48,224 nucleotides of DNA, from the NCBI GenBank assembly GCA_947063855.1, contig CAMSTW010000016.1, positions 1 to 48,224 of the forward strand. Reading direction: 5' to 3'. This DNA comes from an uncultured Dorea sp. Lineage in GTDB: Bacteria; Bacillota; Clostridia; Lachnospirales; Lachnospiraceae. Position 1 is the first letter of the stretch. The number at the start of each line of letters is the position of its first letter. Below, one piece after another: positions 1 through 48,224 of this stretch. The notes under the pieces are model-generated. The model was not told the origin of the DNA and did not search any database. It saw nothing but the letters and a program-made list of their open reading frames with translations. A program made the position numbers and the translations under genes.

Positions 1-1
1 T

Positions 2-352
2 ATGGATAATAAAAAAGTGTATGCGATGAGTTTTGCAAAAGTATATCCGCTGCTGACCGCTAAAGCAGAAAAGAAGGGACGGACAATAGATGAAGTAAAT
101 GAAATTATCTGTTGGCTGACCGGATATAGTACGGAGGAAATAGAAGATGCCAGAAATAGTTCTGTCACTTATGGTGATTTTTTTCAAAATGCACCATATC
201 CCAATCCAAATAGGAAAGCAATCAAAGGTGTGGTCTGTGGGATTCGTGTAGAGACAATCGATGAGCCGCCTATGCAGGAAATCAGATATCTGGACAAGCT
301 GATTGATGAACTGGCAAAAGGTAAATCTATGGATAAAATCCTTCGCGGATAA
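2..352 (+). CDS. DUF2200 family protein
   Basis: This is a 116-residue soluble protein with no signal peptide. The N-terminal block ([13 protein letters not shown], then KAEKKGRT and ICWLTGY around residues 7-43) is the recognisable core of the DUF2200 family, whose members are about this length and begin in the same way, so the gene is probably complete even though it starts at the window edge. Its ribosome site lies outside the window. The family has no established biochemical role. It is followed after 21 bases by a DUF1801 gene and then a DUF5655 gene on the same strand, so the three are probably co-transcribed. The family call is good; no function is claimed. Confidence 0.8.
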
Positions 353-373
353 GCAGGAAGTGAGGTGAACAAA

Positions 374-781
374 ATGTGGAAATGTCCGAAATGCGGCCGT
401 ATATTTAAGAATACAAACCAGGATCATTACTGCGGCGAAGCTCCGAAAACGATTGAAGAATATATAGAACGCCAGCCAGAGCAGGCACAGCCCTTTCTGT
501 GGCAGGTAAACAGTACAATAGCTTCCGCAATACCAGATGCGGTGGAAAAGATATCATGGAGTATGCCGACTTATTGGAAAAAACATAATCTGATACAGTT
601 TGCAGCTTTTAAAAAGCACATAGGTCTGTATCCCGGCCCGGAAGCAGTGGCTACATTCACCGAAAGGCTTAAGGAATATAAGACAAGCAAAGGGGCCATA
701 CAACTTCCGTATGATAAGCCCCTGCCGCTTGAATTAATTGGAGAGATTGCAAAATGGTGTGAAAAGGAGTATGGGCGATGA
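374..781 (+). CDS. DUF1801 family protein with N-terminal zinc-ribbon-like segment
   Basis: The product is about 135 residues. It opens with a short Cys-rich segment (CPKCGR, then a Cys in the YCG motif), which resembles a small zinc ribbon. A DUF1801 (YdhG-like) domain follows, with the typical ISWSMPTYW and GLYPGPEAV-like blocks around residues 55-95. A GTG at 365 is in frame, but the ATG at 374 is preferred because GAGG at 362-365 lies about 8 bases upstream of it. The stop overlaps the next start (ATGATGA at 778), which indicates translational coupling to the DUF5655 gene. DUF1801 proteins are small cytoplasmic proteins of unknown activity, some related to iron-chaperone-like YdhG folds. 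No function is assigned. Confidence 0.78.
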   Translation: MWKCPKCGRIFKNTNQDHYCGEAPKTIEEYIERQPEQAQPFLWQVNSTIASAIPDAVEKISWSMPTYWKKHNLIQFAAFKKHIGLYPGPEAVATFTERLKEYKTSKGAIQLPYDKPLPLELIGEIAKWCEKEYGR

Positions 782-1158
782 TGGATCAGGATATTTTACA
801 TTTTTTTGATCAGCATATGGATTCGCTGCCGCTCTATGAAGCATTTGAAAGCAGCGTAAGAAAAGCGATTACAGATATACGGATAAAAGTCCAGAAGACA
901 CAGATATCCTTTTATAACAGACATTTGTTCGCATGTGTTTCCTTTGCAAGAGTCAGGAAGAAGAAAGACTGTCCGGATAACTATATTGTCATCACGTTTG
1001 GGCTGAATCATAAATTGGAATCAGCAAGAATTGATGCGGCATCAGAGCCTTATCCGAATCGGTGGACACACCATGTTCTTGTATCCGATAGAAACGAGAT
1101 TGATGATGAACTGATGGGATGGATCAAAGAGGCGGCTGACTTTTCTGATAAAAAGTAA
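778..1158 (+). CDS. DUF5655 domain protein
   Basis: This is a 126-residue cytoplasmic protein. Its shape (a helix ending in DSLPLYEAFE, then SSVRKAI, a strand region TQISFYNRHLFACVSF, and a C-terminal block with WTHHVLV and DDELMGWIKEA) fits the DUF5655 family, which is often found alone or fused to DUF1801-like or DUF4287 domains. The ATG at 778 overlaps the stop of the DUF1801 gene by four bases; a second ATG at 781 is equally possible. It is the last gene of the three-DUF cluster, since what follows is degraded sequence. The family has no known activity. Confidence 0.7.
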   Translation: MMDQDILHFFDQHMDSLPLYEAFESSVRKAITDIRIKVQKTQISFYNRHLFACVSFARVRKKKDCPDNYIVITFGLNHKLESARIDAASEPYPNRWTHHVLVSDRNEIDDELMGWIKEAADFSDKK

Positions 1159-1341
1159 ATTCTGGTTTCCCTATTTTGCAAATCGCTTTCCGGAGAATAT
1201 GAGCCGGGAGAACCGGACTGTGGATTCCTGTTTCCGGCATTTACAGACCGGTGCGGAGATCTGAACCATGTAAATGTCTATCAGAAGAATCCTGACAGAC
1301 CACATATGGAGTTAGTAAGGGAGATTCTAGGAGCAGAATAA
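1159..1341 (+). pseudogene. C-terminal remnant of a lost gene (possibly DUF4317-like)
   Basis: Directly after the DUF5655 stop the same frame stays open for about 60 codons with no start codon and ends at a TAA at 1339-1341. The translation contains a protein-like tail (SLSGEYEPGEPDCGFLFPAF, then DRCGDLNHVNVY and a final HMELVREILGAE). The phrase around GFLFPAF resembles the end of DUF4317 proteins common in Clostridia, but I cannot confirm this. It looks like the 3' end of a gene whose front was deleted. Confidence 0.5.
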
Positions 1342-1376
1342 ATGGACGTACTTTTAAGAAGGAAGGGAGATGCAGG

Positions 1377-1469
1377 ATGGCATACAAACCTGAACTTTGG
1401 GCAGAAGCGAAGAAAAAATGTCGGTTAAATGAGGAAGATATCCGGATGGCGAAGACTTTATTTTTTTGA
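1377..1469 (+). pseudogene. Truncated small conserved ORF (N-terminal fragment)
   Basis: ATG at 1377 opens a 30-codon frame (MAYKPELWAEAKKKC, then RLNEEDIRMAKTL) preceded by GGGAG at 1366-1370. It looks like the start of a small Lachnospiraceae protein that usually runs to about 70-100 residues. It ends at TGA 1467-1469 immediately after a run of seven T residues, where a slippage-type frameshift is likely. The downstream part is not recognisable, so this is probably an inactive remnant just upstream of the abiE promoter. Confidence 0.45.
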
Positions 1470-1477
1470 CGCTGGAC

Positions 1478-1506
1478 TTGAAATAGAAAGATTATTGCTA
1501 TATTAT
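1478..1506 (+). promoter_or_regulatory. Sigma-A-type promoter of the abiE pair
   Basis: TTGAAA at 1478-1483 and TATTAT at 1501-1506 are separated by exactly 17 bases. The start of transcription would fall near 1513, leaving a very short leader before the AAAGGAGGAG ribosome site and the ATG at 1526. Confidence 0.6.
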
Positions 1507-1525
1507 TAAAGAAAAGGAGGAGATT

Positions 1526-2290
1526 ATGCTGCTTGAATATTATGAAAAATTGTTGCAGTTAAAATGTTTTTCTTTTGATGATGCGACAAAGATATTTGGT
1601 GATGAATGCAAGACCAAAAATATATTATACACACTAAAGAAAAAGGGGCTGCTACACTCAGTACGCCGTAATTACTATGTCACGATAAGCCTGGAAACGA
1701 AAGAGGCTGTTGCAACTCCTTTTGAGATTGCTTCATCCATAACAGAAAACAGTTATATTTCCCATCATTCCGCTTTTGAATTTTATGGGCTTGCAAACCA
1801 GGTTTTCGCCGATATATATGTTTCCGCAGAACGGGGATTCCGGGAATTTGAGTTTGACGGGCGGTGGTATCATTGTATAAAAGTCCAAAGGGATTTTGGA
1901 ATATCACTGCAAAAAATGATACGGGTAACAGACCAGGAGAGGACTGTGCTTGATAATATAAAGGATTTTGATAAGGTTGGGGGACTGGAAGAACTGCTGC
2001 GCTGTCTGGAGATGATCACCGTACTGGATGAGGGAAGACTGATCACATATCTCGGAAAATACCATAACCAGTTCCTGGCACAGAAAGCAGGATACCTTTT
2101 ATCTTTTTACCCACAGCTGAAATTGTCAGATGGATTTTTTGATTACTGTAGAAAGAACAAAGGAAACAGTTCACGTTATCTCTATCACGATCTGAAAAAA
2201 GAAAAGAGTATATTTTCAAAAGAATGGAATTTATGCGTACCAGAAGATATCATGCAGCTTATAAATGAAGGAGGAGAACCGCTTGTTTAA
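1526..2290 (+). CDS. abiEi: AbiEi-type antitoxin (type IV toxin-antitoxin)
   Basis: This is a 254-residue protein of the AbiEi/DUF6088-like antitoxin group. The N-terminal roughly 60 residues form a winged helix (FDDATKIFG, then ILYTLKKKGLLHSVRRNYYVTI), the DNA-binding part that in studied AbiE systems represses the operon. The central block with SYISHHSAFEFYGLANQ and the RVTDQERTVLDNI motif near residues 130-146 are the recognisable antitoxin-domain signatures. A strong GGAGGAG ribosome site precedes ATG 1526. The toxin gene follows with an overlap, which is the normal antitoxin-then-toxin order. In known type IV systems the antitoxin does not bind the toxin directly; some block phage infection. 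Autoregulation through the promoter just upstream is likely but inferred. Confidence 0.85.
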   Translation: MLLEYYEKLLQLKCFSFDDATKIFGDECKTKNILYTLKKKGLLHSVRRNYYVTISLETKEAVATPFEIASSITENSYISHHSAFEFYGLANQVFADIYVSAERGFREFEFDGRWYHCIKVQRDFGISLQKMIRVTDQERTVLDNIKDFDKVGGLEELLRCLEMITVLDEGRLITYLGKYHNQFLAQKAGYLLSFYPQLKLSDGFFDYCRKNKGNSSRYLYHDLKKEKSIFSKEWNLCVPEDIMQLINEGGEPLV

Positions 2291-3230
2291 TTATACAAAG
2301 GCAGAATTGTCAGAAATTGCGAATAAGCAGAATTTTATCCGGGATACACTGGAAAAAGTAGTGCGTTTAAGTGAAGTTCTGGATTATATCAACTGTAATC
2401 CCATTATGAAAGGCTGTCTTGTGTTGAAAGGGGGAACAGCCATCAATCTGACAGTCTTCCATCTTCCAAGATTATCAGTTGATATCGATCTGGATTATTG
2501 TTCTGAAGGAAACCGAGACGAGATGCTAGAGCAAAGGCAGAAGATTTCAGAAGACCTGAAAAAATTTATGCAGACGCAGGGGTATAGCCTGAATTTGCGA
2601 AGCAGGAGTTGCCATAGTCTGGATTCTTTTGTGTTTACTTATATAAATCTGGGAGGGATGAAGGATAATATCAAAGTAGAAATAAATTATTCTCTGAGGA
2701 GTCATTTGTTTGAGCTGGAAGACAAGCCTGTTCTAGCGGATGTGATTCATATGGAGCATTTAATTACCGTGCTTTCGCCTGTTGAACTTTTTGCGGCAAA
2801 GATCAATGCGTTACTCAGCCGGGCAGCAGCAAGGGATCTTTATGATACATATAACATGATTGATATGAATCTGTTTTCTAAAGACGAATATGAGATGCTG
2901 AGGAAATCGGTGGTGTTTTATACGGTCATATCACAGGAAGAGGTTCCAGAAAGATATGATGTGAATGTGATTGATCGGATTAGCATCCGAAAAATAAGGA
3001 CGGATCTCCTTCCAGTTATTCAAAAGGGAGAATTTATAGAGTTGGGAAAAATAAAGAACCGTGTAAAGGAATTTTTGTCGGAATTAATGGTTCTTACTGC
3101 GGATGAGCAGGATTTTTTGAGAAATTTTAGGGAAAAGAAATATTGCCCGGAACTGCTTTTTGATGATGAACAGGTTATTAGGCGGATTAGTAATCATCCA
3201 ATGGCATTGTGGAAGATACAGGAGCATTAA
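2283..3230 (+). CDS. abiEii: AbiEii/AbiGii-type nucleotidyltransferase toxin
   Basis: The protein carries the hallmark nucleotidyltransferase block of AbiEii toxins: LVLKGGTAINL followed by LPRLSVDIDLDY, roughly residues 45-75, with the catalytic Asp pair in the DIDLD motif. A later PVELFAAKINALLSRAAARDLYD segment is the conserved helical block with the third catalytic region. The family transfers nucleotides, in studied members onto tRNA acceptor ends, and so stops growth. An ATG at 2265 is in frame, but the ribosome site AAGGAGGAG (2268-2276) would lie inside the coding region. The TTG at 2283, about 7 bases after that site, is the more likely start and gives an 8-base overlap with abiEi. 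Both active-site blocks look intact. Confidence 0.87.
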   Translation: MFNYTKAELSEIANKQNFIRDTLEKVVRLSEVLDYINCNPIMKGCLVLKGGTAINLTVFHLPRLSVDIDLDYCSEGNRDEMLEQRQKISEDLKKFMQTQGYSLNLRSRSCHSLDSFVFTYINLGGMKDNIKVEINYSLRSHLFELEDKPVLADVIHMEHLITVLSPVELFAAKINALLSRAAARDLYDTYNMIDMNLFSKDEYEMLRKSVVFYTVISQEEVPERYDVNVIDRISIRKIRTDLLPVIQKGEFIELGKIKNRVKEFLSELMVLTADEQDFLRNFREKKYCPELLFDDEQVIRRISNHPMALWKIQEH

Positions 3231-3337
3231 AGCTGATATGGTAGTAGAACTAATTAGTGAATGAGTGTCCGATCTGCATTGTGGAGAGCGAACTTCATAG
3301 GGTTTAAGCTTTGGAAGATATTCAAAAGGAAGAAGTA

Positions 3338-3403
3338 ATGCATTCATTCGTAGGATTTACTGCGCCGAAGATTTTGTGGATGAAAGAGAATGTGAGCGAG
3401 TGA
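3338..3403 (+). pseudogene. Xylulokinase (FGGY) gene fragment
   Basis: A 21-codon frame from ATG 3338 to TGA 3401-3403 reads FVGFTAPKILWMKENVSE. This closely matches the conserved GFTAPKLLWVKENEP-type segment in the N-terminal domain of xylulokinases. Nothing of the rest of the kinase is visible, so it is an isolated remnant. Confidence 0.5.
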
Positions 3404-3457
3404 TAAACAGCAATCAAAGTAAATTGCCAAGATTACAGGATAAGCAGGTGAAATAAA

Positions 3458-3610
3458 TTGAGATATTATATTGCAGACCCGCATTTTTTCCACGGGAACC
3501 TGAATACAAAGATGGACTACCGTGGATTTGCGGATGTGGAGGAAATGAATGGATACTCTGCGACAGGAAAAGGAGAGAAACATTATGTGCGGACGGTTCT
3601 ATGTAGATGA
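3458..3610 (+). pseudogene. N-terminal remnant of a metallophosphoesterase
   Basis: TTG at 3458 opens RYYIADPHFFHGN (the DxH metal-binding start of calcineurin-like phosphoesterases), followed by MDYRGFADVEEMN, which matches the usual RPFADVEEMN segment of this small phosphoesterase group. Homology ends at about codon 31 and the frame closes at TGA 3608-3610. Some 50 of the usual about 160-180 residues remain, so it is inactive. Confidence 0.6.
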
Positions 3611-3689
3611 GGGGACAGCCAGGGAAATTGAACATGGACACCAGACATTGCAAAGAAGCTGGAAAGCAAGTATAATTAACCTATCTTGA
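3585..3689 (+). pseudogene. N-terminal remnant of an SRAP (YedK/HMCES-type) gene
   Basis: ATG at 3585, with AAGGAGAG just upstream, starts MCGRFYVDEGTAREIE. This is the characteristic beginning of SOS-response-associated peptidase (SRAP) proteins, including the catalytic Cys2 that crosslinks to abasic sites. After 16 residues the similarity stops and the frame ends at TGA 3687-3689, against about 200 residues for the family. It overlaps the phosphoesterase remnant in another frame. Confidence 0.6.
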
Positions 3690-3709
3690 ATTAGAAAAGG
3701 GTGGCTGTC

Positions 3710-4081
3710 ATGATAGAGTGTATCGTTGTCGGGGCTGGCGGATTTATTGGAGCGGTCTGCAGATATTTAATCGGGATGCTCCCGTTGAAAGAAGGTTGTG
3801 TATTTCCAATCAAAACACTAATGATAAATATCGTGGGGTCGTTTCTGATTGGAATTGTGGCTGCATTGGCAATGAAAACAGATTTTCTGAATCCCAGAAC
3901 GGTATTATTCCTGAAGGTTGGGATATGCGGAGGCTTTACGACATTTTCCTCCTTCGCATTGGAGACAACAGATTTGATGAAAGACGGGAAGATGCATCTG
4001 GCTGTCATCTATACGGTACTGAGTGTTACGCTTGGAGTATTGGCTGTATTTGCAGGCCAGGGAATCGTCAGAAAGGGATAA
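3710..4081 (+). CDS. fluC: Fluoride ion channel FluC (CrcB)
   Basis: This roughly 123-residue membrane protein has four hydrophobic segments. It carries the CrcB/Fluc signatures: VGAGGFIGAVCRYLIG at the start, LMINIVGSFLIG in helix 2 with the conserved Asn, and GICGGFTTFSSFALE in helix 3, which holds the Gly-Gly-Phe-Thr-Thr-Phe-Ser fluoride pathway residues. The family forms dual-topology dimers that let fluoride leave the cell. A GTG at 3701 is in frame, but ATG 3710 is preferred because AAAGGGTGG lies at a proper distance and because homologues start at this methionine. Only one copy is present, although many Firmicutes carry a tandem pair. No fluoride riboswitch was recognised upstream, where there are only gene remnants. 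Confidence 0.88.
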   Translation: MIECIVVGAGGFIGAVCRYLIGMLPLKEGCVFPIKTLMINIVGSFLIGIVAALAMKTDFLNPRTVLFLKVGICGGFTTFSSFALETTDLMKDGKMHLAVIYTVLSVTLGVLAVFAGQGIVRKG

Positions 4082-4181
4082 GGGCGGGATCGCTGCAGGA
4101 TGTGTTTATTGAAAATGAAGATATCATACAAGAAACCGGCAGACATTCTGTGTATAATATAGAGTGCGAGGAGGTGTTACC

Positions 4182-5012
4182 ATGCAGAAGGAGGTACGGA
4201 CAGTCTGCTATGATGATGATTTACATCTTGAAGCATATCGCTTTGAGGGAATCGCTCAGCCGTTTCCGAATCATTTTCATGATTACTATGTGATTGGCTT
4301 TATAGAAGCAGGAACACGCTGTTTATCCTGCAAAAATAAAGAATATACAGTAAATCAGGGAAATATTCTTTTGTTTCATCCAAACGATAACCACAGTTGT
4401 GTGCAATGCGACGGCAAAACGCTTGATTACAGAGGTTTGAATATCCCAAAAGAAACGATGCTGTCATTGGCAGAAGAAATAACAGGGCAAAGGGTATTAC
4501 TTGGTTTTTCGGAAAATGTTATTAAAAATGATGAGCTGAATCTTTATCTTCATTCTCTGCATCAGATGATTATGGACGGCGGGGAGGCGTTTGAAAAGGA
4601 AGAAATGCTCCTGCTCCTTATTTCGTTGCTTGTCGGGCAGTATGGACAACCTTTTGAGGAGTGTATTCCAGAATGCAGTGAAGAAATAGGGAACTCCTGC
4701 ACATTTATGGAAGAGCATTTTGCAGAGCATATTACACTTGATGATCTCTGTAAATGCAGTGGTCTTAGTAGATCAACATTGCTCCGTGCGTTTACCAAAT
4801 CAAAAGGAGTTACACCTTACAGGTATCTCCAGACGGTTCGCATAGGCAAAGCAAAGGAACTGCTGGAGCAAGGCGTGACCGCGGCCTCTGCAGCGATGCA
4901 GACAGGCTTTTCAGACCAGAGCCACTTTTCAAATTTTTTTCATATGTTTATCGGATTGTCGCCTGCCGCATACAGACGCATTTTTAAGGAGGGCGGCAGG
5001 AATTGTGGATAG
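4182..5012 (+). CDS. AraC-family transcriptional regulator with cupin sensor domain
   Basis: The product is about 276 residues. The N-terminal roughly 140 residues form an AraC-type cupin (FPNHFHDYYVIGFIEAG, then GNILLFHPNDNHSC), a likely ligand pocket. The C-terminal 100 residues carry two helix-turn-helix motifs (ITLDDLCKCSGLSRSTLLRAF and GVTAASAAMQTGFSDQSHFSNFF), ending in LSPAAYRRIF. The start is set at ATG 4182 because GAGGAGG at 4168-4174 is an ideal ribosome site; an upstream GTG at 4164 lies before that site. A TATAAT at 4153-4158 may be its -10 box, with no clear -35. It stands alone between fluC and the convergent hxlR-type gene, so its target is unknown. Confidence 0.85.
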   Translation: MQKEVRTVCYDDDLHLEAYRFEGIAQPFPNHFHDYYVIGFIEAGTRCLSCKNKEYTVNQGNILLFHPNDNHSCVQCDGKTLDYRGLNIPKETMLSLAEEITGQRVLLGFSENVIKNDELNLYLHSLHQMIMDGGEAFEKEEMLLLLISLLVGQYGQPFEECIPECSEEIGNSCTFMEEHFAEHITLDDLCKCSGLSRSTLLRAFTKSKGVTPYRYLQTVRIGKAKELLEQGVTAASAAMQTGFSDQSHFSNFFHMFIGLSPAAYRRIFKEGGRNCG

Positions 5013-5023
5013 TTAGCTCTGAA

Positions 5024-5353
5024 TTACTGAAATTCATCTAAATAGACAGTTCCCCAATCGCACATAGCGTCTAAGATTGGGGCGAGCGTATTGCCGAAGT
5101 CTGTTAAAGAGTATTCCGTTTTGGGAGGAACAACAGGATAGACTTTTCTGTTTATCAGTCCGTCTTTTTCAAGTTCTCTTAGCTGCTGCGCCAACATTTT
5201 ATCAGTTGCTTTGGGGACTAATTTATGCAGCTCGCTATACCGCAGGGTTTTACCCATGAGATGCCACAGAATGACCGATTTGTATTTCCCGCCGATTAAG
5301 TCAATCGTTGCTTCTACGGGACAGTTATAACTGCTTTTGCAATTTACACTCAT
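5024..5353 (-). CDS. HxlR-family winged-helix regulator
   Basis: This 109-residue protein matches HxlR regulators over its whole length: CPVEATIDLIGGKYKSVILWHL near residues 11-32, LRYSELHKLVPKATDKMLAQQLRELEKDGLI as the recognition winged helix, and PPKTEYSLTDFG in the wing. The Cys in NCPVEAT is the conserved N-terminal Cys that in several homologues (YodB, HypR type) senses oxidants or electrophiles. A second Cys lies just before it and a third near the C-terminus. It is divergent from a nitroreductase gene with a perfect inverted repeat between them, the usual arrangement for an autoregulated redox switch. Regulation of the nitroreductase is inferred from this layout. Confidence 0.88.
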   Translation of the reverse strand: MSVNCKSSYNCPVEATIDLIGGKYKSVILWHLMGKTLRYSELHKLVPKATDKMLAQQLRELEKDGLINRKVYPVVPPKTEYSLTDFGNTLAPILDAMCDWGTVYLDEFQ

Positions 5354-5369
5354 AGAAATTCTCCTAACT

Positions 5370-5400
5370 TACTTTTTGGATAGTATATACCTAAAAAGTA
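5370..5400. promoter_or_regulatory. Candidate HxlR operator (inverted repeat)
   Basis: Perfect 8-base arms TACTTTTT (5370-5377) and AAAAAGTA (5393-5400) flank a core containing the palindrome GTATATAC (5383-5390). The site sits between the divergent hxlR-type and nitroreductase genes, just upstream of the nitroreductase -35 box, where binding would affect both promoters. Confidence 0.6.
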
Positions 5401-5405
5401 CATTC

Positions 5406-5433
5406 TTGCCTTCTGATTTGTTGGCGATATAAT
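5406..5433 (+). promoter_or_regulatory. Promoter of the nitroreductase gene
   Basis: TTGCCT (5406-5411) and TATAAT (5428-5433) are separated by 16 bases. Transcription would start near 5440, about 40 bases before the ATG at 5481, whose ribosome site is AGGAGG at 5468-5473. Confidence 0.5.
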
Positions 5434-5480
5434 TATAGTATAGGGAAACCTAAAATACAAGTTTAACAGGAGGAATACTT

Positions 5481-6002
5481 ATGGAATTTTTAGAAATTGC
5501 GAAATCACGTTATTCTGTCCGTGATTACAAAAGCAGAAAGGTAGAGCCAGAAAAGCTGGAAAAAATTTTATTAGCTGCCCATGTCGCACCTACGGCTGCA
5601 AATTTACAGCCTGTCCGTCTTATCGTTGTGCAGGAGGACGAGGGATTGAACAAAGTAGGAAAAGCGGCAAATCTATATGGAGCGCCCTTGGCTATCATCG
5701 TTTGCTCCGAGCATACGAAAGCATGGACACGCCCGTTTGATAACAAAAAGACGGTTGATATAGATGCGTCGATCCTTACAGACCACATGATGATGGAAGC
5801 AACTGAGTTGGGGTTAGGTTCTGTATGGATATGTTATTTTAAGCCTGATGTTATCAAACAGGAATTTCGTCTTCCGGATTCCCTTGAGCCAATCAATATT
5901 TTGGCAATCGGATATGCAGACGGAAGCCCTGCCGATCCAGAACGCCATGCGTCGCAGCGTATTCCGTTGGATGAATTGGTCCATTATGAAAATTATAACT
6001 AG
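5481..6002 (+). CDS. Nitroreductase family FMN-dependent oxidoreductase
   Basis: This 173-residue cytoplasmic protein belongs to the short nitroreductase group. The FMN-phosphate binding motif RYSVRDYKSRKV is at residues 10-21, APTAANLQPVRLIVV is near residues 36-50, and the LGLGSVWICYF segment near residue 113 and the NILAIGYADG segment are the later conserved blocks. Such enzymes reduce nitro compounds, quinones or flavins with NAD(P)H. No N-terminal ferredoxin domain is present. The divergent HxlR gene and the operator between them suggest induction by electrophiles or redox stress. The physiological substrate cannot be read from the sequence. Confidence 0.87.
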   Translation: MEFLEIAKSRYSVRDYKSRKVEPEKLEKILLAAHVAPTAANLQPVRLIVVQEDEGLNKVGKAANLYGAPLAIIVCSEHTKAWTRPFDNKKTVDIDASILTDHMMMEATELGLGSVWICYFKPDVIKQEFRLPDSLEPINILAIGYADGSPADPERHASQRIPLDELVHYENYN

Positions 6003-6192
6003 TCATTGAAACAAAAGGGTAAGGGAGAAAATTACGGTTACCACTTTAGGTTGTATTTGCAAGAGACTTTTCCATATACATTGCAGAGATAAAATCAGGC
6101 TGTCTTAGAAGGACTTGCCAATTTTTATCATAGATGCTAGTATAAACTGTAAAAAATATTTCTTTAGCAGCTTATAATCTGGAGGAAATCAT

Positions 6193-6663
6193 ATGTCTAT
6201 TGATAAAGTAAGAGAATATTTCAAAACAAAGGGAATTGACGGAAGAATACAGGAATTTGAAATTTCAAGTGCAACCGTAGCCCTTGCAGCAAAGGCTTTA
6301 CATTGCGAGGAAAGCCGTATTGCGAAAACACTGTCATTCCACGTAGGAGAAAAAGTGATATTGATTGTTGCTGCGGGCGATACCAAGATTGATAATGCAA
6401 AATATAAAGCCCAGTTTGGAACAAAAGCAAAGATGTTGTCTTTCGATGAAGCAGAGTCTTTAGTCGGACACGCTGTCGGAGGGATCTGCCCCTTTGCGGT
6501 AAATGAAGGTGTGGAAGTTTATTTAGACATATCGCTGAAACGTTTCGCTACCGTTTTCCCTGCGTGTGGCAGTTCTAATAGTGCGATTGAGCTTTCGCCC
6601 CAGGAATTAGAGGAATACTCTGGTTTTATAAAGTGGATTGACGTCTGCAAGATACTGTGTTGA
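6193..6663 (+). CDS. YbaK/EbsC-type aminoacyl-tRNA deacylase
   Basis: This 156-residue protein is of the YbaK/ProX editing-domain family. Typical blocks are SSATVALAAKALHCEESRIAKTLSF (residues about 26-50, including the conserved Lys of the active site), the AGDTKIDNAKYK segment, a VGHAVGGICPFAV segment around residue 96, and VYLDISLKRFATVFPACGSSNSAIELSP near the end. Members hydrolyse mischarged tRNAs such as Cys-tRNAPro or Ala-tRNAPro in trans. This subgroup, with a VGGICPF motif, is common as a single gene in Clostridia. GGAGG at 6181-6185 supports the ATG at 6193. It is followed 41 bases later by an alkyltransferase gene. Confidence 0.85.
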   Translation: MSIDKVREYFKTKGIDGRIQEFEISSATVALAAKALHCEESRIAKTLSFHVGEKVILIVAAGDTKIDNAKYKAQFGTKAKMLSFDEAESLVGHAVGGICPFAVNEGVEVYLDISLKRFATVFPACGSSNSAIELSPQELEEYSGFIKWIDVCKILC

Positions 6664-6704
6664 AAAGAACAGGCTCGGATGCTGTAGAAGGAAAGGATAG
6701 AAAT

Positions 6705-7280
6705 ATGGATCGGAATAGACGGGATAGCTCCTTGGAGAATATGCTGTATACGATGTACTATCATTCGCCCATCGGAGAGTTGCTGCTGGCGGAGAAGGCC
6801 GGAGCCCTTGCAGGCGTCTGGATGGAAGGACAAAAATATTTCCCCCAATCCCTGCATATGGAAATGGAAGAAAAAGAAGATTCCAAAATATTGAATGAAA
6901 CAAAGGAATGGCTGGATCGTTACTTTAGAGGAGAAAGACCGCGGATTGATGAACTTTTGCTGGCTCCTTTGGGAAGCGGATTCCGCAGGGAAGTCTGGAA
7001 GATTCTTTGTGAGATTCCGTATGGAGAGGTAACGACCTATGGTGAAATCTCCAGGAAGATCGCAGAGAACCGCGGCATTGGCAGAATGTCGGCCCAGGCG
7101 GTCGGCGGCGCGGTCGGACACAACCCCATCTCAATCATCATCCCCTGCCACCGGGTAGTCGGCGCAGACGGAAGCCTGACCGGATATGCCGGCGGCATAC
7201 AGAGGAAGATCAGGCTGCTCGAACTGGAGGGCGCAGATATGGAAAAATTATATGTTCCCCGAAAAGGAACGGCGCTTTAG
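6705..7280 (+). CDS. ogt: Methylated-DNA--protein-cysteine S-methyltransferase (Ogt type)
   Basis: This is a suicide DNA repair enzyme that transfers alkyl groups from O6-alkylguanine to its own Cys. The active-site motif IIIPCHRVVGADGSLTGYAGG is intact. It is preceded by the winged-helix block FRREVWKILCEIPYGEVTTYGEIS and the AVGGAVGHNP segment, which carries the arginine-finger-equivalent region with Ala in place of Arg next to Val-Gly-Gly. The N-terminal roughly 80 residues are the Ogt-type methyltransferase N domain (YYHSPIGELLLAEKAGAL). The longest frame begins at GTG 6657, but GAAGGAAAGGA at 6688-6698 points to ATG 6705, giving 191 residues. A further ATG at 6741 is possible. It is the last gene of the forward run, with a convergent LysR gene 40 bases later. 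Confidence 0.88.
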   Translation: MDRNRRDSSLENMLYTMYYHSPIGELLLAEKAGALAGVWMEGQKYFPQSLHMEMEEKEDSKILNETKEWLDRYFRGERPRIDELLLAPLGSGFRREVWKILCEIPYGEVTTYGEISRKIAENRGIGRMSAQAVGGAVGHNPISIIIPCHRVVGADGSLTGYAGGIQRKIRLLELEGADMEKLYVPRKGTAL

Positions 7281-7320
7281 TGCGTATTAGCATCCTGAGG
7301 TATAGTCGTACGGCGCCTGA

Positions 7321-8229
7321 TCACAGCTTCTCCCGTGCAATCTTGATAAAATCCCGTGCATAGACCGGAAGGTACGCACCTTTGCGGTATGCAATGGTCA
7401 GTGTGCTGAATGTCCCGGCGTCTCCCACTGAGAAACACAGCGGCTGTTCCCTGAGATCCATATTTTTTATATAGTTTTCCGGAATAAAGCACAGCCCCAG
7501 CCCCATCTGGCAGAGCTTTACGCAGGTTACCGTATTCCTTGTGCGGATCGGTACGGGAGGGTCGATCCCATATCTTTCGAACAGTTCCAGTGCGATCTGT
7601 CCGGTGGTCTGTTCCGGGAAATGCAGAATAAACGGTTCATTATCAAGCAGGCGAAGGTCCATCCACGGGTATTTCTTCCCGCTTGTCTGCACGCCGCGGG
7701 ACGCCAGGGGGTGTCCCGCAGGCATCACAAGCAGCACTTCCTCCTTAAGAAGTGTCTCGTATTCTAATTTCGGATGCGGCTTTGCCTCGTTAAATATTGC
7801 AAAATCAAGCTGATCGTCCAGCAGCAGACGCTCCTGGATGGCATAGGTCTCTTCACGCAGATTGACCCGTACGCCGGGGTACTGATCATGGAAGACCGAC
7901 ATGATCTGGGGAACCATGCAGGAGCTTCGCATCAGCGGAAATGCAATGTTCAGTTCGCCTTCGCTAAAGGAGGTCAGGTCTTTCAGTTCCTTCTCCCAAT
8001 CCTGATTCACAGCCAGCACCTTTCTGGCATACTCAAGGTATCTGCGTCCCAGGTAAGTCGCGGTATAGGTGTTGGTGCTGCGCACGAAGAGCTTGCCGTT
8101 CATCTCCCGCTCAAGCTTCTGCAGATGCTTGGTCAGTGTGGGCTGGGAGATGTACAGCTCCTGGGCCGCTTTGGTAAGGTTCTGGTGCTTTGCAATGCAT
8201 AAGACATAGTTTAATTCCTGAAAATTCAT
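7321..8229 (-). CDS. LysR-family regulator, likely of purine uptake and deamination
   Basis: The product is 302 residues from the ATG at 8229, which has GGAGAAGG about 8 bases upstream; the longer frame to 8268 has no ribosome site. The N-terminal helix-turn-helix (MNFQELNYVLCIAKHQNLTKAAQELYISQPTLTKHLQKLE pattern, residues 1-40) is classic LysR. The rest is a periplasmic-binding-protein-like effector domain, with GELNIAFPLMRSSCMVPQI near residue 92. It is divergently oriented from a purine permease and adenine deaminase pair, so control of these genes is likely. The effector (for instance adenine or hypoxanthine) is only inferred. Confidence 0.87.
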   Translation of the reverse strand: MNFQELNYVLCIAKHQNLTKAAQELYISQPTLTKHLQKLEREMNGKLFVRSTNTYTATYLGRRYLEYARKVLAVNQDWEKELKDLTSFSEGELNIAFPLMRSSCMVPQIMSVFHDQYPGVRVNLREETYAIQERLLLDDQLDFAIFNEAKPHPKLEYETLLKEEVLLVMPAGHPLASRGVQTSGKKYPWMDLRLLDNEPFILHFPEQTTGQIALELFERYGIDPPVPIRTRNTVTCVKLCQMGLGLCFIPENYIKNMDLREQPLCFSVGDAGTFSTLTIAYRKGAYLPVYARDFIKIAREKL

Positions 8230-8265
8230 GTTGCGCCCTTCTCCTGTTCTTGTATTCCATCCAGG

Positions 8266-8287
8266 CATATTTTTTATGGAAAATATG
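8266..8287. promoter_or_regulatory. Inverted repeat, candidate LysR binding site
   Basis: CATATTTT (8266-8273) and AAAATATG (8280-8287) form perfect 8-base arms around a 6-base centre. The site lies between the divergent LysR gene and the permease gene, upstream of a possible permease promoter (TTGGAC at 8290-8295; TACTAT at 8314-8319). LysR sites are typically A+T-rich dyads of this kind. Confidence 0.5.
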
Positions 8288-8359
8288 AATTGGACATTCT
8301 GTTTCTCACATCATACTATAAAGATGGAAGTATTATCAAGAGGAAAAGGAGTAAAACAA

Positions 8360-9664
8360 ATGAAAAACTGGATTGAAAAACAATTCAAACTGTCAGAGTT
8401 CCACACTGATGTCAAGACGGAGCTGCTGGCGGGCCTGACGACCTTCGTAACCATGGCGTATGTCCTTGCGACGGTTCCCAATATTCTGGGCGGAGCCAAT
8501 CTGGACAAGCATGTCGTTCTTACGGCGATGGTCCTTCTGATCGTCCTGACAAGCTGCGCGATGGCGCTGTACACGAACCGGCCTTTTGCGCTGGCGCCCG
8601 GACTTGGAAGCGTGGGAATCGTAGCGTCTATGATTTCCAATGAAGGGATCAGCGCGCCGATTGCCGCGGGAGTCATCTTCTGGAGCGGCGTCCTGTTTAT
8701 CGTAATCTCTTTTCTGGGACTCAGGGAGGCTGTTGTACGGGTAATCCCGGTAAGTATGAAGCATGCGGTCAGCGCAGGTATCGGACTGTTTATTGCTTTG
8801 CTGGGTGCAAAGAACTGCGGACTGATCATTGCCAATGGGGACAAGAATAATCTTGCGTTCGGAGATCTGACCTCTCCGTCTGTAATCGTTGCCGTGATCG
8901 GGTTCGTCCTGATCCTTGTCATCAAGGTACGCAATGTTCCTGGCGGCATGATTCTGGCAATTCTGCTTACCACGGTGGCCGGCATTCCTTTTGGGGTGAC
9001 GAAGCTGCCGGAGAGCCTGTTCTCTCTTCCGGCCAATATCGGGCAGCAGTTTTTGAAGGTTGATTTTGTGGGAGCGTTGAATTTCGCGTACATTCCGTTC
9101 CTGATTGCACTGTTCGTTCCGGACTTCTTCTCTACCTTCGGGACGGTGCTGGGCGTCGGGGCGAAGGCGGGATATCTGGATGAGGACGGCAATCTTCCGG
9201 GTATTGACAAATGCTTCAAGGTGGATGCGGTTGCGACCAGCTTCGGCGCGCTGTTCACGATGCCAAGCATGACCACATATCTGGAATCTTCCGCAGGCGT
9301 GGAGGCCGGCGGCAAGACCGGGCTGACCGTGGTATTCACGAGTATTTTCTTTGCGTTGTCACTGTTCCTGGCGCCGGTCGCGCTGATCATACCGTCTGCG
9401 GCTACAGGCCCGATTCTGATCTTCATCGGGATCAATATGCTGAGCGGGATGCGTAATGTGAACTACTCTGATATCACAGAATATTTGCCGGCGTTTATCT
9501 GCGTTACCTTTACAATCTTCGCAAATAATATCGCGAATGGAATCTGTGTCGCTCTTCCGGCATATCTGATCATGAAGATTGCGGCCGGCAAGATCAGGGA
9601 AATCGAGCCGGTTATGTACATACTTGTTGTAGTCTGCATGCTCTATTTCTATACGATAGTTTAA
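8360..9664 (+). CDS. NCS2-family purine permease (AzgA-like)
   Basis: This 434-residue integral membrane protein has about 12 to 14 hydrophobic segments. It is of the nucleobase:cation symporter-2 AzgA-like branch. Signature segments are ELLAGLTTFVTMAYVLATVPNIL at the start, ALAPGLGSVGIVASM, HAVSAGIGLFIALLGAKNCGLI, and FVPDFFSTFGTVLGVGAKAGYLDEDGNLPG in the middle. The last of these corresponds to the conserved D-F-D-T-G-T block, here with Phe-Ser-Thr-Phe. Members import adenine, guanine or hypoxanthine with protons. The start is placed at ATG 8360, following GAGGAAAAGGAG; the frame is open back to 8228 without a ribosome site. The adenine deaminase gene follows after 25 bases, so adenine is the likeliest substrate. 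Confidence 0.85.
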   Translation: MKNWIEKQFKLSEFHTDVKTELLAGLTTFVTMAYVLATVPNILGGANLDKHVVLTAMVLLIVLTSCAMALYTNRPFALAPGLGSVGIVASMISNEGISAPIAAGVIFWSGVLFIVISFLGLREAVVRVIPVSMKHAVSAGIGLFIALLGAKNCGLIIANGDKNNLAFGDLTSPSVIVAVIGFVLILVIKVRNVPGGMILAILLTTVAGIPFGVTKLPESLFSLPANIGQQFLKVDFVGALNFAYIPFLIALFVPDFFSTFGTVLGVGAKAGYLDEDGNLPGIDKCFKVDAVATSFGALFTMPSMTTYLESSAGVEAGGKTGLTVVFTSIFFALSLFLAPVALIIPSAATGPILIFIGINMLSGMRNVNYSDITEYLPAFICVTFTIFANNIANGICVALPAYLIMKIAAGKIREIEPVMYILVVVCMLYFYTIV

Positions 9665-9689
9665 GATACGGGGGTGAGGAGGAAGGTTT

Positions 9690-11405
9690 ATGGAATCCGT
9701 TTCTTTACTGATTAAGAATGCAAAGGTTTTTAACACCTATCTTAAGAAATTTATTCCTGCGGACGTCTCTGTAAAGGACGGGCGGTTCTATTACATCGAC
9801 CGGAAGCAGGAGACGGCGTTTCAGGCGGAGGCGTTGCTGGACGCCGGGGGAAAATATATGATTCCGGGACTGATCGACATCCATATGCATATCGAGAGCA
9901 GTATGCTGACTCCGGAACCATTTGGAAATTGTGTGGCGGCGTGCGGGGTGACCACCATCGTATCGGAGCCTCACGAAATGGCGAATGTCAAGGGAACAAG
10001 GGGAGTCCTGGAGATGATCTCTGCGGCCAAGAATGCTCCCATTGATATCTTCTACGGGATCCCAAGCAGTGTGCCATCCACGGATGAACGGCTGGAAACG
10101 ACAGGGGGGATTATTGACTGCAGCGCCATGAAGCACCTGCTCTCTGAGGACGACGTGGTCTGTGTCGGCGAGATTATGAATTACCGTCAGATTATCCGGG
10201 AAAACGATCTGGAGATCACGAAGTTTCTCCGCTATCTTCGGGAGGAGCATCCGGGCTATGTGATAGAGGGACATTGTCCGTCTCTTCTGGATCTGGATCT
10301 TGCCAGGTTCTTATATCTGGGAATAGACGGCGATCACACAGAGCATACGCTGGAAGAAGTGAAGCAGAGGATCGAGAATGGCATGTTCTTCGAGATCCAG
10401 GATAAGATGCTGCTGCCGGAGGTGCTTCAATACATCCGGGAGAATCAGCTCTATGAGTATTGCGGGTTTGTGACGGACGATACGATGGCGGACGTCCTCT
10501 ATGAGAAGGGGCATCTGAACCATGTCGTGCAGAAGGCTGTGGAAGCCGGATTCCCTATGGAGATGGCGGTCTATTGTGCGACGTATACGCCGGCCAGGAG
10601 GATGCATCTGTATGACAGGGGCGCCATTGCCCCGGGGAAGCTTGCCGATTTCGTGCTGCTTGAGGATCCGGCGGTGCTAAGCCCGCTTTGCGTATATAAG
10701 AACGGCGTCCAGATATTCTCACGGAAAAACAGGCGGGAACAGCAGGCGTCCTACCGGTTCCCGGAGGATTTCTATCAGAGTGTCTGCCTGCCGCAGGTGA
10801 CGCTTGCGGATTTCCGGGTCAGAACCGACAGCGATAAGGAAGAGGTTACGGTGCGTGTGATCGAGATACACCCCGACCGGACGCAGACGACGGAGAAGCT
10901 GGTTACTATGCCGGTGAAAGATCATGTGCTGGAATGGAAGGGCAGCGGGTGTCTGCTTGCGATGGTTCTGGAGCGTCATGGCAAGAACGGGAATATCGGG
11001 TATGGGTTTATCACGGGTTCCTGCCTGAAAAAAGGAACCGTAGCCGCTACGTATTTCCACGATCATCACAATCTCTTTGTGGCCGGGGATAATCCGGAGG
11101 ATATGCTGCTTGCGGTGAGACGGATCCAGGAGCTGCAGGGAGGATGTCTGACGGTTAAGGATGGGAGGATTCTTGCAGAACTGCCGCTGCCGGTGTGCGG
11201 GATACTGTCTGACCGGGGCGTAGAGGAGGCGGCTTTGGGACTGAAAGCCGTAAGGGAAAGTCTGGAAGAGCTGGGTTACCGGCATGGGAACCCGATTATG
11301 TCCCTTGGGACGCTGGGTCTGCCGGTGAGTCCGGCGCTGAAGCTGACAGATATGGGACTTGTGGATGTGAAGAAGAGCGCGGTGGTGCCATTGATCGTGG
11401 AGTAA
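9690..11405 (+). CDS. ade: Adenine deaminase (amidohydrolase type)
   Basis: This 571-residue enzyme converts adenine to hypoxanthine and ammonia. It is the metal-dependent amidohydrolase form found in Firmicutes (AdeC/Ade), with the usual length. The metal ligands sit in GLIDIHMHIESSMLTP (residues about 59-74) and EPHEMANV. Further conserved blocks are IEGHCPSLLDLDLARFLYLGIDGDHTEHT and FVTDDTMADVLYEKGHLNHVV, followed by PARRMHLYDRGAIAPGKLADFVLLEDP. The C-terminal half carries the typical ITGSCLKKGTVAATYFHDHHNLFVAG block. GAGGAGGAAGG precedes the ATG. With the upstream purine permease it makes an adenine import and salvage operon under the divergent LysR gene. Confidence 0.93.
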   Translation: MESVSLLIKNAKVFNTYLKKFIPADVSVKDGRFYYIDRKQETAFQAEALLDAGGKYMIPGLIDIHMHIESSMLTPEPFGNCVAACGVTTIVSEPHEMANVKGTRGVLEMISAAKNAPIDIFYGIPSSVPSTDERLETTGGIIDCSAMKHLLSEDDVVCVGEIMNYRQIIRENDLEITKFLRYLREEHPGYVIEGHCPSLLDLDLARFLYLGIDGDHTEHTLEEVKQRIENGMFFEIQDKMLLPEVLQYIRENQLYEYCGFVTDDTMADVLYEKGHLNHVVQKAVEAGFPMEMAVYCATYTPARRMHLYDRGAIAPGKLADFVLLEDPAVLSPLCVYKNGVQIFSRKNRREQQASYRFPEDFYQSVCLPQVTLADFRVRTDSDKEEVTVRVIEIHPDRTQTTEKLVTMPVKDHVLEWKGSGCLLAMVLERHGKNGNIGYGFITGSCLKKGTVAATYFHDHHNLFVAGDNPEDMLLAVRRIQELQGGCLTVKDGRILAELPLPVCGILSDRGVEEAALGLKAVRESLEELGYRHGNPIMSLGTLGLPVSPALKLTDMGLVDVKKSAVVPLIVE

Positions 11406-11431
11406 GCGGGGCAAGCTGTACGCCCCGCTTT
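11404..11431 (+). terminator. Intrinsic terminator after the adenine deaminase gene
   Basis: AAGCGGGGC (11404-11412) pairs with GCCCCGCTT (11422-11430) around a 9-base loop and ends in a short T run. It begins right at the stop codon of the gene. Confidence 0.7.
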
Positions 11432-11440
11432 GCAGGATGG

Positions 11441-11495
11441 TCCGTCCCAAAATCGAATTGACGCAGCCTGCTGCTGCGCATGATTTTGGGACGGA
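11441..11495. repeat. Long inverted repeat in the convergent intergenic gap
   Basis: Perfect 14-base arms TCCGTCCCAAAATC (11441-11454) and GATTTTGGGACGGA (11482-11495) enclose a 27-base loop that can itself pair (CGCAG with CTGCG). There is no T run after either arm, so it is not a simple terminator. The rest of the gap, 11496-11649, shows no recognisable gene. Confidence 0.6.
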
Positions 11496-11649
11496 TTTCC
11501 TGCAGATGGGAATGTATACTGAGGAAAGCAGTTTTCGGACGTTGACTGAACGGTTAGAGGACTCTGGAAAAGCAGGGCTTGGCGCGGCAAATAACGGCTT
11601 CTTAGGTTTTGTCAGATTAGCGGACACGTAATGAATGCTGTATCTGGGC

Positions 11650-12936
11650 TTACCTGCGCAGAGCGGACAGAATCTGTGCAGTCTGCTTTGCTTCTTCTCT
11701 GGTGCATGCATCCTTCGCATACCGTGCCTTCTCGTATAATGTATGTATTCTGCCTGTATCTCTATTTGTGACCATATCTGCATAGAGTCCGGCCTTGTGT
11801 TCCAGTTCCGACGGCGTCTCTGTTCCATAGGGTTTTTCGCGCAATGCGCGCCGGATGAGCCGTTTATAAAGTCGGCGGATCTTCCTGTCCGGAGAACGGA
11901 GACCGTCTTTTTCGCGTCTCTTCATAAGACGCCGTTTTTCCGGCATAAGCCCCGCTTCATCATTAAGAAAGATAATCTCGTCGCCTCCGTCATCCGAGAA
12001 GGATACCATCGCGTGCCGGATAAGCCTGAGAATTATCCGCAGCGCCGCATAGATCAATCCGGCCATCGTAAGGACGCCGAGAAGTTCGGAAAATTTCTTC
12101 AACCACTCCGGCGTCTCCTTCGCCTGCGATTTTAAGCGGGCAAGTTCCTCCATCAGATAGTCCGGTTCAGCTTCTTCCTCATAGAACAGTTCCATCTGTC
12201 CCTTCATTTCCGGAGATTCAAACCGGAGATCGGACAGAGGTTCCTTATGGTAAATGGCCGCCGGGAGCATGCATATGGCGAGTCCTGCAATTCCGGCCAG
12301 AAGGATTGCATTTCCAATCCGCTTCATGGTGTGGGCAGGGAGATTGGCAACGCGGACATTCTGCCGCACGAACCCGTCAAGGCGTTCCAGATAACGGTAT
12401 GCCAGGCAGACGCATATCTCTGCGCCAAGAAGTCCCAGCATAAGATTCAAAAGCGCCTGCCGGTGAAAGGAAACCACACCCAGATACATTGCCGCGAAGA
12501 TCAGGCAGTACGGCGTCCTTGGGGCGGTGAGAAGGGTCGGAACCTCCCACATCTCCCTGTCCTCCTGTGCGCCCGCTTCGCCCGGCATTTCCTGCATCTT
12601 CCGGCGGATCTCGCCTTGCTTGATCTTCACATAGATGCGGAACAGGAAGACGAAGGCGGTAAGCAAGGTGGCAAGGAGATCCCGGCTGACGGCCTGTATC
12701 CCCCAGGTCACGGCAAGGGAAAACACAAGGAAAATCCCCAGGTTCCGGCATCTGCGGACTACGATGTAGGACAGGGCTATGGGGAAGATCAGTATCAGTC
12801 CGCCAAGAAGGAAAAAGACGGCCCCGCGGCCCCGTATCTCCCGTATGGCCGCGGCGAGCACGTAGATCCCCTCAAAAAGCAGAATATTATGTATCCATGA
12901 AAGCAGGATCAGCGTAGGGCTTTTTTCTTTTATCAT
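11650..12936 (-). CDS. Membrane protein with DUF4129-like C-terminal domain
   Basis: The protein is about 428 residues from the ATG at 12936, which has GAAGGTG upstream; the longer frame to 12993 overlaps the previous gene. It has some six to seven hydrophobic segments in the first 230 residues and one more near residue 285-310. An acidic extracytoplasmic loop (YEEEAEPDYLMEELARLKSQ) lies between them. The cytoplasmic C-terminus ends with RRLYKRLIRRAL, TPSELEHKAGLYAD and LYEKARYAKDACTREEAKQ, the pattern of DUF4129 domains. It follows DUF58 and MoxR genes. Such clusters normally include a transglutaminase-like protein whose C-terminus is DUF4129; here the transglutaminase part is absent. Its role is unknown; a cell-envelope process is likely from context. 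Confidence 0.65.
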   Translation of the reverse strand: MIKEKSPTLILLSWIHNILLFEGIYVLAAAIREIRGRGAVFFLLGGLILIFPIALSYIVVRRCRNLGIFLVFSLAVTWGIQAVSRDLLATLLTAFVFLFRIYVKIKQGEIRRKMQEMPGEAGAQEDREMWEVPTLLTAPRTPYCLIFAAMYLGVVSFHRQALLNLMLGLLGAEICVCLAYRYLERLDGFVRQNVRVANLPAHTMKRIGNAILLAGIAGLAICMLPAAIYHKEPLSDLRFESPEMKGQMELFYEEEAEPDYLMEELARLKSQAKETPEWLKKFSELLGVLTMAGLIYAALRIILRLIRHAMVSFSDDGGDEIIFLNDEAGLMPEKRRLMKRREKDGLRSPDRKIRRLYKRLIRRALREKPYGTETPSELEHKAGLYADMVTNRDTGRIHTLYEKARYAKDACTREEAKQTAQILSALRR

Positions 12937-12958
12937 CTTTTCACCTTCTTTTTGCAAT

Positions 12959-14062
12959 TTAATTATCCGTTTCCCAGGTAAAGATATGAACACCCCGTAT
13001 GGATTTCACGCAGATGTCTGCATTATGCCTGACCGGGATGACCCACAGGATGGGACGGCCGCCTTCTGCCATAGAGGCGATTTCCCGGACGGTGTCTTTG
13101 TCCTGATTCATGGAAATGATTACGTAGATCATACAGGCCTTAAGCTGTTCCTTCTCTTTTCTCAGCGTTTCCCACAGCCTGTCTGTAGGCTTATGGATAT
13201 CGATGCGGGAAAGCTCGCGGTACAGGCTCTGTATCTGTCCGGCGCCGTCCTTTAGGAAGACACGGTTCATTCCGTTTCCTGTAACCGTAAGCTCCATGCG
13301 TTTCTTCACGATATAAGACGCCAGGGATGCGGCGATCCGTATGCCTTCTTCCGTCAGGTCATCATGCCGGAGGATTCCGGAATCCTCCGTATCCAGGATG
13401 ATCTCCAGACGGATATTCGTGGTGGAGTCGAACTGGTTGACCAGGAGGCCCTGCCCCTTTGCGGAGGCTTTCCAGTTGATGTGGCTCATCGGGTCGGTGG
13501 GATGATATTCCCGGATTCCGGAAAAGCAGAAAGGATCCGGAAAGAGCCGGTTCTGCGTCACGATCATACCGGAAACAGCCTTGCAAAGCAGCGTGATCCG
13601 GCGGGTGTCAACCAGTCTTGGATATACATACAGGGCGGTTCGAAGGAACCGGTCATCATGAAAGCTTCTGGAGAAGAAGAAGTCATATCCGATCACCTCA
13701 GCCTTGGTGAGTTCGTAATAACCTCTCTTTTCACATACAAAAGGAAGCCGCCGGATTACCCGCTGACGCATGAAGAGGGAGAATATATCTCGCCGGTAGC
13801 TCTGGTCGGTCACGCTGGCGTTATCCTCTGCCTCGCCTGAAAACTTAAGGGCGCGGTCCATGGCAAGATTGACCTCCAGTGCGGGAAGGGGAAGCCGCTT
13901 ATCGTTGGTAATCTCCTCCCTGAGAAAGGAAGTGTCGCCTTCGTAGGCAGAGTGTGCTTCGAATTCTACCGCGATATCAAGCCTTGCATTCCAGTACCGC
14001 TGGTAGATGAAGTGCTGGAGCAGGTAGAATACTGCGGCTCCGGCAAGCAGTAATAATAACAT
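12959..14062 (-). CDS. DUF58 domain protein (vWA-like, MoxR partner)
   Basis: The product is 367 residues from the ATG at 14062 (CAGGAGA about 8 bases upstream; the frame is open to 14101 without a site). One hydrophobic segment at residues 1-15 anchors it. A beta-rich region follows, and then the DUF58 signature REYHPTDPMSHINWKASAKG near residue 195, which leads into a vWA-like fold (IRLEIILDTEDSG). Proteins of this kind are encoded after MoxR ATPases and are thought to act with them as chaperone-like complexes at the membrane. The gene starts 23 bases after the moxR stop and ends 22 bases before the next gene, so the three form one operon. Confidence 0.85.
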   Translation of the reverse strand: MLLLLLAGAAVFYLLQHFIYQRYWNARLDIAVEFEAHSAYEGDTSFLREEITNDKRLPLPALEVNLAMDRALKFSGEAEDNASVTDQSYRRDIFSLFMRQRVIRRLPFVCEKRGYYELTKAEVIGYDFFFSRSFHDDRFLRTALYVYPRLVDTRRITLLCKAVSGMIVTQNRLFPDPFCFSGIREYHPTDPMSHINWKASAKGQGLLVNQFDSTTNIRLEIILDTEDSGILRHDDLTEEGIRIAASLASYIVKKRMELTVTGNGMNRVFLKDGAGQIQSLYRELSRIDIHKPTDRLWETLRKEKEQLKACMIYVIISMNQDKDTVREIASMAEGGRPILWVIPVRHNADICVKSIRGVHIFTWETDN

Positions 14063-14085
14063 GGTTGTTTCTCCTGAGATTTTTA

Positions 14086-15030
14086 TTATGTCCGCGACCA
14101 CTCTTCGACGGGAACATTTACAGAGTCCAGAATCTCCCGGACGATCTCTTCTTCGTACCGTATACCCTCTGCCGGAACAGCCAGTGTAAGCCGGTGAGAG
14201 AGGACCGGGACGGCGACCGTCTTGATATCCTCCGGCACGACGTATTCCCGTCCTTCCGTCATGGCGAAGCCCTGTGCGGCCCGCACGAAAGCAAGGGTGC
14301 CTCTGGGACTTGTGCCCTGCAGAAGCTTCGGGTGCTTTCTTGTCGCGTGGATGATCCCGGTCATGTATTTCAACAGATCCTTATGGATGTATACTTCACG
14401 GCACCGGGTCTGCAGCTCTACAAGATCCGTTTTCTCGCAGACAGCTTCAAGGGCGGCAAGAGGCTCGTCCACAAGGAAACGTTCGATCATGGCGAGTTCC
14501 TGGCTCTGAGTCATATCCTCCATGCCGATCCGCATGAGAAAACGGTCCATCTGCGCTTCCGGGAGCGGGAATGTACCCAGCGTCTCCAGCGGATTCTGGG
14601 TAGCAATCACAAAAAACGGTTCTTCTAATATCCTGGTTTTGCCGTCTACCGTTACCTGTCCTTCTGCCATGCATTCCAGAAGGCTGCTCTGTGTCTTGGG
14701 AGTGGCGCGGTTGATCTCGTCTGCCAGGAGGATGTTGCAGAAGACGGGGCCTTCCCGGAATACAAATCCCCCCTCCCTGGAGTCAAAGTAGTTAAGCCCG
14801 GTCACGTCGGAGGGCAGCAGGTCGGGGGTAAACTGTACTCTCCCAAACTGTGCCTTGACGGAACGCGCAAGGGATTTGGCAAGCACGGTCTTGCCCGTTC
14901 CGGGGACATCCTCCAGAAGCACATGGCCTCTGGCGAGAATGGCGGCGGTGATGAGCTTCATGGTTCTTTCATTTCCGATCATTACTCTGGAAATGTTGTT
15001 CTGCAGGTCTTCAAGCAGCTTAAGGTTCAT
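14086..15030 (-). CDS. MoxR-family AAA ATPase
   Basis: This 314-residue AAA+ ATPase has Walker A in LLEDVPGTGKTVLAKSLA (residues about 36-53), Walker B in CNILLADEINRATPKTQSSLLE (around residue 100-120), sensor 1 in FFVIATQNPLETLGTFPLPEAQMDRF and an SPRGT motif near residue 243. The length is normal for MoxR. It is the first gene of the MoxR-DUF58-DUF4129 operon and is divergent from aroD, with its own promoter. MoxR proteins are assigned to assembly or activation of protein complexes, often in envelope stress. The specific client here is unknown. Confidence 0.92.
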   Translation of the reverse strand: MNLKLLEDLQNNISRVMIGNERTMKLITAAILARGHVLLEDVPGTGKTVLAKSLARSVKAQFGRVQFTPDLLPSDVTGLNYFDSREGGFVFREGPVFCNILLADEINRATPKTQSSLLECMAEGQVTVDGKTRILEEPFFVIATQNPLETLGTFPLPEAQMDRFLMRIGMEDMTQSQELAMIERFLVDEPLAALEAVCEKTDLVELQTRCREVYIHKDLLKYMTGIIHATRKHPKLLQGTSPRGTLAFVRAAQGFAMTEGREYVVPEDIKTVAVPVLSHRLTLAVPAEGIRYEEEIVREILDSVNVPVEEWSRT

Positions 15031-15096
15031 CTCTGGTATGGCCTCCTTGGTTGATAGATATAGTTTTGCTGTCTCATCAGAATGAAATATAATTAT

Positions 15097-15125
15097 ATTT
15101 TATCAAATTCTCTGAACATTTACAA
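15097..15125 (-). promoter_or_regulatory. Promoter of the moxR operon
   Basis: Read on the reverse strand, TTGTAA (15120-15125) and TAAAAT (15097-15102) are separated by 17 bases. It lies about 65 bases upstream of the moxR start. Confidence 0.5.
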
Positions 15126-15155
15126 TAAATTGTAACATCAAAAACAGGTTGGTGG

Positions 15156-15184
15156 TTATCAGATGAAGCAATGTGGTGTATAAT
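15156..15184 (+). promoter_or_regulatory. Promoter of the aroD gene
   Basis: TTATCA (15156-15161) and a perfect TATAAT (15179-15184) are separated by 17 bases. Transcription would start about 35 bases before the ATG at 15227, and the intervening GGTGGAG is the ribosome site. Confidence 0.6.
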
Positions 15185-15226
15185 CTCTGCTATAGTAATA
15201 AAAAAGAGAATAGGTGGAGAAGAAGT

Positions 15227-15988
15227 ATGAATCCAGTAATTGTGAGAAATGTCAGGATAGGCGAGGGGATGCCGAAGATCTGTGTCCCGGCCGTGGGAAG
15301 GACGAGGGCAGAGATCAGGGAAGCGGCAGAGAGTGCGCTGGCGGCTGGCGCGGATATGGTTGAATGGCGTGCCGACTGGTACGACGACGTCTTCGAATAT
15401 AAGAAGGTGGAGGATACTTTAGGGGAGCTTCGGGATGTACTTTGCGATACGCCGTTGTTATTCACTTTCCGCACATTCAGAGAGGGCGGAGAGAAGGAGA
15501 TTGAAGAGGCGGCTTATGTGGAGCTGAACCGGAGAATAGCGGAGTCGGGATATATTGATATGGTGGATGTGGAGATGTTTTCAGGAGATGATACAGCGTT
15601 GGCAATTGTACGATGTGCCCATGCCTGTCAGGTGAAGGTGGTGGGCTCTAACCACGATTTTCAGAAGACGCCGGCGAAGGAGGAGATTGTGGCGAGACTT
15701 CGCAGGATGCAGGAGCTGGATGCGGATATCCTGAAGATTGCGGTTATGCCGCGAAGTAAGAAGGATGTGCTGACGCTGCTTGCGGCGACGGAGGAGATGT
15801 GCTCCGAATATGCCAGCCGCCCGGTGATTACCATGTCCATGGACGGGATGGGGGTTATCAGCAGATTGTGCGGGGAGACGTTCGGTTCTGCGGTGACGTT
15901 TGGAACGGCAGGGAAGGCGTCGGCGCCGGGACAGGTGGAAGCAGGAGAACTCAGGCGTGTGCTTACGCTTTTGCATGCTATCGTATAA
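15227..15988 (+). CDS. aroD: 3-Dehydroquinate dehydratase, type I
   Basis: This is a 253-residue cytoplasmic enzyme of the shikimate pathway that dehydrates 3-dehydroquinate to 3-dehydroshikimate through a Schiff base. It shows the type I signatures: VEWRADWYDD near residue 45, LLFTFRTFREGG, the catalytic His region VVGSNHDFQKTP near residue 146, and the Schiff-base Lys in ADILKIAVMPRSKKD near residue 171. The C-terminal SMDGMGVISRLCGETFGSAVTFG and SAPGQ blocks close the substrate site. The longest frame starts at 15173, but ATG 15227 with GGTGGAGAAG before it is the natural start. It stands alone, ending just before the xylanase gene, with a small hairpin between them. Confidence 0.93.
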   Translation: MNPVIVRNVRIGEGMPKICVPAVGRTRAEIREAAESALAAGADMVEWRADWYDDVFEYKKVEDTLGELRDVLCDTPLLFTFRTFREGGEKEIEEAAYVELNRRIAESGYIDMVDVEMFSGDDTALAIVRCAHACQVKVVGSNHDFQKTPAKEEIVARLRRMQELDADILKIAVMPRSKKDVLTLLAATEEMCSEYASRPVITMSMDGMGVISRLCGETFGSAVTFGTAGKASAPGQVEAGELRRVLTLLHAIV

Positions 15989-16005
15989 GCCGCGAGAGGC
16001 TTTTT
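15987..16005 (+). terminator. Weak intrinsic terminator after aroD
   Basis: AAGCC (15987-15991) can pair with GGCTT (15998-16002) over a 6-base loop, followed by a five-T run. The stem is short, so termination may be incomplete. Confidence 0.4.
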
Positions 16006-16044
16006 CCCTTTAATTTCTCTTGTATTTTTCTATAGTTTGTGAGG

Positions 16045-16072
16045 TTTTCCAGACCGGTATGCATGATATAAT
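16045..16072 (+). promoter_or_regulatory. Candidate xylanase promoter with poor -35
   Basis: A perfect TATAAT is at 16067-16072. The best upstream match, TTTTCC at 16045-16050 (16-base spacer), is poor. A good -10 with a weak -35 is typical of activator-dependent promoters, and two AraC-type regulators are encoded nearby. Confidence 0.4.
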
Positions 16073-16122
16073 AAACAGAGTATACGGGGCCTTTGTAGCA
16101 ATATTAAGAGTAGGAGGTTTAT

Positions 16123-19100
16123 ATGGTCAGGATAACAGGGAAGAAGTTTCTGGCAATTGCAATTGCCGGAGCAGTGTTTGCCGGCGGTGTGTTCCCGGAA
16201 ACAGCCCGCGCCGCAGAAACAGCGGAAAGCACAAGTGATATACAAGTCGAAGAAACGAAGCAGCAGAGCGTAAAAAGCATTCAGGAGAATCTCCTTGAAG
16301 CTTATAATACAGGTTTTGAAAGCTCTGACAGTAATGGCTTATACTGGTGGAGTGACGGAAACTGGGGAAAGGACAATATTGCACAGAAAGCATATGAGGG
16401 AGATCAAAAGCCGGCGGAAGACAGCGGAGGTTATTATGTGGAAGTGACGCCGGACGGTGAAGGAATCGGTACGGCACAGATATGTGCCGGAGATATCGCA
16501 TCTATTCTGGAACCAGAGGTATCCTATGAGTTCTCTTTCTATGCAAAAGCAGACACCCTAACGCCGGAGGGAACGGTGGAGCTGCAGATTACAAGTGCAA
16601 GTTCGGATTGGGCTTCTTCACAGGCAGCAACGGTAACTTATGACAGCAAAGTTATATTGGATGAAAACTGGCAGTCCATCAGCGGTACTTTCATTATTCC
16701 GGCACATGAGAAGCATGAACAAGTGAAGATTGAATTGAAAGGCAGCAAAGATCTGACTTTTTATGTAGACAATCTTAAAATAGGAGGAAAAAAGGCAGAA
16801 GTGAATCAAAGGGATAACCTTGTGAAAAATCCGGATTTTGCAGATGAGGATCTGTCTGTTTGGGAAAAAGGCTCGGGCGGGGCGGCGATTACGTCAGAGA
16901 CATCCGGTGAAGCTATACCAGACGGCATTGCCACGTATGGTGCAATTGGAAACAGGACAAGCAGTCAGGAGTGTTTTGCGCAGGATATGACAGGGATTTT
17001 GCAGTCAGGGAAAACCTATGAATATTCTTTTTGGGTGAAGCTTGACGGGGAAGACTACAGGGACGCGCCGGCAGACCAAAGAGAAATATCTTTTGCGCCA
17101 TATGTATCTGTAGGCAGTAACCAGACGTATTGGGGTTCTTATTCTTCGGGGATTCTGGACGATAACTGTGTCAGACAGATTGAGGCCGGAGTGTGGACGA
17201 AGTTTAACGGAATCTTTAAACCACAGTTTGAAGGAGAGGCAGAGGAGTTGGTGATACGTATCCTGGAACAGGGAACGAATTATGGAAGCGGCGACTGTGT
17301 AAAGGGCAGATACTATGTAACAGGTGTTGAGATGCGGGAAAAGGTGGAAGAACAGAAGGATATAGAATCAAATATTCCTGATTTGAAATCCGTAGTGTCA
17401 AGTGCGGACGGATTGGGAGCAGATGCTTATACAGGTACATGTATTGCCAATGGCCATTTATCTGACGGCACACTTATGAAATTGGTTGAAAAGCATTTCA
17501 ATGCAGTGACTTTTGAAAATGAACTGAAGATGGATGCTGTGTTCGGCTATCAGAATGACGCGCCTCCTGAGATGGAATCTGTTACCTGGACGCGCGCAGA
17601 CGGAACAGTAATGAGCGGATATCGGGTTCCGAAGATGGATTTTACACTTGCGGAGAAGATACTTGCTGTTATAAAGGACTGGAATGATAAGAATCCGGAG
17701 TCTGCAATTAAGATCAGGGGCCATGTGCTTGTATGGCATTCCCAGGCGCCGGAGTGGTTTTTCCACGAAGACTGGAACAAGGATAAGCCGTATGCATCCA
17801 AAGAGGTTATGGATGCCCGCCAGGAATGGTACATACAGAGCGTGCTGAATCATTTCCTTGGCAAGGATAGTCCATATAAGGATATGTTTTATGGCTGGGA
17901 CGTAGTGAATGAGGCGGTCAGCGACAGCACCGGCACCTACCGGAAAGAGGATGAGAAATCCAGCTGGTGGAAGGCTTATGGGGATCAGGACTTTATTATC
18001 AACGCCTTCCGTTACGCCAATCATTATGCGCCGAAAGGACTGGAACTCTATTACAATGATTATAATGAATGCTCAGGCAATAAGGTAGATGGTATCGCGA
18101 AGCTTCTTACAGAGGTCAAATCGCATGAGAAGGATGCCGATCTTCCGACCAGAATTACCGGTATGGGCATGCAGGCACACTATGATATGGCCGGGCCTAC
18201 GGCGAACCAGATTAAGAATGCGGCCGTCACCTATGGAAAAATCGTGGGTAAGGTTCAGTTTACAGAACTGGATCTTAAGTCGAGCAATGAATATGATGGA
18301 ACGGATGCAACACGGGCCGGTGAGTATACGAAGCAGGCATATCGTTATAAAGAAATCTATGATGTGCTGAAGGAAGTAGATGCCATGGAGGGTATCGACA
18401 TCAATGGTATGACAGTATGGGGTGTGATTGACAAATATTCCTGGCTTCAGGACAGCAACTCCGCGGGAGGAGGTTCGGATGGTTCCAAGAAACACGTGCC
18501 TCTTTTGTTCGATGATGATTACAAAGCAAAACCCGCGTTTTACGCGTTTGCAGACGATACCAGGCTTGAGCCTTATATCAATAATGTTGTAGTTATGCAG
18601 GCTCTCGGGGGAGATGATCCGTATGCAAAGAGTAAGACCTATCAGATAAGCGGTATAGACGATGTAGATGCTTCCTTCCAGATCGTATGGGAAGAAAATC
18701 AAATGAAGATAAAAGTAACGGTTAAGGATGAAACAGAAGATGGAAGCGACGGCGTCGACCTGTATCTGGACTGGACGAATGGTTCTGACGGGACTGCAAA
18801 ACCGGAGAAGATGACAATCATGCGCAGTGACGCCCAGAAGACAGACGGAGGTTATATTGCCGAGTTCACGGTGGGCAGAGAACTAAAAGCAGCCGACAGG
18901 TTTGCGTTTGATGTGGTTGTTACGGATGGAGAGAAGAAGGCGGCGTTTAATGATAAGAAGATGTCACAGGAGAAGAGCAGCCAGTATTTTGCAGCTGCCA
19001 TGACAAAGCCTTATATGACCGTAAACAATGGTACGATCGCCATAGATGGAGAAGAAGATGCATTGTGGGGGAAGGTCGCCGCGGTACCTCTTACAATTGT

Positions 19101-19854
19101 CACGGGAGTTCCGGAAGCTTCGGCGGCAGGAAAGTTATTATGGGATAAGGATTATCTGTATCTGTGGATGGAAGTAAAGGATCCTTCTCTGGATAAGTCT
19201 TCCGAGGCAGCGCACGAGCAGGATTCTGTGGAGATATTTATAGACGAGAATAACCATAAGACAGACAGCTTTGAAGAGGATGACAAGCAGTATCGTATTA
19301 ATTATGAGAATGAGCCGAGCTTTAACGGTCAAAAATGCATAGCAGATAACCTGATCTCACAGACAAGAAAGACAGAAGACGGATATATTGTGGAGGCTGC
19401 CTGCAAATGGACGGATATAACGCCGGAGGCAGGAACAGAGATTGGTTTTGACATGCAGATTAATGATGGAAAAGGCGGAACACGTATCGGTACGGTAAGC
19501 TGGTATGATGAATCCGGACAGGGGTGGTCCTCACCGGGAGTATTCGGCACGATTCTTTTGTCAGACAATAGCACGCAGAAACCGGACGACACGCAGAAGC
19601 CGGATGATACGCAGAAACCGGACGGTACGCAGAAGCCGGATGATACGCAGAAACCGGGCGGTACGCAGAAGCCGGGCAGTACAGGGAAAGCAGAAGGGAA
19701 TACTTCACAGCCGGGGAACAGCTCCGCAGCGAAGGCTCCAAGGACAGGAGATGAGAACAGACTGGGACTATGGATTGGATTGTCGGTCGTTTCCAGCGTT
19801 GCGGCGGGAACCGTGGTTTACCGTAGAAAAAGAAAGAAGAGATTAAAAGTATAA
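16123..19854 (+). CDS. Multimodular wall-anchored GH10 endo-1,4-beta-xylanase
   Basis: This 1243-residue secreted enzyme starts at ATG 16123 behind AGGAGG. Order of parts: signal peptide (to about residue 31); two carbohydrate-binding modules of the CBM4_9/CBM22 type (about 50-225 and 235-405); a GH10 catalytic domain (about 425-815); two CBM9-like modules (about 830-965 and 975-1150); a Thr-Gln-Lys-Pro repeat linker; and a sorting tail APRTGDEN (residues 1205-1212), hydrophobic helix and RRKRKKR. In the GH10 domain, WDVVNEA carries the acid/base Glu597 and VQFTELD the nucleophile Glu715. HVLVWHSQAPEWFF is the conserved substrate-binding block. It would cut xylan at the cell surface and feed the importer and cytoplasmic xylosidases encoded downstream. 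The sorting motif begins with Ala, not Leu. Confidence 0.94.
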   Translation: MVRITGKKFLAIAIAGAVFAGGVFPETARAAETAESTSDIQVEETKQQSVKSIQENLLEAYNTGFESSDSNGLYWWSDGNWGKDNIAQKAYEGDQKPAEDSGGYYVEVTPDGEGIGTAQICAGDIASILEPEVSYEFSFYAKADTLTPEGTVELQITSASSDWASSQAATVTYDSKVILDENWQSISGTFIIPAHEKHEQVKIELKGSKDLTFYVDNLKIGGKKAEVNQRDNLVKNPDFADEDLSVWEKGSGGAAITSETSGEAIPDGIATYGAIGNRTSSQECFAQDMTGILQSGKTYEYSFWVKLDGEDYRDAPADQREISFAPYVSVGSNQTYWGSYSSGILDDNCVRQIEAGVWTKFNGIFKPQFEGEAEELVIRILEQGTNYGSGDCVKGRYYVTGVEMREKVEEQKDIESNIPDLKSVVSSADGLGADAYTGTCIANGHLSDGTLMKLVEKHFNAVTFENELKMDAVFGYQNDAPPEMESVTWTRADGTVMSGYRVPKMDFTLAEKILAVIKDWNDKNPESAIKIRGHVLVWHSQAPEWFFHEDWNKDKPYASKEVMDARQEWYIQSVLNHFLGKDSPYKDMFYGWDVVNEAVSDSTGTYRKEDEKSSWWKAYGDQDFIINAFRYANHYAPKGLELYYNDYNECSGNKVDGIAKLLTEVKSHEKDADLPTRITGMGMQAHYDMAGPTANQIKNAAVTYGKIVGKVQFTELDLKSSNEYDGTDATRAGEYTKQAYRYKEIYDVLKEVDAMEGIDINGMTVWGVIDKYSWLQDSNSAGGGSDGSKKHVPLLFDDDYKAKPAFYAFADDTRLEPYINNVVVMQALGGDDPYAKSKTYQISGIDDVDASFQIVWEENQMKIKVTVKDETEDGSDGVDLYLDWTNGSDGTAKPEKMTIMRSDAQKTDGGYIAEFTVGRELKAADRFAFDVVVTDGEKKAAFNDKKMSQEKSSQYFAAAMTKPYMTVNNGTIAIDGEEDALWGKVAAVPLTIVTGVPEASAAGKLLWDKDYLYLWMEVKDPSLDKSSEAAHEQDSVEIFIDENNHKTDSFEEDDKQYRINYENEPSFNGQKCIADNLISQTRKTEDGYIVEAACKWTDITPEAGTEIGFDMQINDGKGGTRIGTVSWYDESGQGWSSPGVFGTILLSDNSTQKPDDTQKPDDTQKPDGTQKPDDTQKPGGTQKPGSTGKAEGNTSQPGNSSAAKAPRTGDENRLGLWIGLSVVSSVAAGTVVYRRKRKKRLKV
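19573..19680 (+). repeat. Six tandem 18-base repeats encoding the TQKPDD linker
   Basis: Six copies of an 18-base unit (consensus ACGCAGAARCCGGAYGAY) encode TQKPDD, TQKPDG, TQKPGG and TQKPGS. They link the last CBM9-like module to the sorting tail and probably span the wall. Tandem coding repeats like this can change copy number between strains. Confidence 0.9.
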
Positions 19855-19880
19855 CTATATAGCAGTACTAATTGACAGAG

Positions 19881-19925
19881 CTGTTGGGAAATGCTGTAAA
19901 TGCCGTTTTCCGACAGTTTTGTTTT
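19881..19925 (+). terminator. Terminator or attenuator between xylanase and first GH43 gene
   Basis: An 11-pair stem, 19881-19891 with 19906-19916 (CTGTTGGGAAA with TTTTCCGACAG, two G-T pairs), is followed by TTTTGTTTT. No clear new promoter is visible before the GH43 gene at 19961, so partial read-through could set the ratio of xylanase to the intracellular enzymes. Confidence 0.6.
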
Positions 19926-19960
19926 ACATAATCGTACCCAAAATCAGAAGGAGGCAGTCT

Positions 19961-21445
19961 ATGAATCCGATTATAGAATTTGATTGTCCTGATCCGGATG
20001 TAATCCGTGTCGGGGATACTTATTATATGGTGGCAACAACGATGCATTTTATGCCGGGATGTGAGATCCTGCGGTCATTTGACCTGATACACTGGGAGCA
20101 TGCGTGTTATATCTATGATACGCTGGACGGCACGCCCGGACAGAAGCTTGAAGGGGATAAGAATATATATGGAAAAGGGATGTGGGCGGCTTCTATACGT
20201 TACCATAATGGGACGTTCTATGTCTGCTTTGTGGCAAATGATACAGGAAGAACATACCTGTACACCGCAGTTGATATTCGCGGACCATGGGATAAAAAGA
20301 TAATAGAGGGATTTTATCATGACTGCTCGTTGCTGTTTGACGATGATGGAAAAATATATATTGCCTATGGAAACGGTAATATCTGGCTGACAGAGCTTGA
20401 TGCAGATCTGTCAGGTCCGTTAAAAGGCGGACTGCACCGTATGATTGTAAGTGATGAAGGCAATACAGTCCTGGGCTATGAGGGCTCCCACATATACAAA
20501 ATCCATGGCAGGTATTATATTTTTCTGATTCATTCACGGAGGGACAGATGGATGAGGATACAGGCATGTTATACTGCGGAAACTCTGGAAGGAGAGTTTC
20601 ACGGCAGAGATGTGTTAGAAGATGACAGGGGATATTGCGGCCAGGGGGTTGCGCAGGGGGGAATTGTAGATACCAGGGAAGGACTGTGGTATGCCGTACT
20701 GTTTCAAGATTACGGCGCTGTAGGGAGAGTTCCAATCCTTGTTCCTGTCAGATGGGTGAAGAATTATCCGGTGTTCGGAGATTGCGGGAGAATCCCGGAG
20801 AATATTGAAACACAAAGTACAAGGCCGGGGTATATATATCAGCCGCTGGCCGGCAGTGATGATTTCATCTGCAGGCCGGATCAGAATGGGGAGTATCACC
20901 TGAACAGCAGATGGCAGTTCAATCATGAACCTGATTGGAATTGCTGTAAAGTGGACGGAATCCTTGGTTCCTATACGCTGACGGCTTCAAAGATCTGCAA
21001 CAGTCTCCTGCAGGCGAAGAATACGATTACCCAAAGGATGAGATTTCCTGCGTGTGCGGCGGAAGTAACGGTGGACGCGGCTGGGTTGTCAGAGGGGGAT
21101 TACGCAGGGATATGTGTACTTCAGGGGAATTATGGTATGATAGCCGTTACAAGGAAGCAGGGGAAGCTGTGGTTTTCCAGGTATAGTAACCACGATGAAC
21201 AGACTGCGGTATCTTCCGGAAGAACAACTGTGCGGTTCAGGGTAGAGGCAGAGTTCGAACATATGAAGGATGAGGCAAGATTTTTTTACTATGATGAAGA
21301 CAGAGCCGTCTTTGTACAGATGGGAGAAACACATCGGTTATATTTTGATCTGGATCATTTTACAGGATGCCGTTTCGGGCTGTTCCTCTTTGCATCCAAA
21401 CAGACTGGGGGAAGGGTATCATTCCGGGATTTTGTATATGAGTAG
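19961..21445 (+). CDS. GH43 beta-xylosidase/arabinofuranosidase, cytoplasmic
   Basis: The product is 494 residues from ATG 19961 (AAGGAGG upstream; the frame to 19919 has no site). It has no signal peptide. The first roughly 300 residues are a five-bladed GH43 propeller. The general base lies in FDCPDPDVIRVGDTYYM, the pKa-modulating Asp in YHDCSLLFDDDGKIYIAYG and the acid Glu in GYEGSHIYKIHGRYYIF. The C-terminal roughly 190 residues are a concanavalin-like beta-sandwich (KNTITQRMRFPACAAEVTV onward), as in beta-xylosidases of this family. It is expected to remove xylose or arabinose from imported xylo-oligosaccharides. The two activities cannot be told apart by sequence alone. It lies between the xylanase and an esterase gene. 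Confidence 0.88.
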   Translation: MNPIIEFDCPDPDVIRVGDTYYMVATTMHFMPGCEILRSFDLIHWEHACYIYDTLDGTPGQKLEGDKNIYGKGMWAASIRYHNGTFYVCFVANDTGRTYLYTAVDIRGPWDKKIIEGFYHDCSLLFDDDGKIYIAYGNGNIWLTELDADLSGPLKGGLHRMIVSDEGNTVLGYEGSHIYKIHGRYYIFLIHSRRDRWMRIQACYTAETLEGEFHGRDVLEDDRGYCGQGVAQGGIVDTREGLWYAVLFQDYGAVGRVPILVPVRWVKNYPVFGDCGRIPENIETQSTRPGYIYQPLAGSDDFICRPDQNGEYHLNSRWQFNHEPDWNCCKVDGILGSYTLTASKICNSLLQAKNTITQRMRFPACAAEVTVDAAGLSEGDYAGICVLQGNYGMIAVTRKQGKLWFSRYSNHDEQTAVSSGRTTVRFRVEAEFEHMKDEARFFYYDEDRAVFVQMGETHRLYFDLDHFTGCRFGLFLFASKQTGGRVSFRDFVYE

Positions 21446-21558
21446 AGCGTTGGTCAAAACCAGCAATATATAGAAAGCAGAGAGCAATAATTGAAAAGAA
21501 TACCTTGCCGTGATGGGATATTTTAGAGGAGAAGAATGGCAGAAGGGAGGATAGGGAT

Positions 21559-23265
21559 ATGAATGGACTGACAGCGCCGCGGGATCCTGAAAAAAGAAGA
21601 GATTCATTCTATATTATCCGGAATAAGGATATATTTGGGGCGAGGATGGAAGACGGCAGGGGAATTCAGTATCTGTATGAGGATAGCGGAAGGCTGGTGA
21701 ACAGCGCCCGAATCACCGGGGGGATTACGGATGAAGAAGAACTCATGCTTTTAAGAAGTGTGGAGGGTTTTAAAAAGCTTGTACACAGCATAGGAGTCTC
21801 GGCGGAGACAGAAGATTCGGATGAGGAAGTGCTGTTTCGGTTTCAAATGTACGGGAAAAAGGATATCTATGGCGGAGGTACGCAGTTAGAACTGGCTTTG
21901 AAGGGAAATGGCGTTGAAAAAAGAATATATCTGTCTGATATCGTGTGGCGGGAGGATGATTGCGTGCCGGGGCAGATTAAAGTGATTATGGAAAGAGCTA
22001 TGCAGCCGGCAAAGCTAAATGTAAGATTCTATCTGAATGATGGGTTTGAAGCACCGGAAATAACGGTCGAAGATGAGATAGACTGTAGTTCCGGGGAGTA
22101 TAGAAGCATGATAGCGGATTCGCTGACAGCATTAGGGGATACGGAGAGACTAAAAAGAGTCATTTCCGACGCCAGACGCGGCAGGGAAGTCACAATCGCG
22201 TATATAGGCGGCTCAGTCACACAAGGAGCAGGCGCGGCCCCGCTTCATACCAAATGTTATGCGGGGCAGTCATACAGGCTGTTTAAGGAAAGATATGGAA
22301 ACGGGGATAACGTGCGTCTTATCAAAGCAGGCGTGGGGGGCACGCCTTCGGAACTCGGTATGATACGTTTTGAAAGAGATGTGTTAAGAGACGGTACAGA
22401 GAATCCGGATATGATCATTATCGAATTTGCAGTCAACGACGGAGGAGACGAAACACAGGGCGACTGTTACGAAAGCCTTATAAGGAAAGCGCTGAAGCTG
22501 CCGTGTAAGCCGGCTGTCATCCTGTTATTCTCTGTGTTTGCTGATGATGAGAATCTGCAGGAGCGTATGATACCAATCGGCAGGCATTACAATCTGCCTA
22601 TGGTAAGTATAAAAGATGCAGTAACAAAGCAGTTTTACAAGAAGTCCAAAGAAGGGAGAGTTCTTACAAAGAATCAGTTTTTCTATGATATCTACCATCC
22701 GTCCAATGTAGGACATATGATCATGGCGGACTGCCTTGGATATCTGTGGGAACAGGCCGGTCTGCATCCAGGGACGGCAGAGGAGAAAGACCGTACAGAG
22801 AGATTGGCGCAGGCGCCGCCGCTGATTGGGAATACGTTTGAACAGGTCAGGCTGCTGGATTGCAGAGACAGTTATGACAAGGCGGTGATAAATCCGGGAG
22901 GTTTTACCGGGACAGACCATATTCTGCAATGTGTAGAGATGGATGATAGTCTGGAACCGGCAGCACAATTCCCTTATAACTGGCATTATAATGGTGCGGA
23001 TACCAGAAAGACCTGTTTTGAGATGGAGATTACATGCCGCGCGTTGGTACTGATATTCAAGGATACAGGGGAAACAGATGCTTCCAGGGCAGAGATTTAT
23101 GTTGACGGAAGACATGTGAGAACAGCAGATCCGTTTGTCAATGGATGGGTACATTGCAATCCGATGATTATTCTAAATGAAAAGACGGGCGCAAGACATA
23201 TGGTCCGGATAGAACCGGAGCGTGGAAAGAAATGTACCATACTTGGATTTGGTTATGTTGAGTAG
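21559..23265 (+). CDS. SGNH-type carbohydrate esterase, probable acetylxylan esterase
   Basis: This is a 568-residue protein without a signal peptide. The N-terminal about 200 residues look like a beta-sandwich. The central SGNH hydrolase has block I in YIGGSVTQGAGAAP with nucleophile Ser219, a conserved Gly in KAGVGGTPSELGMIRFERD, block III in IIEFAVNDGGDE, and the catalytic pair Asp377-His380 in YDIYHPSNVGH. A C-terminal beta-sandwich follows (NWHYNGADTRKTCFEME, then VLIFKDTG). This architecture is seen in intracellular acetylxylan esterases of xylan loci in gut Firmicutes. Its position between two GH43 genes supports removal of acetyl groups from imported xylo-oligosaccharides. GGGAGG precedes ATG 21559. 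The acetyl specificity is inferred. Confidence 0.83.
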   Translation: MNGLTAPRDPEKRRDSFYIIRNKDIFGARMEDGRGIQYLYEDSGRLVNSARITGGITDEEELMLLRSVEGFKKLVHSIGVSAETEDSDEEVLFRFQMYGKKDIYGGGTQLELALKGNGVEKRIYLSDIVWREDDCVPGQIKVIMERAMQPAKLNVRFYLNDGFEAPEITVEDEIDCSSGEYRSMIADSLTALGDTERLKRVISDARRGREVTIAYIGGSVTQGAGAAPLHTKCYAGQSYRLFKERYGNGDNVRLIKAGVGGTPSELGMIRFERDVLRDGTENPDMIIIEFAVNDGGDETQGDCYESLIRKALKLPCKPAVILLFSVFADDENLQERMIPIGRHYNLPMVSIKDAVTKQFYKKSKEGRVLTKNQFFYDIYHPSNVGHMIMADCLGYLWEQAGLHPGTAEEKDRTERLAQAPPLIGNTFEQVRLLDCRDSYDKAVINPGGFTGTDHILQCVEMDDSLEPAAQFPYNWHYNGADTRKTCFEMEITCRALVLIFKDTGETDASRAEIYVDGRHVRTADPFVNGWVHCNPMIILNEKTGARHMVRIEPERGKKCTILGFGYVE

Positions 23266-23386
23266 AGGGCTGCTGCAGGTCAGAATACGGGCGCGGCAGT
23301 TTGAATCGTTGCCTTACAGGAATAAAAGCCAGGAAAACGAGCAGGAACGATAAACAGAAATAGAGAGAAAAATGGAGGAAAATACA

Positions 23387-24946
23387 ATGGTAACAGCATT
23401 AAATCCAATATTATGCGGTTTTTATCCGGATCCGTCTGTCTGTAGGGCGGGAGAAGATTATTATATGGTGAATTCGAGTTTTTCATATTTTCCGGGCGTG
23501 CCGATATTCCATAGCAGGGATCTGGCGCACTGGGAGCAGACGGGCAATATCCTTGACAGAAAGGAGCAAGTCTGGCTTAAGGGAGGCGAGATATCAGAGG
23601 GGATATTCGCCCCGACAATCCGGCATCACAATGGTATATTCTATATGGTTACTACGAATATGACACGGGGCGGGAATTTTGTTGTAACAGCGCAGGATCC
23701 CGCCGGGCCCTGGTCAGATCCGTATTATCTTGGAGAAGAGGCGCAGGGGATTGATCCGAGCCTGTTTTTCGATACGGACGGCAAGTGCTATTATGTGGGA
23801 ACAAGACCGAATTCACAGGGGATGCGTTATAATGGAGACTGGGAGATATGGGTACAAGAGCTGGATCTTGACGATATGAAACTAGTAGGCGGCAGCCAGG
23901 TCATATGGAAAGAGGCGCTGCACGGTGCGTTGTGGTCGGAAGGGCCGCATCTGTATAAAATAGACGGATATTACTATCTGATATACGCGGAAGGCGGCAC
24001 GGGGCCGGAACACAGTATCTGTGCGGCGAGGTGCAGGAATCTCTTCCAAATGTTCGAAGGGTGTCCGAGAAATCCGGTGTTTACTCACAGGGATCTTGGG
24101 CTTTCTTATCCGGTTGTTTATGCGGGACATGGGGATCTTGTGGATGATGGGGAAGGGAACTGGTATATCATTATGCTTGCCTCAAGAAGATGCAGGCAGC
24201 ACAGCAGTATGGGAAGAGAATCGTTTCTTGCCAAGGTGACATGGGAGAATGGATGGCCGGTGATCAATGCCGGAACAGGCAGGCTTTGCGACAGAGTGGA
24301 ACTCCCGTTTGAGGAGTATAGATTTGCAGATGAGATTAGCCATCACGATCATCTGCATTTCCATGAAGGAGAATTAGACGACAGGCTTCTGGGATTACAG
24401 ACAAGGAATGAAGAGCAATATTCTCTTGGGGCAAGGCCGGGATTTCTGCGGTTATATGCAAGAGAAGAACGGATTATTGATAAAGTCAACGCATCTTATC
24501 TGGGAATCCGACAGAAGGACTATTGTTTTGAAGTAAGCGTGGGAGTAGAATTCGTGCCCAGGGAGCAGGAAAGTGCAGGACTGGTGTACTATCAGAACCA
24601 TGAGAATCATCTGCGAATGGAGATAACAGAGAAAAAAGGCAGAAGAATATTCTGTGTAACCGCCCATATACATGGAAGGGATCAGATTATATCTGAAACG
24701 CCGATTGGCCAGGAGGGAATGGCAGAGATTATACTAAGAGCCAGGGAACAGACGGCGGCGGTGTGGGTAAAAGCAGGCGGACAGAAGACTCTGGCGGCAG
24801 AAGATATCAGCCTGCTGCCATATACGACGGAGGAAGCAGGAGGATTTGTAGGGTGTACGGTCGGGATGTATGCATCTGCAAACGGTAAAAGCAACGGCAA
24901 TTATGCAGACTTTGCGTGGCTGGCATACGATGCGCTGCAGGCATAG
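23387..24946 (+). CDS. GH43 beta-xylosidase, cytoplasmic
   Basis: The product is 519 residues from ATG 23387, with GGAGGA about 8 bases upstream; ATG 23372 is in frame but has no site and would include that GGAGGA. It has no signal peptide. The GH43 propeller shows the general base in GFYPDPSVCRAGEDYYMVNSSF, the second Asp in GIDPSLFFDTDGKCYYVGTR and the acid Glu in WSEGPHLYKIDGYYYLIYAEGG. The last about 200 residues are a concanavalin-like sandwich (VNASYLGIRQKDYCFEVSV onward), matching the beta-xylosidase C2 domain. This is the more classical beta-xylosidase of the two GH43 genes. It ends 4 bases from the convergent AraC gene. Confidence 0.92.
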   Translation: MVTALNPILCGFYPDPSVCRAGEDYYMVNSSFSYFPGVPIFHSRDLAHWEQTGNILDRKEQVWLKGGEISEGIFAPTIRHHNGIFYMVTTNMTRGGNFVVTAQDPAGPWSDPYYLGEEAQGIDPSLFFDTDGKCYYVGTRPNSQGMRYNGDWEIWVQELDLDDMKLVGGSQVIWKEALHGALWSEGPHLYKIDGYYYLIYAEGGTGPEHSICAARCRNLFQMFEGCPRNPVFTHRDLGLSYPVVYAGHGDLVDDGEGNWYIIMLASRRCRQHSSMGRESFLAKVTWENGWPVINAGTGRLCDRVELPFEEYRFADEISHHDHLHFHEGELDDRLLGLQTRNEEQYSLGARPGFLRLYAREERIIDKVNASYLGIRQKDYCFEVSVGVEFVPREQESAGLVYYQNHENHLRMEITEKKGRRIFCVTAHIHGRDQIISETPIGQEGMAEIILRAREQTAAVWVKAGGQKTLAAEDISLLPYTTEEAGGFVGCTVGMYASANGKSNGNYADFAWLAYDALQA

Positions 24947-24950
24947 GAGA

Positions 24951-25826
24951 CTATGATTCTGGAGGAAAACGGCTGGAGAACATTTTCCGATATTCGGTGG
25001 GTGTACAGCCGTTTATTATTTTGAACATGCGTATGAAGGAAGACAGGCTTGTATATCCGCAGCTGAGTGCGGCATCCGTGATGGACGTGTCCGGATCTGC
25101 AAGAAGTCTTCCGGCGTGTTCGATTCTTTTCCGGTTAAGGTATTGATAAAAGGTTGTAGCAGTAAACTGCTTAAAAAGCCGGGTAAAGTGATATTTGCTG
25201 AACCCGGCCTGTTTTGCAATATCATCAAGAGTCAAGTCTTCACAGAAGTGTTCGTTAATGTAATTGCAGATGGAAAGGAACTTTTTAGAATATTCCTTGT
25301 GTACATGGCCGCCGCCGCAGAGATGCTCAAAATGATCTGTTATATTGCGGCCGATCAGGACGAAGATTTCAAGCAATTTTGAATAAACGACAGTTTCAAG
25401 CAGAAGACTGCCGGTGTTGTATTCTTTCTGGATCTGCAGGAGTAAACAGGAAATCTGCCGGTGTATTCTGGGGAAATTGTCTTCTGTTATTTTTAAAGCA
25501 GGCGATATATGGCTTATAATGGAGCCAAATCCGCGGATGGAAGAGAGCATGGTGATCTCGGCCTGGAAGATGATACGTCTGCCGCATGACGGGGCTTTTA
25601 GGGCGTGGATTACCCCTGGACTGATGAAAATGATATCATCAGGGTTTAATAGAATCGTACTCTGGTTGACTTCGACAGAATATGTGTTCTCTAGCGGCAT
25701 GATGATTTCCAGAGGAGTATGCCAGTGGTTCGGATAGTCTTCTGCCTGGGTATTGGTGTATAGACGGAGATTGGTATTTTCTTTGTAATTCACGATCTCG
25801 TGTAATCCGTTTAGATTCTCAATCAT
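24951..25826 (-). CDS. AraC-family regulator, likely of the xylan locus
   Basis: This is a 291-residue protein. The N-terminal cupin (YPNHWHTPLEIIMPLENTYSV, then NPDDIIFISPGVIHALK) would bind a ligand. The C-terminal two helix-turn-helix motifs are LTLDDIAKQAGFSKYHFTRLFKQFT and TSITDAALSCGYTSLSSFIRMFK, ending in CTPTEYRKMF. It is convergent with the GH43 gene and divergent from the GH3 beta-xylosidase gene across a 169-base gap, so it probably controls its own gene and the GH3 gene at least. Sugar ligand and activator role are inferred. Confidence 0.87.
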   Translation of the reverse strand: MIENLNGLHEIVNYKENTNLRLYTNTQAEDYPNHWHTPLEIIMPLENTYSVEVNQSTILLNPDDIIFISPGVIHALKAPSCGRRIIFQAEITMLSSIRGFGSIISHISPALKITEDNFPRIHRQISCLLLQIQKEYNTGSLLLETVVYSKLLEIFVLIGRNITDHFEHLCGGGHVHKEYSKKFLSICNYINEHFCEDLTLDDIAKQAGFSKYHFTRLFKQFTATTFYQYLNRKRIEHAGRLLADPDTSITDAALSCGYTSLSSFIRMFKIINGCTPTEYRKMFSSRFPPES

Positions 25827-25936
25827 AGTTTTCTCCCGTTGCGTTCTCTATATAATGTAATTGTAATATTATCTGTCGTATATGACAAGAAGGAAATAGC
25901 AATAATTGATAATTCGCAGGCAAAAAACAGATAGAT

Positions 25937-25965
25937 TTCAGAATTATATTTTGCTAAAGTATAGA
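25937..25965 (+). promoter_or_regulatory. Possible promoter of the GH3 gene
   Basis: TTCAGA (25937-25942) and TATAGA (25960-25965) are separated by 17 bases. Both boxes are imperfect, which fits an activator-dependent promoter beside a divergent AraC gene. AAGGAGCAGG precedes ATG 25996. Confidence 0.35.
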
Positions 25966-25995
25966 TAAACAAATATCATTTTAAGGAGCAGGGAA

Positions 25996-28140
25996 ATGAG
26001 TGAAAGAACAAGAGAGTATGCACATGAGCTTGTAGAGCAGATGACAACAGAGGAGAAAATATGGCAGATGCTGTATGAATCGCCGGCTATCGAGAGGCTT
26101 AAGATACCGGCGTATAACTGGTGGAATGAAGCACTGCACGGGGTGGCGAGGGCGGGAGTTGCCACTGTTTTTCCCCAGGCAATCGGGATGGCGGCGACAT
26201 TTGATCCGGATTTTCTGTACAGGATTGCAGATGTGATATCTACGGAAGGACGTGCAAAGTTCCAGGAATTTTCAAAACGCGGAGACAGGGGGATTTATAA
26301 GGGACTGACCTTTTGGGCGCCGAATATAAATATATTCAGAGACCCGAGATGGGGACGGGGACATGAAACATTCGGCGAGGATCCGTACCTGACGGCAGAA
26401 CTTGGTATGGCATTTATCAGAGGAATTCAAGGGGACGATCCGGATCATCTGAAAGCCGCCGCCTGCGCCAAGCATTTTGCAGTACACAGCGGGCCGGAGG
26501 CGCTGCGTCATGAATTTGACGCACAGGTATCAGAGCATGATCTGTATGATACTTATCTGTATGCTTTCTGCCGGTGTGTAAAGGATGCGAAGGTAGAGGC
26601 TGTGATGGGCGCTTATAACAGAGTGAACGGGGAGCCCGCATGCGGAAGCCGGAGACTGCTTAGGGATATTCTGAGAGATGAATGGAATTTTGAGGGACAC
26701 GTAGTATCTGATTGTTGGGCAATCAATGATTTCCACCTGCATCACTGTGTAACAGACACAGTGGAAAGGTCTGCCGCAATGGCAGTAAATAATGGATGCG
26801 ATCTGAACTGTGGAAGCGCTTTTCTGCATCTTGGCAAAGCGCTGAAGCAGGGGTTTGTAAGCGAGGACGCCATCACAGAAGCGGTGGAACGTCTCATGGA
26901 TGTCCGTATCCGTCTTGGGATGATGGAGGATTACAAATCGCCGTATGAGAGTATTTCTTATGATAAGATTGAATGCCGGGAACATACAGAACTGTCTGTG
27001 GAAGCGGCGTTTAGAAGTCTGGTCCTGTTAAAAAACACAGATCATATATTGCCGCTGGATAAGAAGAAAGTTGGGACGATTGCCGTAATCGGTCCGAACG
27101 CGAATTCAAGAGACGCTCTGGTTGGTAATTATACAGGAACTTCTTCTCTGTATATTACTCCTCTTGAAGGTATACAGCAGTATGCAGGAGATGAAGCAAG
27201 AGTGCTGTATGCGCAGGGCTGCCATCTGTACAAAGATAAGGTGGAATTTCTGGCGGAGGATAAGGATCGTTTTCAAGAAGCGGTGATGGTGGCGGAGAAG
27301 GCAGATGCAGTAATCATGTGCCTTGGCCTGGATGCAACGATAGAAGGAGAAGAAGGCGACGCAGGCAATGAATATGCAAGCGGAGATAAGCCGGGACTGA
27401 GACTTCCGGGGCAGCAGCAGGAACTTCTTGAGACAATAACCGCGTTAGGAAAACCGGTGATACTTGTTCTGTTAGCAGGAAGCGCGCTCGATTTGTCTTG
27501 GGCGGACCGGCATGTAGATGCAATCATTGACGCATGGTATCCGGGCGCCCGCGGCGGAAAGGCGATTGCAGAGATGATATTCGGGGAGAAATCACCTTCA
27601 GGGAAGTTGCCGGTTACTTTTTATGCGGATGAAAAGGAACTGCCGGATTTTTGTGACTATAGCATGAAAAACCGTACCTACCGTTATACAGATTGTGAGA
27701 TTTTGTATCCTTTCGGGTATGGGCTTTCTTATACAGACGTTGGATATTCAGAGCCTTCGATAAGCTGCGAAGAATGTGGCGTGAAAGATTCTGTTACTGT
27801 TACTGCGCATGTTACGAACAGAGGAAATTATCAGATTCAGGAAAGTGTCCAGGTTTATATCAGGCATGAGGACCGGGCAGATTATGAACCGGGATTTCAG
27901 CTCAAAGGAATCAAGAATATAACATTAAACCCGGGTGAAACAAAAGAAGCAGAGATTGTATTGGATATGCGGGATTTTGCTGTTATTACAGAAGAAGGGC
28001 GGTGTGTGGCGAGACCGGGAGTGTACAAAATCAGTATCGGCGGATGTCAGCCGGACCAGAGAAGTGTGGAATTAACCGGGCGCTGGCCGGACATCTTCCA
28101 GATAAAAAGAAACGGCAGGGAAGAAAATGTAATATATTGA
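25996..28140 (+). CDS. GH3 beta-xylosidase/beta-glucosidase, cytoplasmic
   Basis: This 714-residue protein has no signal peptide. The TIM-barrel domain carries WWNEALHGVARAG (residues 41-53, typical of xylosidase-type GH3), FWAPNINIFRDPRWGRGHETFGEDP, CAKHFAVHSGPE, and the nucleophile Asp239 in HVVSDCWAINDFH. The alpha/beta sandwich follows (VLLKNTDHILPLDKKKVGTIAVIGPNA), then the SWADRHVDAIIDAWYPGARGG block, and a C-terminal fibronectin-like domain (VTVTAHVTNRGNYQIQESVQVYI). The domain set is complete. With the GH43 enzymes it would degrade imported xylo-oligosaccharides to xylose. The WWNEALHGV motif favours xylosidase over glucosidase activity. A short hairpin follows the stop. Confidence 0.92.
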   Translation: MSERTREYAHELVEQMTTEEKIWQMLYESPAIERLKIPAYNWWNEALHGVARAGVATVFPQAIGMAATFDPDFLYRIADVISTEGRAKFQEFSKRGDRGIYKGLTFWAPNINIFRDPRWGRGHETFGEDPYLTAELGMAFIRGIQGDDPDHLKAAACAKHFAVHSGPEALRHEFDAQVSEHDLYDTYLYAFCRCVKDAKVEAVMGAYNRVNGEPACGSRRLLRDILRDEWNFEGHVVSDCWAINDFHLHHCVTDTVERSAAMAVNNGCDLNCGSAFLHLGKALKQGFVSEDAITEAVERLMDVRIRLGMMEDYKSPYESISYDKIECREHTELSVEAAFRSLVLLKNTDHILPLDKKKVGTIAVIGPNANSRDALVGNYTGTSSLYITPLEGIQQYAGDEARVLYAQGCHLYKDKVEFLAEDKDRFQEAVMVAEKADAVIMCLGLDATIEGEEGDAGNEYASGDKPGLRLPGQQQELLETITALGKPVILVLLAGSALDLSWADRHVDAIIDAWYPGARGGKAIAEMIFGEKSPSGKLPVTFYADEKELPDFCDYSMKNRTYRYTDCEILYPFGYGLSYTDVGYSEPSISCEECGVKDSVTVTAHVTNRGNYQIQESVQVYIRHEDRADYEPGFQLKGIKNITLNPGETKEAEIVLDMRDFAVITEEGRCVARPGVYKISIGGCQPDQRSVELTGRWPDIFQIKRNGREENVIY

Positions 28141-28145
28141 CAGCA

Positions 28146-28176
28146 AGGGGCCTTTTGAGTAATTCGGAAGGCCTTT
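28146..28176 (+). terminator. Hairpin after the GH3 gene (weak terminator)
   Basis: AGGGGCCTT (28146-28154) pairs with AAGGCCTTT (28168-28176) with two G-T pairs. Only TTTG follows, so it may be an mRNA-end hairpin or partial terminator before the kinase gene. Confidence 0.4.
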
Positions 28177-28268
28177 GACAGCGTATAAGTCTATAGCGAA
28201 AAGCTGCTGCAGACAGCTGTATCCGCAGGGTTCCGGGACGGACAGTTTCCAGAAGCAGGGGGGATTCT

Positions 28269-29861
28269 ATGAAAGAGATATTATATAAGCCAGGGGGATG
28301 GTTTGATAAATATTGTATAAAGAAAAAGTTCTATTTTTCGTATATATTGTGTGTTCTGCTTCCGCTGATTATTACGGACAGCGTGATCATATTTATCGTG
28401 ATACATTCAGACAGGACGCTACATCATAGAGAGATGGAGAATGCCGCGAATGCCGTACAATACTATATAAGTAATTCTGCGGAACAGGCGGCAGGGTATG
28501 CAAAACGGATCTATACGAATAAGTATGTCAATGACTTTCTTGAAAGACAATATGAGAATACTTACGATTATGTGACCAGTTACTATGATTTTTTCAAAGG
28601 AATGTGGTTCGACGGCGCTATGGGCTCTAATTATGTAAGAACAGTTTTGTATGGAAACAATGATACACTTATCAACGGTGGAAAAGTTTCGAATATAGAC
28701 CGGGATGCCGGTTCGTTATGGTATCAGCAGTTTAAAGCATCAGGCATGCAGCAGATGCTTTTGTTTGACTATCATGCTTCAATGACCGAACCGAACCGCA
28801 GGATGCTGTTTCTTACACGGCTGAACTCTTATAATCAGACAAGCGATAATTTCCTTCTAGTTGAGTTTGATTATGCCGGAATTAACCGGTATTTAAAAGA
28901 AATGAATTATGCGATGGATGTGTTTATCTGCCGGGACGGAGAGGTCGTGCTGTCAAACGGGAGGCATTCCAGTACGGCAAAAGCGTTTGAAAAATTTACG
29001 GAATATGACAATGTAGGATATCAATCAAGCCTGCGGATTTATGGAACGGATCTTGATATATATGTCATGAATGCAAAAAATATGATTGCTGAGGAAATCA
29101 AAAGACAGCTGCCCGTCATCTTGTTTCTTTTCATCGTGAATGCAATCCTGCCCGTCATCGTGTATAGGGATAAGATAAAGGAACAGGAAATCATAGTCGA
29201 GAGACAGAGGGCCGAACTGCTGGCGCTGCGGAGTCAGATTAATCCTCATTTCCTGTTTAATACACTGGAAAGTATCCGGATGCACAGCGTTATCAAAAAA
29301 GAAAAACAGACAGCGGAGATGATCGAGAAACTGGCAGTGTTGCAGCGACAGTATGTAGAATGGGGCGAGGATATGGTGAAGGTATCAAAAGAGATGGAAT
29401 TTGTGCAGACATATCTGGATATCCAAAAATACAGATTCAGTGACAGGCTGTCCTGCGAGATTGAGATGGATGAGCGGTGCAGTGAGTTCAGAATACCCAA
29501 GTTGACCATCGTTACGTTTGTAGAGAATGCCTGCGTACATGGAATTGAGAGTAAATCGTCGGCCGGATGGATCTTCGTCCGTATTTATCTTGAGGATATG
29601 TATATGCATATAGAGATTGAGGATACGGGCAAAGGAATGAAGAAGGAGAGAATGGAAAGCCTGTTGTGGAAAATGCGGAATGCAAGTATCGGGCTTTTGC
29701 AGGAGAAGGAGCGTGTCGGCATCCTGAATGCCTGTCTTCGTCTGAAGATGAAGACAGATGATGAAGTGATGTTTGAACTTGATGGAGAAGAAGGAATCGG
29801 ATTCTTGACACATATAAAGATTCCGTGCAGGTATTTGGAACCGGAGGTGGCACAATGTTAA
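28269..29861 (+). CDS. YesM-type sensor histidine kinase
   Basis: This 530-residue membrane kinase has TM1 at about residues 22-44, an extracellular sensor of about 230 residues, and TM2 at about 280-298 (LPVILFLFIVNAILPVIVY). A short helix leads directly to the His_kinase motif LRSQINPHFLFNTLESIRM with phospho-acceptor His327. The ATPase domain shows the N box in IVTFVENACVHGIE and a G box in IEDTGKGM. No HAMP domain is visible between TM2 and the kinase core, unlike most YesM proteins. GCAGGGGGG lies upstream of ATG 28269. The gene overlaps the response regulator gene by 7 bases and sits between xylan enzymes and the binding-protein gene, so it probably senses xylo-oligosaccharides, perhaps with that lipoprotein. 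Confidence 0.9.
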   Translation: MKEILYKPGGWFDKYCIKKKFYFSYILCVLLPLIITDSVIIFIVIHSDRTLHHREMENAANAVQYYISNSAEQAAGYAKRIYTNKYVNDFLERQYENTYDYVTSYYDFFKGMWFDGAMGSNYVRTVLYGNNDTLINGGKVSNIDRDAGSLWYQQFKASGMQQMLLFDYHASMTEPNRRMLFLTRLNSYNQTSDNFLLVEFDYAGINRYLKEMNYAMDVFICRDGEVVLSNGRHSSTAKAFEKFTEYDNVGYQSSLRIYGTDLDIYVMNAKNMIAEEIKRQLPVILFLFIVNAILPVIVYRDKIKEQEIIVERQRAELLALRSQINPHFLFNTLESIRMHSVIKKEKQTAEMIEKLAVLQRQYVEWGEDMVKVSKEMEFVQTYLDIQKYRFSDRLSCEIEMDERCSEFRIPKLTIVTFVENACVHGIESKSSAGWIFVRIYLEDMYMHIEIEDTGKGMKKERMESLLWKMRNASIGLLQEKERVGILNACLRLKMKTDDEVMFELDGEEGIGFLTHIKIPCRYLEPEVAQC

Positions 29862-31441
29862 GAGTATTATTGGTAGATGATGAGCAGGTTATCGTGCAGG
29901 GACTTATGGCATTGATTGACTGGGAGAAGGAAGGGTTCGTGATTGCAGGGACAGCCTCGGACGGGAAGGAGGCGCTCCGGTTTATAGAGCATAATCGTGT
30001 CGACTTGATCATGGCAGATATAAACATGCCGGAAATCTCTGGATTGCAGCTTTTGCAGAAGATTCGTACAGAGAAGCTTTCAGACGCATTTTTTATAATA
30101 TTAAGCGGGTTCGCGGAGTTTTCCTATGCGCAGGAGGCCATCAGGTATAAATGTACTGATTATATACTAAAGCCGATTAAGAAAGAGCAGCTTATGGATA
30201 CGCTGCATAAGATCAGTGAAATGACTGCGGATAAGGAAGCGAGGAATCGAACGAACCGGAAGATGGAGCGGGAATATCTTGCGAGGAATCTCATCGCAGT
30301 AATAAATGGAAAATATGACGAAGTTAATCTGGAAATTATCAGGAAGCAGGTGTGTTTTGAAGGCAGTATCCGCTATGTTGAGATAGAACTGAACGAGAAT
30401 CTGCTTGATGAAGAGATTGCGGATGAAGAGAAACGGACATATCAGAGGCGTTTATCAGAGGTCTGTGCGGATTATCTGGGAGATTATGCGGATCATTGTG
30501 TCTTCGATGTGTCTGGCAAGGAGAACATATATGATATTGGTTTTGTATACTGCGACTATATGGCGGAGAAGGATTTCAGGACTGAGAAAAATTATCTGGA
30601 AAATTTTCTGGCCTATCTGCGTGAAGAAGCGGATCTGCCCGTGATTATGCTGGTCGGGAAAAAGGTGGATGATATTCAGAATATAGCAAAATCCTACAGT
30701 ACGGCCTGCATACTAAGATCCTGCCAGGGCTTTAAAAATCTAAAAGATATCTATTATTATGATGAAGAGATACAGGTGTCCGGCAGCGGAATCGTTCTGT
30801 GCAAAAAGGAGATTGACGCTTTGCTGCAGTCTATAGAACAGAATCAGGAAACGGAAATTGTAAAAAACGTAGATGATTTTTTTGAAGAAATACAGAAGAT
30901 GGGGGTTGGGGGAGACAAGAGTTTAAATATAGATTATCTGCTTTTCCAGCTGATTCATCTTGCAACACAGCAGGACGATAATGTAAATCAGGAAGAAATA
31001 TTGAGACTTATCAGCGAGCAATCTTTTAAAGAGGGGCTTACACGGGGGAGTAAGGCGCATTTATTAAGGTTCTCACGAGAGTATGCCTTATATCTCGCAC
31101 AGCTGCGCCAGAATGTATCAGGAGGTATTCTGACAGAGATTGAGAAGGAGATCAGGTTGCATTTTGCAGAGAATCTGACTCTAAAGGGGCTGAGCGAGAA
31201 ATATTATGTGAACAGCGCGTATCTGGGACAATTGTTCCGGAAAAAATATGGATGTTCATTCAAGGATTATCTGAACCGGACCAGAATTGATGCGGCGGCG
31301 TTCCAGCTTGTCCAGACAGATAAGAAGATCTATCAGATAGCGGAAGAAGCAGGGTACCATAATCTTGATTATTTTGTCAGCCGTTTTATTGATGCAAAGG
31401 GCATTACCCCTGCGAAGTACCGGCGTAATGCAAGAATATAG
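29855..31441 (+). CDS. YesN-type response regulator with AraC output domain
   Basis: The product is 528 residues from ATG 29855, which follows GGAGGTGG and overlaps the kinase stop (ATGTTAA). The receiver domain begins MLRVLLVDDEQVIVQGL, with phospho-acceptor Asp55 in VDLIMADINMPEISG and the conserved Lys in YILKPIKKEQ. A middle region of about 280 residues without clear motifs follows. The C-terminal AraC pair of helix-turn-helix motifs is LTLKGLSEKYYVNSAYLGQLFRKK and KKIYQIAEEAGYHNLDYFVSRF, ending in ITPAKYRRN. It would activate the downstream transporter promoter and perhaps the xylanase when phosphorylated by the partner kinase. Confidence 0.92.
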   Translation: MLRVLLVDDEQVIVQGLMALIDWEKEGFVIAGTASDGKEALRFIEHNRVDLIMADINMPEISGLQLLQKIRTEKLSDAFFIILSGFAEFSYAQEAIRYKCTDYILKPIKKEQLMDTLHKISEMTADKEARNRTNRKMEREYLARNLIAVINGKYDEVNLEIIRKQVCFEGSIRYVEIELNENLLDEEIADEEKRTYQRRLSEVCADYLGDYADHCVFDVSGKENIYDIGFVYCDYMAEKDFRTEKNYLENFLAYLREEADLPVIMLVGKKVDDIQNIAKSYSTACILRSCQGFKNLKDIYYYDEEIQVSGSGIVLCKKEIDALLQSIEQNQETEIVKNVDDFFEEIQKMGVGGDKSLNIDYLLFQLIHLATQQDDNVNQEEILRLISEQSFKEGLTRGSKAHLLRFSREYALYLAQLRQNVSGGILTEIEKEIRLHFAENLTLKGLSEKYYVNSAYLGQLFRKKYGCSFKDYLNRTRIDAAAFQLVQTDKKIYQIAEEAGYHNLDYFVSRFIDAKGITPAKYRRNARI

Positions 31442-31486
31442 GTATATATCTATATTTTACCATGTTATATCCTATAATTTGCCTGA

Positions 31487-31515
31487 TTGAAAAAATCTTC
31501 CTTTTTTAATAGAAT
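31487..31515 (+). promoter_or_regulatory. Promoter of the xylo-oligosaccharide transporter operon
   Basis: TTGAAA (31487-31492) and TAGAAT (31510-31515) are separated by 17 bases in an A+T-rich stretch. Transcription would start near 31522, followed by the AGAGGAGG ribosome site and ATG 31550. Confidence 0.55.
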
Positions 31516-31549
31516 TTTAATATATTAACGGAAAGAGGAGGATATTAAT

Positions 31550-33214
31550 ATGAAAAGAAGACGTCTGATAGCACTATTGCTTACAGCAGTTACTGCAACA
31601 TCTCTGGTTACTGGCTGCGGCAAGGGAAAAGACAAGTCATCAGAGGATGGAGTGAAAGAATTCACGGCATTTTTTGCCGTACCTAATCCGGAGATCAATG
31701 ATGACAATGAGATTCAGCAGATGATAGCAGAAAAGACAGGGGCAAAGGTGAAGGAAACCTGGCTTACCGGACAGACTGCGGAGGAAGCGGTTGGTACGTT
31801 GATAGCCGGCGGGGAGTATCCGGATTTTATAGAAGGCGCAGGCGGACAGAAGCAGTTGTATGACGCGGGTGCGCTGGTGGCTCTTGATGATTATCTTGAC
31901 GATTATCCTAATATCAAGGAGTTCTTTACAGAGCAGGAGTGGGATTCCCTGCGTCAGGATGACGGACATATCTATTGGATTCCGCAGTTCTCGAACATAT
32001 ACGGAGAAGAGAGGACATGTGAACATAACGATGAGGCATTCTGGATTCAGACCAGAGTACTGAAATGGGCCGGATATCCGGAGGTAAAGACGCTGGATCA
32101 GTACTTTGACCTGATTGCGAGGTATAATGAGGAGAATCCGACGATGGAAGACGGTACGGCGAACATTCCTTATACAATCATGTGTGAGGACTGGAGATAT
32201 TTCTGTCTGGAGAATGCGCCGATGTTTCTTGACGGATATCCAAATGATGGATGCTGTCTTGTGGATCCGGAGACACACAAAGTGTCGGATTATAATACGA
32301 CGCCTACGGCGATTGCCTATTTCAAGAAACTTAATGAAGAATACAAGAATGGACTCGTAGACAGGGAATCATTTACCCAGACATATGATGAATATATTGC
32401 GAAGCTGTCAAGCGGGCGTGTGCTTGGTATGGTAGATCAGTGGTGGGATTTTGCATTCACCGCAGGAGACGCGATCAAGTCGGCAGGACTTGACAAACAG
32501 GGGTGCAGCTATGTTCCGCTGCCGATTACGATTGATGAGGGAATTACGAATCAGTGGCATAATTCCGGCGGTGTAGTGAATGCCAGTTCCGGGCTTGCAA
32601 TCTCTGTAAGTTGTGAGGATGTAGAGGGAGCGTTGAAGTTTGTAGATGATTTGTTGGAACAGGATATACACGATCTTCGGTTCTGGGGTGTGGAAGGTGT
32701 AGATTATCAGGTAGACGATGAAGGCGTATTCGGCCGTACAGATGAAATGAGAACCCAGTGTGCAGATACTGCGTACAAGGCTTCTCATCTGTGTACATAT
32801 TCTTATTTCCCACAATGGCTTGGAACAAGCCGCGATGGAATCAATGCCATGAAACCGGCAGAGCAGGAAGGCGAGTTCTATGACGCGCTGAAGGACGACG
32901 TAAAGGAATGCTTTGATGCATACGGAGCCAAGTCATATGTAGATATGCTCGGGAAAAATGATTCACCGGGATCCTGGTATCCGATGTGGAGTTATTCGAA
33001 TACATATACAACTGATACAGACGCAGGAATGGCATGGACGAAAATCGGTGAAGTTAAGCATGAATATCTTCCGAAGGTGGTTATGGCAGATAATTTTGAC
33101 AGCGCATGGAAAGATTATATGAAGAAATATGAAGAATGTAAACCGGAGGATTTCCTTGAGGATCTGCAGAAGGAAGCGGACCGCAGGATAAAAGAAGCAG
33201 AAAAATACAAGTAG
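31550..33214 (+). CDS. Sugar-binding lipoprotein of an ABC importer (xylo-oligosaccharide)
   Basis: This 554-residue extracellular solute-binding protein of the LplA-like group has a lipoprotein signal MKRRRLIALLLTAV ending in the lipobox LVTGC, so it is lipid-anchored at Cys23. The mature part contains typical blocks such as GTLIAGGEYPDF, GALVALDDYLDDYPNIKEFF and DDGHIYWIPQF. Tyr- and Trp-rich segments (DQWWDFAF, YFPQW) fit oligosaccharide stacking. It is followed by two permease genes and preceded by the two-component pair. No ATPase gene is nearby, which is usual for importers sharing an MsmX-type ATPase. The xylo-oligosaccharide assignment comes from the surrounding enzymes. Confidence 0.88.
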   Translation: MKRRRLIALLLTAVTATSLVTGCGKGKDKSSEDGVKEFTAFFAVPNPEINDDNEIQQMIAEKTGAKVKETWLTGQTAEEAVGTLIAGGEYPDFIEGAGGQKQLYDAGALVALDDYLDDYPNIKEFFTEQEWDSLRQDDGHIYWIPQFSNIYGEERTCEHNDEAFWIQTRVLKWAGYPEVKTLDQYFDLIARYNEENPTMEDGTANIPYTIMCEDWRYFCLENAPMFLDGYPNDGCCLVDPETHKVSDYNTTPTAIAYFKKLNEEYKNGLVDRESFTQTYDEYIAKLSSGRVLGMVDQWWDFAFTAGDAIKSAGLDKQGCSYVPLPITIDEGITNQWHNSGGVVNASSGLAISVSCEDVEGALKFVDDLLEQDIHDLRFWGVEGVDYQVDDEGVFGRTDEMRTQCADTAYKASHLCTYSYFPQWLGTSRDGINAMKPAEQEGEFYDALKDDVKECFDAYGAKSYVDMLGKNDSPGSWYPMWSYSNTYTTDTDAGMAWTKIGEVKHEYLPKVVMADNFDSAWKDYMKKYEECKPEDFLEDLQKEADRRIKEAEKYK

Positions 33215-33241
33215 TATCTGCTTGAAACCGGAGGTGAAAAT

Positions 33242-34201
33242 ATGTCTGCGATAACAAAGAAAAAGAAGAAACAAGTTGAGAACGAACCTAAGGTACCGAT
33301 TACCTGGAAGGAGATTAAGAAGCAGAAGGTGCTGTTATTCTGGTCGGCGGTTATAGTCTTATATGGAATCATCTTTTATTACCTTCCATTAGGCGGGTGG
33401 CTGATGGCATTCCAGAATTATAAGCCGGCAAAGGGACTGCTCCATTCAGAATTTGTAGGGCTGGAGAAGTTCCGGAGATTGTTTTCTGACGATACTTTCG
33501 TGCGGGTTATCAGAAATACATTGGCAATGGGTGTTATAAACCTGGTTGTAACGTTTGTAATGGCGATTATATTTGCAATATTACTGAACGAAATACGTCT
33601 GAAGAATACGAAGAAAGTCATACAGACCGTATCTTATCTGCCGCATTTTCTGTCATGGATTATCGTTACAGGTATTTTGCATGATGCATTAAGCGGGACC
33701 GGAATCATAAATGAGCTTTTAAGAAATCTGCATATTATCGATCATTCGATTGACTTTTTTGCACATCCTTCGTATTTCTGGCCGATTGTAGCTTTTGCGA
33801 ATGTGTGGAAGGAGACCGGCTGGAATGCTATCATCTATCTGTCTGCGATTACGGCGATAGATCCGTCGTTATATGAAGCGGCGGCGATAGACGGAGCAGG
33901 AAGATTTGGTAAGATCAGATACGTAACCCTTCCCGGAATTAAGTCTACGATTATTATCCTGCTGTTGATGAATGTCGGTAATGTGCTGAACGCAGGATTT
34001 GAGATTCAGTACCTGTTGGGTAACGGGCTTGTGAAGAGTGTGTCTGAGACCATAGACATCTATGTGCTGAAATGGGGTATCAGCCAGGGTGATTATGCAA
34101 TCGGTACAGCGGCCGGTATATTCAAGAGCGTCGTTAGTATCCTTCTGATTGTAATTGCGAATCAGGCTGCGAAACGAAGCGGTGAAGAAAGATTGTATTA
34201 G
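33242..34201 (+). CDS. ABC sugar permease, LplB-like
   Basis: This 319-residue membrane protein has six hydrophobic segments after a basic N-terminus (KKKKKQ). It belongs to the LplB/MalF-type binding-protein-dependent permeases. The ATPase-contact EAA loop is YEAAAIDGAGRFGKIRYVTLPGI, near residue 212-234. The binding-protein gene lies 27 bases upstream and the second permease 14 bases downstream, so the three are one operon. It would form a heterodimeric channel with the next product. Confidence 0.92.
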   Translation: MSAITKKKKKQVENEPKVPITWKEIKKQKVLLFWSAVIVLYGIIFYYLPLGGWLMAFQNYKPAKGLLHSEFVGLEKFRRLFSDDTFVRVIRNTLAMGVINLVVTFVMAIIFAILLNEIRLKNTKKVIQTVSYLPHFLSWIIVTGILHDALSGTGIINELLRNLHIIDHSIDFFAHPSYFWPIVAFANVWKETGWNAIIYLSAITAIDPSLYEAAAIDGAGRFGKIRYVTLPGIKSTIIILLLMNVGNVLNAGFEIQYLLGNGLVKSVSETIDIYVLKWGISQGDYAIGTAAGIFKSVVSILLIVIANQAAKRSGEERLY

Positions 34202-34215
34202 AGGAGGAATGAGTC

Positions 34216-35100
34216 ATGAAAAATAAGAAAACTGGTGCAGACAGAGCATTCTCCGTGTTTATTGCAATTTTTATGATCATATTTGTAGTTGTCACTCTGT
34301 ATCCGGTTCTAAATACTCTGGCAATCTCGTTCAACGAGGGTACAGATGCTTTGAAGGGCGGAATTTATCTTTGGCCAAGGAAGTTTACGTTAAAGAATTA
34401 TGTTACAATATTGCAGAAGAATAATCTTATAACAGGAGCAGTTGTTACAGTTGCGCGAACCGTGATAGGAACATTGCTGTCTCTGGTGCTTAATGCAATA
34501 TTAGCTTTTATTGTCAGCAGGCCGAGATTCTTGTTCCGCAAACAGCTGTCACTGTTCTGGGTTATTACGATGTATGTAAACGGTGGTATGATTCCGACAT
34601 TTATCCTGTATAAGAATCTGCATCTTACGAATACATTCTGGGTATATATTGTCCCGGGCGTAATCAGCGCATTTAATATGCTTGTAATACGTACATATAT
34701 GAACGGACTTCCGAATAGTCTTGTGGAATCGGCGCAGCTTGACGGGGCCGGCTATACTACGATTTTTATTAAGATAATATCACCTTTATGTAAGCCGGTA
34801 TATGCAACAGTTGCATTGTTTGTTGCGGTCGGGCAGTGGAATTCATGGTTTGATGCAATGCTCTATAATCGTATGAGCGGGGAATATACGACATTACAGT
34901 ACGAATTGATGAAGTTGCTGTCGTCGGTAACCAACCAGGGCGCTTCGGCTGAATCTATGAAGAATGCAGTGGGGGCGGTAACGCCTACTTCTGTAAGAGC
35001 GGCGGCAACGATTATTACGATGCTTCCCATTATCTGTATCTATCCGTTCCTGCAGAATTATTTTGTAGCAGGATTAACACTTGGCGGTGTCAAGGAGTAA
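34216..35100 (+). CDS. ABC sugar permease, LplC/YtcP-like
   Basis: This 294-residue membrane protein has six hydrophobic segments. It starts with a YtcP-like N-terminus (VTLYPVLNTLAISFNEGTDALKGGIYLWPRKFTLKNY) and has the EAA loop VESAQLDGAGYTTIFIKIISPLCKP near residue 171-196. The C-terminus LQNYFVAGLTLGGVKE is the family end motif. GAGGAGG precedes ATG 34216. It is the last gene of the xylan locus, followed by a strong terminator. No ATP-binding subunit gene is present here. Confidence 0.93.
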   Translation: MKNKKTGADRAFSVFIAIFMIIFVVVTLYPVLNTLAISFNEGTDALKGGIYLWPRKFTLKNYVTILQKNNLITGAVVTVARTVIGTLLSLVLNAILAFIVSRPRFLFRKQLSLFWVITMYVNGGMIPTFILYKNLHLTNTFWVYIVPGVISAFNMLVIRTYMNGLPNSLVESAQLDGAGYTTIFIKIISPLCKPVYATVALFVAVGQWNSWFDAMLYNRMSGEYTTLQYELMKLLSSVTNQGASAESMKNAVGAVTPTSVRAAATIITMLPIICIYPFLQNYFVAGLTLGGVKE

Positions 35101-35125
35101 TTTTAATTTCTATAAAGAAAAATCT

Positions 35126-35173
35126 CCGGTGTACGAAGGAACAAGATTAAGTTCTCTGTGCACCGGTTTTTTT
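35126..35173 (+). terminator. Intrinsic terminator closing the xylan locus
   Basis: CCGGTGTAC (35126-35134) pairs with GTGCACCGG (35158-35166), with one G-T pair, and is followed by seven T residues (35167-35173). Confidence 0.85.
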
Positions 35174-35296
35174 GTCTGGATTTATCATCTGCCTGTCTCA
35201 CGTTTTTTAATGTGATTATAGAAAGTGTTAGATAAAATATATAAAAAAACGAGGGGGAGAGACCGTGATTGCGGAATAATTATGTGAATAATAACC

Positions 35297-35337
35297 AAAA
35301 TGCATGAAAATGCATATAAATGTTTGACAAAATGCAC
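35297..35337. promoter_or_regulatory. Phased AAAATGCAT direct repeats at the second sugar operon promoter
   Basis: AAAATGCAT occurs at 35297-35305 and 35307-35315 (10-base spacing), and a variant AAAATGCAC at 35329-35337 overlaps the -35 box. Direct repeats on one helix face next to and over a -35 suggest an operator, possibly for the ROK regulator at the end of this operon. Confidence 0.5.
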
Positions 35338-35352
35338 AACATAATATATAAT
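35324..35352 (+). promoter_or_regulatory. Near-consensus sigma-A promoter of the second sugar operon
   Basis: TTGACA (35324-35329) and TATAAT (35347-35352) are separated by 17 bases, a consensus match. Transcription near 35359 gives a leader of about 200 bases before ATG 35560. Such a strong promoter normally needs a repressor, and a ROK repressor gene is present downstream. Confidence 0.85.
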
Positions 35353-35367
35353 CTATTTCACCAAGTA

Positions 35368-35404
35368 CTTTTTAAATATATTTGTAGAAAGTATATTTAA
35401 AAAG
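35368..35404 (+). promoter_or_regulatory. Perfect A+T-rich hairpin at the 5' end of the leader
   Basis: CTTTTTAAATATA (35368-35380) and TATATTTAAAAAG (35392-35404) are perfect 13-base arms over an 11-base loop, beginning about 10 bases into the predicted transcript. It could be an operator dyad in DNA or a protective 5' stem in RNA. No T run follows, so it is not a terminator. Confidence 0.6.
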
Positions 35405-35413
35405 GGCATAAGA

Positions 35414-35527
35414 AAGGGCTTGCAGAGAATCCTGCGAAGGGGGATGAGGGGTTGGAGCAGGCAATTGCGGGACGGTCTGCCGACAGATTGTGGGAATGGG
35501 TTTCAGGCAGTCTGCGGGGGAGCCCTT
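35414..35527 (+). ncRNA. Candidate structured leader RNA (multibranch fold)
   Basis: The leader folds by hand into a closed structure. The outer stem is AAGGGCT (35414-35420) with AGCCCTT (35521-35527), continued by GCAGA (35422-35426) with TCTGC (35511-35515). Inside are CCTGC (35431-35435) with GCAGG (35457-35461), and CTGCC (35477-35481) with GGCAG (35506-35510). The loops are G-rich. It ends about 18 bases before the AAGGAGG ribosome site at 35546-35552. It does not match a riboswitch class I can recognise. The fold is a hand prediction without covariation support. Confidence 0.4.
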
Positions 35528-35559
35528 AGCGGATTACAATCGAAGAAGGAGGAAAAAAA

Positions 35560-36594
35560 ATGAAGAGAATGAAGAGATTATTATCCGTGTTGTTGTGTGT
35601 TGGTATGGTAGCGTGTATGGCGATTGGCTGTAACAGTGAGTCAGGATCTTCGGACAGTGGGGGTTCGGGGGATTCAGGAGACAAATCATCCGATGACGGA
35701 GAGAAGATTAAGATTGCATTTGTAATCAGCGATCTGTCGAACGAGGTATTCCTGGAACTGATGGAAGCCTGTGAGAAAGAGGCGGAAGCGAACGGCGCGG
35801 AATTTATCTTCAAGGAGGCGCAGGAGGTTCCGGATAAGATCACCGAGATTGAGAATCTGGCGAACGCAGGGTACGACGTAATCTTAAGCCATGTATCTGA
35901 CCCTGCTGCCATGCAGCCGGCGATTGCCGAGGCGCAGTCCAAGGGATGTAAGTTCATTGCCTATGATACAGATACAGAGACCAGCGACGCGTTCTTTGGT
36001 GCGGATAATACGGAACTGGGGAAACAGATTGGCTACATGGCGGCAGACTGGATCAATGAGACCTTTGATCCTTCCGAGAAGGTTAAGGTCGGACTGGCAA
36101 ACTATCCAGAATTCAACTTCCTGGTAGTAAGAGAGGACGGTATCCGGGCGGCGCTTAAAGAGAAGGCTCCGAACGCAGAGGTAGTTGTGGCACAGCAGGC
36201 AGGCTTCGTTCCGGAAGGTGTAGATGTCGGCGAAGTGTGGCTTCAGTCTCAGCCGGATCTGAATGTGATCTGCGGGATCAACGACTCTGGTATCGTTGGG
36301 ATCTATCAGTCCTTCATTGCAGGCGGCGTAGACAAGAACAAGGAAGACATGGGGTTCTTTGGATGTGACGCGACCGGAGAGGCGATGAAGCTGATCAATG
36401 AGCATGGCATCTTCCGCGGAACGATCTCTACGAATCTGGTGAACGTAGCTCCGGATTTCATCGGAACATCCATCGCACTGGCGAAGGGCGAGGAGGTAGA
36501 GCATGATTTCTATTTCCCGATGACAAGAATCCAGTATAACGAAGAGACCGGACAGGCAGAAGAAGTCGGAGAAGCGATTGACATTAACAAGTAG
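35560..36594 (+). CDS. Ribose/xylose-type sugar-binding lipoprotein (CUT2 importer)
   Basis: This 344-residue lipoprotein has a signal peptide ending in the lipobox MAIGC (Cys24), followed by a Ser/Gly/Asp-rich linker. The mature domain is a periplasmic-binding fold of the LacI/RbsB type: IKIAFVISDLSNEVFLELM, then DKITEIENLANAGYDVILSHVSDPAAMQPAI, CKFIAYDTDT and NVICGINDSGIVG. It precedes a RbsA-type ATPase and a RbsC-type permease gene, completing an importer for a monosaccharide-size ligand (pentose, polyol or similar). AAGGAGG is 8 bases before the ATG. A stable hairpin after the stop may raise its expression over the ATPase gene. Confidence 0.9.
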   Translation: MKRMKRLLSVLLCVGMVACMAIGCNSESGSSDSGGSGDSGDKSSDDGEKIKIAFVISDLSNEVFLELMEACEKEAEANGAEFIFKEAQEVPDKITEIENLANAGYDVILSHVSDPAAMQPAIAEAQSKGCKFIAYDTDTETSDAFFGADNTELGKQIGYMAADWINETFDPSEKVKVGLANYPEFNFLVVREDGIRAALKEKAPNAEVVVAQQAGFVPEGVDVGEVWLQSQPDLNVICGINDSGIVGIYQSFIAGGVDKNKEDMGFFGCDATGEAMKLINEHGIFRGTISTNLVNVAPDFIGTSIALAKGEEVEHDFYFPMTRIQYNEETGQAEEVGEAIDINK

Positions 36595-36634
36595 ACGGTA
36601 AGATGTGACTGATATTGAAAAATAGTCTATAGAG

Positions 36635-36705
36635 AAGGGGCTGGCGGAAAACGTATATTCCGGCAATGTGTATTGTCGGAATATCATGTTGGCCGGCAGC
36701 CTTTT
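36635..36705 (+). promoter_or_regulatory. Large intercistronic hairpin after the binding-protein gene
   Basis: An inner 13-pair stem, 36655-36667 with 36672-36684 (one G-T pair, tetraloop GTGT), is enclosed by AAGGGGCTG (36635-36643) pairing with CAGCCTTTT (36697-36705). Such hairpins between binding-protein and ATPase genes stabilise the upstream message or partly stop transcription. Confidence 0.65.
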
Positions 36706-36728
36706 AAGGTAAGGTGGTGTAGGAGTCA

Positions 36729-38210
<1,482 letters not shown>

Positions 38211-38221
38211 GGAGAATTTGT

Positions 38222-39190
38222 ATGAAGAAAGCATTAGATATATTAAAGAAGCATTCTGTTGAAGCAGTATTATTCGTGTTGATGCTTATGTTTACCATAG
38301 TAAAGGGAACGGTATTTCTGAACATCAATAATATTATTACGATCTTAAGACAGAGCTCGATCCTGGGAATCATGTCTATCGGTATGATGTTCTGTATGTT
38401 GTCCGGCGGACTGAATCTGGCGGTGGGTTCTATGGTCTCTCTTGTGACGGTAACGTCGGCGGTGTTCATGACTTCCATGAATGTCCCGTGGCCGGCGGCG
38501 TTCCTGATCAGTGTTGTGATATGTACCTTCTCCGGGTGGGTCACAGGGTTCATTATTGTCAAGACAAGGATCTGGCCGATGATCGGCTCGCTGGCCATGC
38601 AGACCATCCTGTCCGGCGTGGCGTATATCGTCTGCGGAGGACTGCCGATCTATGACCTTCCCAAAGGTTCGATCGTATTCGGCCAGGCGAATATCGGGGT
38701 GGTTCCGCTGCCGGTTATCATTCTGCTGCTGGTCGCTGTGATCTCGGCTTTCATTCTGAACAAGACATATTTCGGACGGCATTTCTATGTATCCGGAAGT
38801 AATGTGGAGGCGGCAAGGCTCTCTGGTATTAACACCAGCCGGATCTGTATCATGTCTTATGTGATCAGCGGTTTCCTGTGCGGTATCGCAGGCGTGATCA
38901 TGACGGGGCGGGTAAGCTCCGGCCAGCCGGCGGCAGGAAAAGGGATGGATATGACCTGTCTGACGGCGGTCGTGCTGGGCGGCGTCAGCATGAACGGCGG
39001 GGAAGGCAAGGTATCCAAGGTTGTGGTCGGCGTATTTATCCTGGGCGTGCTGAAGAACGGTATGACGATCATGAATGTGGATGAGTATACACAGATGATC
39101 GTGGAAGGTCTGATCTTCCTGTTTGCGGTATGTTTCGACAGCCTGCAGAGAATCCTGAGTGAGAGGACCGGGAAGAAGAAGGCGGCATAG
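38222..39190 (+). CDS. CUT2-type sugar ABC permease (RbsC/XylH-like)
   Basis: This 322-residue protein has about 8 to 10 hydrophobic segments. It carries the BPD_transp_2 motifs: SIGMMFCMLSGGLNLAVGSMVSLV near residue 57-80, the FYVSGSNVEAARLSGINTSR loop, and the LTAVVLGGVSMNGGEGKV block near the end. AAGGAGAA precedes ATG 38222. It acts as the dimeric membrane channel of the importer. The following 192-base gap before the next start contains a purine-rich tandem repeat. Confidence 0.93.
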   Translation: MKKALDILKKHSVEAVLFVLMLMFTIVKGTVFLNINNIITILRQSSILGIMSIGMMFCMLSGGLNLAVGSMVSLVTVTSAVFMTSMNVPWPAAFLISVVICTFSGWVTGFIIVKTRIWPMIGSLAMQTILSGVAYIVCGGLPIYDLPKGSIVFGQANIGVVPLPVIILLLVAVISAFILNKTYFGRHFYVSGSNVEAARLSGINTSRICIMSYVISGFLCGIAGVIMTGRVSSGQPAAGKGMDMTCLTAVVLGGVSMNGGEGKVSKVVVGVFILGVLKNGMTIMNVDEYTQMIVEGLIFLFAVCFDSLQRILSERTGKKKAA

Positions 39191-39204
39191 ACGAATGCGA
39201 AAGC

Positions 39205-39375
39205 AGCGCAGAGAAGCATAAAGATTACAGAGAGATGTGAGAAAGAGAGAAGCGTAAGAGAAGAAAGAAGCGCAGAGAAGCATAAAGACTACAGAGAGAT
39301 GTGAGAAAGAGAGAAGCGTAAGAGAAGAAAGAAGCGTAAGAGAACTAGAAAAGCATAAGAGAGATAGAGAAGAGA
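39205..39375 (+). repeat. 64-base purine-rich tandem repeat between permease and esterase genes
   Basis: Two nearly identical 64-base units (39205-39268 and 39269-39332; one clear C/T difference, in AAAGATTACAG versus AAAGACTACAG) are followed by a decayed third copy to about 39375. The forward strand is almost all A and G, with internal GAGAAGC and GAAGCGTAAGAGAA elements. No frame is open through it, and it has no CRISPR-like spacers. Confidence 0.85.
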
Positions 39376-39409
39376 AAGAGGCATGGAGAAGAGAAAGAAG
39401 GTGATGCAG

Positions 39410-40402
39410 ATGGGAACATATAGAAAATATTTGGAGCCGGCGTATGGGGAGAAATCATTCTCCGTTGAGATCCCTGCGCCGGAGGATATCGATATAGAGC
39501 ATCCGCAGATATGGAGGAATAAGCATATCCCGGAGTCTGCGGCGGGGATTCTGGCCGCTGTGAAAAGGACCGGCTGTTATGACGAGATCATGACCATAGA
39601 GACCACGGATACATACCTGGAACGGGAGTCAGAGCGGATACCGCTTAGGCTCTATCATCCGGGCGGAGAGGGGCCGTTCCCGGTCCTGGTGTTCTACCAT
39701 GGCGGCGCATTCATGTACAATACCTTTGCCATATATGAGTATGTGACAAGATATATTGCGAAATACGGCGGTGCGCTGGTGATCGCGGTTGAGTACCGGC
39801 TTGCCCCCGAACACAGGTGTCCGGTGGGAAGGGAGGATGCTTACGCCGCACTGGAATGGGCCGCGGCACACTGTGGGGAATATGGCGGAGATGCGTCGGA
39901 TATCACGGTCTGCGGGGACAGCGCGGGCGGTAATTTTGCGGCGGGGATCTCTCTGATGGCGCGGGACCGGAAGGGTCCTGGGATACGCAGACAGATTATG
40001 ATCTATCCGGTGACAAGCTTTGTGTTTGAGGAGCAGCCTTACTCGGAAAAACGATATGAGAAGGGATATTTTCTTGAGTACAATTCCATGAAAGACCCTC
40101 TGGCGCCGTATTTTGCGCCGGGTGATGAGAAGGCCCGGCGGGATCCTTATAATTCACCGCTGCTGGCAAAAGACCTGACGGGACTGCCGGAGGCTCTGTT
40201 CCTCTCGGCAGAGTGCGATCCGCTTCTTGACCAGGGTCTCATGTATGCGGCGCGGCTTGAGGACGCGGGCGTACCGGTGGAATATCACATATTCGAAGGG
40301 ATGATACATAGTTTCCTGAATTATACGTATGAGAAATCCTTTGCGTGCCTGGATATGATTTGCGGGGCAGTATCGAAGCGGCGGCATAAGGACGGATGCT
40401 GA
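39410..40402 (+). CDS. Alpha/beta-hydrolase fold-3 (HSL-type) esterase, cytoplasmic
   Basis: The product is about 330 residues from ATG 39410 (AAGAAGGTG upstream); in-frame ATGs at 39383 and 39404 are alternatives. It is a hormone-sensitive-lipase-like esterase without signal peptide. The oxyanion motif is VFYHGGAFMYN, the nucleophile Ser is in VCGDSAGGNFAAG, the acid Asp is in LSAECDPLLDQG and the His is in FEGMIHSFLNY. EYRLAPEHRCPVGREDAYAAL is the usual lid-proximal block. Members hydrolyse short-chain acyl or acetyl esters. Its place inside an operon for sugar import and phosphorylation implies that an acylated sugar or polyol is its substrate, which is inference. Confidence 0.85.
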   Translation: MGTYRKYLEPAYGEKSFSVEIPAPEDIDIEHPQIWRNKHIPESAAGILAAVKRTGCYDEIMTIETTDTYLERESERIPLRLYHPGGEGPFPVLVFYHGGAFMYNTFAIYEYVTRYIAKYGGALVIAVEYRLAPEHRCPVGREDAYAALEWAAAHCGEYGGDASDITVCGDSAGGNFAAGISLMARDRKGPGIRRQIMIYPVTSFVFEEQPYSEKRYEKGYFLEYNSMKDPLAPYFAPGDEKARRDPYNSPLLAKDLTGLPEALFLSAECDPLLDQGLMYAARLEDAGVPVEYHIFEGMIHSFLNYTYEKSFACLDMICGAVSKRRHKDGC

Positions 40403-40495
40403 GACGTCAGAGGAAGGATAGCCGGTGCGGAAATAGAAGATGCAGGACAGCAGTTTGGAAGAGCAGTTCAGGAAGATAAGATAGGAGATGATGGA

Positions 40496-41155
40496 ATGGA
40501 TAAGAAGAGAATCCTTGTTTTCGGAGATTCCAATACCTGGGGGTGGAATCCGGTCAATACCCTGAAACCGCCTCTTGTGAGGTGGAGTGACGAGGAGCGT
40601 TATACAGGGGTCATGCAAAGAGAGCTGGGGGACGGATATACGGTGATCACGGAAGGGCTGAATGGAAGGACGACGGTATGGGACGATCCCATCGAGGAAC
40701 ACCGCTGCGGGAAGGCCCAGCTGATTCCGCTTCTGGATTCCCATGCGCCTCTGGATCTGGTTGTTATCCTGCTGGGGTCAAATGATCTGAAGCGGCGGTT
40801 CTGCGTGACGCCCAGGGATATTGCGGAGGGAGCGGGACTGCTTGCGGCGAAGACAATGGGGCAGGTCTATGATTTCCGTGACTGCCGTCCCAGGGTACTG
40901 TTGATCTGTCCGCCAAGGCTGGGGGAGGTCGGGAAGACTCATTTTGCTCCTGTATTTGGAGGAAATGAAGAGAAATCGACCATGCTCGCGCCATACTATA
41001 AGGAAATGGCCGATCTGCACGGGGTGCATTTTCTGAATGCGGACGAGATTGTGAAAAGCAGTGAGACGGACGGGCTTCATTGGGATGTGGATCAGCATGA
41101 GAAGCTGGGAAAGGTATTGGCGGCTGAAATTGAAAAAATATTTGGTAGGGCTTGA
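40496..41155 (+). CDS. SGNH/GDSL hydrolase (arylesterase-like), cytoplasmic
   Basis: This is a 219-residue single-domain SGNH enzyme without signal peptide. Block I is ILVFGDSNTWGWNPV with nucleophile Ser12, block II Gly is in EGLNGRTTVWDDP, block III is VVILLGSNDLKRRF and the catalytic Asp-His pair is in DGLHWDVDQHEKLG. The GDSxTWGW start and GxxxRTT segment place it with the arylesterase/acyltransferase branch related to the mycobacterial MsAcT enzyme. AGGAGATG precedes ATG 40496. It is the second, structurally unrelated esterase in the operon, and its 3' end overlaps the FGGY kinase start. It would remove small acyl groups from the imported substrate. Confidence 0.85.
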   Translation: MDKKRILVFGDSNTWGWNPVNTLKPPLVRWSDEERYTGVMQRELGDGYTVITEGLNGRTTVWDDPIEEHRCGKAQLIPLLDSHAPLDLVVILLGSNDLKRRFCVTPRDIAEGAGLLAAKTMGQVYDFRDCRPRVLLICPPRLGEVGKTHFAPVFGGNEEKSTMLAPYYKEMADLHGVHFLNADEIVKSSETDGLHWDVDQHEKLGKVLAAEIEKIFGRA

Positions 41156-42638
41156 TAACGGCGGAACCTCGGTCAAGGCGGCGGTGTTCGATCTGAGCGG
41201 GAAACTGCTTGCAAAGGCAGGGCAGTTTACGGAGAATATCACGCCGAAGCCGGGCTATGTAGAGCGGGATATGGAGAAACTCTGGAAGGCGAACTGCGAG
41301 TGTGTGAAAAGGGCGGTCGAAAGCGGCGGCGTTTCCCCGGAGGCGGTGGCGGGTATCGCGGTGTGCGGACACGGGAAGGGTCTGTATGCGTGGGGAAAGG
41401 ATGGGAAACCTGCATACCACGGGATCAGTTCGACGGACGGCCGGGCCTGGAAGTATCCGGTTAAGTGGAGAGAAGAGAAGATCTGGCAGGAGATCTATCC
41501 GCAGATCTGCCAGGAACTTATGGCGTGCCAGCAGGTGTCTCTGCTGGCGTGGCTTAAGGATCATGAGCCGGAGGTGTATGCGGATATCCGGTGGGTGTTC
41601 TCGGTGAAGGACTATATCCGTTACCGGTTGACGAATGAAGCATACAGTGAGATGACGGACATCTCCGGATCGGGACTTATGGATATCGGTAAGGCGGCCT
41701 TCGACCGGGAGATGCTTGAGAAGCTGGGGATCGGAGAGGCGTATGATAAACTGGCGCCGGTGAGATATTCCAGCGATCTGTGCGGACATCTTACGAAGGA
41801 GGCGGCGGAACTTACGGGGCTTTTGGAAGGAACGCCGGTGGCGGGCGGTATGTTTGACATTGACGCCTGTGCCATTGCTTCGAATATTGTATCTGCAGAA
41901 AATATATGTACGATTGCCGGTACGTGGAGTATCAACGAATATATTTCCAGGACGCCCGTGACGGACGGCAGTGTCGCGATGAATTCTTTGTACGCGATCC
42001 CGGGGTATTATCTGATTGAAGAGTGCAGCGCGACTTCGGCGGGGAATCTGGAATGGTTCGTCGGGGAATGTATGCAGGATTATGCGGGGAGGGAAGGCAA
42101 AGCCGTCTATGATGCAATCAATGATATGGTATCCGGGGTTCCTGCGGATGAATGCGAAGTGTATTTCCTGCCGTTCCTGTATGGATCCAATGCGCATCCT
42201 CTGGGGAAGGGGAGTTTTGTGGGGCTTACGACCTATCACACAAGGGCGCATATGCTGCGGGCGGTTTTTGAGGGAGTTGCTTTCTCGCATAAGAAGCATA
42301 TAGACCGATTACTGGCCTCCCGGGATGTTCCGGATGTGATCCGTATGGCAGGAGGAGCCGTAAAGTCCGCGGTATGGGTGCAGATGTTTGCGGATGTCCT
42401 GGATATGCCCATAGAGACGGTGGAGGCAAAGGAGCTGGGCGCGCTGGGGTGTGCGATGGCCGCCGCGGTTGCCGCGGGAATCTATACGGATTATACGGAG
42501 GCGGCCCGGAACATGGTACACATTAACGAGAGAATCCTCCCGGTTCCGGAGCATGCGGCGGTGTATGTCGGGAAATATCGGAAATATCTGGCAGTCCAGG
42601 ATGCTCTGGACGGCGTCTGGGGGCAGTTCGAGGTATGA
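41130..42638 (+). CDS. FGGY carbohydrate kinase (L-xylulose kinase-like)
   Basis: The product is about 502 residues. No ATG fits; the frame runs back to 41061 inside the esterase gene. TTG 41130 gives a normal FGGY start (Lys-Lys-Tyr-Leu-Val-Gly-Leu-Asp-Asn-Gly-Gly-Thr) and overlaps the esterase by 26 bases, suggesting coupled translation. Motifs are VGLDNGGTSVKAAVFD (phosphate loop), VCGHGKGLYAWG, PVAGGMFDIDACAIAS with the catalytic Asp, ICTIAGTWSINEY, and RMAGGAVKSAVWVQMFADVL in the second domain. This pattern is closest to the L-xylulose/L-gulonate kinase branch (LyxK, SgbK). The neighbouring 3-epimerase-like gene supports L-xylulose as substrate, yielding L-xylulose 5-phosphate. Confidence 0.85.
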   Translation: MKKYLVGLDNGGTSVKAAVFDLSGKLLAKAGQFTENITPKPGYVERDMEKLWKANCECVKRAVESGGVSPEAVAGIAVCGHGKGLYAWGKDGKPAYHGISSTDGRAWKYPVKWREEKIWQEIYPQICQELMACQQVSLLAWLKDHEPEVYADIRWVFSVKDYIRYRLTNEAYSEMTDISGSGLMDIGKAAFDREMLEKLGIGEAYDKLAPVRYSSDLCGHLTKEAAELTGLLEGTPVAGGMFDIDACAIASNIVSAENICTIAGTWSINEYISRTPVTDGSVAMNSLYAIPGYYLIEECSATSAGNLEWFVGECMQDYAGREGKAVYDAINDMVSGVPADECEVYFLPFLYGSNAHPLGKGSFVGLTTYHTRAHMLRAVFEGVAFSHKKHIDRLLASRDVPDVIRMAGGAVKSAVWVQMFADVLDMPIETVEAKELGALGCAMAAAVAAGIYTDYTEAARNMVHINERILPVPEHAAVYVGKYRKYLAVQDALDGVWGQFEV

Positions 42639-42648
42639 GGTATAAAGC

Positions 42649-42735
42649 GAAGCTTGAGGTATAGCGATTTGGGATATAAAGCGGTGTGCGGGGCATAAGT
42701 GAAGCTTGAGGTATAGAGTGAAGTTCAAGATATAG
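42649..42735 (+). repeat. Degenerate GAAGCTTGAGGTATAG repeats before the dehydrogenase gene
   Basis: GAAGCTTGAGGTATAG occurs at 42649-42664 and exactly at 42701-42716 (52-base period), with a decayed copy GAAGTTCAAGATATAG at 42720-42735. Shorter pieces such as GAGGTAT and GATATAAAGCG fill the gap. It is a second repeat-filled intergenic region within the same operon. Confidence 0.75.
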
Positions 42736-42749
42736 AAGGAGGAAATTAT

Positions 42750-43835
42750 ATGGGCACAGTAGGCAGTACGCCAAAGACAATGCGGGCTTTGGTGGCATAT
42801 GGGAAGGATGACTATAGATTTGAACAGGAATACCCCGCGCCGGTATGCGGGGAGGATGATATCATCATCAAGACAGAGGCGTGCGGAATCTGCGCGGGGG
42901 ATCTGAAGTGCAATCACGGTGCGGCGATGTTCTGGGGAGATGAGATACAGGCAGCATGGGTGAAACCTCCCTTTGTCCCAGGGCATGAGTTCATGGGGCA
43001 TATCGTGGAGATGGGGGAGAATGTGAAGGGATATGAGCTGGGAGAGCGGATTATTGCGGACCAGATCGTACCCTGCGGCGAGTGCCGCTTCTGCAGGGAC
43101 GGGCACTACTGGATGTGCGAGCCCCACAATATCCTGGGATTCCAGAGTGAGAACAACGGCGGGATGGCAGAATATGTGAGGTATACGAAGAACTGTGTGC
43201 TCAGCAGGGTGCCGGAGGAGATGAGCCTGAATGATGCGCTGCTGATCGAGCCATATGGCTGTTCCAAGCATGCAGTGGACCGGGCGTCTGTTACAAATGA
43301 GGATGTCGTGGTAATCTCCGGCGCAGGGACGCTTGGCCTTGGCATGGTTACCTATGCAAGGATGAAGAATCCCAGGAAACTGATCGTTCTGGATATGCAG
43401 AACCGGCGGCTTGATAAGGCGAAGGAATTTGGCGCAGACCTGGTGTTCAATCCCCGGGAGGTGGATGTGGACCGGGAAATTAAGGCGTTGACCGGGGGAT
43501 ATGGCTGTGATATCTATATCGAGGCAACCGGCAATCCGGCAAGTGTGGTACAGGGGCTTAAGATGATCCGCAAGCTTGGCCGGTTTGTGGAGTTCAGTGT
43601 ATTTGGCAGTGAGACGACGGTAGACTGGTCCATCATCGGCGACCGGAAGGAGCTGGATATCCTGGGAGCGCACCTAAGTCCGTATGCTTATCCATTTGTC
43701 ATTGAGAATATCGCGAACGGGAAATTGAAGACAGAGGGCGTGGTGTCCTCCACTTTTCCGATAGAAGAGTGGGAAAAAGGGTTCGAATATGCGACCGGTA
43801 AGTATGGGGATTTTAAGGTTGCACTTACATTCTGA
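42750..43835 (+). CDS. Zinc-dependent alcohol (polyol) dehydrogenase, MDR family
   Basis: This 361-residue medium-chain dehydrogenase has catalytic zinc ligands in EACGICAGDLKC and PGHEFMGHIVEMGE, and four structural-zinc Cys in CGECRFCRDGHYWMC. The Rossmann motif is VISGAGTLGLGMV, followed by an Asp (VLDMQNRR) that indicates NAD over NADP. The segment YGCSKHAVDRA lies where family members place the lid of the active site. The overall pattern resembles polyol dehydrogenases of the threitol/erythritol or pentitol type. Next to an L-xylulose-type kinase, oxidation of a pentitol (xylitol or L-arabitol) to L-xylulose is the simplest reading. GAAGGAGG precedes ATG 42750. Confidence 0.87.
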   Translation: MGTVGSTPKTMRALVAYGKDDYRFEQEYPAPVCGEDDIIIKTEACGICAGDLKCNHGAAMFWGDEIQAAWVKPPFVPGHEFMGHIVEMGENVKGYELGERIIADQIVPCGECRFCRDGHYWMCEPHNILGFQSENNGGMAEYVRYTKNCVLSRVPEEMSLNDALLIEPYGCSKHAVDRASVTNEDVVVISGAGTLGLGMVTYARMKNPRKLIVLDMQNRRLDKAKEFGADLVFNPREVDVDREIKALTGGYGCDIYIEATGNPASVVQGLKMIRKLGRFVEFSVFGSETTVDWSIIGDRKELDILGAHLSPYAYPFVIENIANGKLKTEGVVSSTFPIEEWEKGFEYATGKYGDFKVALTF

Positions 43836-43955
43836 TAAAGTTCTTATAATCTGATGCAAGTAGGGGCGGCATCTTGCTCCATTCGGTCAGAAGTTCGGTT
43901 TTTGGACGGATGGAGCAGAGGGCAAATACGAAAAGGAAAACGGAGATATGGGGCT

Positions 43956-44843
43956 ATGAAGAGGTATGCATTAGGATTGTATGAAAAGGCAATGCCGTCT
44001 GTTCTTACATGGGAAGAAAAGCTTGAAACCGCTAAAGATGCAGGATATGATTTCCTGGAAATCAGTATTGATGAGAGTGACGAGAAGATTTCGCGTTTAT
44101 ATATGAGCCGTGAGGAGCTGATCCGTCTGCGGCATACGATTGAAGCGGTCGGACTTCCGATTGAAACCATGTGCCTGAGCGCGCACCGGAAGTATTCCAT
44201 GGGCAGCAGCGAGGAGAAGCGGGCCTTCTATGGAATGGAGATTATGGAACGGGCGATCGGCTTCGCAGAGGAGCTGGGAATCCGGATCATACAGCTTGCG
44301 GGTTATGATGTATATTATGAGGAGTCTACCCCGCAGACGGTCAGACGGTTTGAAGAAAACCTGAGAAGAGCCACGGAGATGGCGGCCCGCTCCGGGATCC
44401 TGCTGGGGTTCGAGACGATGGAGACGGAGTTCATGAATACGGTGGGAAAGGCCATGAAATATGTAAACGCCATGAATTCCCCGTACCTGAATGTATATCC
44501 GGACGTTGGGAATATCACAAATGCAACGTGCAGATACTGTATAGATCTTGGGGAGGATATAGAGAAAGGAACGGGCAGGATCATAGCCGTTCATTTGAAA
44601 GAAACCAGACCGGGAGTATTCCGGGAGGTGCCCTTTGGGGAGGGGCATGTGGATTTTGAACGGGCCATTGCTCTGATGTGGAAAGCAGGAGTAAGGAGAT
44701 ATGTGGTTGAATTCTGGTACGCCGGAAATGCCGGCTGGAAGGAGATACTGATTCAGAACCGCAGCAGGCTGGGGAAGCTGCTTGACGCAGAAGCGTCTTG
44801 TACAGCGTCTCCGGCGCTTAGCAGCGTGGCGGGCTTTGCCTAA
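43956..44843 (+). CDS. L-ribulose-5-phosphate 3-epimerase-like protein (UlaE/SgbU type)
   Basis: The product is 295 residues from ATG 43956; the frame open to 43854 has no site there. It is a TIM-barrel xylose-isomerase-like epimerase with the UlaE-type start RYALGLYEKAMPSVLTWEEKLETAKDAGYDFLEIS. The four metal ligands are seen as Glu in GILLGFETME, Asp in YLNVYPDVGNI, His in IIAVHLKET and Glu in RYVVEFWYAG, and PFGEGHVDFE is the conserved loop. UlaE interconverts L-xylulose 5-phosphate and L-ribulose 5-phosphate. The AraD/UlaF-type 4-epimerase needed to reach D-xylulose 5-phosphate is not in this window. It is the last gene before a terminator. Confidence 0.9.
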   Translation: MKRYALGLYEKAMPSVLTWEEKLETAKDAGYDFLEISIDESDEKISRLYMSREELIRLRHTIEAVGLPIETMCLSAHRKYSMGSSEEKRAFYGMEIMERAIGFAEELGIRIIQLAGYDVYYEESTPQTVRRFEENLRRATEMAARSGILLGFETMETEFMNTVGKAMKYVNAMNSPYLNVYPDVGNITNATCRYCIDLGEDIEKGTGRIIAVHLKETRPGVFREVPFGEGHVDFERAIALMWKAGVRRYVVEFWYAGNAGWKEILIQNRSRLGKLLDAEASCTASPALSSVAGFA

Positions 44844-44946
44844 GGGGTATCATATAATGGGGGATTCCTTAGGGCTGCGAAGCAGCAGCCGTGCATCTGG
44901 CACAGATAGCGGATGCAGAATTGAATCGTAAGACAGTAACATAAGG

Positions 44947-44999
44947 AGAGACTGCTGAAAAAGAAGAGAACCAAGTTCTGCAGTCTCTTTGTTGTTTTT
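44947..44999 (+). terminator. Intrinsic terminator of the second sugar operon
   Basis: AGAGACTGC (44947-44955) pairs with GCAGTCTCT (44980-44988) over a 24-base loop, followed by TTGTTGTTTTT. The 294-base gap before the ROK gene otherwise holds only possible regulatory repeats (AATAATGTCAAA and AATTATTGTCAAA in 45023-45070). Confidence 0.7.
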
Positions 45000-45137
45000 C
45001 GGCTTACGCTGACACGCGGCAAATAATGTCAAATAAGTTTTTCTGCTATACACTGGTAAATTATTGTCAAAGATGGTATGATAATCATTCAAGGGGGCAG
45101 GTAATCCGGCGCTCTGTCTGGTTACCGCATAAATAAT

Positions 45138-46274
45138 ATGAAAAAAGAGAAAACAATCAGTATCAGTGAAATTAAACATAACAACAGAAGAATGATATTG
45201 GAATACTTAAGGAAGCGGCATACTCTTTCGAGGACGGAGATTGTATATGATCTGCATATCAGCTTTCCGACTGTAATCCAGAATCTCCAATACCTGACGG
45301 AACTGGGAGTTGTGGATGATTCCAAGCGGATTTCCAACACGGGGGGAAGGAACGCCGTTGCATATACCTTCCTGCAGAATGCGAAGCTGGCGATCGGAGT
45401 TGATGTGGCGGAGTTCCGTATCAAGGCAGTACTGGTTAATCTGACCGGCGAAGTGATTGATATCATCCGCAGGGACAAGAGGTTCTGTATGGAAGAGGAT
45501 TATCTAAGGGAGATTGGCCGTGTGGTTGATGAGATGGTGACGAAGCATCAGATCTTGGCAGATAATCTTCTGGGAGTTGGAATCGCTGTGCCGGGGATCG
45601 TGGATGAGGCGGGCGAGTATGTGGTTTACGGCGGCACGCTGAATTTCACAGGCGCCACGAAGGAGCAGTTTACGAAGTATATCCGTTATCCCAGCCGGCT
45701 GCTGCACGACGTCTACGCCGCAGGATGTGCGGAAGCCTGGGGGAATCCGGAGGATGATAATGTCTTCTATATCATGCTGAATAATACCATCGGCGGTTCT
45801 TTTAGGACCGGGGACAGCCTGTATGTGGGAGATACCGGTAAGAGCGGAGAGATCGGACACACGACGGTAGAGACGCATGACGGAAAGGTATGTTACTGTG
45901 GAAGACGGGGATGCCTGGAAGTGTATTGCAATGCGGTGCAGCTTGCGAAGCATACGGATGGAAGGCTGGATGTGTTCTTTGACGAGATCCGTAAGGGGAA
46001 TCCCACGATGGAGAAGATCCTGGATGAATACCTGCGGTATCTGGCCGTTGCCGTTAATAATGTGCGGCTGCTGTTCAACTGCAAGATTGTTGTCGGGGGA
46101 TATGTCGGAGCGTATATGGATCTGTATAAGGAGAAGCTGACCGGGCATGTCAATGAGCTGAATCCCTTTGGAGAGGACGCCGCGGAGTATCTGCTGTCCT
46201 GCAAGTACAAGGTGGAGTCTACGGCCGCGGGGGCTGCGATTGTGTTTATAGATGAATATCTGTATAATATTTAG
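45138..46274 (+). CDS. ROK-family transcriptional repressor (NagC/XylR type)
   Basis: This is a 378-residue protein. The N-terminal winged helix (ISEIKHNNRRMILEYLRKRHTLSRTEIVYDLHISFPTVIQNLQYL pattern, residues 8-55) is followed by a ROK domain. The ATP-binding DxGxT region is replaced by GVDVAEFRIKAV, so it is a regulator without sugar kinase activity. Zinc-type Cys residues are in CYCGRRGCLEVYC near residue 253, and NNTIGGSF near residue 215 is the sugar-site block. It lies 3' of the pentitol-type operon after a terminator, with its own leader. It is the best candidate to repress the strong promoter at 35324, possibly binding a pentose or pentitol. Confidence 0.88.
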   Translation: MKKEKTISISEIKHNNRRMILEYLRKRHTLSRTEIVYDLHISFPTVIQNLQYLTELGVVDDSKRISNTGGRNAVAYTFLQNAKLAIGVDVAEFRIKAVLVNLTGEVIDIIRRDKRFCMEEDYLREIGRVVDEMVTKHQILADNLLGVGIAVPGIVDEAGEYVVYGGTLNFTGATKEQFTKYIRYPSRLLHDVYAAGCAEAWGNPEDDNVFYIMLNNTIGGSFRTGDSLYVGDTGKSGEIGHTTVETHDGKVCYCGRRGCLEVYCNAVQLAKHTDGRLDVFFDEIRKGNPTMEKILDEYLRYLAVAVNNVRLLFNCKIVVGGYVGAYMDLYKEKLTGHVNELNPFGEDAAEYLLSCKYKVESTAAGAAIVFIDEYLYNI

Positions 46275-46287
46275 CTGTTGAAATTTT

Positions 46288-46343
46288 AAAAGGCCAACCG
46301 TTACGTGGATGAAATCCGCCTTCCATGTAACGGTTGGCCTTTT
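46288..46343. terminator. Strong bidirectional terminator between ROK and pilT genes
   Basis: Arms of 22 bases (46288-46309 and 46322-46343) pair along their whole length with a single G-T pair, over a 12-base loop. The stem is flanked by A residues on one side and T residues on the other, so it can stop transcription from both the ROK gene and the convergent pilT operon. Confidence 0.92.
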
Positions 46344-46368
46344 TGTATAAGTATGTTTCGGGTGCCGT

Positions 46369-47427
46369 TTAACGCAGCTTCTTACCCAGCATATCCGGGT
46401 TCGTCGCATAAGCCAGAGCGGTATCCCGCGTAATCGTCCCGTTTTGATAGAGCTTTGCCAGACTGGCGTCCATGGAGAACATATCCTGACTGGAGGACGA
46501 ATACACAATCCCTTCGATCTGCGGAATCTTGTTATCACGGATCATATTCCGAATAGCCGGCGTGACCGTCATAAGCTCGAATGCAGGCGCCATAGTTCCG
46601 TTAACCGTAGGAACCAGCTGCTGTGACACGACTGCCTGAAGGACCATGGACAATTGTACAGCGATCTGACGCTGCTGGCTGGGAGGGAATACGTCGATGA
46701 TCCGGTCGATGGTATTCGCGCTCCCTATGGTGTGCAGGGTTGAGAAAATCAGATGTCCGGTCTCGGCAGCAGTCATGGCTACCTGGATCGTCTCATAATC
46801 ACGCATCTCACCAAGGAGGATTACATCAGGGCTCTGCCGCAGCGACGCACGCAGGGCGGTCACATAGCTCTCGGTATCCACGTTGATCTCACGCTGGCTG
46901 ACGATACTCTTCTTGTGCTGATGGAGGAATTCTAAGGGGTCCTCCAGTGTGATGATATGCTTCTCAAAATTCTGGTTGATATCGTCAATCATACAGGCAA
47001 GCGTAGTGGACTTGCCGCTCCCGGCAGGACCGGTTACCAGTACCAGACCCTTGGAGAAACGTGCCAGCGACATAATATTCTCGGGAATGCCAAGGGATCC
47101 TGGTTCCGGCAGGTTAAAGGTAATGATACGGATAACCGCAGACAGAGAACCTCTCTGCTTGTAGGCATTGACGCGGAAACGGGACATGCCCGGGATGGCA
47201 AATGAGAAGTCGTCGTCGCCGGTCTCGGTCAATATATCCATGGAACGGTTCCCGGCCATCTTGTAGATATCTTCGATGATCTCAAGTGTGTCGTCAGGCA
47301 GCAGCCGTTCTCCGGTCTCCACGCCCATGGTGTTATTCATCCGCATGGACGCCGGAAGGCCGGCTATAATGAAGATATCAGAAGCGTTGTTGTCAATCGC
47401 TTTCTGAAGCAGTTCTTTCGTGTTCAT
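46369..47427 (-). CDS. pilT: Type IV pilus retraction ATPase PilT
   Basis: This 352-residue secretion ATPase has the N-terminal NNASDIFIIAGLPASMRMN domain start, Walker A VTGPAGSGKSTTLACMIDDI (around residue 131-150), an Asp box in ITLEDPLEFLH, Walker B in DVILLGEMRDYETI, and a His box in ETGHLIFSTLHT. The C-terminal AIRNMIRDNKIPQI is the AIRNLIRE motif that marks PilT retraction ATPases as opposed to PilB. It has normal length. It is encoded on the reverse strand 23 bases after an unrecognised membrane protein gene and ends at a strong terminator, so it is the last gene of a pilus operon entering from the right. It powers pilus retraction and twitching. Confidence 0.93.
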   Translation of the reverse strand: MNTKELLQKAIDNNASDIFIIAGLPASMRMNNTMGVETGERLLPDDTLEIIEDIYKMAGNRSMDILTETGDDDFSFAIPGMSRFRVNAYKQRGSLSAVIRIITFNLPEPGSLGIPENIMSLARFSKGLVLVTGPAGSGKSTTLACMIDDINQNFEKHIITLEDPLEFLHQHKKSIVSQREINVDTESYVTALRASLRQSPDVILLGEMRDYETIQVAMTAAETGHLIFSTLHTIGSANTIDRIIDVFPPSQQRQIAVQLSMVLQAVVSQQLVPTVNGTMAPAFELMTVTPAIRNMIRDNKIPQIEGIVYSSSSQDMFSMDASLAKLYQNGTITRDTALAYATNPDMLGKKLR

Positions 47428-47450
47428 AGTTCAATCTCCCTTATATTCTT

Positions 47451-47933
47451 TTATGGTTTAAACAGGTTAAGACTATCGTCTCCGTTCCACTCGGAAGAAG
47501 CGATCTCCTTCCATGTCGTGATCTTATAGTACCCTTGCCGCATCTGTCCGGGCTTATTCAGTGACAGGACAACCTTGAGAGACTGCTTACTGGTCACCGG
47601 TACTTCATAGGCTACGGTGGGAATCTCTTTTGAAAAATCCGCAGTGACGGATTCCAGGCGCGCAAGTTCCCGGTCAGCGCTGGAATAATAGCTGTCCCGG
47701 TTCTCAGTGTATGCGTCATGCAGGATCGTGTCAATCTCCTGAAGGGTCCGCAGAGCCGTATTCGACGCCTCATAATAATCCTGATTATGCTTTGCTAGCT
47801 TCTGGCTGTAATGATATTCACTGACAGAGCCGGATAATGATAATGTGGAAAATGTCACCAGGCACAGGACGATAAAGGTCATGAGCAGTGACACAGATCC
47901 TATATTTGTTACGGGAAATGAAGGTTTTTTCAT
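47451..47933 (-). CDS. Unrecognised single-pass membrane protein in the pilus operon
   Basis: The product is about 160 residues, starting at MKKPSFPVTNIGSVSLLM; the longer frame to 47966 has no better site, and the ribosome site is poor in either case. One hydrophobic helix (residues about 9-34, SLLMTFIVLCLVTFSTLSLSG) is followed by a polar, Tyr-rich domain with predicted helix (YHYSQKLAKHNQDYYEASNTALRTLQEI) and strands (YEVPVTSKQSLKVVLSL). Cytoplasmic tail, membrane helix and coil-like region are arranged as in pilin-like or PilX-type assembly proteins, but no prepilin peptidase site is evident. It precedes pilT by 23 bases. No homologue is recognised, so the function is inferred only from context. 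Confidence 0.6.
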   Translation of the reverse strand: MKKPSFPVTNIGSVSLLMTFIVLCLVTFSTLSLSGSVSEYHYSQKLAKHNQDYYEASNTALRTLQEIDTILHDAYTENRDSYYSSADRELARLESVTADFSKEIPTVAYEVPVTSKQSLKVVLSLNKPGQMRQGYYKITTWKEIASSEWNGDDSLNLFKP

Positions 47934-48008
47934 AATAAGAAAAATGTCCTCTCTGTAAATGTGCATTCAACAATAGATGCTGTGATGTCTTTATATGGTA
48001 CGATATTA

Positions 48009-48224
48009 CTAAGGCGTATACTGCCGGTAAGCGGCTGCCTGCAGGCTGTAGATGCATTCGGTGTCATCATTCGAGTAGATGGCAATGTCATAGGTCGTAA
48101 GTCCTGCCTCTTCTGAAACAGAAGAAATGTCCAGATGATACTGACAGTCTTCCCTGCCGCACGCCTGAAAATCCTTGTTAAAGTAGACAGAACCCCCCGC
48201 TTCTGTAATATCCGACCCGGAATA
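48009..48224 (-). CDS. Partial extracytoplasmic protein of the pilus operon (C-terminal part)
   Basis: A frame open from the window edge to a TAG (reverse complement at 48009-48011) encodes at least 71 residues, including GGSVYFNKDFQACG, YHLDISSVSEEAGLTTYDIAIYS and CIYSLQAAAYRQY at the end. It contains three Cys and alternating polar-hydrophobic strands, which suggests a folded secreted domain. It ends 75 bases before the next gene in the same direction, so it is probably part of the pilus operon. The front of the gene is outside the window, and no family was recognised. Confidence 0.6.
   Translation of the reverse strand, partial: YSGSDITEAGGSVYFNKDFQACGREDCQYHLDISSVSEEAGLTTYDIAIYSNDDTECIYSLQAAAYRQYTP

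What the first reader, a model, noticed from the sequence alone, without database searches (positions are those of the whole stretch)
35560..44843. Importer, two cytoplasmic esterases, kinase, dehydrogenase and epimerase: a candidate route for acylated pentitols or L-xylulose
One forward run holds a CUT2 importer, an HSL-type esterase, an unrelated SGNH esterase, an FGGY kinase of the L-xylulose kinase type, a zinc polyol dehydrogenase and a UlaE-type 3-epimerase. The kinase, dehydrogenase and epimerase fit the order pentitol to L-xylulose to L-xylulose 5-phosphate to L-ribulose 5-phosphate. Neither esterase has a signal peptide, so acyl groups would be removed after import. This implies that the transported ligand is an ester of a small sugar or polyol, a substrate class I do not know for CUT2 systems. 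The AraD-type 4-epimerase must come from elsewhere in the genome.
Basis: partly seen in the sequence, partly recalled or inferred. Interest (0 to 1): 0.8.

Follow-up and report, generated by a model that had tools for sequence, protein, structure and literature searches.

The report
Sugar-ester importer with two inner esterases
A gut-type bacterium carries an operon that seems built to import a small sugar or sugar alcohol still wearing acyl groups, strip them off inside the cell and burn the core through L-xylulose; relatives of the importer repeatedly sit beside such esterases, which hints at a little-studied class of nutrients.

Summary
The genes are as described: CUT2 importer, HSL esterase, SGNH esterase, FGGY kinase, zinc dehydrogenase and UlaE-type epimerase in one forward run, plus a ROK regulator downstream. 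The interpretation splits in two. (1) The L-xylulose half holds up: of eight E. coli FGGY kinases the window kinase is closest to LyxK (37% identity, 333 bits; next 189). Its relatives (80 loci) stand within 4 kb of the epimerase (50/80), the dehydrogenase (20/80) or an AraD relative (15/80); one locus (L026) has all of them in a run. The AraD 4-epimerase is elsewhere in this genome. (2) The esterases do not travel with that module (0 of 81 distinct kinase loci). They travel with the importer: the close HSL relatives lie beside a CUT2 importer in 4 of 5 testable loci against 0 of 20 more distant HSLs; SGNH relatives directly follow a CUT2 gene in 7 of 60; 11 of 17 binding-protein relatives are esterase-linked, including the best seven. 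HSL-linked and SGNH-linked importers form separate groups. Import of an acylated sugar or polyol followed by deacylation in the cytoplasm is the best reading; ligand and acyl group are unknown. The combination with the L-xylulose module was seen only here.

The parts
35324..35352 (+). sigma-70-type promoter match TTGACA-17-TATAAT upstream of the binding-protein gene
   Evidence: 12 of 12 positions; a consensus match only
35368..35404 (+). palindrome just after the promoter match (arms of 16 with 5 between), possible operator or leader hairpin
   Evidence: 94% complementary; function inferred
35560..36594 (+). CUT2 substrate-binding lipoprotein
   Evidence: Peripla_BP_4; best relatives in 397 family genomes are the HSL-linked ones
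36729..38210 (+). CUT2 duplicated ATPase
   Evidence: two ABC_tran stretches; groups with HSL-linked importers in a tree
38222..39190 (+). CUT2 permease
   Evidence: BPD_transp_2
39383..40402 (+). HSL-family (Abhydrolase_3) esterase, no signal peptide seen
   Evidence: CUT2-linked relatives
40496..41155 (+). SGNH esterase of the arylesterase type, no signal peptide seen
   Evidence: CUT2-linked relatives
41130..42638 (+). FGGY kinase, closest to E. coli LyxK (L-xylulose kinase)
   Evidence: TTG start inferred
42750..43835 (+). zinc-dependent medium-chain dehydrogenase, candidate pentitol dehydrogenase
   Evidence: ADH_N and ADH_zinc_N, zinc motifs; substrate inferred from neighbours
43956..44843 (+). 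UlaE-type L-ribulose/L-xylulose 5-phosphate 3-epimerase
   Evidence: above NCBIfam cut-offs; 44% identical to UlaE, 43% to SgbU
44947..44988 (+). hairpin (13-base arms, 16-base loop) followed by a T-rich stretch, likely terminator
45138..46274 (+). ROK-family regulator, candidate regulator of the operon
   Evidence: ROK; ROK genes also lie beside the importers of L186 and L257

Best explanation
The operon takes up a small O-acylated sugar or polyol intact, most likely an acylated pentitol or another precursor of L-xylulose, through a CUT2 ABC importer. In the cytoplasm two unrelated esterases (HSL and SGNH) remove the acyl groups, probably with different position or acyl preference. The freed pentitol is oxidised by the zinc dehydrogenase to L-xylulose, phosphorylated by the LyxK-like kinase to L-xylulose 5-phosphate, turned by the UlaE-type 3-epimerase into L-ribulose 5-phosphate, and by the AraD encoded elsewhere in this genome into D-xylulose 5-phosphate. 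Shown here: gene identities, affinity to LyxK and UlaE, recurrent grouping of the kinase with epimerase, dehydrogenase and AraD, and linkage of both esterase types to CUT2 importers. Inferred: the ligand, the acyl group, the order of reactions, and that both esterases act on the imported ligand.
For: Kinase closest to LyxK: 333 bits over 98% of the length against 189 or less for seven other E. coli FGGY kinases and 196 or less for eight of its own genome. In 80 relatives' loci: epimerase within 4 kb in 50, dehydrogenase in 20, AraD relative in 15; L026 has a CUT1-type importer, dehydrogenase, epimerase, kinase and AraD in one run. AraD present on contig C117 of the own genome, above cut-off. 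Close HSL relatives sit beside a CUT2 importer in 4 of 5 testable loci (3 directly after the permease) against 0 of 20 distant HSLs, Fisher p = 0.0004. SGNH relatives directly follow a CUT2 gene in 7 of the 60 best matches and lie within 2 kb in 3 more. Reverse test from the binding protein: 11 of 17 matches esterase-linked, the best seven all so. Polyol-type dehydrogenases stand in four of the six close HSL loci.
Against: The full combination was seen only here; 0 of 81 distinct kinase loci have either esterase, and among the six close HSL loci only L256 has a full-length FGGY kinase, not of the LyxK type (162 bits), and L257 a frontier piece at 50 bits. 53 of 60 SGNH relatives do not directly follow a CUT2 gene, and the nearest one (57%, L129) is not near one. 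The dehydrogenase scores highest with threonine dehydrogenase and IolM models, under cut-off, so polyol specificity is unproven. 14 of 80 kinase loci show none of the partners tested. The HSL-linked importer group has only moderate support (89/84).
Confidence: 0.45

Rival explanations
1. The importer carries a free pentitol or pentulose for the L-xylulose route, and the esterases are accessory: they clear acylated by-products or act on an unrelated ester and are merely co-transcribed.
For: The kinase module normally lives without esterases (0 of 81 distinct loci), in Sporofaciens musculi even beside a CUT2 importer without them (L018). Six of 17 relatives of the binding protein have no esterase, five of these six with a medium-chain dehydrogenase nearby.
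Against: The closest relatives of importer and HSL are paired independently of the kinase module, in 4 of 5 testable loci, and L186 carries a further esterase (Pfam Esterase, 74 bits, cut-off 22) in the same run.
Confidence: 0.3
2. The esterases are lactonases: a dehydrogenase or the importer delivers a sugar lactone, the esterases open it, and the acid goes through a keto-acid kinase and decarboxylation as in the E. coli yia or ula routes.
For: LyxK and SgbU of E. coli lie in an operon for 2,3-diketo-L-gulonate; the mannitol-dehydrogenase-family enzymes of L187 and L257 score best with fructuronate reductase, under cut-off.
Against: No relative of the SgbH/UlaD decarboxylase or of YiaK in the window or in the 85 kinase loci fetched; the rest of the own genome was not searched for them.
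Confidence: 0.1
3. The operon serves xylan side chains: acetyl-xylose or feruloyl-arabinose made by the upstream xylan cluster is imported, de-esterified, and burnt mainly by the general xylose and arabinose genes; the L-xylulose module is a passenger.
For: A cluster with GH10 plus CBM9, two GH43, a GDSL enzyme and GH3 lies just upstream; araA and araD are in the genome.
Against: No xylose or arabinose isomerase in the window or in the kinase loci; the other close HSL loci showed no such glycosidases to my eye in the stretches read, which is not a domain search.
Confidence: 0.1

Closest known systems
Beta-manno-oligosaccharide loci of Faecalibacterium prausnitzii with intracellular acetylesterases CE2 and CE17 (PMC8262883, passages read)
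   Same: ABC import of an acetylated glycan, then deacetylation in the cell by two esterases with different position preference
   Different: Ligands are oligosaccharides; the esterases are of CAZy families CE2 and CE17, and no link to L-xylulose is described in the passages read
E. coli yiaK-sgbE operon with LyxK, SgbU and SgbE (annotation read)
   Same: LyxK-type kinase, 3-epimerase and 4-epimerase in the order of the route
   Different: Periplasmic-protein-dependent Na+ symporter and a decarboxylase instead of a CUT2 importer, dehydrogenase and esterases
Kinase-dehydrogenase-epimerase modules of Lachnospiraceae, for example Faecalicatena contorta L008 and Dorea L012
   Same: The same kinase (66-70% identical in L008 to L018) and dehydrogenase, mostly with the epimerase
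   Different: Where an importer was read beside them it is mostly of the BPD_transp_1 type; no esterases

Membership tests
CUT2 sugar ABC importer | Peripla_BP_4-type binding protein, duplicated ATPase and BPD_transp_2 permease | tested here: met
   all above Pfam cut-offs; two ABC_tran stretches
CUT2 sugar ABC importer | known sugar ligand | not testable with these tools
   all NCBIfam equivalog scores for the binding protein are far under cut-off (best RbsB 53 against 337)
L-xylulose kinase (LyxK) | closer to LyxK than to other FGGY kinases | tested here: met
   333 bits against 189 or less for XylB, LsrK, AraB, GlpK, FucK, YgcE and 48.9 for RhaB; the tree joining LyxK to the group is a quick one with long branches flagged
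L-xylulose kinase (LyxK) | activity on L-xylulose | not testable with these tools
   no assay; no NCBIfam model reaches its cut-off (best XylB 230 against 380)
UlaE/SgbU 3-epimerase | curated family score | tested here: met
   TIGR00542 292.7 against 272.15 and PRK13210 336.5 against 200
Hormone-sensitive-lipase esterase family | Abhydrolase_3 fold with GDSAG nucleophile and Asp-His | tested here: met
   210 bits against 25; GDSAG, DPLLD, GMIH present, oxyanion motif HGGA; best NCBIfam model LipP1 272 against 350, not reached
SGNH arylesterase family | GDSL-type catalytic blocks and similarity to solved arylesterases | tested here: met
   Lipase_GDSL_2 54.9 against 32.9; blocks present; matches 5hoe and 2q0q at 1e-41 or better
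Zinc polyol (pentitol) dehydrogenase | curated polyol dehydrogenase score | tested here: inconclusive
   best NCBIfam scores are threonine dehydrogenase and IolM, under cut-off; solved matches include ketose reductase and sorbitol dehydrogenase behind threonine dehydrogenases

The most novel reading that the evidence does not exclude
Lachnospiraceae hold a class of esterase-coupled CUT2 importers, arisen at least twice (HSL type and SGNH type), that take up O-acylated monosaccharides or sugar alcohols intact; in this operon the route for an acylated pentitol via L-xylulose is complete save for a shared AraD.
Probability: 0.35. Interest if true: 0.75.

Novelty: new variant of a known kind. Interest (0 to 1): 0.58.

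Why it matters
Deacetylation in the cell after ABC import is described for oligosaccharides (PMC8262883). If CUT2 importers do the same for single acylated sugars or polyols, acyl-sugars become a private nutrient of gut bacteria, and the binding proteins listed here can be screened for them directly. It would also widen LyxK-like kinases, which a 2011 family study placed only in a few groups of Gammaproteobacteria (PMC3245297, passages read), to relatives in Bacillota, Spirochaetota, Synergistota and others, a possible marker of L-xylulose use in anaerobes.

Tried and rejected
Esterases as fixed partners of the kinase-epimerase module: rejected, 0 of 81 distinct loci. LsrK (autoinducer-2 kinase), the best solved-structure match of the kinase: rejected, since LyxK scores 333 against 189 bits. 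Ascorbate or diketogulonate route: no decarboxylase relative in the window and 85 kinase loci. More HSL relatives outside the family: none at 1e-52 in a 391-genome sample of the class, own genome apart; the other genomes of the genera of G239 (0 of 15) and G085 (0 of 3) lack one. The 401-residue protein beside the kinase in Treponema and others: no Pfam or NCBIfam match, no usable solved-sequence match, weak fold model (mean pLDDT 63.9) with cupin and phosphomannose-isomerase-like matches. Paper searches on importer-linked esterases and on L-xylulose kinase or xylitol listed no description of this system; they cover open-licence PMC papers only, and I read listings plus passages of three papers. 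The threitol search was not followed up.
Full report
What is there. The run of genes is real and complete. It starts 460 bases after the end of an upstream permease gene of a CUT1-like importer (33242-34201 is BPD_transp_1; 34216-35100 gave no Pfam match at 1e-5 and is assigned by eye), behind a 12-of-12 promoter match and a palindrome, and ends at a hairpin with a T-rich tail. Two starts need correction: kinase at TTG 41130 and epimerase at ATG 43956. A ROK-family regulator follows.

The pathway half. I gathered 80 loci that encode relatives of the kinase (332 stretches encoded one, the best 80 were kept). Within 4 kb of the kinase the 3-epimerase stands in 50 of 80, the dehydrogenase (over 400 bits) in 20 of 80, an AraD/UlaF relative in 15 of 80 (17 of 80 anywhere in the stretch); 14 of 80 show none of the features tested, and many stretches are short. 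The kinase is nearest to LyxK among eight E. coli FGGY kinases: 333 bits, then LsrK 189, XylB 126, YgcE 103, GlpK 100, FucK 77, RhaB 49, AraB 46; eight other FGGY kinases of its own genome give 196 or less (two further weak matches were not included). The tree that joins LyxK to the group is a quick one with long branches flagged by the program, so I rest on scores more than on the fork. No relative of SgbH/UlaD or YiaK was found in the window or in the 85 kinase loci fetched, which speaks for free L-xylulose as substrate.

None of the 81 distinct kinase loci (85 fetched, four contigs twice) has an SGNH relative at 1e-5 or an HSL relative of 100 bits; one 24-bit HSL hit in L062 is dropped as noise. 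Only 44 of the 85 had 3 kb on both sides of the kinase. Of 11 genus mates none has a close HSL; one has a distant match of 81 bits. Five of the 11 have the kinase at 68-70% identity, one of them as a partial match.

The esterase half, for an ester ligand. In 299 family genomes the HSL has four close relatives (44-59% identity) and 25 distant ones at 1e-40; a 397-genome draw adds two close ones. I read around all six close ones and 20 of the 25 distant ones. L186, L187 and L189 have binding protein, ATPase, permease and HSL in direct succession; L257 has a mannitol-dehydrogenase-family gene between permease and HSL; L188 begins inside the HSL and cannot be tested; L256 has no CUT2 nearby but a sodium symporter (Pfam SNF) and an FGGY kinase. 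That is 4 of 5 against 0 of 20 (Fisher p = 0.0004; two of the 20 have under 1 kb of DNA upstream). Dehydrogenases stand in L186 (two, zinc type), L187 (Mannitol_dh), L188 (zinc type) and L257; L186 also has a third type of esterase in the run (Pfam Esterase).

The SGNH esterase has 121 other matches in 299 genomes. Of the 60 best, 7 directly follow a CUT2 gene (six a permease, one an ATPase), 3 more lie within 2 kb, and four had under 1.5 kb of DNA upstream. Three of these ten (L138, L140, L141) belong to a more distant CUT2 type with two permeases. The nearest relative by sequence (57%, L129) is not beside an importer, so SGNH linkage is a tendency, not a rule.

The reverse test started from the binding protein without reference to esterases: 17 matches besides itself at 1e-40 in 397 genomes, with only five candidates scored per genome. 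The three best are the HSL-linked ones. In all, 4 matches lie at HSL loci (two in one locus), 7 at SGNH loci (two from one genus) and 6 at neither; the best seven are all esterase-linked. In an ATPase tree of 31 importers picked from these loci, the HSL-linked ones form one group with the window (support 89/84, moderate) and nine SGNH-linked ones another (96/95), with a tenth outside. So two importer lineages have taken on two different esterases, and the window has both kinds.

Mechanism. The simplest reading is import of an acylated small sugar or polyol and deacylation inside, with two esterases of different preference, as CE2 and CE17 act on imported acetylated manno-oligosaccharides in F. 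prausnitzii (PMC8262883, passages read). That the core is a pentitol follows only from the kinase module of this one operon. The acyl group is open; acetyl or feruloyl are guesses from the upstream xylan-type cluster, not data.

What weakens it. The combination was seen once. Presence in single species of a genus fits gene transfer, so the operon may be a recent assembly whose parts are not tuned to one ligand. Family scores and neighbourhood cannot show a substrate. Relatives were sampled, not counted in full. The paper searches cover open-licence papers only, and listed no description of such a system.

Verdict. Observation confirmed; interpretation partly supported, with the esterase link moved from the catabolic module to the importer. 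It is a new variant of a known principle rather than a new kind of system.

Noticed in passing
L082:5796-7028 and relatives in L037, L040, L041, L042, L044, L046, L047, L049, L051, L053, L063, L064, L067, L077, L084: A conserved protein of about 400 residues without a Pfam or NCBIfam match stands near the LyxK-like kinase in 16 of 80 loci, many of them Treponema; a weak fold model resembles cupin-type phosphomannose isomerases, so it may be the aldose isomerase that feeds the kinase.
   Followed up: partly
L138, L140, L141: SGNH relatives beside a two-permease CUT2-type importer with a RhaM-like mutarotase and URO-D-type proteins: possibly acylated (and methylated) deoxy sugars (RhaM and URO-D confirmed by Pfam in L138 only).
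   Followed up: partly
L186:6985-7833: A third esterase type (Pfam Esterase) between two zinc dehydrogenases, in the same run as a CUT2 importer and an HSL.
   Followed up: partly
window 39199-39344: Purine-rich direct repeats (two 64-base copies, 97% alike, and shorter ones) fill the gap between permease and HSL genes; a similar repetitive stretch lies at 42640-42735 between kinase and dehydrogenase (by eye).
   Followed up: no
window 16123-35100: Xylan-type cluster upstream: GH10 with CBM9, two GH43, a GDSL enzyme, GH3, an AraC regulator, a two-component pair and a CUT1-like importer whose binding protein gave no Pfam match.
   Followed up: partly
L018 (Sporofaciens musculi): In a genus mate the kinase module lies a few kb downstream of a CUT2 importer without esterases, whose ATPase groups with non-esterase importers.
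   Followed up: partly
L008-L087: LyxK-like kinases in Bacillota, Spirochaetota, Synergistota, Bacteroidota, Acidobacteriota and others, wider than the few gammaproteobacterial groups given in the 2011 family study; several are from metagenome bins, whose taxonomy may be wrong.
   Followed up: partly
window 35368-35404: A 16-base-arm palindrome right after the promoter match of the operon, a candidate operator for the ROK regulator at 45138-46274.
   Followed up: no
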